Of a stretch of DNA of 38,152 nucleotides, positions 1 through 38,152 are shown one piece after another. Origin of the DNA: a virus; IMG/VR virus record IMGVR_UViG_3300005043_000149, positions 1-38,152 of that record; one strand, 5' to 3'. Position numbers and translations under genes: made by a program. Within the stretch, counting starts at the first letter, position 1; every line of letters begins with the position of its first letter. The notes under the pieces are model-generated. The model had not been told where the DNA came from. It saw only the letters and a list, made by a program, of their open reading frames with translations, and did no database searches.

Positions 1-303
1 TCAATCAGTCTTCTTCTGATTAATATTCTCCCACTCGTCGTGCTTAGTCCATTCAAATAGATCACCAAACTTCTCTTCATGATGTAGAGCTTCCCAAACT
101 AATCTGATGCGGCCGTAACCTAATGAATTGAATAAGTATGGTCTTTTGTATGACCAGAAGAACACTCTGAGCCGGTTAAACCTATTGGTGTCATCAAAGG
201 GGAAATGGGGGGCTCTCATCAGAAGGTGGAAGCTTATATACACCAATATCGTGTTGATTATCCCAGCGACTCCTAATAGCCCAAATAATATATAGTTAAT
301 CAT
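1..303 (-). CDS. Small membrane protein at the distal end of the late operon
   Basis: Hypothetical protein of 100 residues with one N-terminal hydrophobic segment (about residues 3-25), then a basic, aromatic-rich region and an acidic/charged tail (ending in NQKKTD). I prefer the ATG at 303 because it overlaps the stop of the upstream gene as ATGA, which is typical of translational coupling; the frame is open back to an ATG at 339, which would add 12 residues. It starts MINYIL, like MIDFIL in the neighbouring gene, so the two may be distant paralogues. Function unknown. It is the last gene visible in the leftward late operon, and its stop coincides with the window edge, so anything further downstream is not seen. 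Confidence 0.7.
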   Translation of the reverse strand: MINYILFGLLGVAGIINTILVYISFHLLMRAPHFPFDDTNRFNRLRVFFWSYKRPYLFNSLGYGRIRLVWEALHHEEKFGDLFEWTKHDEWENINQKKTD

Positions 304-647
304 TTTAAGTTTGCCAAGCCGCAGTGATTCCAGTCCCATGGTTCTATCAACTTAGTGCAGAAGAGATAAGCCAGTTTCCACCTGTATGATGATTCATGTT
401 TTGTTATTAGGATTCTTCTGAATCGTTCGCTGGCCGTCCACTCCTTTGGTAGTTCTAAAAAAAGTACCGAGCAATAGATGATGTTAAATAAGACATCTAA
501 AACCCAGCCCACAGCGACGACGATATACAAAACATATTGAACCCATTTAGGTATCTTGGCTTGATGTTTCTTCCATGTCATTACGTTGATAAAGAATAAC
601 CAAACAACAAATAGTAGCTCTATGCCATATAAAATAAAATCAATCAT
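300..647 (-). CDS. Two-TM membrane protein, late operon accessory gene
   Basis: Protein of 115 residues with two hydrophobic segments (about residues 4-24 and 37-65). The C-terminal part has the pattern RF-R-I, an aromatic/basic stretch and then KLIEPWDWNHC. Short phage membrane proteins with an LL(D/E)P(F/W)D...HC ending are common after tail genes, but I know no function. A GGAAAG ribosome site precedes the ATG at 647. It is coupled to the next gene by an ATGA overlap. Possible roles in envelope interaction or superinfection control are speculation. Confidence 0.75.
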   Translation of the reverse strand: MIDFILYGIELLFVVWLFFINVMTWKKHQAKIPKWVQYVLYIVVAVGWVLDVLFNIIYCSVLFLELPKEWTASERFRRILITKHESSYRWKLAYLFCTKLIEPWDWNHCGLANLK

Positions 648-674
648 GTTGCTTTCCTCTGTTGTTAATGAAAA

Positions 675-977
675 TTAAAGTTTTACGCTGAATGATATTC
701 TGTGTGATTTTTTAACCTTATCTGGTGCTGTAAGCGTTTGGATAATCCTCACGCTCCATGAGCCAGACTCGTTAAAGTCATTGGCTTCTACCACATAAAA
801 AGCTTGCTGGTCAGCTGGGTAATCAGTCCCCTTGTATTGCACTGTAGTAGCGCCTATTTGTGCCGCCTTGGTGATTACCTGTCTACTTGGGCTAGTGAAC
901 TCTAAGGTCAAAACACCCGTTAAAACTTGATGCGATAGCACTTGAAATGGTTCTCCATACTCGCCTTTAAATATCAA
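675..977 (-). CDS. Small tail-region protein, unknown
   Basis: Protein of 100 residues that appears all-beta (alternating hydrophobic pattern, few predicted helices), with no signal peptide or transmembrane segment. It overlaps the end of the repeat-rich fibre gene by 11 bases, so the two are probably translated together. A role as a fibre cap, fibre-attachment or fibre-assembly protein is suggested only by position. I do not recognise the family. Confidence 0.7.
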   Translation of the reverse strand: MIFKGEYGEPFQVLSHQVLTGVLTLEFTSPSRQVITKAAQIGATTVQYKGTDYPADQQAFYVVEANDFNESGSWSVRIIQTLTAPDKVKKSHRISFSVKL

Positions 978-3873
978 AATTTGTTACTCCTATCGGTTGT
1001 TCCGCTGTGAAGCTGACTATGCCTGTTAGATGGCTATAAAACTTGGCCACTCCTATTACATTGGTTGCCTGTGCGACTTGTGTTAATGCAAACACTGCCT
1101 CTGCGATTGATTGCGATATGGCCGAACCGCTGAATGATATAGATGTTGATAATGTGCCATCGACTTGCATTTGCGATAAAGCGTCACCGGCTAAAGTTAT
1201 ACTAAGAACTAAGTCACCGGTTGCTACTGAAATTGATGCAGCCACACCGCTCAGCTGTATGCTTGACTCAAGCCCTGCAGAACTGGTTGACAATGCAATT
1301 GCATCACCGGCTAGTTGAATGTTTGTAACTAAATCACCGGACGCTATAGACTGAGAGAATGCTTGGCCTGACATAGTTGATGCTGAGCCAGCGGTTAAAT
1401 CAGCTGATGCCAAGCTCTCAGAAATAGCATCACCCGCCAGTGTTATTTCTACCGTCAATTCACCCGAACCAATCGAACTAGATACCGCATCACCAGCGAG
1501 CGATGTGCTGCCAGACAATTCTCCTGAAGCAGAGCTTTGTGATTGAGCGTTACCGTCTAAAATGATTTCAGAAGCTAAACCAGCGGATGCAATTGCTTCA
1601 CTTAGTGCTGAGCCTGACAAGTTAATATTTGTTGTCAGAACACCGTCTGCGATTGATATTGATGAAGCGATACCAGACAAATTAATATTTGATGAGAGCG
1701 TACCGTTTGCAGTGCTCGATGAGAGAGCTGCAGCAACCAAAGTAATCTCAGTGATTAGATCTGCATTTGCTGTCGAACTTGATGCCGCATCACCCTGTAA
1801 ACTGCTATCACTATCCAGCACGCCTGAAGCTCCACTTTGAGAGCTTGCGTCACCAGATAAGTTGATGTTTGTTTCTAATTGACCGTCTGCAGAACTAGAA
1901 GATTCAGCACTACCAGATAGAGTTATTTCACTGTCTAAATTAGCATTAGCAACTGATTCAGCAGTAGCATCACCTGCCAGGTCAATCCGGGTATCTAAAT
2001 CGCCTGAAGCAATATTTTGTGAGTCGGCATTACCCGCTAAATTAATGTTTGTTTCTAGCGCTCCGCTCGCTGAATTAGATGAACCAGCATCGCCAGATAA
2101 AGGAATTTCAGTTGTTAAATCACCACTTGCAGAAGTGCTTGATTGAGCGCTTCCATCTAAATCAATAGGGCTAGCAACTGCAGGATAATCAAACCGCTCA
2201 GTGACATTTCCTTCTGAAATCGCCTGAACGTCATCACCACCACCTAAATTAACAGCTGCTTCCCACTGATTACCTGTAGGACTGAGCGCCTTTGTGCTTA
2301 TTACAGTTCCATCACCCTCGGGATCTAGTTGTTTTAAGTTTGACGCCGTGTGTGAACAAAGAACAACAGTACCCGACGCTTCGTGAAAAAAACCACCCGA
2401 TAAATCACCCACCAACAACTCAGCATCGAATGGCTCAGTAACTACAAGTTCGGCGTCATTGTAGTCAAAATTGGTGTGCTCACTTAAGGGTCTAATTATT
2501 TTGTAGAACTTTTGTAATGTATTAGCCTGCTCTCCTTCGCCCCCCAAATACCACGTTCTCGTTTTTGGGTTGTAAGACAACATCTCACCACCAGAATTAT
2601 TATCACCTCCGGGCACGGCTACGGTATGCGTTTCCTTTGCCGGTACGGTCACACTTCCAAGAGCTATGTCGGGATAATCAAAAACATGAATGATATAGTT
2701 AGAGTTGTCCTCGCAAACAATACCAAACACGCCATTACCCATCCAACAGCCATCTTCGGAATCATTTTCGGTGGTGTTTAATCCACCAAGCGTAATTACC
2801 CTCAACCGAGTGCTTAAATCCGCTGAAGCATATTCATGCACCTCTGCATTGCCATTATCAACTATGCCTATTCGTCCATTTCCAAACTCAATAATGCCGG
2901 ACGTATTAGTCCCCATCTGGCTTAAATTTGTAGTAACAGCACCTCGACTAACTAAATTTTCAACTAAAAAACCACTTGTACCTGGTTGCGACAAGCCAAC
3001 ATTTATTTCAAAGCCGTTGGTGGTTTTATTACCGTTTGAATCAATAAATAAATAGACTTCACCACTCGTTAACGCGCCTTGGATAACAGTGTAAGTAATA
3101 CTCGAATCGGTTTGATTAGTTACTGTTTGTACAACGCTGGTACCGGAACCATCTCGCTCAGAATTAAGCGTAACAATTGCACCACTTGCGCCTACGCCTT
3201 GCACTGAAACGGTTATTGAATCACCGTTGTTCGACCATCGGTTATCAACGGCTAAAATCTGACGCCATTTGACCCCAAACGAGCCGAGATAACAGCCAAC
3301 AGAATTGCCATACACGCCAAGTCCAATAAACTTTGAACCGTTGGTAACGATAGAGGGAATGTTATTTGCACCCGATAGCTGAGCTTGGCCAACCGTAGCG
3401 GTGAACTTTCCGCTTGCGAGTACTTCAAAAAGCAAATCAGCTTCTGTGGTTTCTGGGTTGGTGCTAGAAACGCTAAAGCCTAAAACTGCGTTATTACCAG
3501 AACTATCTAACCTAATTTGACGCCAAGCATTTGAGTTGCCTGCGAAAGCAACGGTATCGTAACCATTGACAGCGTCTTTATATAAAACCGTTGCAAGGCT
3601 TGTTCTGCCATTGACTGTAGAGCCTGCGGGATGATTAGAATAAACTTGATAATTATCTACTGGGGGAACGTAATTACATTTTAAAATATGTTGAGAACCG
3701 TTACCCGAGCCATCATTAGTAACTTCTATTTGACCACTCGCATTAATTTCAAAAACAGCACCATAGTCCTGCTCAACCGAGAAGGTTAAACCGCTGGTTA
3801 AAGCGGTTAAATTTGTACCCGCTAAAGCAGAAGTATCAACTTCTACTTTAACGATGCCACCAACATTACTCAT
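967..3873 (-). CDS. Repeat-rich tail fibre / receptor-binding protein
   Basis: Large structural protein of 968 residues. Residues 1-300 are rich in G/S/T/N beta structure; residues about 300-565 contain repeated GNG/GIV/DNGN strands that could be a beta-propeller-like domain. Residues 570-931 are 18 tandem units of 20 residues with consensus I-x-L-x-G-x-A-x-S-x-S-x-A-x-G-x-L-x-T-x, with one 2-residue insertion between units 13 and 14. The last 37 residues end in a unique tail. Ala/Ser/Gly-rich 20-mer repeats of this type occur in phage tail proteins and probably form an elongated beta stalk. Its position downstream of the tail tip gene supports a fibre or adhesin role. The receptor is unknown. 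Confidence 0.8.
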   Translation of the reverse strand: MSNVGGIVKVEVDTSALAGTNLTALTSGLTFSVEQDYGAVFEINASGQIEVTNDGSGNGSQHILKCNYVPPVDNYQVYSNHPAGSTVNGRTSLATVLYKDAVNGYDTVAFAGNSNAWRQIRLDSSGNNAVLGFSVSSTNPETTEADLLFEVLASGKFTATVGQAQLSGANNIPSIVTNGSKFIGLGVYGNSVGCYLGSFGVKWRQILAVDNRWSNNGDSITVSVQGVGASGAIVTLNSERDGSGTSVVQTVTNQTDSSITYTVIQGALTSGEVYLFIDSNGNKTTNGFEINVGLSQPGTSGFLVENLVSRGAVTTNLSQMGTNTSGIIEFGNGRIGIVDNGNAEVHEYASADLSTRLRVITLGGLNTTENDSEDGCWMGNGVFGIVCEDNSNYIIHVFDYPDIALGSVTVPAKETHTVAVPGGDNNSGGEMLSYNPKTRTWYLGGEGEQANTLQKFYKIIRPLSEHTNFDYNDAELVVTEPFDAELLVGDLSGGFFHEASGTVVLCSHTASNLKQLDPEGDGTVISTKALSPTGNQWEAAVNLGGGDDVQAISEGNVTERFDYPAVASPIDLDGSAQSSTSASGDLTTEIPLSGDAGSSNSASGALETNINLAGNADSQNIASGDLDTRIDLAGDATAESVANANLDSEITLSGSAESSSSADGQLETNINLSGDASSQSGASGVLDSDSSLQGDAASSSTANADLITEITLVAAALSSSTANGTLSSNINLSGIASSISIADGVLTTNINLSGSALSEAIASAGLASEIILDGNAQSQSSASGELSGSTSLAGDAVSSSIGSGELTVEITLAGDAISESLASADLTAGSASTMSGQAFSQSIASGDLVTNIQLAGDAIALSTSSAGLESSIQLSGVAASISVATGDLVLSITLAGDALSQMQVDGTLSTSISFSGSAISQSIAEAVFALTQVAQATNVIGVAKFYSHLTGIVSFTAEQPIGVTNFDI
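1081..2166 (-). repeat. 18 tandem 60-bp coding repeats
   Basis: Eighteen units of 60 bp (one followed by a 6-bp insertion) encode the 20-residue repeats of the fibre protein, residues 570-931. The units are diverged in DNA but keep register exactly, which suggests selection on the protein periodicity rather than recent slippage. Open frames on the opposite strand here are by-products of the biased codon pattern. Confidence 0.9.
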
Positions 3874-3888
3874 TGACTGGCTCTTTAC

Positions 3889-4404
3889 TTAATCGTCAAT
3901 TTGATTAGTTAAAGAACTCACCGGAAATGATGGCGCTGAGTCACCATTATTGATGGTTTTATTGGTGCCGAGACCGGAGTGCAAGATAAGATTACCACCC
4001 GATGAAGCATCATAAATCGCCCAGCCGGTAACTACCCCCCAACTTGCTGTTGGAGCCGGAAAAGTGATCACTGCACCGTTCTCTATTTGACCATCGGTTC
4101 CAGTTGATGCACCTGTTGTATTACCTTGCGTATTGTTGAAGTTGGTATCATTGGCTACTAGCGCAACTCTTGCATAAGAGCCACCGGTGACTTCAGTACC
4201 GCCGCCAGTATCATCGGCATTGGCAGTCATCAATGCGACATAAACAGTCGTAGGAGCCGTATAAGCACGCCCTCTAAATACGTGGTCGAGTAGCGCATTT
4301 TCTAAATAATCCGACATCGCTACCGCTTTAACTGGCGCGGTTGAAGGTATTGTGAAGACCGCAAATAATAGAATTGCAATCAATGTTTTGTTAAGTGTTT
4401 TCAT
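3889..4404 (-). CDS. Phage tail fibre-like protein with N-terminal signal peptide
   Basis: Residues 30-171 match a common small phage tail protein, recognisable by the opening MSDYLENALLDHVFRG, a YTAPTTVYVALMTA strand, a GTEV-GG-YAR motif and a glycine-rich end. Unusually, 29 residues precede it: a basic start (MKTLNK), a hydrophobic core (LIAILLFAVFTI) and an A-x-A type ending (VKAVA), that is, a classical Sec signal peptide. The ATG at 4404 has a strong GGAG site, while the internal ATG at 4317 has only a weak one, so the signal peptide is probably translated. Export to the periplasm is an inference. It lies between the repeat fibre and a tail accessory gene. Confidence 0.8.
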   Translation of the reverse strand: MKTLNKTLIAILLFAVFTIPSTAPVKAVAMSDYLENALLDHVFRGRAYTAPTTVYVALMTANADDTGGGTEVTGGSYARVALVANDTNFNNTQGNTTGASTGTDGQIENGAVITFPAPTASWGVVTGWAIYDASSGGNLILHSGLGTNKTINNGDSAPSFPVSSLTNQIDD

Positions 4405-4471
4405 AATGTGACTCCTTTAATAGTCGTTGGTTTGTTGTTACTGAGTTAAAAATATCGGGCAAAAGCCCAGG

Positions 4472-4870
4472 TTAAATAAGCCCCAAATCTGAGACATCTA
4501 TCAATGTTGAGTTAGCGTACAAATCACTCAAAAATAAATAGGCTTGTTCCACCCGACTCAAATTCGATTTATCATCTAAATCAAATATAAAGTTAGGTTG
4601 GTTTGATTTTTCATCATTTAAATAACCAATGGCGGGTTGGCCATCTCGCAAGACTTCTTCACAGGCGTAAATGCTGACTTGAAATCGTGAAACTCGTTTT
4701 GGCGTGGAGTGGGTGGTCGGCTTATATATTATTTTAGAATCTCTAATTTGACCTGGTCCAACTTGATATTGGTAGTTTTCATTGCGAGACTCATTAAGTG
4801 CCGTCACTACCAATATTGCCGCTTTAAGATTTAAACCATTTTTAGTTTTAAGATGTGTTTTTAATGCCAT
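4472..4870 (-). CDS. Hypothetical tail-region protein
   Basis: Protein of 132 residues from the ATG at 4870, which follows a good GAGGA site 8 bases upstream; the reading frame also allows a TTG start at 4885, which overlaps that site and is unlikely. It has no membrane segment. The second half is acidic, with FDLDDKSN followed by a helix ending in SDLGLI. It lies between the Cys-rich protein and the signal-peptide tail protein in the fibre region. I do not recognise the family; a tail accessory role is inferred from position. Confidence 0.7.
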   Translation of the reverse strand: MALKTHLKTKNGLNLKAAILVVTALNESRNENYQYQVGPGQIRDSKIIYKPTTHSTPKRVSRFQVSIYACEEVLRDGQPAIGYLNDEKSNQPNFIFDLDDKSNLSRVEQAYLFLSDLYANSTLIDVSDLGLI

Positions 4871-4889
4871 TTTTAATTTCCTCAAGAAG

Positions 4890-5210
4890 TTAATTAATCG
4901 GTGAGTTGTGAGCTTTTAAATATTTTTGCTTAAATTGAATCAAGGTGTCGGGCTTTCCATCGCCATCAATATCCACTAAATTTCTCTGCATTTTCGTGAA
5001 GCAACCATCGCAAATAAAATCACTATCAATCCCAAAAATTTGACGGACATCATCAAAGCAAGCAGGCCAGCAAAATACTTGGCAATCAGGGCATTGATAT
5101 TTGGTTTTATGACTATTTTTGATTGGTTTTTTTGATGTGAAATTGCAAACATAACCATTGTTAATGGCATCTGCTAAAGTCGGTGGATTCCACGTAGTAT
5201 CAGTGTTCAT
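4890..5210 (-). CDS. Cys-rich protein with CxxC pairs and a DxDGDG loop
   Basis: Protein of 106 residues with cysteine pairs (CPDC; CDGC) and further single cysteines (VCNF, FCWPACF), a likely zinc-binding arrangement. Near the C terminus it has DIDGDGKPD, which resembles a calcium-binding DxDxDG loop. Its ATG overlaps the stop of the 1407-residue tip gene (shared base at 5210), so it is translationally coupled to the tip protein. A chaperone or metal-stabilised part of the tail tip is possible; the family is not one I recognise. Confidence 0.7.
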   Translation of the reverse strand: MNTDTTWNPPTLADAINNGYVCNFTSKKPIKNSHKTKYQCPDCQVFCWPACFDDVRQIFGIDSDFICDGCFTKMQRNLVDIDGDGKPDTLIQFKQKYLKAHNSPIN

Positions 5211-8200
5211 TACTCGCCTCCCAGTATGAAATATTCTAAGTTTGGCGTGCCGGTTGGCGTTGCACTGGTTTCACCTGCAGCGCTTGATGTTGTATAGGTG
5301 ACATTATCAAAATTGATTGTGCTTCCGCCGTTAGAATCTGATTCAATGCTAATACCAAATTCTGTTCCTCCATGATTGGTTAAGCCTGTGACAACTACTG
5401 ATTTGATTTGGTTTGAAAGTGTGGTGGTTGAAGCTAGTCCGCCAAATCCTGCATTGAGAGAGACAGTTGCTCGTTTAACCCAACCGCTGCCATCGTTCGT
5501 ATAAATGCCAACTTCAACCGTACCGCCAAGCCATTGCCCAAGTTCGGACTCAAAATTATTAGCGATAGTTACATCATATTGAAACGTGTAAGTATCATCA
5601 AAAGCCTCGGCTGACTGTGATTTATGGATTTCAAAGTCCTGAGTACCAGCGGTTGCACCGGTGTCTGTTCTTAAAACGGTAGAGCCTGCTATTTCTTTTA
5701 ATTTTGCACTGACAGTAAAGCCGCTGGTAGAAATGTTAGTCGCTTTAACATCTTGAAATTGATCGCCAGTTAATGAGCCGGATTGCGCTAAACCGCCAGC
5801 ACTGAACTTTATCGCAGGTATTTGATCCCAAGCAGTTCCAAAGTTGATAACATCGCCATCTCTTGCGTTTCCGGTTGACAAACCTCTTGTAGCGCTTCGA
5901 TAAACGCCGTTGCCTTGGTCAACGCCAACGCCTGTTACCAAGTTTCCAGCGCTATCTATCGTTCCTAAAATTCGCCCATCTGTCAGCTCTGTCGGCCTGT
6001 TAACTCCATTATTCCATGAGCCTATAGAGGCATCAGTCTTAGTGACTAAAACTGTATCAAAAGCTGTCACTAGCGACACGACCCAACCGTCCGCCCAATT
6101 ATCTAAAGTTGCCCCCTGATATCCACCTTGAAAGTCCGAAACTTGTACTTGTGGATATTGCCAAATAGTTGTTGTTTCGCCAATCCAAACACATGCGCTT
6201 ACCCCGTCGTGCCCAAATCGAATACTGTGGTCGGTGTTGCTGTTGCCTCTTATTACCGCAGAAGTTCTTTGCCAGTTAGAGTTTGTTGCGTAGTTGTAAC
6301 CTGCGACTTCTAAAGAGAAAGTTTTATTTGCAACATAGTCAAATACGGAGATCTTGAATTTCAACATTGTGTTAGTCCACAACACAGGTAAAGCTATCTT
6401 AATAGCGCCTGTTTGAGCAGATGCATTAATATTAAAGTTTCCACCGCCAGGATATTTGATAAATAGTGGGCTGGAGTGTCCCCCTATATCAACAGCCGTT
6501 CCATTGGTCACAAAATGTCCATCAATTGCGCCTTGATGTTGAATGACAGATGAACTAGTTATTCTCAAATTCGGAACATCACGGGTTACGTCTCCAAAGT
6601 TATTTAAACCCAATTGAATTCGACCATCAGTCAACTCTGTTGGACGATTTAGTAAATGATTGAGCCAATCCACATCATCTCTATCTGCCAAGATGCCGGT
6701 GTTTCTAGTTGCATTATTATCACCAATATAACCAAGATCAAAAACATCAGATGGTCTACCGTCTAAATCCCCCCAAATAAACCCGCTAGCCCATTCGGGA
6801 ACATCCCAAGCGCCAACTAGCCCATCGCTGCCATCCTTGATGCCAGTACACATATACATTCTTGTACCGGTTGAGCTTGAATTAGCTGTAAAAGGACTTG
6901 CGTACCAACCAGCCGGATTAGACCCAGAAGGCGTTGCTGGTAGAGTGTTTGAACGTTGCCAAATTCTTACCGCGTGATTGCCATCAACGCCATTATTAGC
7001 AACTTCAACTATGTGCAAGTCTTGTATGTCTACGGTGGTTTCCGTCCCAACCGCGCCAGCTCTAACAAACAGCCCGCCAATTGCCATAGTTGCTGCATTT
7101 GATGGTATTGTCGCTGTAGCATCTCCGCCGAATTCAATCGAATATTTAGTCCACGTAGCAGGAAACACAGAATTCGATAAATAGTAATTATATGTACCTT
7201 GTCCTCCACTCCAACCAGAAGAGTCGCTAGCAGGTGTCGACGTGTTGGATATAAGCACATTTGACGAATCATAAAAGATTACTATCAAATAGTTTGTTCT
7301 ATCTCCTATCGGCTGCCGAACTTGCGCTGAAACCCTATATTTTTGTCCGGGGGTTATACTTATACCTTCACTAGTGACAGTATGGCTATTATCATTATTG
7401 TCTGTAAGACTTAAAGCATCGCCCCAAATAGGACCATCTACTACCGTTTTCGTTATAAATGGTGCTGACAAATTTACCGTATGGCCTTGGTCTCCATACC
7501 ACAAACTTAAATCATTAGACCTACGTCCTGAGTTAAGAGCAGACGAACCGACTTCACCATCATTACCGTTTAATCCCTTAACCAACTGCCACGTAAAAAT
7601 ATTTGGATCTGAAATATCAGCCGCTTCAACCGCATGACCGGTTGACGAACCTAGCCAATCTTTACCCGTTGGATCAATACTAATCCCTCCGCCTAAATTA
7701 TCATCCGCATAGGCCAACCATAAGTGTCTGGCAACCGCCGGAGCAACCGTTATTGTGATGGTTAATATTGTGGCGGGGCTTTCAAAAAGGCTGTTAATTG
7801 CAAAGACGTTTAAATCATAATTGCCAACCGGCAATGTGAAAATATCAATTGAATAACCAACGGTTTCACGGCTGTCAACTAAAGTCACACCGCTATAAAT
7901 TTCTAGCCGGTGCGATCGAATCAAGGCATCATTTGGATCATCCCAAGACACCGTTCCCTGGACAACATCATCATTGGTTAATTCTATAAAGGCTAATCCC
8001 GTTGGTGCATCAATTTCATTGGGAAGTGAAAAGCTAGTGTCTACAAACTCTTCAACCACATCCGACACATTCCATGGATAGATGTTGTTTTGGTGCTCTA
8101 TTGATTGAAACTGGCACTCGCCGGAATCCTCATCCACTTCCATATATTCAATTCGCATGGGCTTAGCGACCCATCCAAATATTACGCTATCAACCGTGAC

Positions 8201-9433
8201 AATATCGCCCACTTCAACTTCAATGGTTTCTGGTAAGCCTACAAAAGTCGCGCCCATTTGCTGACGGCTCCGGCTGGCAATAATATTGCCCATTTGCAAT
8301 GCTTCTGCTTTGTTGTTAATGGTGTCAAAGGTAAATTCGCCTACCAATGGCTTATCATTATCTTCGGTTAACCACGTTTGATAATCTGCATCATCCTCTG
8401 GATAAGTGGCCTCATCATTTTCGCCGGTTAGTTTATTTCTGAATTTTATAATGACTCGGTTATAGCGATTGTTTTGATTACCGCCTGAACTTTGGATGCC
8501 TCCCGCTAAGTTTTCTTTAGTAAAGGCATAAACTGGATTACCTTCTTTTTCGATAGCCAACCGGTATTTTCCATCAGTCTCTGGCAAAATAGCGCGCATA
8601 CCAGCGAGTAAATCTTCAAAGTTCTCTTTTACTTTTTTAGAGGTTCCTAACCGAACGTTACAACTCATCAAGTTTTCAACGACAGTCATATTCTCAGTGC
8701 CAACAGGAAGTGTGCGCCAGATACCGGACTCTCGATCGTAAAAGCGTCTATAAATTGTCTGAGTATAAGTCCTTTCGGTTTCCGTAAAATCCGCTTCGTC
8801 TATGAAAGATTGGCTATCTATCTTGTCAGCCAAAAGCCCTTTGCCGTAGCGGACATTGGTTGCATAGTCATAAAGACAAAGTGGTAAATTGTCGGTGTAT
8901 TTAACCACGCTGTCTCTCAAGTCCAACACTTTTAAGCCTTTAATATCAGCACTAATCGTTGGCTCTCCTTGCCACCAATCGCCTTTTTTATTCATTGTTA
9001 AACGAATATACGCATAAGCCAGACCGCTTAAAGTCGCAGTAGACGCCCAACTCGAAAGTTCTGCAGTTAGGCTCGCACTAGCCAATTGTGTGTCTGAACC
9101 CGTAAACCGCTCGATGGTGTAACGTTGCGTATCAATTTGATATTGTGAAATGCCGTTAAAATATATGGTACCCAGCTCTTCAATTTCACCTTCGCAAAAA
9201 ACACAAACAAGATGCAAATATTCATTTTTGGCACCGCCGACTTTATCTGTAGTGACTTTTAAAACCTTGATACATTTTGATTTTGCCTGATAGCCGTAAA
9301 TGATTGGGATTGGCTGATTAGTGCCTTCTGTCTCAATTATCACTCCGCCAGCAACATCTTTTGGCTTTAACCAGCCAAGAATTTTTTTAGTGGTAAAGTG
9401 CCTTAGTTTTTGAAATAAGCTACCGAGACCCAT
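5210..9433 (-). CDS. Tail tip / host specificity protein (J-like)
   Basis: Protein of 1407 residues. The N-terminal ~450 residues have the character of a siphovirus tail-tip hub (IYGYQAKSKC, beta-rich, VIIKFRNKLTG, and EVGDIVTVDS typical of phage tail proteins of the J/DUF1983-like group). A fibronectin type III domain follows (about residues 473-555, starting APTGL and ending in YDLNVFAINS). The C-terminal 800 residues are a variable beta-rich fibre region with carbohydrate-binding-like segments (WTKYSIEFGG) and two copies of NRPTELTDGRI at residues 929 and 1145. It sits after the distal tail and DUF2163-like genes, where lambda-like phages keep J. It probably binds the host receptor and forms the central tail tip. 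Confidence 0.85.
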   Translation of the reverse strand: MGLGSLFQKLRHFTTKKILGWLKPKDVAGGVIIETEGTNQPIPIIYGYQAKSKCIKVLKVTTDKVGGAKNEYLHLVCVFCEGEIEELGTIYFNGISQYQIDTQRYTIERFTGSDTQLASASLTAELSSWASTATLSGLAYAYIRLTMNKKGDWWQGEPTISADIKGLKVLDLRDSVVKYTDNLPLCLYDYATNVRYGKGLLADKIDSQSFIDEADFTETERTYTQTIYRRFYDRESGIWRTLPVGTENMTVVENLMSCNVRLGTSKKVKENFEDLLAGMRAILPETDGKYRLAIEKEGNPVYAFTKENLAGGIQSSGGNQNNRYNRVIIKFRNKLTGENDEATYPEDDADYQTWLTEDNDKPLVGEFTFDTINNKAEALQMGNIIASRSRQQMGATFVGLPETIEVEVGDIVTVDSVIFGWVAKPMRIEYMEVDEDSGECQFQSIEHQNNIYPWNVSDVVEEFVDTSFSLPNEIDAPTGLAFIELTNDDVVQGTVSWDDPNDALIRSHRLEIYSGVTLVDSRETVGYSIDIFTLPVGNYDLNVFAINSLFESPATILTITITVAPAVARHLWLAYADDNLGGGISIDPTGKDWLGSSTGHAVEAADISDPNIFTWQLVKGLNGNDGEVGSSALNSGRRSNDLSLWYGDQGHTVNLSAPFITKTVVDGPIWGDALSLTDNNDNSHTVTSEGISITPGQKYRVSAQVRQPIGDRTNYLIVIFYDSSNVLISNTSTPASDSSGWSGGQGTYNYYLSNSVFPATWTKYSIEFGGDATATIPSNAATMAIGGLFVRAGAVGTETTVDIQDLHIVEVANNGVDGNHAVRIWQRSNTLPATPSGSNPAGWYASPFTANSSSTGTRMYMCTGIKDGSDGLVGAWDVPEWASGFIWGDLDGRPSDVFDLGYIGDNNATRNTGILADRDDVDWLNHLLNRPTELTDGRIQLGLNNFGDVTRDVPNLRITSSSVIQHQGAIDGHFVTNGTAVDIGGHSSPLFIKYPGGGNFNINASAQTGAIKIALPVLWTNTMLKFKISVFDYVANKTFSLEVAGYNYATNSNWQRTSAVIRGNSNTDHSIRFGHDGVSACVWIGETTTIWQYPQVQVSDFQGGYQGATLDNWADGWVVSLVTAFDTVLVTKTDASIGSWNNGVNRPTELTDGRILGTIDSAGNLVTGVGVDQGNGVYRSATRGLSTGNARDGDVINFGTAWDQIPAIKFSAGGLAQSGSLTGDQFQDVKATNISTSGFTVSAKLKEIAGSTVLRTDTGATAGTQDFEIHKSQSAEAFDDTYTFQYDVTIANNFESELGQWLGGTVEVGIYTNDGSGWVKRATVSLNAGFGGLASTTTLSNQIKSVVVTGLTNHGGTEFGISIESDSNGGSTINFDNVTYTTSSAAGETSATPTGTPNLEYFILGGE

Positions 9434-9993
9434 CAGCTACGCCCCCAAGGATATTCCTTACCGGATTCAGCAGCAAAATCAAACCCCGTATCACTGGGAA
9501 AGTATTTTTGTTGGTTGTTAGGCGTTGTCATTCTTCCATTTTTAACTGCCCAGTTAGCAAACTCAGATGATATTTTTTGCTTAATAATGGCTTTGCCTTT
9601 TGATGGATCATCGGTGATTTTAGGCAGTCCATCTATGATCATTGATTGCATCAATATAGGTAAACCGGCGACTGAAAAATCATCATTTAGTATTGCTATA
9701 GAGATGTTAACGGCTCGGCCATGCTGAGGATTGCTGAGCAATATGGCGACCATAGATGGATCAACCGCATCAAAAGTTATCGTTGATGTAGAGACTCTAA
9801 TATCAGCAGACTGGCTTGAATCACCAACGCCTAACAACATGCCATTACCTAAATAAGTATTGCCATCAAACACAATATCAACAGGCGCATCAGTTAAATA
9901 AACCGGTGCTGGCGTATAGTCAAAATGCAATAACTTTGCACGTAAATGATCGGTTTTAAGTTTGGCTAACGTGTCTACATGAAGGCTTCTCAT
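9433..9993 (-). CDS. DUF2163-like minor tail protein
   Basis: Protein of 186 residues from the ATG at 9993, preceded by GAGG at 7 bases and overlapping the previous stop as ATGA; the open frame extends to 10011 without a ribosome site. Features such as a short Y-LTDAPVDIVFDGNTYLG strand pair, the D-AVDPS-V-LL motif and a C-terminal R-T-NNQQ-YFPSDTGF segment resemble the DUF2163/BR0599-type tail tip proteins of B3-like and gene-transfer-agent tails. It lies between the distal tail protein and the tip hub, as expected. Confidence 0.75.
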   Translation of the reverse strand: MRSLHVDTLAKLKTDHLRAKLLHFDYTPAPVYLTDAPVDIVFDGNTYLGNGMLLGVGDSSQSADIRVSTSTITFDAVDPSMVAILLSNPQHGRAVNISIAILNDDFSVAGLPILMQSMIIDGLPKITDDPSKGKAIIKQKISSEFANWAVKNGRMTTPNNQQKYFPSDTGFDFAAESGKEYPWGRS

Positions 9994-10553
9994 TGAAACG
10001 CCTCGATGCATTTAAACTTTAATTGAGTTCGCGATCTTTTAGTAATTTGCACTTTACTAAAATCATTTTTTAAACGTAAAGTAAAAAGTACATTCTCTGC
10101 AGTCACTACTTCATTGCTTGCAACCGCCTGCAATAATGGTGGGAAAATTGTCGCCACATTACCGACCGCACTTTCTACTTGATAAACTTTTGTATGACCA
10201 TTAAACGTAAAAAAATCACCTGGCTCAGGTGTGAAATTAGTAAAAGTGATTGAGTTATCACCGGCTGAATAAGCGGCGGACACACTCACTACGCCAGCGA
10301 CAATTCCAACCGGCTCACTAAAAATAGGTAAAGCCACTTCAAATGTTTTGGCTTGTCCAAAGAGCGCATTAAGAAAAGCCCACACGCGACGAGCTTCTGC
10401 CATAAAAATCCATGCTGTTTCCAATTCAATTTCCCAGCGCTGTGCACCGGTTGAAATAGCTATCGTTTTTAACGACTGAGATTCACTTAAATAAGACGGT
10501 GAATGACTAACGGGCGTTGAGCTAGAAAACTCACTAGTTGGAAATAAAGCCAT
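9990..10553 (-). CDS. Distal tail protein (Dit-like)
   Basis: Protein of 187 residues, beta-rich, without transmembrane segments. It sits directly downstream of the tape measure gene (shared base at 10553) and upstream of the DUF2163-like and tip genes; that order marks the distal tail protein in B3/lambda-like tails. The central segment SAGDNSITFTNFTPEPGDFFTFNGHTKVY has the flavour of a galectin-like beta insertion. Confidence in the role comes mainly from gene order, since individual motifs are weak. Confidence 0.7.
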   Translation of the reverse strand: MALFPTSEFSSSTPVSHSPSYLSESQSLKTIAISTGAQRWEIELETAWIFMAEARRVWAFLNALFGQAKTFEVALPIFSEPVGIVAGVVSVSAAYSAGDNSITFTNFTPEPGDFFTFNGHTKVYQVESAVGNVATIFPPLLQAVASNEVVTAENVLFTLRLKNDFSKVQITKRSRTQLKFKCIEAFQ

Positions 10554-13351
10554 TAAAATTCTTCCCCTCGGTCTTCTTTAGCGCGCCTTACTAAGTCGTA
10601 AATGGCTTCTTGTTGATCTTCCAGTAACTCGGCAACGCCTCGACTATCTACAGCACTAATTTGAGGGCTGTAATTAATTTGAATCTCGTCACCAGAACGG
10701 CTAAAACTTTCTTGTTTAAGTGCTTGTTTTAAATCAGCATTGGTTCGGCTATCGACTACGCGCTCACCTTTATCTAATAACCACGTACCTTCTTTTGGCA
10801 CGTTATCAATTCCATCGTGAGCCATTCCCGCCAGTGCTAAACCCTCGCTTAAAGCAAAGGTTGCGCCAATACCCGCCATAGCCGGTACGCTATTACCGCC
10901 AAAACTGGCAAGTGATGCCATCGCGGCTGCAGGAGCCATTGAAACGGCTATTGCTGTACCCGTTGTTGCCGCTGTTGCGGTAGCTAGCGTTGCACCAGTA
11001 GTGGCAATCGTTTTTTCAATCACCGCAAGGGCTAGCTTTTTAATACCAATTTGAATTAGTCCAGAAATAACTTCTTTGATGGCACTTCGAGCAATGTTTT
11101 TCATGGCATCACCAAAGTTTTGCCCTTCAACAATCGCAGTGCCCACCGCATCACCAATCCCTTGCGCAAAACTATTAAAACTATTGCCCCACATCGCATC
11201 AAAATCTTGGGTGGTTGTTGATATGTGTTCTTGCATTTGCTCCCAAAACGGAAGTTGTGCATCAGCATCTTCCTGAGCGCGATCGGCTTTTTCTGCCATT
11301 AGCATTAAATGTTTTTCTAACTCTTCAGTTATACCTTTTAAACTGCCATGCTCTAACTCAAAAGCAAGCCTAGCTACCTCACTAGATTCACCGGTTAATT
11401 CAATCTTTTTTTGTAAAGATGCCGCATAACTATTGGATGCATCACTGAGTTGTTTGGCTAAAGTGCTGGCTTGTTTGTCAGAATTTAAAGCGCTTTTTTT
11501 TAAGTCCATTTCACGCGCTAAGTTGGTGATGGATTCTTTTTGTGCAGGCAATAAATCTTTATATTTACCTTGAGTGACAGCATATTCCGCTTTAGCTAAT
11601 TCCGTAGTTTCGCCTAACAATGCTATTTGTTGTCTCATGGCGGCTTGTTGTTGAGTAAAGAGTTTTAGTGCATCTTTGCCTTGTTCTGTGCCGGTTGATT
11701 TAGTGGTTTTTCCAGAATTGTCAGGTTCATCTTTTTCAGCTAAAATAGTGCGCATTAGCTCTTTTAATTTTCTTACTTTTTCTAATTTTAATTCTAATGT
11801 ATCAATATCAGCATCCCGCTGCAGAACCGTTCCCTCATCTTCTTTTACGGTGAAACCTCTAGCCGCCTGTACTTGTACATATTCAATTCGAGCGCGTAAA
11901 ACGGCTAACTTTTTTATGTCTTTACTAATCTGATCATCTTTATCTAAATTAAATAATTCAAGATCCAACTGCGCTTTAGTAAGTTCTTGTAATTTTTCTA
12001 TGGTGATATCCAAATGATTTTCAAATTTAGAGCTAGTCTTACTGGCTTCCTCTTGGCTGGTTGCAAAGGAGTAAGTCGCAAAGGCTGCCATGGTCAAAAG
12101 CCCTGGCAAACCACCAACTAAACCGCTCATGATTGAAAGACCTTTACTGGCAACACTGAGTTTTTTCGTGGCAGATGCTAATGTGTTTCGAGTTGTCGCT
12201 AATGCTTTTTCCGTTGCAATTACTTGACCGTTTGCCCTGGCTAAATTAGTGGTAGCTTTGGATCGCATTTGAGTGGTGGTCACATTGGACAACATTCGCT
12301 TAGCGGCCGCTTGTTCTTGAACCGCTCGACGAGCCGCTGATTCAGCCAATACAACTTCAGCTTGTGCGAGTGATTTTTCGGCTACTGCAGATGCACGAGT
12401 GGCAATGATATCTTTAGCCGTAACGGCCGTTTTATTAAGAACGGCTTGCGAAACATGGCCAAGTGCAACGACTAAGCCGATTTGAAAAATGTCGATAACG
12501 GTGTCTGTATTTTCACCTAATGAATCGATGTTAGACGTTAAGCCTCTAACCGAATCCTCCATCAAATCACCGGCACCACTGTCACTCACTTTTAATAAAA
12601 ACTTGTCCCAAGAGTCCCCCATGTTAGATATAGCGCCATCATAAGTAGCTGCTTGTCTATCCATTGAACCCGCGAATTCATTATTACCTAAACCTTGTAA
12701 ATAGCCTTCAATAGCCGTTGCATTATTGGCAACTACCTTTGTCATTTTTCTAAATGTAAAAGCTATCGTGTCACCCTGATTTTTAGCTTTTATACCAAAT
12801 TCTTTTAGTCTTTCAAATTCAGAAACACTGGCATCCGCAACGGCCTCTATGAATTGATCTAAATCTCTACCCATCGCACTGGCTGTATTACCATAACTAC
12901 TCAATGCTTCTTCAGTTGGGTCTAGCCCTAAATTTTTCAGTTTGATAAATGCTTGAATAGATTGCTCAACAGAAAAAGGCGTTTTTGCTGCAAACTTTTG
13001 AAGTCTATCAAACGCATCCGCTGCTGCATCTTCACTACCGGTTGCAGTAATGAGCGTTGAACGTAACACTTGAAAACTACGAGTGGTGTCACTTAAATCT
13101 TTAAGTAATAATCCGCCGACAAAACCAACGCCTAATGTAGCAATGGAGCGACTTACCGCACGGGTCAATCGGTTGGTAGTAACGAGTTCATTGTTTGCAT
13201 GTTGTAAAGATTGATTGAATTGACGAGTTTGAGCCGCTGTTTGTTGAGTGCGATTACCGAGCTTTCCAACGGATTGAATGTTGCTATTAACAGCACTTTT
13301 AAATTTGCCGTTTTTTGCATCAAAAATTACACTGACTTTTAAATCACTCAT
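10553..13351 (-). CDS. Tape measure protein
   Basis: Protein of 932 residues. The N terminus is Gln/Asn-rich helix, followed by the PF-tape-measure-like block (FQVLRSTLITATGS, KTPFSVEQ, LGLDPTEE). Two hydrophobic stretches lie near residues 275-295 and 400-430, then a long coiled-coil region (about 430-680) and a second Ala/Thr-rich hydrophobic stretch. The C terminus carries WLLDKGERVVDS, typical of lambda H-like tape measures. The length fits a tail of about 130-140 nm if 0.15 nm per residue applies (inference). Its ATG overlaps the end of the chaperone frame by 8 bases. Confidence 0.9.
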   Translation of the reverse strand: MSDLKVSVIFDAKNGKFKSAVNSNIQSVGKLGNRTQQTAAQTRQFNQSLQHANNELVTTNRLTRAVSRSIATLGVGFVGGLLLKDLSDTTRSFQVLRSTLITATGSEDAAADAFDRLQKFAAKTPFSVEQSIQAFIKLKNLGLDPTEEALSSYGNTASAMGRDLDQFIEAVADASVSEFERLKEFGIKAKNQGDTIAFTFRKMTKVVANNATAIEGYLQGLGNNEFAGSMDRQAATYDGAISNMGDSWDKFLLKVSDSGAGDLMEDSVRGLTSNIDSLGENTDTVIDIFQIGLVVALGHVSQAVLNKTAVTAKDIIATRASAVAEKSLAQAEVVLAESAARRAVQEQAAAKRMLSNVTTTQMRSKATTNLARANGQVIATEKALATTRNTLASATKKLSVASKGLSIMSGLVGGLPGLLTMAAFATYSFATSQEEASKTSSKFENHLDITIEKLQELTKAQLDLELFNLDKDDQISKDIKKLAVLRARIEYVQVQAARGFTVKEDEGTVLQRDADIDTLELKLEKVRKLKELMRTILAEKDEPDNSGKTTKSTGTEQGKDALKLFTQQQAAMRQQIALLGETTELAKAEYAVTQGKYKDLLPAQKESITNLAREMDLKKSALNSDKQASTLAKQLSDASNSYAASLQKKIELTGESSEVARLAFELEHGSLKGITEELEKHLMLMAEKADRAQEDADAQLPFWEQMQEHISTTTQDFDAMWGNSFNSFAQGIGDAVGTAIVEGQNFGDAMKNIARSAIKEVISGLIQIGIKKLALAVIEKTIATTGATLATATAATTGTAIAVSMAPAAAMASLASFGGNSVPAMAGIGATFALSEGLALAGMAHDGIDNVPKEGTWLLDKGERVVDSRTNADLKQALKQESFSRSGDEIQINYSPQISAVDSRGVAELLEDQQEAIYDLVRRAKEDRGEEF

Positions 13352-13622
13352 CGTCGACTTTATTAATTGCCCTTGCTGCGCTAATGCTCATCATGCGTAA
13401 TTTCTTAAATTCTTCATTAGTGAAATTACGTTTGCTAAGATCTGCTTCTGTTTTTATTTGAACTAAATCAAGCCCCAAACATTGACCATCACTGCGCCAA
13501 CGTAATAAATCTTGAACCTGAGTAAACCAAATAACCGTTGGCCAATTCATCGGCATGATTTTGATGACTTTGTCTTGGCTCAGTGAATCGATTAATGCTT
13601 GCGGTGCACCCAGTAGTTTCAT
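13344..13622 (-). CDS. Tail assembly chaperone, downstream (T-like) frame
   Basis: This frame encodes 92 residues from an ATG at 13622, but the same frame is open back to 13685, where a slippery heptamer ends the upstream chaperone gene. A -1 shift there would add 21 codons (CTA to GAA) and join both frames into a 220-residue protein, as lambda gpG-T does. A weak AAGGA precedes the ATG, so some independent initiation is possible. The position between the tail tube and tape measure genes is diagnostic for this chaperone pair. Confidence 0.75.
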   Translation of the reverse strand: MKLLGAPQALIDSLSQDKVIKIMPMNWPTVIWFTQVQDLLRWRSDGQCLGLDLVQIKTEADLSKRNFTNEEFKKLRMMSISAARAINKVDDE

Positions 13623-13681
13623 TTCCTTTTCTACTTGACTGCTAACTATGGGTTCTGCAGCCCATCCTTTGGCTGCATCTT

Positions 13682-14005
13682 TTAGTTTTTTACTGGCGCA
13701 CCTGCAGCTGCTTGCATATAAGCTCTAATGAACGAGGTTCTGACATAAGGGATCATTAATATGGCTTTAATATTCTCATCGTTGTAGGGCAAGTCTTTAC
13801 CTTCTACATCGCCGATTTCTTTCCATCCTTTTAGTAATCCTTTAATCAAACTGATATCGCCGCCGCCAGTTAATAAATCAAATTCATCTTGGCTAACAAT
13901 TTCAAATTTAACCTGACAAGGGTACTCACTGACTTTGCCTCCATCGGTTGGCACACAAATAGTGACTGGCCACCAGACACAATTATCTTTTTTTAACTGA
14001 AACAT
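13682..14005 (-). CDS. Tail assembly chaperone, upstream (G-like) frame
   Basis: Protein of 107 residues: an acidic/hydrophobic fold starting FQLKKDNCVWWPVTICVP, with GWKEIGDVEG and a C-terminal helix (RAYMQAAAG). It ends at TAA directly after the slippery sequence, as gpG-type chaperones do. It lies just downstream of the tail tube gene. It probably coats the tape measure during tail assembly together with the frameshifted form. Confidence 0.75.
   Translation of the reverse strand: MFQLKKDNCVWWPVTICVPTDGGKVSEYPCQVKFEIVSQDEFDLLTGGGDISLIKGLLKGWKEIGDVEGKDLPYNDENIKAILMIPYVRTSFIRAYMQAAAGAPVKN
13685..13691 (-). other. Programmed -1 frameshift site A AAA AAC
   Basis: Reading on the minus strand, codons GTA AAA AAC TAA end the upstream chaperone. 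The heptamer A AAA AAC is a standard -1 slippery sequence in the correct phase, and the stop codon follows at once. After slippage, reading continues CTA AAA GAT with no stop into the downstream frame (21 codons to its ATG at 13622). Confidence 0.8.
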
Positions 14006-14024
14006 TTTTTAAACTCTCTTATAA

Positions 14025-14086
14025 ATAGTTAAAACGAGATCCCCAATAAATGAGCTTGGGGATGACGAGCTGGATAGTTAAAACGA
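14025..14086 (-). terminator. Hairpin after the tail tube gene, flanked by 13-bp direct repeats
   Basis: The 91-bp gap after the tail tube gene holds a perfect 8-bp inverted repeat (ATCCCCAA at 14039-14046, TTGGGGAT at 14056-14063, loop of 9). Leftward transcripts read the stem and then CTCGTTTTAA, which is a weak terminator tail. The 13-mer ATAGTTAAAACGA occurs on both sides (14025-14037 and 14074-14086). A partial terminator that lowers expression after the abundant tube protein is the likely role. Confidence 0.5.
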
Positions 14087-14096
14087 CGATGACTTT

Positions 14097-15017
14097 TTAC
14101 TCAAATGTAAATTTGATTTCATCGTTACCTGCAGCGGTTGGGATCAGTGTTAAATCCATATCGAGCGACGCCGTACCTTCGTTATCACCATATTTTGGAT
14201 TAGAGACTTGAACCTTGGGGCAATCAATTTTGCAAATTAGCCCAGCGGTTTGACCGTGCTGAATGGCTACGGCTCCGGTGACACTATTGAGTGCATCCGC
14301 AAAATAGTTATGGACTGAGATATCAGGTGATTCAATACTTACACTACCTGAAGCTTTTCGCTCGTTGATGTCTACTTTTTCAGTGGTTAGGGATTCAATG
14401 TATTTGACTTGCTGACCCACATCTAAGGTTAAAGAATAAGGTTCTGCAGCAAAGCCGTTTAGAGTAAAACCGCTGGTTCTTCCTGGACCGGTTGGCGTTG
14501 GTTTTTGCCATGCTGACCAATCTGGTGTTGGCGCAACTACTTCTGAAGGATCAACCCATAAACCGATGTAACTAAATTCAAAATAAGGAATGCCTTTTTC
14601 AAGTAAAGCTTTCACATTACAACGTGCACCGGTCATAGAGTGTAGGTTTTTACCCATGTAAAAATAGAGCGTATTACTCTCATAATTGTCGGCGGCTAAA
14701 TCATATTCAACGCGAGTACTTGCTGTGATGGTTTCAATAAATCCGGCGGCTCTAAGTAACACGCCACTAGCCGGAATAGTGCCTGCAACACCGCTCCCTT
14801 GAAGTTCAACTTTGAAAGTTAGTGCCACATGCTGACCAGAAACAATCATTTCATCCGCGCCCAAATAAGGTTTAACTAATCCGCGATCAATTGCCTCTGC
14901 TTCAATCGGTGTTATTTCCACATCTTTGGCTAAGATGGCATTAATCGCTACTGGTAATGCATCGGTTCCGTAAGTGGCTTCAATTTTTGCCAGGATTAAC
15001 TTTTCAGAAAATTTCAT
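14097..15017 (-). CDS. Major tail tube protein
   Basis: Protein of 306 residues beginning MKFSEKLILAKIEATYGTD, typical of phage tail tube proteins (the Mu-like/B3-like tail tube family), with a beta-rich body and a final strand DLTLIPTAAGNDEIKFTFE. It sits between the tail completion genes and the chaperone pair, which fixes its role as the tube-forming subunit. A hairpin follows the gene. No obvious Ig-like extension is seen beyond the core fold. Confidence 0.85.
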   Translation of the reverse strand: MKFSEKLILAKIEATYGTDALPVAINAILAKDVEITPIEAEAIDRGLVKPYLGADEMIVSGQHVALTFKVELQGSGVAGTIPASGVLLRAAGFIETITASTRVEYDLAADNYESNTLYFYMGKNLHSMTGARCNVKALLEKGIPYFEFSYIGLWVDPSEVVAPTPDWSAWQKPTPTGPGRTSGFTLNGFAAEPYSLTLDVGQQVKYIESLTTEKVDINERKASGSVSIESPDISVHNYFADALNSVTGAVAIQHGQTAGLICKIDCPKVQVSNPKYGDNEGTASLDMDLTLIPTAAGNDEIKFTFE

Positions 15018-15187
15018 TTTTTATCTCCTTTGTTAGAGGCACTTTTTTTAACTGGCTTTTCAGTCGCTTTTTTCTCGTTTAAGCGAGTGACTTTTACTTG
15101 TTTGGTTTGCTCAACCAGTGTGCGCTTACCAGTGATAGGATCTTTAACGTACGATCCGCCCGATTTGTTTTTTGCTACATTACTCAT
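15014..15187 (-). CDS. Small Lys-rich protein (DUF2635-like)
   Basis: A 57-residue basic protein starting MSNVAKNK at 15187, preceded by GAGG nine bases upstream; a longer start at 15202 is possible but overlaps the previous gene more. The segment YVKDPITGKRTL recalls the V-DP-TG-LP motif of short DUF2635 proteins found between tail completion and tail tube/sheath genes in Mu-like phages. The C-terminal half is Lys/Ser-rich. The role is unknown. Confidence 0.6.
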   Translation of the reverse strand: MSNVAKNKSGGSYVKDPITGKRTLVEQTKQVKVTRLNEKKATEKPVKKSASNKGDKK

Positions 15188-15626
15188 TGGTAGATTCCTC
15201 ATGATGTTCGGTTGTAAATCTTTCTAGTTGCCACAATGCGCTATCAGTCACACCCACCAAATCAGCGGCACCTAATAACAATGGTTCATACTCAAAATCG
15301 CCGGTTGGAGTAAACCCCATTAAACTTGAGCGAGTTTGTTTTAAAATTTCATCCACCACGCCTTTTGCTTTTGCGCCACTGGTGTCATTAATTTTGCTAA
15401 CGCCAATCACAATACCCACGGTTGTTTTAACCATTTGTAAAGCGTTACCCATATTTCTAATGTTCACGCCCGGACGCCTGCTAACTTCAATCACGTAAGC
15501 GACTGGGGAGCGATTGATTTTTTCTTTCATCGCCCGGCCTAAATCAACCGCTTCTTCCACTTTGCTAAAAATCTTTTTCTGATTAATTTGGGCGGATTGA
15601 AGCTGACTGATGATTGATGCAATCAT
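15180..15626 (-). CDS. Tail completion / terminator protein (gp37-like)
   Basis: Protein of 148 residues with an alpha-beta fold: an N-terminal helix (QLQSAQINQKKIFSKVEEAVDL), then strand VAYVIEVSRRPG and strand TTVGIVIGVSK, then helix VVDEILKQTRSSLMGFTP and the motif FEYEPLLLGAADLVG. This matches the Gp37/tail-terminator-like family of Mu-like siphoviruses. It overlaps the DUF1320 gene by one base and lies directly before the tail tube region. Its probable function is to close the head-proximal end of the tail. Confidence 0.75.
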   Translation of the reverse strand: MIASIISQLQSAQINQKKIFSKVEEAVDLGRAMKEKINRSPVAYVIEVSRRPGVNIRNMGNALQMVKTTVGIVIGVSKINDTSGAKAKGVVDEILKQTRSSLMGFTPTGDFEYEPLLLGAADLVGVTDSALWQLERFTTEHHEESTNE

Positions 15627-16042
15627 TAGATAAAGCTGTTATCGCTACGGCCAAAAACACTACCCGCACTTGCCATTTCTGCGCTGTCATTAATCGCGGC
15701 ATCACCACCACTATCACTTAAACCCAGCGCAACATTGCCTTTGCTCACGGCCATTAAAAAAGTAATGGCATCGTCATAACGTTTTTGCACTTGCTCACTG
15801 GCTCCGTTGTCATACAAAAAATAACGAGCAATATCAGCCGCCAAACGATTAAGAACTGCCGGTACATTGGCTAACGGCAATTGATAACGACCTGCCAAAT
15901 AACCATCAATGGATGCGCTGGCATCGGTAATGGCTTGTGTGACTTTACTGGCATCAACCGCACCGGTTGATGATTCATCGGTGAGGTCGACTAACTCGCC
16001 CTCACCAAATCGTTTGATTAAATCATCTTGGGAGCAGTACAT
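15626..16042 (-). CDS. DUF1320 head-tail connector (Mu gp36-like)
   Basis: Protein of 138 residues with the DUF1320 signature: MYCSQDDLIKRFGEGELVDLTD at the start, an ASIDGYLAGRYQLPL helix and a DIARYFLYD helix. This family is the Mu gp36 type and is thought to form a head completion or connector ring. It lies two genes after the capsid gene, as in Mu. Function from family and position. Confidence 0.9.
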   Translation of the reverse strand: MYCSQDDLIKRFGEGELVDLTDESSTGAVDASKVTQAITDASASIDGYLAGRYQLPLANVPAVLNRLAADIARYFLYDNGASEQVQKRYDDAITFLMAVSKGNVALGLSDSGGDAAINDSAEMASAGSVFGRSDNSFI

Positions 16043-16045
16043 TAT

Positions 16046-16342
16046 TTACTTGTCCGCTTTAGCTTCAGAATTTTTAGCGTCTGATTTTTTAGGGTCAGAT
16101 TTTTTAACTGCAGGCTTTTTAGGAGCAGGCTTTTTAGTTTCAGCTTTTTTGGTTTCAGGCTTTTTGGTTTGAACTTCACCTTCAACCAACTGAACCGCGA
16201 TACGGCTATCCGCTTTTAATTGTGCCAATTGCTTTTCATTAACTTCTAACTCAGTTTCACCTTTTGCTAATGCAAAACCCGCACGTCGATAACCGGAAGC
16301 TGCGCTACTGACTACAATGACTTTTTGAATTATTTTAGACAT
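16046..16342 (-). CDS. FluMu N-domain protein with Lys/Pro repeat tail
   Basis: Starts at the ATG at 16342 (MSKIIQK), preceded by GGAG; the longer frame would use TTG at 16354. Residues 1-55 resemble the Mu-like prophage FluMu N-terminal domain (SSAASGYRRAGFALAKGETELEV, then LAQLKADSRIAV), a small winged fold found beside capsid genes. The C-terminal ~40 residues are repetitive KKPE/KKAE/KKPA/KKSD, highly basic. Such a tail could bind DNA inside the head; this is inference. Confidence 0.75.
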   Translation of the reverse strand: MSKIIQKVIVVSSAASGYRRAGFALAKGETELEVNEKQLAQLKADSRIAVQLVEGEVQTKKPETKKAETKKPAPKKPAVKKSDPKKSDAKNSEAKADK

Positions 16343-16366
16343 TTCTTTCTCCAAACTTTTAAAAAG

Positions 16367-16400
16367 GGTAAACCGACTTTCGGCAGATCATCGGTTTACC
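16367..16400 (-). terminator. Hairpin after the major capsid gene
   Basis: A perfect 10-bp inverted repeat (GGTAAACCGA at 16367-16376, TCGGTTTACC at 16391-16400) lies 34 bp downstream of the capsid stop. Leftward transcripts read stem, then CTTTTT. This looks like a partial rho-independent terminator that would raise capsid mRNA relative to downstream genes. Confidence 0.6.
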
Positions 16401-16433
16401 AACCAGGACTCGTTTAAATTGTTATAGCTTGGT

Positions 16434-17327
16434 TTAGTCCAACCAAGAAACTACTAGTATTTCAACCGCGTTATAAAGCGGATTATCTCCGCCTCCAGCA
16501 AGGTTTCTCACTTTAATTAACGCTTCTGCTGCAGACCGGTTACTAGGACCACATACCAACAAGTTAGGCATGACATTAAGTGAGCGACCTTCATCAGACT
16601 TTAAACTTTCCATAGCTGTTCTTGCTGCAGTAAAGTTAGTTTCATCTAATGCCAATTGAGAACCAAACGCTAACTGCCACAATCCAAATCCTGCATTCAC
16701 TCGTGCATCCACACCGTAACGATACTCATCACGCATAAACACATTTTCATCATCATCTTTGGTCATCGCTTTAATCGCATAATCTCGACGGCGTTGGAAA
16801 ATAAGAGGCTTTAATGGACGATTAACATCTAATAAGAACCAAGCGGCTAATCCACCGGCTTGCATATTGGAAACACTGCTAATTCCGTTTTCTTCATTGC
16901 CCACTGGATGGTCAGTATCAAAGAAGTTTTGTCCGTCATAGCACAGCTCAGAAAAACCTTTACCTAACAATGTGAACACTAATTCATCAGGATGCGTTGA
17001 CGCGGCATAACCCATTTCTTCATACAATGGATTAAAAACACCAAAGGTATCATCGTCTAAATCATCACGCGGAATGGCAACGCTAGATTCAAATTTTTTG
17101 TTTTTAATGGTGTAATCGTGTGCAGCCAAGTTTTTAATTTGTCTGTCACCCAACCACTCACGAAAGCGAGGGAATTGACCAAGCCATGTATATTTTTCTG
17201 CACTAGTCGTTGATGGAACCACTGTGGCAACTCTTGCCCAATAGGTTTTTGTATCCTTTAGCCCTTTATTGAATGCGGTTTTAATGCCAACAAACAAAGC
17301 GGATAAACTGGCTTTATTAATAATCAT
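16434..17327 (-). CDS. T: Major capsid protein (Mu gpT family)
   Basis: Protein of 297 residues matching the Mu gpT-like capsid family (residues starting MIINKASLSALFVGIKTAFN, then FPRFREWLGDRQIKNL and the E-G-GG central beta region). Mu gpT is of similar length. HK97-like fold is expected. It lies downstream of the protease/scaffold and decoration genes, and a strong hairpin follows. GGTAA precedes the ATG at 17327. Confidence 0.95.
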   Translation of the reverse strand: MIINKASLSALFVGIKTAFNKGLKDTKTYWARVATVVPSTTSAEKYTWLGQFPRFREWLGDRQIKNLAAHDYTIKNKKFESSVAIPRDDLDDDTFGVFNPLYEEMGYAASTHPDELVFTLLGKGFSELCYDGQNFFDTDHPVGNEENGISSVSNMQAGGLAAWFLLDVNRPLKPLIFQRRRDYAIKAMTKDDDENVFMRDEYRYGVDARVNAGFGLWQLAFGSQLALDETNFTAARTAMESLKSDEGRSLNVMPNLLVCGPSNRSAAEALIKVRNLAGGGDNPLYNAVEILVVSWLD

Positions 17328-17399
17328 TATTTGTTACCTTTTTTAAACTAATTAAATTGATTTTAAAATGCTGAATAGTTGAAGTTTAGATATTAAGAT

Positions 17400-17798
17400 T
17401 TACTTAATATCTACCCAAACACCGTTTGCATCCACATCCGTAATTTCACCCAGTGCTGAACGTGTTGCACCACCATTGCCATTGGCTACTGTTTCATCGT
17501 CAACGACATAAGCCGTTGCGCCAATATCTGTACGAGAGACCGATGCATCATTTTTAAAACGGAAACAGCCTTTGCGCGTTGCTACGGTTAAATCACCAGC
17601 TATACCATTTGAGTTGTCTACATTTTCTTGAGCAACTCCGCGAGGAATTAATGTGGTACTTACCGCACCAGGTGTTGCATTACCTGAAGCGTCCAGCATG
17701 ACAATGGCACCTGCAAATATTTGAATACTTGCAGCAACTGGATCGGATAAATCAACATTGCTACGAAACGCCGTAGCGCGATCATTAGTTAAAGGCAT
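17400..17798 (-). CDS. Head decoration protein (Mu gp33-like position)
   Basis: Protein of 132 residues, Ala/Gly/Val-rich and probably all beta (IFAGAIVMLDASGNATPG, GCFRFKNDAS, ATAYVVDDETV). Between the protease/scaffold gene and the capsid gene, Mu-like phages encode DUF2190-type or gp33-like head proteins of this size. The start overlaps the stop of the protease gene (shared base at 17798). A decoration or capsid-stabilising role is inferred from position and composition. A hairpin (17388-17412) overlaps its stop codon. Confidence 0.75.
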   Translation of the reverse strand: MPLTNDRATAFRSNVDLSDPVAASIQIFAGAIVMLDASGNATPGAVSTTLIPRGVAQENVDNSNGIAGDLTVATRKGCFRFKNDASVSRTDIGATAYVVDDETVANGNGGATRSALGEITDVDANGVWVDIK

Positions 17799-18388
17799 TA
17801 TCCTTCTCCTTGATTTTCGAGATTCTTTTTGAATTGATCAGCGTCTAGCCCCATCGCTTTACAAACGGCGATTTGCTCTTCGTTGAGCTCACCATCGTTA
17901 TCACTCGCGCCATCGGGTTTTTTCTTACCCTCGGTTTGAGTCTTTTTAAGTGCGGCAACCGCAGGCCGTTTATTCAACATTTCTTTTAATGCGGCAACGC
18001 CTTGTTGATTACCAAAATCCGTTAGGTATTGAGATTCTGACTCAAACACTTTATCCGAATTCTCTTTAAGCAATTGCTCAATGCTGTCGGAGTCTTTTTC
18101 AACTTTAAGTGCGGCTAGTTGAGTGACTGTTGCATCGTAAGTTGCCTTGGGAACGTACAAAGACAAATCAACAGCATTAGAGCTGTCATCAGACTTTGCT
18201 TTTAAGGCAACAACAGAGGCATTCGCACTGTCTAACTCTTCTTGCAATTGAGTGGCGGATGCCGTTAATGCTGCTATCGCAGTTTTGGCTCGTTTTTGCG
18301 CGGCTTTAAGTACAGCAGGGTCGGAGAAATCTTCTCCGTCTTGTGCCACACCTAATAAGCCCAGCAAAAGTGCTAGTGCTTTATTCAT
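17798..18388 (-). CDS. Z: In-frame internal scaffold protein (Mu gpZ-like)
   Basis: Nested within the protease gene, in the same frame. ATG at 18388 (residue 214 of the long protein) is preceded by GGAG 8 bases upstream, a better site than that of the protease itself. It yields a 196-residue scaffold protein (MNKALALLLG...), mirroring the overlap of I and Z in Mu. The longer form probably recruits protease to the scaffold core. Confidence 0.75.
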   Translation of the reverse strand: MNKALALLLGLLGVAQDGEDFSDPAVLKAAQKRAKTAIAALTASATQLQEELDSANASVVALKAKSDDSSNAVDLSLYVPKATYDATVTQLAALKVEKDSDSIEQLLKENSDKVFESESQYLTDFGNQQGVAALKEMLNKRPAVAALKKTQTEGKKKPDGASDNDGELNEEQIAVCKAMGLDADQFKKNLENQGEG

Positions 18389-19027
18389 AGAAATTTCTCC
18401 AAGTTGATTGTTTTGTGATTGGGATGAATTTGAATTGTTTTTTAAAATGGCTAACGCTTTCATTCCATCTAGTGCAGGCTCATTAGTTAAAGCTGCGTGG
18501 CGTAAACTGATGGGGCGACCTGTCTTTTTGTCGTAAGCAAAAACAGCGCTGATATAACGATATTCTTTTTCTTTGATTAGTTTTAAAGCGGCATTTGTCC
18601 AATCAACGTTGACGGCAAACAAACCTTGACCTGGTACATATTCCAATTGATTAAACCAACCCGAAGCAGGTGCAGGCTTGCCATTAGTATCGGCATTGAG
18701 CGTTTGATGTTCGTAATCAAACATAAAATCATTTTTACGAAGCGACGCATTTGCCTTTAACGATGCAAAGGCTATTGAATCCATTAACCAATGACCCGAA
18801 TCAACATCATTAGGGCGGCCGTCCGATGTTTTAAAATTGCCATCCGGTAAAAGTTGAACTCGGTTGCTAGGTTCTACTTGAGAAAGTTCGCCAACTGAAA
18901 AAGTTAAAACAGCGGTTGGATCGTTTTCACTATTTCTAGTGAGCACAGCAATAGGGTTCCCATCCTTAGGATTGTTGTTTCCATTCAGTGGAATTTTTAG
19001 GGAATTTGTTTGTGGGGTATTCATCAT
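17798..19027 (-). CDS. I: Head maturation protease with C-terminal scaffold (Mu gpI)
   Basis: Protein of 409 residues of the Mu gpI type. The N-terminal ~190 residues form the protease, with conserved blocks DYEHQT (His106), YRYISAVF (Ser160) and RHAALTNEPALDG. The C-terminal part (residues 214-409) is helical scaffold, rich in Ala/Gln/Glu/Lys, and can also be made alone from an internal ATG with its own ribosome site. The gene precedes decoration and capsid genes, as in Mu. Confidence 0.9.
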   Translation of the reverse strand: MMNTPQTNSLKIPLNGNNNPKDGNPIAVLTRNSENDPTAVLTFSVGELSQVEPSNRVQLLPDGNFKTSDGRPNDVDSGHWLMDSIAFASLKANASLRKNDFMFDYEHQTLNADTNGKPAPASGWFNQLEYVPGQGLFAVNVDWTNAALKLIKEKEYRYISAVFAYDKKTGRPISLRHAALTNEPALDGMKALAILKNNSNSSQSQNNQLGEISMNKALALLLGLLGVAQDGEDFSDPAVLKAAQKRAKTAIAALTASATQLQEELDSANASVVALKAKSDDSSNAVDLSLYVPKATYDATVTQLAALKVEKDSDSIEQLLKENSDKVFESESQYLTDFGNQQGVAALKEMLNKRPAVAALKKTQTEGKKKPDGASDNDGELNEEQIAVCKAMGLDADQFKKNLENQGEG

Positions 19028-19276
19028 GTGGCAATAATGACAAAGCCACGGTGGAATGAATTTTAAACTGAATTAAAAATTTAAGGGGTGACTAAAAAAG
19101 ATAAAAAGTAAGATTATGCCCTTGTCTAAGCAAAACAGTCAAACTAACTTGGTGATTGAATAAAAAAAGTGCGTAGAAACATTTCTAAGGCGTTTTGCAG
19201 AGTTTTTTTAAATGAAAACACATCATTCAAGCACTCAAATATTTTAAAAGCTCTCAGCGAGCTTGTAGGCGTTTTA
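19028..19276. other. Gap between gpG and the protease gene
   Basis: The 249-bp gap contains no convincing gene. A small perfect inverted repeat (AAGCTC at 19248-19253, GAGCTT at 19259-19264) sits 13 bp past the stop of gpG and is followed leftward by TTAAAATATTT, a weak terminator at most. The rest is AT-rich and may hold an internal promoter for the protease/capsid genes, but no clear -35/-10 pair stands out. Confidence 0.5.
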
Positions 19277-19711
19277 CTAATTTATTAAATGTGCGCGAAT
19301 AATGTGAAGAATCTCATTTTCATCTTCTGCGCTGACACCTAAAAACTCACGAGCAGGAATATTGCCATCTTCTCTTCCAAATTGGTGAGTGGCGGCATAC
19401 TCCATATTCGATCCAAATTCTAAATGATGTCCACTTAATAAATAATGCAATGTATCTGCCAGTGTTCCTGATTCAGTTAATATTTTATCTTTGCGTTTTT
19501 TGTTTTTAATTGTTTTGGCTGAAAGTGATTGCCAGCTTTCACCTGAAGGAGATTGCTGAGTTTGAAATCGCTTTTGTGTTGACTCGATTAGGTATTCACC
19601 AATATCCCTAAATGCGGGGGAAACATCGGATGATTGAGAAATTAATCGATTAAAGGCTTGAGTGAGTTGTTCTTCACCTTTTAATTCGATTGAAACAAAT
19701 GCGCCAGCCAT
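19277..19711 (-). CDS. G: Virion morphogenesis protein (Mu gpG-like)
   Basis: Protein of 144 residues matching the phage virion morphogenesis family: a helical N terminus (ELKGEEQLTQAFNRLISQ), the AFRDIGEYLIESTQKRF helix, the W-LS-KT-KNKKRKDKIL block, then LHYLLSGHHLEFGSNMEYAATHQFGR and IPAREFLGV at the end. In Mu-like phages gpG follows gpF and is a minor tail or connector protein needed for head-tail joining. It is separated from MuF only by a 76-residue gene. Confidence 0.9.
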   Translation of the reverse strand: MAGAFVSIELKGEEQLTQAFNRLISQSSDVSPAFRDIGEYLIESTQKRFQTQQSPSGESWQSLSAKTIKNKKRKDKILTESGTLADTLHYLLSGHHLEFGSNMEYAATHQFGREDGNIPAREFLGVSAEDENEILHIIRAHLIN

Positions 19712-19713
19712 GA

Positions 19714-19944
19714 TTATTCAGATATCAATCTTTGGTCTTCATCAGTAGATGCGATCATCTTGAGAGCTGAATAAGCGTCACCAAATAAATCAGATTCAAC
19801 GCCCTTAGCTTGTTGCTCCAAAGTTTGCACCTGTTGATATTTTTGTGCAAAAGTAAGTTCATCATTATTGATCGCTTCAAGCGCCTGACTGAGTAAATCA
19901 TATGAAGGCGTCTGACTGGCTTGCATATTTTCTAACAATCCCAT
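19714..19944 (-). CDS. Small acidic protein between MuF and gpG
   Basis: A 76-residue, acidic, helical protein (MGLLENMQASQTPSYD..., ending DEDQRLISE) with no signal peptide, membrane segment or cysteine. It starts 1 base after the MuF stop and is followed 2 bases later by gpG. Small genes in this slot occur in some Mu-like phages with no known function. Because the upstream MuF carries a likely metallopeptidase toxin, an inhibitor or chaperone role is a possible, untested alternative. Confidence 0.7.
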   Translation of the reverse strand: MGLLENMQASQTPSYDLLSQALEAINNDELTFAQKYQQVQTLEQQAKGVESDLFGDAYSALKMIASTDEDQRLISE

Positions 19945-19945
19945 T

Positions 19946-21364
19946 TTAAATAACTCCTTCTAATAAACGGTCAAAATATTCAGCTATTTCTTTATTCCAA
20001 ACGGCTAGCGCTTCACGATTTAGTACCCACGCGGTAAAGTGTTCGGCATGCCACTCCATTTCATTAGAACTTCCGTAACGTGTCAAACTGGTTAAGGTGG
20101 GTACGGGCGGTGAAGGTCTTCCGGCTTTAAAATGAACCTGATGCCCTAATTCATGTAACCAAGTAACAATTGCGCCTGCATGATGACCGCTATCCGAGTA
20201 ATGCCTAACAATGTGAGACAATGACCATTCTATTTGATTTTCTCTCCATTTGAATATAGCACCTAACACAGAATCAGTCATATCTTTTAAATCGATTTTA
20301 TTAAAGTTGGCATCCGCTTTTAACTTGACCACTAAGTGTTCCCAACGGTTTGATGTAAATCCATTGGCTCTTAAATATTTTGGATGAGTGTAGAAGAAAG
20401 CTGAATTGTAAGCATGTTTTTCTTCTAAGTACTCTTCAATGTTGATGATGATTTTTTTTGATGAAACCGAGCGGGGTTTCATTTCAGCCTGCTTTAAAAA
20501 TAACGTTTTAATCGGATGCTTCTTTAAAAATGCCTCAAGAGCCGTCACTTGCTTTTCGGCTTTCCCTTCTTTTAAACGAACCAACAGCTGATTTAATCCA
20601 TGAATATCAAATCGCTTAATTGAACTATAAGCCGACGGTACAATTTTTTGCGGTGGTTTAAAGGGTATGGCTTTCTTTTTTGCTGTTTGCTGTTGACGTC
20701 CAATGATAGCTGACTTTTGTGGCGCATAGTCGAATCCGGGGTCAATGCCTTTAGGCACTCGATGAATTTCACCGGTAGTTTTATCCGTCCATTCTACGGA
20801 GCCATCATTAGGCGCTCGATTAACTTTTAAATTTTGTCTATCAACTTGCGCTTGGCTACGACCAAAGGCTTTGCATTTACAATGCCAGCCATTTTGTGGG
20901 AAGTGAGTTTTCCACCAAGAATCATCTTTTTTTAATAACAAACCATCCCAACTTAAATGCATTGGCCTTGGCGTGATGCTGTCTCCATGTTTGTACTGCC
21001 AGTAGTCAAAATGTTGTAGTTGATTAAATCGACCCGCGTTGTAGCTTTGACGCATATTAGTATCGTAAATAATGTTAGAGCGCCAATTTGCATCACCGGT
21101 ATGTGACCAACCATGACGTGCAACAATATTTTTAAATTCTTTTTTAAACCAGGTGATTGATTTGCCTTCTGCTATGGCGCTATCCACCGCTTGCCTAAAG
21201 TCATTAAGCAAATCATCTTTAAGCGCACCGGCAACCATAAAACCGCTGTTGTGTCCGCTCTGCCAAATGTCTGCCCAACGCTCGGTTGGTACATTGAGTT
21301 TGTTACGAAAAAAATCAATCGATTCGTTGAATGGGAGAGAACCGTATTTAACTAATTCAGGCAC
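19946..21364 (-). CDS. F: MuF head morphogenesis protein fused to a zincin metallopeptidase domain
   Basis: Protein of 472 residues. Residues about 40-215 are the MuF (gpF, phage minor head) domain, with the WRSNIIYDTNMRQSYNAGRF block and the PxN-GWHCKC motif near residue 160. A linker (~225-250, basic/Gln-rich) leads to a C-terminal domain that contains HELGH at residues 404-408 and a downstream EWHAEHF (residues 437-443), the pattern of a gluzincin-type zinc metallopeptidase. MuF proteins with C-terminal toxin or effector domains are known in phages. The domain may be delivered with DNA into the host. HExxH and the downstream Glu are visible; the substrate is unknown. Confidence 0.85.
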   Translation of the reverse strand: MPELVKYGSLPFNESIDFFRNKLNVPTERWADIWQSGHNSGFMVAGALKDDLLNDFRQAVDSAIAEGKSITWFKKEFKNIVARHGWSHTGDANWRSNIIYDTNMRQSYNAGRFNQLQHFDYWQYKHGDSITPRPMHLSWDGLLLKKDDSWWKTHFPQNGWHCKCKAFGRSQAQVDRQNLKVNRAPNDGSVEWTDKTTGEIHRVPKGIDPGFDYAPQKSAIIGRQQQTAKKKAIPFKPPQKIVPSAYSSIKRFDIHGLNQLLVRLKEGKAEKQVTALEAFLKKHPIKTLFLKQAEMKPRSVSSKKIIINIEEYLEEKHAYNSAFFYTHPKYLRANGFTSNRWEHLVVKLKADANFNKIDLKDMTDSVLGAIFKWRENQIEWSLSHIVRHYSDSGHHAGAIVTWLHELGHQVHFKAGRPSPPVPTLTSLTRYGSSNEMEWHAEHFTAWVLNREALAVWNKEIAEYFDRLLEGVI

Positions 21365-21366
21365 GA

Positions 21367-22983
21367 CTAGCTACCTTCACTCACATCATACTCACCACCA
21401 AGCTCTGCAACCACTAACGCTTGCTGCATCACTTCACTGGCTTCATCAATGGATAGATCTGTTTTTGCCAATAAGGTTTGTAAATCTTCTAATGAGTCGG
21501 CTGAGTTAACGATGCTTTCAATTTCATCGGTGAAGCCCTTTAAAATGGGTGACATATTATTGCTTAGTTGTTCACTTAGTTTATCGACTTCATCAATAGC
21601 AGCGTGCGTACTTTTAGCTTTAAGTACTGCAATTTTATTAATGGCTTTTTTTCTTAATGAAACCTGTTCTTTAATCTCATCATCTTGTGGGTCGGTTTGA
21701 CTGTTTTGAGTAGCCACTGAAACTGATTTCAAGATCTCTTCATCATCTTTGGCGATTGGGATCTGTAATTTATCCTGCGCCCATTCAACACTCACTCTCA
21801 TTCCTAAATCCACTAGCTTAGGTAATGACTCAGAGAAGCTCTTGATATCTTCTGGCTCGGTGATATCAAATTCAAATCGAGGGGATCGGTTTGGGTTTTG
21901 ATAACTTTTACCGTTCATGTAGTACATGGGGAAAAGCAGATCGCGGGTTAAGGTATTAGCCAGTTGTTTAAGATCAGAATCTCGCAATTCTTGGCGCACT
22001 TCATTATGCACATTACCTAATGCATTAGTGGAGCTTTTACCATCCGCTTGACTGGTGAGCGTACCGCCTAAAATCGCTTTACTCATGGTTTTTTCCATGT
22101 GCGTCATCATAAATTCAAACGGGGCTTGGGTGCCTTTGGCGGCTTCTTGAAAATCGATTTCCATGCCTTTGGGAATAATCCCGCCGGCATTATGGCCAAT
22201 ACTCATGACCGCTCTTAGCAATGTTCTTTTTTCTGTATCACTGGCACCTGAAGGATATTTACCCAGGCGCAGCGGAAGACCATAAATTTCTAAAAACTCG
22301 GCTAGATCTCTAACCGAGTAATTTTTAAAAATATATGGCCACGCGAGTACGCGGGCTAAACCATTGCGAGAGATATAACCTGACTTAGTTTTGTGAACGT
22401 GCTTTACCCATCCAAAGGTTTGAAGCTCAGCACCATTCACTGAGTTATCACGAAGCCTTAATTCATTGCGGTTATCGGGATGAATTTGAAACCAACTCGG
22501 ATCTTTAAATTCCACCTTTTCCGGAAGCCATATTTTTTCTTGCTGACTCCAATTAATTTCATTATTTGAAAAGCCTTTTAAAATAGAGTCACTCATATCA
22601 AAAATCAATTCATCTAAAAAAGTCATATCTTCAAAATGCTCTTGCAACATTTCGGTGTCTTTTAATTCGGCTGCACTGGCATTGCGGGGCGGTTTAATTT
22701 GCCAATCAACACCTTGTAAACATAACCTGCGTTTTTGCAGTTCCGCAAATAAATGACCGTCTTTTTCTTCCATATCTTCTGCGAGCTCGCATTGTGCTAT
22801 CAAATCACCTTCTTCTGCTCGGCGTAAGATGAGTGCGAGTTTTGACGGTGTTAAGCCGCGGCTTGGATGTCCTGCATAATGTTTGTTGAGATGCCCTAGT
22901 TTTGCATCATCTGTTTGTGGGCTTTTTAAGCTGTGCGAATTTAGCCTGTTACCTTGTGCGTCATACTGGAATAAATGTGCCAT
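21367..22983 (-). CDS. Portal protein (DUF935, Mu gp29-like)
   Basis: Protein of 538 residues from the ATG at 22983, which overlaps the terminase stop (TGATG); an extra upstream TTG codon is open but unlikely. Shows the DUF935 hallmarks: LTPSKLALILRRAEEGDL near the start, LFAELQKRR-CLQGVDW, EINW, LRLGKYPSGAS and GMEIDFQEAAKG. Forms the dodecameric portal through which DNA enters the head. It lies directly between the large terminase and MuF genes. The C terminus is charged and helical. Confidence 0.95.
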   Translation of the reverse strand: MAHLFQYDAQGNRLNSHSLKSPQTDDAKLGHLNKHYAGHPSRGLTPSKLALILRRAEEGDLIAQCELAEDMEEKDGHLFAELQKRRLCLQGVDWQIKPPRNASAAELKDTEMLQEHFEDMTFLDELIFDMSDSILKGFSNNEINWSQQEKIWLPEKVEFKDPSWFQIHPDNRNELRLRDNSVNGAELQTFGWVKHVHKTKSGYISRNGLARVLAWPYIFKNYSVRDLAEFLEIYGLPLRLGKYPSGASDTEKRTLLRAVMSIGHNAGGIIPKGMEIDFQEAAKGTQAPFEFMMTHMEKTMSKAILGGTLTSQADGKSSTNALGNVHNEVRQELRDSDLKQLANTLTRDLLFPMYYMNGKSYQNPNRSPRFEFDITEPEDIKSFSESLPKLVDLGMRVSVEWAQDKLQIPIAKDDEEILKSVSVATQNSQTDPQDDEIKEQVSLRKKAINKIAVLKAKSTHAAIDEVDKLSEQLSNNMSPILKGFTDEIESIVNSADSLEDLQTLLAKTDLSIDEASEVMQQALVVAELGGEYDVSEGS

Positions 22984-24521
22984 CAAAAAGCCCCTTGTTC
23001 AAAATTAAAGTCATCGTCGCCATCCTCATCAAACGAACTATTTTTATTAGGAAGCTCGGTAAACTCGATAATGCCTCCCTCCATCCAGCTCGCTCTAATG
23101 GCCATTACAAATGCGACCGCGGTATCTCCATGGCGTTGTCTGCCATCGGTTCCTTTGGTTGAGCCTTTGTCTATTTTAGGTACGCCATTTGCCATTTTTA
23201 TTTGTGCGAGATCGTCCTGTATGTCTTGGTGCCGAGGAATTTGAATATTAAAGTCCTCAAACTCCGCTTTTAATTTAGGCATCCACTCCATATACCAACG
23301 CTCATTAAGCATGACTTGCTCGACCATTTCTGTACCAAAATGCTCTGCGGCCGCTTCCGCTAAATAACCACCGTTGCCAGTTGCATCAAATGCCAAACCT
23401 TGTAATCTCGGAAGCCGATCACATAAGTAAAACAACACTTCTTTTTGTGCGTCATAAGTGAGGTTGCTCATTTCTAAAACGAATGGCGTTCGCTTGGTTA
23501 AATCTTTGTTAATGGTAAGCGGAGCAAAAACAGATAGATCGCCTTTGCGCGCAAAATCCTCACCAAAAGCATGGTTCAAATCTTTATTAAGTTTTGCCAA
23601 GTGAGGCTTAAGCTCGTCACACCATTCTTTTATTTGGATTTTTTTATGTTGTGCTGACCATTCTAAAAAGTCTTTAGGTGCGGTAAATCTGATGATGGGA
23701 ATATCTTTTTTCATTGCGGTATCAACCAATATCCGCTTGATATAAATACCGCTACCTTGTTTGGGAATACAAGCATATTCTTCTAATGCATCATCTTCTG
23801 TTGCAGTGTCGTTGAGTAGGTTAGCTTTCCATTCATCCTCAACGTCTTGTGACCAGGAGTCTTTTTTGATTTGGCAAATTCGCTTATATAGCCCTTCTGC
23901 ACACGCTTCATCTAAAGTGACACGATGGACGGAATAACGTTTTTTACCGGCCAAACTATCTTGAATTAAATGATTAAATAAATTATCTATGCCGTTATGC
24001 GTTGAGATTAAACGGACCTTTGCACCCCACATAGTCAGCGCAAGTGCTGCTTTGAGTACTTCGGCTAATTTGTCGTGAAATGCGGCTTCATCAATGGTGA
24101 CGTTGCCTTGCATTCCCCGTAAGTTTGACGGGTTAGAACTGAGCGCTTGGATCTTAAAACCACTAGCAAAGTGGATTGCAAAGGTGAGTATTTCTTTTCC
24201 ATCTTGTCCCGCATCAATAAATATTTCTTCCTTAATATCGCCTGCAGCTTTATCAAATGCCTTTGCCCACATGGCGGCCGCATCAATAAACTCCCGAGCC
24301 ATCTCTTTATTGGAACCCACATAAAAATGATTGGTTCCAAAGGCTGCTTTGGTTTTACTGGCACACAAAACGGCATCAGCAGCTTCCGCCCATGTAAGAC
24401 CCGTTCTTCTTGATTTGTGTGCTATTTTTAACGGTGAATCATCTGCCATCCATCGTTTTTGATAGCCTAGTAACAACTCATTTTCATCAAAAGGAATTAA
24501 CTCGCAGGGGGCAAGACTCAT
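22983..24521 (-). CDS. Terminase large subunit (Mu gp28-like)
   Basis: Protein of 512 residues. The ATPase part carries a variant Walker A (SRRTGLT, residues 37-43) and Walker B (VTIDEAA, with Asp144/Glu145). The C-terminal nuclease part contains GLAFDATGNGG, with the likely catalytic Asp. Highly similar in pattern to Mu gp28 family proteins. The gene overlaps the small terminase by one base and the portal by a TGATG junction. Drives headful packaging of DNA from integrated copies, as in Mu. Confidence 0.95.
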   Translation of the reverse strand: MSLAPCELIPFDENELLLGYQKRWMADDSPLKIAHKSRRTGLTWAEAADAVLCASKTKAAFGTNHFYVGSNKEMAREFIDAAAMWAKAFDKAAGDIKEEIFIDAGQDGKEILTFAIHFASGFKIQALSSNPSNLRGMQGNVTIDEAAFHDKLAEVLKAALALTMWGAKVRLISTHNGIDNLFNHLIQDSLAGKKRYSVHRVTLDEACAEGLYKRICQIKKDSWSQDVEDEWKANLLNDTATEDDALEEYACIPKQGSGIYIKRILVDTAMKKDIPIIRFTAPKDFLEWSAQHKKIQIKEWCDELKPHLAKLNKDLNHAFGEDFARKGDLSVFAPLTINKDLTKRTPFVLEMSNLTYDAQKEVLFYLCDRLPRLQGLAFDATGNGGYLAEAAAEHFGTEMVEQVMLNERWYMEWMPKLKAEFEDFNIQIPRHQDIQDDLAQIKMANGVPKIDKGSTKGTDGRQRHGDTAVAFVMAIRASWMEGGIIEFTELPNKNSSFDEDGDDDFNFEQGAF

Positions 24522-25114
24522 TAGACTATCCCTAGAATTTCATTTTTAATTAACCGAGCACCCTCAGCCGTTAGTCCGACTTGATGTGCGATTTCCTCTG
24601 CTGCACTCGCGGCTTCTTCTGCAAAGGCTGTGCGAATTTCTTTCTCTCGCTTGTGAGCATTCATCGCGGTTGACTCTAATCTTTGTGCTGCCAGCATTGC
24701 CTCTTTAATCATGTGTATATCAACTTCTTTATCGTCATCGTTATCGTCATCAAAGCTCATCATTTGTTGTTGCATGGCTTTAAACAACATAGAGCGACCC
24801 ATTTCTAAAATGAGTTTGGTGGTATCGCCAGTTGGTTTATCGCCTAACTCTGCTGTGAGTGCTTTGGTGGATTCGCGTAGCTCACGTAAACGTTTGCCTA
24901 TTGCCTCAGCCTTTTGAGCATGACGGCTTAAACCCGAACGGCTAATGGTGGCATCTTGCTCTAGCCCTGCATCCAAAATCATTCGATTCACTTCTTGCAG
25001 AATGTCACCTTGAGAACATTTGCGATCTCTCAGCATTTCATCCAATCGTTTTTGAATGCTCTCTGGAAGCAGGTCAACTTTTGATGGTTTGGTTCGTCTC
25101 GCTTTTTCACTCAT
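24521..25114 (-). CDS. Terminase small subunit (DUF3486, Mu gp27-like)
   Basis: Protein of 197 residues with the DUF3486 pattern: RTKPSKVDLLPESIQKRLDEMLRD, then a helix-turn-helix-like region (GLEQDATISRSGLSRHAQK) and a long helical stretch. Recognises phage DNA for packaging in Mu-like phages. It is translationally linked to the large subunit (shared base). Upstream comes the wHTH protein at 25120. Confidence 0.9.
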   Translation of the reverse strand: MSEKARRTKPSKVDLLPESIQKRLDEMLRDRKCSQGDILQEVNRMILDAGLEQDATISRSGLSRHAQKAEAIGKRLRELRESTKALTAELGDKPTGDTTKLILEMGRSMLFKAMQQQMMSFDDDNDDDKEVDIHMIKEAMLAAQRLESTAMNAHKREKEIRTAFAEEAASAAEEIAHQVGLTAEGARLIKNEILGIV

Positions 25115-25119
25115 GATGA

Positions 25120-25428
25120 CTACCTCTGGCTTACAGGTGCAGGACGTTTAATGCCAGGCGCAAAGACATTGCCTTCTGCGACATCTATTCCGCTTTGAGT
25201 AATAGTGCTTACCCAAACTTTATTGTGACCAATTTTTTCAACCGTGACATAGCCTTGTTGTTCAAGCCAAGTGAGTTCGGTTCTTATTTGGTCTAGGCTA
25301 CTTTTAAGCGAATATATTTTTAATACATCACGCAAAATAGCATCATTCAAATCAAACCCTGGCGCTTCATTGAGGGCTAACAGAATGGATATTCTTTTAT
25401 GCTCCGATAGCAGTTTGGACATTGGCAT
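25120..25428 (-). CDS. Winged-helix protein (VpaChn25_0724 family; Mu gp26-like)
   Basis: Protein of 102 residues, ArsR-like winged helix: SLKSSLDQIRTELTWLEQQGYVTVEKIGHNKVWVSTIT. Such proteins are conserved between the DUF2730 and small terminase genes of Mu-like phages (the gp26 slot). Probably helps packaging or regulates late genes; the exact role is unknown. One-base overlap with the DUF2730 gene. Confidence 0.85.
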   Translation of the reverse strand: MPMSKLLSEHKRISILLALNEAPGFDLNDAILRDVLKIYSLKSSLDQIRTELTWLEQQGYVTVEKIGHNKVWVSTITQSGIDVAEGNVFAPGIKRPAPVSQR

Positions 25429-25730
25429 TATGATTTACCTCTTAATTCATTTTCCATTAATATCTCAGTAATTTTTTTAAGGCCGTCCAGCTGAGGCATC
25501 ACAGCATCTAGCTTGCCACTGACTTCAATTAAGCTTTTATCCAGTTCATGAAAGTCATTAGTTCCTGGCATATCAATGATGGATGATTCTATTTTTGATA
25601 CTCGCTCAGTTAAATGGGTCACATCATCTTTTTTAGCAAACGTACGGCTCATCGCCCATACCACCAAAAAAAATATACAATTGAGAATAAAAGCGACTAA
25701 CTTCCAGTGTTCGATAAACCATTCCAACAT
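25428..25730 (-). CDS. DUF2730 membrane-anchored coiled-coil protein (Mu gp25-like)
   Basis: Protein of 100 residues with an N-terminal transmembrane helix (residues 9-29, LVAFILNCIFFLVVWAMSRT) followed by a coiled-coil (DVTHLTERVSKIESS). DUF2730 proteins sit just before the terminase genes in Mu-like phages. The function is unknown; a membrane or lysis-associated role is sometimes suggested. It overlaps the wHTH gene by one base. Confidence 0.85.
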   Translation of the reverse strand: MLEWFIEHWKLVAFILNCIFFLVVWAMSRTFAKKDDVTHLTERVSKIESSIIDMPGTNDFHELDKSLIEVSGKLDAVMPQLDGLKKITEILMENELRGKS

Positions 25731-25735
25731 CTAAA

Positions 25736-25966
25736 TTACTTCCTATAGTTTTTTTGATTGTGTTCAATTTGTGATTGGCAATAAATACAATTAAATGCTT
25801 CTGGCAATGCTTTTACGCGAGATTCTGGTATGTCTTCACCGCACTCCATGCACACGCGAATACCCAAATATTCTTTTGGTTGTGAGCGTTTACGCTTGTG
25901 ATTAGCAAGGGCGTGGTCTCTTTGCAGTTGTTCTATTTCGGCTGCTCTGTCGGCGTTGTCGCTCAT
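25736..25966 (-). CDS. TraR/DksA-type zinc-finger protein
   Basis: A 76-residue protein with a C4 zinc finger (Cys39, Cys42, Cys60, Cys63) in the context RVCMECGEDIPESRVKALP, typical of the C-terminal finger of DksA/TraR proteins. The short N-terminal helix (AAEIEQLQRDHALA) is much shorter than in DksA. In Mu-like phages this small gene lies between lysis genes and DUF2730. It may bind the RNA polymerase secondary channel, as TraR does, to bias host transcription; inference. ATGA coupling with the upstream gene. Confidence 0.85.
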   Translation of the reverse strand: MSDNADRAAEIEQLQRDHALANHKRKRSQPKEYLGIRVCMECGEDIPESRVKALPEAFNCIYCQSQIEHNQKNYRK

Positions 25967-26406
25967 TTAGCGTTACTCGAATGATTGCTAGTTTCGTTTT
26001 TTCCAGCCTGGTATTTAGCAATGCCGTGCGAGCCGAAGAAGAAGATAATGACGGCCATGGTTCCTGCAAGCATTACGCCGGTGCCAGCAACCTTAAAGTA
26101 AAACTCAGCTAAATCCATACGCCAAGGTGCAGCAATGCAGGCCATTAAAATAATACCTAACTCTGCCTTTATCCATAAAATGGCAATCGCTCTACGCGCC
26201 TTAGAGCGCTCAGTATTTTCACCCAATGTGGCTTTAACAAACGCTTGAACACTAATCACTGTTTTAGCATTAAACTCAATCACGTCTTCTTTGGTTAAAC
26301 TTAAATTACCAATCCAGCTGCCAACTTGAGCGAATAAGCCATTATCTTTATCTAGGATATTATCGGAGGTTTTGTCACTCCAAGTGAGCGGGTTATACCA
26401 GCTCAT
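25963..26406 (-). CDS. Putative holin
   Basis: Protein of 147 residues with two strong hydrophobic segments (about residues 75-95, ILWIKAELGIILMACIAAPW, and 105-130, KVAGTGVMLAGTMAVIIFFFG) and polar ends; the C-terminal ~18 residues are Asn/Ser/Lys-rich. It follows the endolysin gene with an overlapping ATG (stop at 26403), the usual holin slot in B3-like and BcepMu-like phages. No signal peptide. A classical holin sequence match is not evident, so the call rests on topology and neighbourhood. Confidence 0.7.
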   Translation of the reverse strand: MSWYNPLTWSDKTSDNILDKDNGLFAQVGSWIGNLSLTKEDVIEFNAKTVISVQAFVKATLGENTERSKARRAIAILWIKAELGIILMACIAAPWRMDLAEFYFKVAGTGVMLAGTMAVIIFFFGSHGIAKYQAGKNETSNHSSNAK

Positions 26407-26978
26407 AACTTTTCTCCTTCTTGGGAGTACTCTTCATTTAAACCATTTTGTAGTGCGATAAAAGCCCGCTCAATCCAGCCTTTAATAAACTTAATTTGAC
26501 TCACATCTTTTTGTGCTAGGTTTGCGTAACGCTTGCAACGTAGGCGTGTATATTCGATGGCTTTGTCTTCGATTTGATGCGGGTTGCTAAAAGCAGATTT
26601 AATAGTTTTTTCACCAATCAAACCATCAACGACAACCCCTAATGCTCTTTGCAAAGTCTTACGCGCAAAGTAGTTACCTTGATTAACTGAACAATCAAAA
26701 TGAATAATGGAAAGGTGGGGAGGAAGTTTTGAGCAATGGTTTTTTAGCCAGTAATCTTTATAGTAAATTTCAGCGGCATCAAGAATGGTGAGGTTTGGTA
26801 TATCAATGGTTTGATACCATCGCTTGGTGATGCCGTATTTAGTCTCTAAGCCTTTATCATCAGGATCATTAACATATCCTCCCTCAACACTTAAAAGCTG
26901 TGCAATGGCGGTACGGGCACTCTCTGACATTGATGAATCATCAATGAGTAGTATTTTAATTTCTTGGGTTGTTGGCAT
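26403..26978 (-). CDS. Endolysin (GH108 lysozyme with PG_binding_3)
   Basis: Protein of 191 residues. GH108 catalytic segment at residues 22-60: LLSVEGGYVNDPDDKGLETKYG, with catalytic Glu32, followed by TILDAAEIYYKDYWL. Residues ~75-165 form the PG_binding_3 domain (LSIIHFDCSVNQGNYFARKTLQRALGV). It lacks a signal peptide, so it would need the holin for release. The ATG at 26978 is the only start with a ribosome-binding site (AGG), but that site is buried in a 12-bp hairpin. First gene of the leftward late operon. Confidence 0.9.
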   Translation of the reverse strand: MPTTQEIKILLIDDSSMSESARTAIAQLLSVEGGYVNDPDDKGLETKYGITKRWYQTIDIPNLTILDAAEIYYKDYWLKNHCSKLPPHLSIIHFDCSVNQGNYFARKTLQRALGVVVDGLIGEKTIKSAFSNPHQIEDKAIEYTRLRCKRYANLAQKDVSQIKFIKGWIERAFIALQNGLNEEYSQEGEKL

Positions 26979-26985
26979 GGTGAGA

Positions 26986-27015
26986 CCTGCATTAAACGCT
27001 TGGGTTTAATGCAGG
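26986..27015 (-). promoter_or_regulatory. 12-bp hairpin covering the endolysin ribosome-binding site
   Basis: Perfect inverted repeat CCTGCATTAAAC (26986-26997) / GTTTAATGCAGG (27004-27015), with a 6-base loop. In the leftward mRNA the 3' arm ends in GCAGG, seven bases before the endolysin ATG, so the only visible Shine-Dalgarno is fully paired. This may delay lysis by blocking translation, or the dyad may be a site for a DNA-binding regulator such as Mor. Confidence 0.6.
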
Positions 27016-27073
27016 ATGCCAGAATGGTTTTAGATTGGATTTTAAACTGAGTTAAAAAAGAATTTGGTGAGAC
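27016..27073 (-). promoter_or_regulatory. Candidate late-operon promoter region
   Basis: Between the two-gene cassette terminator and the endolysin leader, the leftward strand has TAAAAT as a possible -10 but no convincing -35, as expected for an activator-dependent (Mor/C-type) promoter. A 9-mer TGGTGAGAC occurs at 26978-26986 and 27065-27073. Weak evidence. Confidence 0.35.
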
Positions 27074-27087
27074 TCATATAAAAAAGG

Positions 27088-27113
27088 CAATAAAAAACCC
27101 GCCTAAGCGGGTT
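27088..27113 (-). terminator. Rho-independent terminator for the two-gene cassette
   Basis: AACCCGC (27096-27102) and GCGGGTT (27107-27113) form a stem with a 4-base loop, followed on the leftward strand by TTTTATT. It lies 18 bases past the stop of the gene ending at 27132 and separates that cassette from the late operon. Confidence 0.85.
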
Positions 27114-27131
27114 GTTATTTCTCTAGCTCTA

Positions 27132-27554
27132 TTATGCTGCCAGTTTAGGCTTATCAACAAACATAAATTCACTATTATTTTGAGCCATATTATAAGCTTG
27201 CTTGTACGCTGCTTTAACATTGTTATCTACAACTTCATTACCTAAAGACAAAACTGCCTTTTCTAACACTGGTACTAGTGACAAGAAATCAGAATTAGAC
27301 ATTTCCAAAATAGGTTTCAAGTTGTCATTTACATAGCATTCAAAGCCTTTCAATTGAAAACCAACAACTTTTTCTCTTGCCCGATCAAATACTAGTGTTA
27401 AGAACTTATCAATGCGTCTAGATACAGTAAAATCATCAACTGCGAGATATTCAACGTAGTCCATAGAATGATAATAAATAGCACACGGCTTGAACTCTAC
27501 AGTATTCATAGTTGAATCAAAGTTCTGCATTAAAAATTTATTAAATTTATCCAT
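27132..27554 (-). CDS. Hypothetical protein, second gene of a moron-like cassette
   Basis: Protein of 140 residues from the ATG at 27554, which has GGAG 8 bases upstream; a longer frame overlaps the previous gene. Mostly alpha-beta soluble sequence (DSTMNTVEFKPCAIYYHSMDYVEYLAV; VFDRAREKVVGFQLKGF; LEKAVLSLGN), ending VDKPKLAA. No signal peptide, membrane segment or recognised motif. The start is 2 bases after the stop of its partner, so both are translated together. With its own promoter and terminator, this pair looks like accessory cargo. No function can be assigned. Confidence 0.8.
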   Translation of the reverse strand: MDKFNKFLMQNFDSTMNTVEFKPCAIYYHSMDYVEYLAVDDFTVSRRIDKFLTLVFDRAREKVVGFQLKGFECYVNDNLKPILEMSNSDFLSLVPVLEKAVLSLGNEVVDNNVKAAYKQAYNMAQNNSEFMFVDKPKLAA

Positions 27555-27555
27555 A

Positions 27556-28083
27556 TTAAAACTCCTGGTTATACCTGTTTTCATGATCTAATGGCTTTCC
27601 ATCGTCACCGCACTCAATCCATTCCCACTTTATTATTTTTGCATTATTTTGCAGTGTTTCTCTTATATACACCGCCATACCAACATCTTCTGGCACGTCT
27701 TCAATTTTTGCAACGCATACCATATGAGGTATATATTTATATCTATATTTTGGCTTCAATATCAATATAATGATATTTGAATCTTCACCATTTCTTTTAC
27801 AAGGCCTTTCAATTCCACCAAACGACAATTCAAAACTAGGCAAGCCATCAAAAGAGAAATCTTCTTCTAACCCTTCTTCATGATAACCAATCAAGTTCAC
27901 CATCGGTTGCTTACCTAATATAGTGTAAACAAAATCAAAAAGATCATTATGTAGGCTGTTTGCGATCTTAGGAAGAATGTAACTTTTATCGACTGTTACT
28001 GTAAGTTGGTTATCTGCGTTTCTAGGGTCTGGTATTTTAATACCTTTGTCTAACAACAAACCAACTTCTACATTCAATGACAT
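27556..28083 (-). CDS. Hypothetical protein, first gene of a moron-like cassette
   Basis: Protein of 175 residues (MSLNVEVGLLLDKGIKIP...). It alternates polar and hydrophobic strands (NIIILILKPKYRYKYIPHMVCVAKI) with acidic linkers; several Trp/Glu/Asp in the C-terminal KWEWIECGDDG. No membrane helix or catalytic signature recognised. The ribosome site AAGGA is 7 bases from the ATG, and a plausible promoter lies at 28114-28142. Its gene is followed by the partner gene and then a strong terminator. Function unknown. Confidence 0.8.
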   Translation of the reverse strand: MSLNVEVGLLLDKGIKIPDPRNADNQLTVTVDKSYILPKIANSLHNDLFDFVYTILGKQPMVNLIGYHEEGLEEDFSFDGLPSFELSFGGIERPCKRNGEDSNIIILILKPKYRYKYIPHMVCVAKIEDVPEDVGMAVYIRETLQNNAKIIKWEWIECGDDGKPLDHENRYNQEF

Positions 28084-28379
28084 ATTAATCTTCCTTGTTC
28101 GTTTTTGGCGCGCAATATACCGAATAGTCCTTTAAAACACAACTAATACTATGAATTATAGGCAACTATTTCAAGTAAAACACGTTTATATTAGTTACAA
28201 ATGCTTAAAAAGCGTTCAAAATGGTGAAAACTTATGAGTTTTCTTTCAAAACATCAACAATTACCATCCTACCTTAATGCTGCCATGTTTGGCTTTATTC
28301 AATAGCCTTTGTGAATATTGCCATATTTAAGCTAAGTAAAGGCAGGTTGATGTCTCACAAGGGTTTGAGATATTTCTCA
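28084..28379. other. AT-rich intergenic region with divergent promoters
   Basis: No credible gene. It carries the leftward cassette promoter (28114-28142), a short dyad (GAAAACT/AGTTTTC, 28226-28243), and four TGAGA/TCTCA half-sites at 28353-28385 arranged as two inverted pairs just upstream of the rightward promoter. The half-sites look like an operator for a dimeric repressor. Confidence 0.5.
28114..28142 (-). promoter_or_regulatory. Promoter of the two-gene cassette
   Basis: On the leftward strand TTGTGT, a 17-base spacer and TATATT lie about 30-60 bases before the ATG at 28083. The -10 matches well, the -35 half-matches. It explains how the pair could be expressed apart from the late operon. 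Confidence 0.55.
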
Positions 28380-28407
28380 TTGAGAATGACTGTTTAAAAT
28401 GTATAAT
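28380..28407 (+). promoter_or_regulatory. Sigma-70 promoter of a small RNA, with overlapping operator dyad
   Basis: TTGAGA (28380-28385), a 16-base spacer and a perfect TATAAT (28402-28407) on the + strand. The dyad TTCTCA-T-TGAGAA (28374-28386) overlaps the -35, so a repressor bound here would block it. The only thing downstream is a terminator 52 bases away. Confidence 0.7.
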
Positions 28408-28413
28408 TAATGT

Positions 28414-28483
28414 TCCTTACGGAAAGCTAGAGAATGTTCAGCTGACGCTATAGGAGCCGGGACGCTTATGCGTCCTTTTTTTT
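28414..28483 (+). ncRNA. Putative ~70-nt small RNA
   Basis: A transcript from the promoter at 28380-28407 would start near 28414 and end at a textbook terminator: stem GGACGC (28460-28465) / GCGTCC (28470-28475), 4-base loop, then eight Ts (28476-28483). The 5' part can fold a small UUCC/GGAA hairpin. It has no credible open reading frame. The T-tract overlaps the stop codon of the convergent lipoprotein gene, so it might also interfere with that mRNA. No known RNA family recognised. Confidence 0.65.
28460..28483 (+). terminator. Rightward rho-independent terminator of the small RNA
   Basis: A perfect 6-bp GC-rich stem with a TTAT loop followed by eight Ts on the + strand. There is no coding sequence on + that would need it, and the opposite strand lacks a T-tract after the stem, so it is not the terminator of the leftward lipoprotein gene. 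Confidence 0.85.
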
Positions 28484-28880
28484 ATGTATTTTCTCTCAAT
28501 ACGTCTTCACAGTGAGCTCTTAGTACTGTGCTGTATTTATCTACTAGCGCATACAATTCTTCTTCAGTAAATTTTTTAGCAAAAAAGTGCTTGGCTTCAT
28601 CTATCTTTTTTTGTTTTGTATGTTCAAGGATTTTTAGAAATGAAAATCCAAACTCATCTTGTTCTTCAATTATTGAAGAAAAATCATCTGTTCGGTTATT
28701 AGACTTTGCTTGATCTCGAAGCACCCTCCAGTGAACAGAATCAACCTGTGATATTTTAGCGCAAGCATAAACTCTCTCAATATGTGACTTAGCTCCAGTT
28801 AAGGTTGTTAATCGATCTTCTGGAATATCACAAGCCGATAACAATAACAGCGATAAAATGAGTGTGATTTTTTTCATCAT
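28482..28880 (-). CDS. Lipoprotein in the lysogenic operon
   Basis: Protein of 132 residues with a lipoprotein signal: MMKKITLILSLLLLSAC, a clear lipobox LSAC with Cys17 as the lipid-attachment residue (Asp at +2, which often means retention at the inner membrane). The mature part is helical and charged, with three further Cys. AGGA 7 bases before the ATG. It is the third gene of the operon that starts with the repressor, so it is likely made in lysogens. Phage lipoproteins made in lysogens often block superinfection; that role is a hypothesis here. Confidence 0.75.
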   Translation of the reverse strand: MMKKITLILSLLLLSACDIPEDRLTTLTGAKSHIERVYACAKISQVDSVHWRVLRDQAKSNNRTDDFSSIIEEQDEFGFSFLKILEHTKQKKIDEAKHFFAKKFTEEELYALVDKYSTVLRAHCEDVLRENT

Positions 28881-28904
28881 TTTAAATTCCTTTTTATATT
28901 TGAT

Positions 28905-29336
28905 TTAACTTCGTTCTTTCCACCAAGCTTTAATATGCACCAAAGCTACAATCCCCAAATACCAAGAAAAAAACATCGATATTACAACCGTTACGAATGA
29001 TTCACCCATATTCAAATTGGATTTAGAGTTTACATTTAATGTTAACACCAAGGTTACAACAATAACTACCAACATGGTGTATTTAAGATCTTCCGCTTCT
29101 TTTTTTGCTTTTTGTTTCTCTAAAATCATCTCATGATGAAAGTTGTGATAACAAGCACCGCACTCAACCGCCTTTCTGCTGATTGGAGTTTGGCAAGTTC
29201 TACAGTTTACTATTTCAGGACCACTAAGATTGGGGATGAAATTACCGTTATTGATGATATCCCTTCCTGCAACTTGAAGATTATTCCCATTGATATTTTG
29301 CCTAACATAGACTGCATTTTCATTTTCGTATGTCAT
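28905..29336 (-). CDS. Zinc-ribbon membrane protein with N-terminal QVAGRD motif
   Basis: Protein of 143 residues. N-terminal motif INGNNLQVAGRDIINNGN (residues 15-32), a zinc ribbon with Cys45, Cys48, Cys59 and Cys62, a basic helix (EKQKAKKEAEDLKY), and two transmembrane segments (about residues 87-103 and 114-135). Starts 4 bases after the repressor stop, so the two are in one operon. The QVAGRD motif is also at the very C terminus of the repressor, suggesting a shared partner or interaction. Function unknown. Confidence 0.75.
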   Translation of the reverse strand: MTYENENAVYVRQNINGNNLQVAGRDIINNGNFIPNLSGPEIVNCRTCQTPISRKAVECGACYHNFHHEMILEKQKAKKEAEDLKYTMLVVIVVTLVLTLNVNSKSNLNMGESFVTVVISMFFSWYLGIVALVHIKAWWKERS

Positions 29337-29340
29337 TTTT

Positions 29341-30015
29341 TTACTTCCCTTTGTTTACGAGGTCGCGACCTGCGACCTGACTTCTAGTACCTTCGATGTG
29401 TTGTGTGACTGTTGATAGTTCATTTATCCGTTTTTGCTTTGAATCATTCATATCTTTTCCGCCATCTGGAAATAAATGAGCCTCATTAGTTTTTGTGTGC
29501 TCTATACTATTTTTTAATAGTGAAATACTTAGCATTCTCACGGCACTACCTATCACTTTTTGACGCTCAGCCTCATCGGACACATCGCAAGCTTGGTTAT
29601 AAATCTCCACTGCAAGCTTATTAAAGACACTTTTGCTTATATTTTTTATTTCGCTGTCTTCACCTAATAGTGCAACGGTTACAAAATCGAACAGTGCAAG
29701 ATCTATTTTCGGAAGCCTTTCCTCAAACGGCTCTACCTTATCTACGCTTAGCTGATTTAAACTAGGTGGCTCTTCCCCGGTTAACAACCAATGTATATTG
29801 ATTTTGTTACGTTTTGCGTAATCAATTATTGCTTCAATTGGTGTTTTTTTTCTAGTTCGCCATGTTGCCGGAGTAGTCCTACTCACATCAAAAACTCTAG
29901 CAATATTTGAATCACTTTTTGTTATTTCAGGTGAATACCTACTCGCACGAACTAGTATTTCATTAAACTCATCCGAAAAGTCGAAATTTGCATCATTTAG
30001 TGTTGACATGCTCAT
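29341..30015 (-). CDS. CI-type phage repressor without protease domain
   Basis: Best start is the ATG at 30015 (GGA just upstream); others at 30051, 30024 and 30009 are possible. The N-terminal ~80 residues hold a helix-turn-helix of the phage CI/bacteriophage repressor type (SNIARVFDVSRTTPATWRTRKKTP, then AIIDYAKRNKINIHWLLTGEEP). The remaining residues are helical with no S24 protease Ser/Lys dyad, so RecA-induced cleavage is unlikely. The C terminus ends SQVAGRDLVNKGK. Transcribed divergently from the Ner-like gene, it is the lysogeny repressor candidate. Confidence 0.85.
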   Translation of the reverse strand: MSMSTLNDANFDFSDEFNEILVRASRYSPEITKSDSNIARVFDVSRTTPATWRTRKKTPIEAIIDYAKRNKINIHWLLTGEEPPSLNQLSVDKVEPFEERLPKIDLALFDFVTVALLGEDSEIKNISKSVFNKLAVEIYNQACDVSDEAERQKVIGSAVRMLSISLLKNSIEHTKTNEAHLFPDGGKDMNDSKQKRINELSTVTQHIEGTRSQVAGRDLVNKGK

Positions 30016-30031
30016 ACATTCCATTAATAAT
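30003..30031 (+). promoter_or_regulatory. Candidate early promoter Pe
   Basis: TTGACA (30003-30008), a 17-base spacer and AATAAT (30026-30031) point rightward to the Ner-like gene. This lies inside the 5' end of the repressor gene on the other strand. A second -10, TATAAT at 30053-30058, is nearer the ATG but lacks a good -35. Confidence 0.6.
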
Positions 30032-30085
30032 GTGTTCTCAACTGCAAACATTTATAATTTAATATTTAGCTATGGAGTTTACCCC

Positions 30086-30358
30086 ATGAACCGAACAGAA
30101 ATCAAAAAAGCTTTAGAGGCCAAGGGATTTAACCTTGCTCGTGTAGCAGAAGCGCTTGATGTTACGCCGCCTGCTGTTAGTGCCGTTATTAGTGGAAGAC
30201 ACTCGGGCAAACGAATTGCTTTAGCCGTTTGCAAATTAATCAACAAGCCTGTTGGTGTGGTTTTTCCTCAACACCCCCAATATCAAACAGCTCATTTTGC
30301 CAGGGAGAAAAGTGAAGAAGCAGTGGATGAAATCCGCCAAATACTACAAGCCAGTTAA
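30086..30358 (+). CDS. ner: Ner-like DNA-binding regulator
   Basis: A 90-residue helix-turn-helix protein from the ATG at 30086, preceded by GGAG 8 bases upstream. Motif NLARVAEALDVTPPAVSAVISGRHSGKRIALAVCKLINKP matches the Nlp/Ner family. In Mu, Ner shuts off early and repressor transcription and so favours lytic growth. It is the first gene of the rightward operon, opposite the CI-type repressor, which fits. Longer frames upstream run into the repressor gene's region and are not used. Confidence 0.85.
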   Translation: MNRTEIKKALEAKGFNLARVAEALDVTPPAVSAVISGRHSGKRIALAVCKLINKPVGVVFPQHPQYQTAHFAREKSEEAVDEIRQILQAS

Positions 30359-30380
30359 AGAAACAACCGTGGAGAAAATA

Positions 30381-31010
30381 ATGAATAACCTTAAAGAATC
30401 ACTCGTTGGTTATCACCACCAACAAATTATGACCACCAGTTTGGATATTGCTGAGCATTTTGGAAAACAGCATAAACATGTGGTACGTGATATAAAAAAA
30501 CTACTGTCTGAAATTATTGTTAATGCGCCCAAAATTGGACTCATTAAAGCAGAAAATTCGTCCCAAAAAGATGTTAGCGAGCCCAAAATTGGGCTGGCTA
30601 AACAAAAAACAACGGCATCAAAACAACTCTTTTTTGTTGGCGATTATTATAAAGATGGTCGTGGCAGACTGAAACCAATGTGGCAAATAAGCCGTGATGG
30701 TTTTGCATTGTTGGCAATGGGCTTTACGGGCGAAAAAGCGCTCAAGTGGAAGTTGAACTACATAAACGCCTTTAACCAAATGGAATCCATTTTAACCGAG
30801 CAAAAAGACCAACGCTTGGCAAGTATTAAACAAGGGTTATTCACCAAACACTCCCAATGGCAAGAAACCAAAGACCTACGAGAATTTGGTTTTAGCACTA
30901 AAGAAATTTCCATCATGCAAGGCAAACACCAAACCAATGTTCAAAAAATGCTATCTCGCATTAGAAAGGCAGGCATTAGCTTACTGATTAAACCTGTATT
31001 GGCCCACTAA
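30381..31010 (+). CDS. rha: Rha family regulatory protein
   Basis: Protein of 209 residues from the ATG at 30381 (GGAG upstream). The Rha (phage_pRha) domain shows the HFGKQHKHVVRDIKKLL opening, then YYKDGRGRLKPMWQISRDGFALLAMGFTGEKAL and KLNYINAFNQME. An imperfect duplication, NAPKIGLIKAE ... SEPKIGLAKQK, sits between the first helix and the core. Rha proteins are phage regulators that appear to affect phage growth when host IHF is absent. The C-terminal half (helix SIKQGLFTKHSQWQETKDL) looks like a wHTH-type domain. Second gene of the early operon. Confidence 0.85.
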   Translation: MNNLKESLVGYHHQQIMTTSLDIAEHFGKQHKHVVRDIKKLLSEIIVNAPKIGLIKAENSSQKDVSEPKIGLAKQKTTASKQLFFVGDYYKDGRGRLKPMWQISRDGFALLAMGFTGEKALKWKLNYINAFNQMESILTEQKDQRLASIKQGLFTKHSQWQETKDLREFGFSTKEISIMQGKHQTNVQKMLSRIRKAGISLLIKPVLAH

Positions 31011-31034
31011 AAACAAACCAAAGGACATAAAAAA

Positions 31035-31304
31035 ATGCTAACTCTTAAAAAAATAAAAGCGTCTGAAATTACCATAAGTAAAGGCACTCCAAGTATTGAA
31101 TGTAAAAGCTGTTACTCCGTTTCTGATAGCAAAATGGTTATTCCTGCTGAGGAGTGGGTTCAAGCTGCACATTGTTGCGGATGGCGCGAAGTTGAAACAC
31201 CGTTAATTATTCTTCCTGCGGTGTGTCCTGATTGTATTTTTGAATTAGAACAGCTTGAAAATGATATAGAAGCCGCTGCGACTGGTGAAAGGCAAATCGC
31301 ATGA
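31035..31304 (+). CDS. Cys-rich early protein
   Basis: Protein of 89 residues with Cys at 23, 26, 47, 48, 64 and 67 (CKSC, HCCGW, CPDC), probably zinc-binding. The SD AAAGGA is 9 bases before the ATG. Small Cys-rich genes occur in the early regions of BcepMu- and B3-like phages, unknown role. The next gene starts within its last codons (ATGA). Confidence 0.75.
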   Translation: MLTLKKIKASEITISKGTPSIECKSCYSVSDSKMVIPAEEWVQAAHCCGWREVETPLIILPAVCPDCIFELEQLENDIEAAATGERQIA

Positions 31305-31609
31305 GTGAGAAGTATTTAAGTGCTCAAATTCAACGCGTACTGACTTGTATTAGTTTAATGGCAGGCAATGAAATTGAAGGGATTGAGCCGGGCAAATTAG
31401 CGGTTGCACTTGATACTTCACCAGCCGATGTGACCCGTATTTTAGCTAACTTAGAACATGCAAAGTGGGCTGAGCGGTTGCCTACTAATGAAAAACGATG
31501 GCGCTTACACCGCAAGCCGGTCCAGCTAAGTAACACCGTTGAGCAAAATTTTAGAGACAACATTAGAGCCTTGCAGAATGAGGCTAACAACTACAACGTA
31601 TTGGGATAA
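31301..31609 (+). CDS. Winged-helix early protein
   Basis: A 102-residue protein with an IclR-like winged helix: AQIQRVLTCISLMAG, then GIEPGKLAVALDTSPADVTRILANLEHAKWAERLPTNEKRWRLH, and a helical C terminus. Overlaps the Cys-rich gene by four bases. Probably a DNA-binding regulator of early functions; target unknown. Confidence 0.8.
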   Translation: MSEKYLSAQIQRVLTCISLMAGNEIEGIEPGKLAVALDTSPADVTRILANLEHAKWAERLPTNEKRWRLHRKPVQLSNTVEQNFRDNIRALQNEANNYNVLG

Positions 31610-31614
31610 TGATA

Positions 31615-32526
31615 ATGGCTAAAAAAGAAATGAAAGAGATCAGTACTGCTCAGGCAAAAGAGATTGTTACTGCTAAGGAAATATTGGCAAGCAAAGAAGA
31701 TGTGTTAAAGCAATTAGGGCAAATTGAAGCATTTGAGTTTGTTAACAAATTGGCAATTGTTGCCAATTTGAAGATCATTCAAGAAATAAAGGAAACTAAA
31801 GCCTATAAGGGTTTAACCTATATTGATGAAAACGGAAAACTGGCAACAATTGCCAATTTTGAAGATTTTTGTAATTACAAACTTAACTCGCCCAAAAGAA
31901 CGATTGACGATCGCTTACTCAATCTAAAATCTTTTGGCGAAGAGTTTTATGAAGCATCACAAAAAATAGGTTTAGGTTCCCGAGACCTTCGCAAACTGCG
32001 CCAATTGCCTTCAGATGACAAACAACTAATTATTGGCTCTGAAGCTGTAGATTTAGGCGATAAAGAAGCAATCAAAGAATTGATTGAAGATTTAGACATC
32101 ACCCACAAAAAAGAAATCATCGAGAAAGACTCCCAACTAAAAGCCAGCCGTGAATCTAGCACGGAAACGGCCATCAAATTACAAGACGCTCAGGAAAAAC
32201 TAGCGCAACGAAAATTCACAGCAGCCAATTGGCAGGATGAAGTGAAAGACTTTTTTGCCTGTATGCATAAAGTTCATAACAGCATGACTGAGAACATTAA
32301 TCAGTTAATGGAATTAAATGAGCAGTTAGGGTTTACAGAAATGGATGAGCGTTCAAAAGAAGCGGCGACCTCGGCTTTTTATGCAGATAACAAATTAATG
32401 GTTGAGCAGTTTTCTTTGGCTTGGAATGAAATTTATCGCTCTTTGGCGCATGTGGAAGAAACCGCAAAACCAAGCGGTGAGTGGATGGCTGAAATGGGCT
32501 TTGAGGGAATGGGAGAAGAGGCATGA
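31615..32526 (+). CDS. Coiled-coil early protein preceding transposase A
   Basis: Protein of 303 residues from the ATG at 31615 (GGGA nine bases upstream; 31609 also open). Helical throughout: an N-terminal ~140 residues with TIDDRLLNLKSFGEEFYEASQKIG, then a long coiled-coil (residues ~150-200) and a C-terminal region with MTENINQLMEL. That peptide is nearly identical to the first residues of the MuB-like protein encoded downstream. Similar genes stand before A in several BcepMu/B3-like phages, function unknown. Two palindromes lie within it. Confidence 0.75.
   Translation: MAKKEMKEISTAQAKEIVTAKEILASKEDVLKQLGQIEAFEFVNKLAIVANLKIIQEIKETKAYKGLTYIDENGKLATIANFEDFCNYKLNSPKRTIDDRLLNLKSFGEEFYEASQKIGLGSRDLRKLRQLPSDDKQLIIGSEAVDLGDKEAIKELIEDLDITHKKEIIEKDSQLKASRESSTETAIKLQDAQEKLAQRKFTAANWQDEVKDFFACMHKVHNSMTENINQLMELNEQLGFTEMDERSKEAATSAFYADNKLMVEQFSLAWNEIYRSLAHVEETAKPSGEWMAEMGFEGMGEEA
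31747..31859 (+). repeat. Two intragenic palindromes, 90 bp apart
   Basis: AAATTGGCAA-ttg-TTGCCAATTT (31747-31769) has perfect 10-bp arms; a second copy at 31837-31859 (AAACTGGCAA-caa-TTGCCAATTT) has one mismatch. TTGGCA-N-TGCCAA dyads are typical operator shapes. They could bind a regulator within the early operon or arise from a local duplication of a short coding motif (KLA-VAN / KLATIAN). Confidence 0.5.
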
Positions 32527-34337
32527 ATTCCCTAGCCAGTTCACTGGACATCAACTATTGGGTAGAACAACTCAATGATGCTGGTCACGGTAAAAAGGGC
32601 TCTATTCTCAATAGTGCTTGTGACGCTTTGGGATTTAATAACAAAGATGCTTTTTACCGTGCGCTAAAAAAAGTGGGTTGGAAAAGTGGTAAAGCGAAAC
32701 GCTCTGATGCGGGTAAAACTGAAATGAGTGAAGAGGCCATTAACTTGATGGTGGCTATTTTAAACCAAGGCGTTCGTGAGAATGGCAAGCGTGTAATGGA
32801 TGTCACTACGGCCAGAAGTATACTCATTAGCAACGGTCATAACTGTGTGAGCCACAGCCAAGTTTGCAGAGTATTAGCTGCTAGAAATGCATCAGTAAGA
32901 CAGCTGGACAATGTGGCACCGCACGTTGAAATGAAATCATTAGGACCGAATCACGTTCATCAAACTGACCCCAGTTATTGTTTGCTTTATTACCCACCGG
33001 GCAAGCCGGGCAAACGACAGACATTTATGAACGATGCTGATTACTACGCTAACAAGCCCGATAACATCGACAAGATTAAGAACTTAAGAGTTTGGCGCTA
33101 TGTGTTGATTGATCATTATTCTGGAGCTGTTCGTTTATTTTACTTTGAAGCCAGCGGTGAAACTCAAGCGAACATGTTTACTTTTTTAATGTGGTGTTGG
33201 GCTAAGCATGATGGCAGTTCTTTTATGGGTGCGCCCAATATTTTGCTTTGGGATAAGGGAAGTGCCAATGGTGCTAAAGCGATTAAGAATGTTTTAACTG
33301 CTTTGGGCGTTGAGCAAATCACCCATGAAGCAGGACGACCACGCGCAAAAGGCGCGGTTGAAGTGGCTAATAATATTGTAGAAAAACAATTTGAAAGTCG
33401 TATTTTATTTGAGCCAGTGGATAGTGTGGCTGAATTAAATGAGTCGGCTTGGGCGTGGCAAGAAGCATTTAACGCGAACCTTGTTCCTGGCATGAACTGC
33501 AAACATTACCGGCATAAGCAAGCCCGATTAGATGTTTGGTTAAAAATTTACACACCTCAATTTAGGCACTTTTTACGTGAGTTGCCGGATGATAAAACTT
33601 GCCGAATGCTGTTAACCCGTGATGATGAAACGCGCAAAGTCACAGGTGCTTTGAGTATTACTTACGTTCACCCTGTAGCGAAGCAAAAGCTCTCTTATGA
33701 CTTGTCTGACTTAGAAAATATTCGCAACGGCCAAACGGTAAAGGTGAGCCCGTTAATTATTGGTGAAGAGTGGGAAATGTTAATTGGCGTTCCTGACAAA
33801 CTGGGTGATTTTATTTATCACGCGATTGCACCAATTGAGCGCGACGAAGCAGGCTTTAGAGTAGATGCGCCTGTATTTGGTGAAGCCTTTGATCGCAATA
33901 ATGACCTTGAAAGTCAGACGTTAGCAAAAGAGTCTGATCGCCTTGCTTTCCCTGGACTCAATGACAGTCAAATTAAGCGCGCTAAAAAGAAGAAAGATGC
34001 ACCGTTTAATGGGGCATTAGTGACTCACTCCCATTTAAAAAATATTGAGCATCAAACGCACATTAGCCCGAAAGGCACACAAATTGTTGCGCAGTCGCCT
34101 GTGACTAAACAGGTAGAAAACGCTGAGAAGATGATTAAAAAGAATCAATCAAAAAGCATGGAGCCTCTTGATTTAAAGATATTGTTAACCGAGCAATTAG
34201 GACGTGGGCTTAAGCCCAGTGAGCTTGATTACTTGGAAACAATTGGGGGGGTGAGCCGAGTGGATGTAGGCGAGCTAGTGGAAAAATTGCATAAGGGCTT
34301 ACCTCAAGCACCTGTGCTGAAAATAGCGAGACTATAA
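32523..34337 (+). CDS. A: Transposase A (MuA-like D-D-E integrase)
   Basis: Protein of 604 residues. An N-terminal HTH part (LNDAGHGKKGSILNSACDAL and ARSILISNGHNCVSHSQVCRVL) precedes the rve/DDE core, where Asp149 (HQTDPSY), Asp244 (LLWDKGS) and Glu280 (RAKGAVE) are spaced D-94-D-35-E, the usual pattern. The C-terminal ~170 residues include the Mu_transpos_C-like beta part (LSITYVHPVAKQKLSYDL) and a helical tail, probably for contact with B. Performs the strand transfer that integrates and replicates the phage. Its ATG overlaps the previous stop. Confidence 0.95.
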   Translation: MNSLASSLDINYWVEQLNDAGHGKKGSILNSACDALGFNNKDAFYRALKKVGWKSGKAKRSDAGKTEMSEEAINLMVAILNQGVRENGKRVMDVTTARSILISNGHNCVSHSQVCRVLAARNASVRQLDNVAPHVEMKSLGPNHVHQTDPSYCLLYYPPGKPGKRQTFMNDADYYANKPDNIDKIKNLRVWRYVLIDHYSGAVRLFYFEASGETQANMFTFLMWCWAKHDGSSFMGAPNILLWDKGSANGAKAIKNVLTALGVEQITHEAGRPRAKGAVEVANNIVEKQFESRILFEPVDSVAELNESAWAWQEAFNANLVPGMNCKHYRHKQARLDVWLKIYTPQFRHFLRELPDDKTCRMLLTRDDETRKVTGALSITYVHPVAKQKLSYDLSDLENIRNGQTVKVSPLIIGEEWEMLIGVPDKLGDFIYHAIAPIERDEAGFRVDAPVFGEAFDRNNDLESQTLAKESDRLAFPGLNDSQIKRAKKKKDAPFNGALVTHSHLKNIEHQTHISPKGTQIVAQSPVTKQVENAEKMIKKNQSKSMEPLDLKILLTEQLGRGLKPSELDYLETIGGVSRVDVGELVEKLHKGLPQAPVLKIARL

Positions 34338-34339
34338 CG

Positions 34340-35527
34340 ATGGCTGAGAATATTAACCAGTTAATGGAATTAACAAATTTACATTATGCAATTGAAGACT
34401 TACGACTACCTCAAGTGGGTTTGTGTAAGTACCTCAAACGTATGGGATTTAGAACCAGCACGAGTATGGTGAGCAAGTTAAAAATAAGAGGTGAATGGCC
34501 AAAAAATTACAGTACCGAAGATATTGAACATTGTAAAAAAGAGATAGAAGCTTATCTAGTTGATAACGGAGCAACGAGTGCGCACACGGAAAGTTTATGG
34601 CGCACGAGCACTGGTCGACCTGATTTCCTTCCTGATAACGAAGTCCTTTATGAACACCCGGAGCCCGAAATGCTAACGAATAATACTAAACGATTTTTTA
34701 AATTACGGCATGATATTTTTGAAAATGAAATAGCCTGTGAGAGTGATGTTTTTTTGGCTGATAGCCATCAGCTAGTTCTTGAAGAGATTTTAAGCGCTGC
34801 CAGTGCAGGCAGTATGACGGCCGTAATTGGCGAGTGCGGAAGTGGCAAAACCATTTTAAGACGTGCCTTTATTGCCCGTATTCAAGAAGATCATCCTGAA
34901 GTGATTTTGATTCAACCGGCACGACTTGATCGAAAGAAAATGAACGCTGAGTCTATATCTTCAGCCATTTGTAGAGCGCTACAAGTTGGACACTGCAGAA
35001 GTGCAGAAGATCGCGATGCGGCTATTGAGCAAGCTCTAATTTCTAGTGCAAACAATGGCAATTTACATCTATTAGTCGTTGATGAAGCGCATGATTTACC
35101 GCTGGATGTTATCAAGCTTTTCAAGCGTATTTGGGAGCTAACCCACGGCTTTAAACGAGTGATGGGGATTGTGCTGATGGGGCAAACTGAACTCAAGCGA
35201 AAGCTAGAATCTCAATCCGTTCGGGAGTTCACGTGGCGCTGTAATCAAATTGAAATGAGACCGCTTGGGCTTGATGTTGCTAACTATATTCGCCATAAGT
35301 TTGAGCGTGGTGGCTCTAATGCTGATGACTACTTTGACGAAGAAGCCTTTCAAGCGATACGCAAAAAATGCAGTGGAAAAATCAGACAGGGATTGGGCTT
35401 TGGTGCGCAAGAAATGGATATGTCTTTTCCGTTGCATGTAAATTCGTGGCTATCTAAAACCATGAATATGGCAACTCAAATTGGTGAGAAGAAGATCACT
35501 AAAACCATGATTGAGCGGGTGAAGTAA
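34340..35527 (+). CDS. B: Transposition protein B (MuB-like AAA+ ATPase)
   Basis: Protein of 395 residues with a Walker A (GECGSGKT, residues 164-171) and Walker B (LLVVDEA, residues 244-250) of the AAA+ fold. The N-terminal ~70 residues are helical and HTH-like (VGLCKYLKRMGFRTSTSMVSK), as in MuB. MuB picks target DNA and activates A. Its gene begins 2 bases after A. The first 11 codons are almost identical to a segment in the gene before A (32284-32317). Longer than MuB (312 residues) because of an N-terminal extension. Confidence 0.95.
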   Translation: MAENINQLMELTNLHYAIEDLRLPQVGLCKYLKRMGFRTSTSMVSKLKIRGEWPKNYSTEDIEHCKKEIEAYLVDNGATSAHTESLWRTSTGRPDFLPDNEVLYEHPEPEMLTNNTKRFFKLRHDIFENEIACESDVFLADSHQLVLEEILSAASAGSMTAVIGECGSGKTILRRAFIARIQEDHPEVILIQPARLDRKKMNAESISSAICRALQVGHCRSAEDRDAAIEQALISSANNGNLHLLVVDEAHDLPLDVIKLFKRIWELTHGFKRVMGIVLMGQTELKRKLESQSVREFTWRCNQIEMRPLGLDVANYIRHKFERGGSNADDYFDEEAFQAIRKKCSGKIRQGLGFGAQEMDMSFPLHVNSWLSKTMNMATQIGEKKITKTMIERVK

Positions 35528-35754
35528 TGGCTGATTTAATAGCCGTTGAAATTACTGGTAATGCTTTGGTTAAGATTAAGCGAAAACTTTTTCTTACACC
35601 AGAGCAGGCTAAAGACTTATTGGCAAATGATAAATCAATGATAGCCGCTTTAAGTAAAAACCAAGATTATGAAATTCAAGATTGGGGAGTGGTTTACGGC
35701 GAAAAATCACACTCTAATTGGGTTGAAAATTTAAACGTGACAATAGGAGCATAA
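35527..35754 (+). CDS. Hypothetical early protein
   Basis: A 75-residue protein (MADLIAVEITGNALVK...), beta-alpha soluble, no motif recognised. It starts by overlapping the stop of B by one base and is followed by the DUF3164 gene. Small genes between B and the DUF3164 gene are common in Mu-like phages. Function unknown. Confidence 0.65.
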   Translation: MADLIAVEITGNALVKIKRKLFLTPEQAKDLLANDKSMIAALSKNQDYEIQDWGVVYGEKSHSNWVENLNVTIGA

Positions 35755-35757
35755 GTG

Positions 35758-36375
35758 ATGCAAGACGATTATTTGATAAATCGACAGGGCTTTAAAATTC
35801 CATTAGCCAAGATCAGTACCAGCGATAAATTACAAAACAGTTTGGTTAATGTAATGGTTGAAGAAGCTAAGGTATTGAGCGAATTACACGCTGAATTTAA
35901 GCGCAAATGCTTTAGTGATATTCATGACTTTATTGGTGTGTTAGCTCAAGAGTATGAGGTGAAAATTGGCGGTAAACAAGGCGGTGTGACGCTGACTTCT
36001 TATGACGGCAGACTGAGAGTGCGATTAGGCGTTGCGCCAGAAATTGCATTCGGCCCCGAAATTATAGCGGCTAAAGAGTTAATTAATTCCGTCATTAATG
36101 AGCAACTTAAATTGATTGGTGATGAAGCAAAGCTATTGATTGCCATCATTCAAGATGCGTTTGAGACGAATAATGAAGGTAATTTTAGTAAAGCTAAAAT
36201 TATGAATTTACGTAGTAAACATCGTTTGAGTAATGATTCTGAATCATGGGCTAAAGCGATGAAAGCGCTTGATGACGCGATTATTATTGGCTCGACTAAG
36301 ACTTACATTTTGTTCCATGAGCGTAATGAGGTGGGTGCTTGGGTTCCTATTCCATTGGTTAGTAAATCTTTGTAG
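35758..36375 (+). CDS. DUF3164 protein
   Basis: Protein of 205 residues from the ATG at 35758 (AGGAG 8 bases upstream). Motifs of DUF3164: NRQGFKIPLAKIS near the start, the helix LHAEFKRKCFSDIHDFIGVLAQEY, GGKQGGVTLTSYDGRLRVRLGVAPEIAFGPE and a C-terminal KALDDAIIIGSTKTYILFHER. These proteins stand between transposition and GemA/Mor genes of Mu-like phages; their role is unknown. The frame also allows a GTG three bases upstream. Confidence 0.85.
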   Translation: MQDDYLINRQGFKIPLAKISTSDKLQNSLVNVMVEEAKVLSELHAEFKRKCFSDIHDFIGVLAQEYEVKIGGKQGGVTLTSYDGRLRVRLGVAPEIAFGPEIIAAKELINSVINEQLKLIGDEAKLLIAIIQDAFETNNEGNFSKAKIMNLRSKHRLSNDSESWAKAMKALDDAIIIGSTKTYILFHERNEVGAWVPIPLVSKSL

Positions 36376-36384
36376 GTGAGCGAT

Positions 36385-36903
36385 ATGACTCAACGCAAAG
36401 TTAACGCTAGACGAATGCTTCCAAGAGCCAGATACATCCAGTTAATTCATATTGGAAAATCGCGCCTTAATTTGGACGATGAGACTTATAGGTCAATTTT
36501 AATGGGGTGTACGCAGAAAAATAGTTGCAAAGGTATGAGCGAACAGGAGCTTGAAAGAGTGCTAATGCGTCTAAAAGACATGGGGTTTAAGCCTATTAGT
36601 AAAAACAGATCTAATGCTAAATATAGCCCTAAATCAAGTGACAAAAAAGCATTTGAAAAAACTCAACTAGATAAACTTAGGCAGGTTTGGATTGAAATGA
36701 ATAAAGCCGGTTTTTTACGGGATGGCTCTGAGCAAGGGCTTTTGACCTGGTCTAAAGGTCAGGCTAAACGCTTTAATAAGAATGAAGAGGTCGAGAAGCT
36801 TGAATGGTTAAACCCTCGCATGCTTCATCACTTGATTGAGCAATTAAAACAGTGGCAAAAACGCAGTGAGCTAGCTAAAAAAAGAGCGTTAAGAAATGGC
36901 TGA
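36385..36903 (+). CDS. gemA: GemA-like (DUF1018) protein
   Basis: Protein of 172 residues from the ATG at 36385 (GGTGA upstream; a GTG at 36376 is also open). The DUF1018 family pattern begins RARYIQLIHIGKSRLNLDDETYRSILMGCT, continues with CKGMSEQELERVLMRLKDMGF and ends WLNPRMLHHLIEQLKQW. Mu GemA affects host gene expression and DNA supercoiling. The gene lies directly before mor, as in Mu. Confidence 0.9.
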   Translation: MTQRKVNARRMLPRARYIQLIHIGKSRLNLDDETYRSILMGCTQKNSCKGMSEQELERVLMRLKDMGFKPISKNRSNAKYSPKSSDKKAFEKTQLDKLRQVWIEMNKAGFLRDGSEQGLLTWSKGQAKRFNKNEEVEKLEWLNPRMLHHLIEQLKQWQKRSELAKKRALRNG

Positions 36904-37252
36904 AAGTAACTCCGCGCAACGAGCCGACGGTATGCTTTTGACTATCTTAGAGCTTGTCACGGAGGGAGTTAAGGGCACAATTTCTGATCAAGATGCTATT
37001 GATTTAGGTATGAAGGTGGTTGATAAAATTCGCCACACATTTGGCGGTGAGTTGGTTTACGTTTGCAAGGGTAGAACCATCGACTCCATCATTTTAAGCA
37101 ATAAAATTTGGCAAGACTTTAAGGGTGATAACCACTATGAGTTATCGAAGAAATACGGTTGTTCTATTCAGTGGATTTATGACGTATTGCGAACAATGAC
37201 AAAGCTCAAGAGAGATGAGATGCAAGGTGATATGTTTGGAGATGACAAATGA
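36896..37252 (+). CDS. mor: Mor transcription activator
   Basis: Protein of 118 residues with the Mor-domain pattern: a dimerisation half (DAIDLGMKVVDKIRHTFGGELVYV) and a HTH-like half (SKKYGCSIQWIYDVLRTM). The motif GGE-VY-KG-R is typical. Mu Mor activates the middle promoter. Starts in the last codons of gemA (overlap of 8). Its target here is probably the leftward late operon. Confidence 0.9.
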   Translation: MAESNSAQRADGMLLTILELVTEGVKGTISDQDAIDLGMKVVDKIRHTFGGELVYVCKGRTIDSIILSNKIWQDFKGDNHYELSKKYGCSIQWIYDVLRTMTKLKRDEMQGDMFGDDK

Positions 37253-37545
37253 TGTTAATTGGTATTAAGGAAGTTTCTAAGATTTTAGGTGTTGAGCGTT
37301 CTACAGCCTATGGCTACATTAAAAAAGGTTGGCTCTCACCTCATTTTCTTAAGTTAAGAGATCCTAAGTATCGTGGGCTTTCATATTTTTGGCTTAGGAA
37401 TCAAGTTGAAAACAGTGTGGCTGTTATTGCGGAGAACAAGGCAAAGAAACGTGATTATTCCCTAAATAAAAAAGTTGAACATAAAAAGAATACTCAGCTT
37501 AAAAGCTACGATTTGGCAAGCTCATTGATGGGGTGTAGAGCATGA
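37249..37545 (+). CDS. HTH protein (AlpA/MerR-like)
   Basis: A 98-residue protein whose N-terminal 45 residues form a helix-turn-helix: GIKEVSKILGVERSTAYGYIKKGWLSPHFLKLRDPKYRGLSYFW, resembling AlpA/MerR-type DNA-binding domains. The rest is basic and helical. Starts on the ATGA overlap with mor, so likely co-translated. Could act with Mor on late promoters. Confidence 0.8.
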   Translation: MMLIGIKEVSKILGVERSTAYGYIKKGWLSPHFLKLRDPKYRGLSYFWLRNQVENSVAVIAENKAKKRDYSLNKKVEHKKNTQLKSYDLASSLMGCRA

Positions 37546-37781
37546 GTAAAGTATCCGTTTTTGACTTAATTGAAATCGCTGAGCGTATGTCTCAGGAAAT
37601 GCAAGATTTTATCGATGTTGCCCGTCAATCTGGTAGCTCGTTGCCAGGGACAGAGGGGCTGCTTAACGAATGGAACGAAGCATACAGGAAATATAATATT
37701 CGATCGCAACATGGCTCTTTTTCAACCATTGAAGGGGCTATGGCTAAGACAGAAAAATCGTTAGCTAGCTCTTTGTTATGA
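37542..37781 (+). CDS. Small hypothetical protein
   Basis: A 79-residue, helical soluble protein (VFDLIEIAERMSQEMQDFIDVARQSG ... EWNEAYRKYNIR). It is bounded by ATGA overlaps on both sides. No motif recognised; may be a helper of the small regulators around it. Confidence 0.7.
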   Translation: MSKVSVFDLIEIAERMSQEMQDFIDVARQSGSSLPGTEGLLNEWNEAYRKYNIRSQHGSFSTIEGAMAKTEKSLASSLL

Positions 37782-37960
37782 CAATCGTTTCGATATTAAT
37801 GACTATCGTTTATTTTGCCATGATCATTTACCACTGGTTTGTTTATGACCCCATTAGACCGAATATTAGTGAGGATTGGTATAACTGGTTTAGAGCCATT
37901 GGAACCTTGATGGTAGCAAGTTGGGCGTGGTTCGTTTGGGGTTGGTTTTACTCTGTTTGA
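37778..37960 (+). CDS. Small two-TM membrane protein
   Basis: A 60-residue protein with two hydrophobic segments (residues 3-22 and 41-58, SILMTIVYFAMIIYHWFVYD and LMVASWAWFVWGWFY) joined by a polar loop; very Trp-rich. Overlaps the previous gene by 4 bases. Function unknown; could act as a small membrane effector. Confidence 0.65.
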   Translation: MTIVSILMTIVYFAMIIYHWFVYDPIRPNISEDWYNWFRAIGTLMVASWAWFVWGWFYSV

Positions 37961-37972
37961 GGGAAAGAGAAC

Positions 37973-38152
37973 ATGAAAAAAAATATAGATATAGATATAG
38001 GTATTTCAGTACTTTGCGCTTTGATGAGACCAGATGAATCATTATCAGATAGAGATATTGCGGATGTCTGTGGGTGTTCTCGGAATTATATTTATGAAAT
38101 TGAGAAGCGAGCTTTAAAAAAAATTCGATTTCGCATGTTAGGTTGGAAATAG
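37973..38152 (+). CDS. 59-residue sigma-70 region 4.2-like protein
   Basis: An ORF of 59 residues, below many length cut-offs. From an ATG at 37973 with GGGAAAGAG upstream to TAG at 38150. Residues 22-55 (SLSDRDIADVCGCSRNYIYEIEKRALKKIRF) follow the sigma-70 region 4.2 helix-turn-helix pattern (I-x-V-x-x-x-S-R-x-x-I-x-x-I-E-x-x-A-L-x-K-x-R) but lack other sigma domains. It may act as a DNA-binding activator or a -35-contact mimic for late transcription, in place of Mu C. Ends exactly at the window edge. Confidence 0.75.
   Translation: MKKNIDIDIGISVLCALMRPDESLSDRDIADVCGCSRNYIYEIEKRALKKIRFRMLGWK

Follow-up and report, generated by a model that had tools for sequence, protein, structure and literature searches.

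Does the gap between two leftward gene units of a transposable phage contain a transcription unit for a short, non-coding RNA? The window, that is the whole stretch of DNA analysed, is a 38,152-base IMG/VR virus record of the Mu/B3 type, and the nearest relatives of the phage are found in Pseudoalteromonas. Its transposase (32523-34337, + strand) is ~27-38% identical to those of B3-like phages and 54-65% identical to those of Pseudoalteromonas prophages and similar IMG/VR records. The switch comprises a CI-type repressor (29341-30051, - strand), a Ner-like HTH protein (frame 30008-30358, + strand) and a Rha-like regulator (30252-31010, + strand). The late genes, including the endolysin gene (26403-26978), are oriented leftward. 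The repressor operon (30051-28482) also runs leftward, in the order repressor, membrane protein and lipoprotein. Its last gene encodes a small lipoprotein of 132 aa (28482-28880, - strand), for which no family match above curated cut-offs was obtained. The end of this gene and the start of a 175-aa gene at 28083 (- strand) enclose a gap of 398 bases. The latter gene and a 150-aa gene form an accessory pair of unassigned function (28083-27132, - strand), with a weak putative promoter (TTGAAA-17-TAGTAT, 28174-28146, - strand, 9/12) and a strong terminator at 27113-27096. A scan for tRNA and tmRNA genes found none.

Two details of the lysogeny genes are recorded here for completeness. The early promoter TTGACA-17-AATAAT (+ strand) sits within the longest repressor frame (30003-30051). 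Translation of the repressor therefore probably begins at an internal ATG close to 30010 and not at 30051. Furthermore, the C-terminus of the CI-like repressor (29341-29389, - strand) ends in SQVAGRDLVNKGK, and the adjoining membrane zinc-ribbon protein carries NLQVAGRDIINNGN near its N-terminus (29260-29336, - strand). The same pairing is found in a distant Mu-like phage (L045, 6823-7905), whose repressor has QVSGRDIINKKKD and whose membrane protein next to it has NQVAARDIVNYYN. A common motif may link the repressor and its membrane partner.

The first-pass annotation had placed a compact promoter-terminator unit on the + strand of the gap, between the lysogeny and accessory units. Sequence and placement are both exact. 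The sigma-70-type promoter (28380-28407, 11/12) consists of TTGAGA (28380-28385) and TATAAT (28402-28407), separated by 16 nt. A stretch of 52 nt connects the -10 element to the stem of an intrinsic terminator (28459-28483). The terminator is built from the perfect, GC-rich 6-bp stem and TTAT loop of GGACGC-TTAT-GCGTCC (28460-28475), an additional G-T pair (28459/28476) and eight Ts (28476-28483). The eight Ts share bases with the stop codon of the lipoprotein gene, which converges on the unit.

The terminator is non-random beyond doubt. By equal criteria, three strong terminators are observed in the window, compared with 0.03 per shuffle; the other one nearby is that of the accessory pair. 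Of 28 promoter matches in 22000-38152, only two reach 11/12, this promoter among them. When the whole window was shuffled 150 times with dinucleotides preserved, no 11/12 promoter fell within 20-200 nt ahead of a strong terminator, and the unit is the sole close pair of a strong promoter and a strong terminator on the same strand in the 38 kb. If the terminator is taken as given, 0.9% of local AT-rich shuffles hold an 11/12 promoter at this distance. Thus, the promoter match is good but not overwhelming.

The predicted non-coding transcript comprises ~72 nt (28412-28483, + strand, 5' end approximate), with a closed 46-nt hairpin (28412-28457) followed by the terminator hairpin. Its G+C content is 52% over 28412-28476, compared with 33% in the gap upstream. 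The calculated folding energy is -25.9 kcal/mol (z -3.2), which is mostly due to the terminator. Without the terminator the 5' domain has a z of -1.7, and since 16 of 200 shuffles are equally stable, its structure is not proven. There is no ORF of at least 20 codons, the longest ATG frames having 6 and 3 codons. The unit is thus as compact and free of ORFs as the first-pass annotation had stated, and size and form are typical of phage sRNAs, in line with its proposal of a small RNA. Production of a short terminated RNA is plausible and somewhat more likely than not. The best reading is a phage sRNA candidate with a layout resembling that of lambda OOP and with a putative function.

What such an RNA might do depends on the leftward mRNA. 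No intrinsic terminator was recognised on the - strand between 28482 and 27113, so transcription of the repressor operon is expected to continue across the unit, which would make this mRNA the perfect complement of the RNA. For this reason, an action in cis at the convergent boundary, by an RNA of ~70 nt with its own promoter and terminator as in lambda OOP, is the most supported reading, though it is held tentatively. It is favoured further because promoter and terminator are jointly non-random, the fold is stable and an ORF of at least 20 codons is absent, because no + strand gene of annotated size lies upstream and the T run of the terminator reaches the convergent stop codon, and because a scan of ~45 phage gene starts for targets in trans gave no outlier beyond multiple testing. 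The sigma-70 promoter would give rise to a ~70-nt RNA ended by its own intrinsic terminator, and the leftward repressor-membrane protein-lipoprotein mRNA would run on through 28482-28412. The RNA would pair with the 3' tail of this mRNA and RNase III would cut the duplex. Together with polymerase collision, pairing would trim or limit the leftward mRNA, so that less read-through reaches 28083-27132. The terminator would keep rightward polymerase from antisense entry into the lysogeny operon, and a factor bound to a dyad over the -35 element could set the timing.

Several findings stand against the cis reading. There is no homologue in the collections searched and hence no evolutionary support, no such unit is present at the corresponding place in related prophages, and the fold of the 5' domain alone is unexceptional. 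The RNA had also been proposed to act as antisense to the lipoprotein mRNA. Antisense action on the coding sequence is not supported, the overlap being only 2 nt, within the stop codon, which likewise speaks against action in cis; pairing with a read-through 3' end is possible. A Rho-dependent end of the leftward mRNA ahead of the unit may also count against this reading.

Known phage RNAs offer a comparison. Lambda OOP has a length of 77 nt and the sar RNA of P22 ~70 nt. OOP of lambdoid phages, including OOP-BTP1, is a short terminated RNA encoded in the immunity region. Its own promoter faces a switch gene, and the RNA is antisense to the 3' end of that gene (PMC7067206, PMC12197685). In terms of sequence anatomy alone the unit is similar, with its own promoter and intrinsic terminator, a predicted length of 60-90 nt and no ORF. 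In contrast to OOP, which overlaps the coding end of cII, it shares 2 nt with the convergent coding sequence and adjoins a lipoprotein gene instead of a gene for a cII-type activator. Unlike OOP, the RNA does not match the 3' coding end of any lysis/lysogeny regulator in antisense; it would be complementary only to the presumed read-through tail. No sequence relation to OOP was found, and the phage families differ. Because of the 2-nt coding overlap, membership of the unit in the OOP group is not shown. The sar RNA has an antisense role in the immunity region of a temperate phage (PMC12197685), and the predicted RNA is comparable in size and location. However, sar acts by pairing with the ant mRNA, whose translation initiation it blocks, whereas the RNA of the unit would cover no gene start.

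Short RNAs with a hairpin and a U tail are the usual form of Hfq-type sRNAs. A trans-acting RNA that pairs with host or phage mRNAs, as VpdS and PreS do, is nearly as likely as action in cis and has a modest chance of being correct. The predicted RNA agrees with this form in its size, hairpin and U8 tail, the T run exceeding the U tail of at least 7 expected at the intrinsic terminator of an Hfq-dependent sRNA, and the ~46 nt upstream would provide a putative target-binding domain. The RNA includes GUUCCUU, which is complementary to ribosome-binding sites of the AAGGAA type. VpdS of VP882 and PreS of lambda are reported to bind Hfq and to exert regulatory effects (PMC12197685). The unit resembles them as an independent short phage RNA with a U8 tail read from the sequence, but Hfq binding and regulation by its RNA are conjecture. 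In target prediction, proposed in the first-pass annotation as a check, a crude scan of duplex energy without accessibility, covering phage gene starts only, singled out none of the ~45 starts (best z -2.5). In Rfam 15 no family reached its gathering threshold. The best weak covariance-model match, to the Gifsy prophage RNA isrK (RF01394), extends over the full length. Its 14.9 bits (E 0.2-0.8) lie below the cut-off of 50 and rest on the terminator, and the 5' hairpin is not kept. This match is at chance level and lends no support to an Hfq-type sRNA. Other Rfam matches at relaxed thresholds are also at chance level and have mainly a terminator in common with the unit.

The corresponding gap in relatives suggests a serious third reading. 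The layout is the same in records with 54-65% identical transposases, except for the gap that separates the repressor from the lysis genes. A promoter and terminator scan with the same criteria found no such unit in the gap of 12 related loci (L002-L013). Seven gaps were read closely (L003, L008, L009, L047, L048, L049 and L051); each has a rightward promoter followed by small peptides. These promoters resemble TGTTATA(G/T)T..GTTAA, and in several a palindrome overlaps. The peptides are mostly of the double-glycine leader type, for instance MKTKKQIPSQLLKTIFGG-SAGGGDG, with only weak, sub-threshold bacteriocin-like or ComC matches. One or two double-glycine-leader peptides of the types GGSAGGGDG and GGNGSGNDP lie beside the repressor in related Pseudoalteromonas transposable prophages. 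They are located behind the rightward promoter in L049 (6334-6873), L051 (6137-6737), L009 (4872-5696), L048 (5721-6126), L047 (5648-6278), L003 (5146-5532) and others. The palindrome of the gap promoter, AACATTTGGCAAATGTT, is identical in L050 (6867-6883), L051 (6395-6411) and L049 (6558-6574). The palindromes of the early promoters differ (TGTGCAGATATCTGCACA in L050, AGGGTTCACATGTGAACCCT in L051). Repressor control of the gap promoter is thus improbable in L050 and L051, and a separate regulator is suggested. A rightward promoter in the gap looks like a feature of the group, and a predicted transcript end after 70 nt is special to the phage of the window. The unit could then be the leftover of a rightward peptide operon that was replaced by leftward lysogeny genes, with a terminator that insulates and an RNA without function. 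The rightward promoter and small peptides at the corresponding place in the seven relatives agree with this origin. Yet the promoter of the window has no significant sequence in common with theirs and an 11/12 match is not expected from decay. The proposal is held at slightly lower odds than action in trans. The terminator might instead serve a longer rightward transcript, TATAAT being internal or incidental. As the first-pass annotation had claimed, no other gene on this strand calls for a terminator if genes of annotated size are considered, but three + strand frames of 23-28 codons lie upstream (28151-28397). One of them is preceded by an RBS-like GGTGA before 28234, and 28234-28305 resembles the peptide leader of a relative (QQLPSYLNAAMFG compared with KQIPSQLLKTIFG; p 0.004 from shuffles, uncorrected for the four frames). 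A longer transcript is nevertheless quite improbable: the glycine-rich core is absent after the leader, no promoter at the scan threshold lies close upstream of the frames, and the peptide of 28234-28305 has no convincing relatives in 108 genomes (E 0.2 or worse, matches in unrelated sequence). Peptide-like matches of 28241-28305 in three genomes were rejected; they lie in unrelated sequence in which the frame is not continued as a like peptide.

Searches for homologues of the unit were negative throughout. DNA similarity searches of phages and plasmids and three exact patterns in IMG/VR yielded no homologue. The matches to an 18-mer pattern in IMG/VR belong to unrelated phages, in which they are close to a gene start, and were discarded. 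No homologue was found in 108 Pseudoalteromonas and 397 family-level genomes either, and all these searches together yielded nothing but fragments of 14-37 bases. Those examined are best read as chance or as reuse of the terminator hairpin elsewhere. This hairpin occurs just 3' of ORFs in two related bacterial genomes, once exactly and once with a single change. No homologous neighbourhood was found when neighbouring genes were used as bait. The lipoprotein, the 28083 gene and the repressor had no relatives in the viral contig collection, and the lipoprotein had none in genome contigs or plasmids. For the membrane protein, the lipoprotein and the 28083 gene (175 aa) no phage relatives were found. 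Since there is no homologue in the collections searched, the unit is private to this phage in present data.

The operator-like dyad that had been noted over the -35 element is present and unique in the window. It consists of two overlapping dyads (28366-28386), TGAGATATTTCTCA (TGAGA-TATT-TCTCA, 28366-28379) and TTCTCATTGAGAA (TTCTCA-T-TGAGAA, 28374-28386), which touch the -35 element and may form an operator. A role as operator of the phage switch is not supported: the dyad occurs as a single copy and is absent from the repressor/Ner promoter, and among the relatives two phages have an identical gap palindrome but different palindromes at their early promoters. The idea of a repressor operator was therefore dropped: control by the phage repressor is unsupported because TGAGATATTTCTCATTGAGAA has no second copy at the early repressor/Ner promoter. 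The boldest proposal, a new sRNA of B3-like phages that has an operator over its -35 element, determines from the convergent side where the mRNA of the repressor operon ends and how abundant it is, and so tunes lysogeny, appears unlikely.

Phage-encoded sRNAs are known chiefly from lambdoid and Vibrio phages, and none was found described for Mu/B3-type transposable phages in a limited literature search. Phage small RNAs are thus a known kind of regulator, and the unit is an unconserved candidate for one. The findings do not give evidence of conservation or function, but the unit probably makes a short regulatory RNA. If made, this RNA would give the control region of Mu/B3-type phages an additional element in the form of a short RNA.
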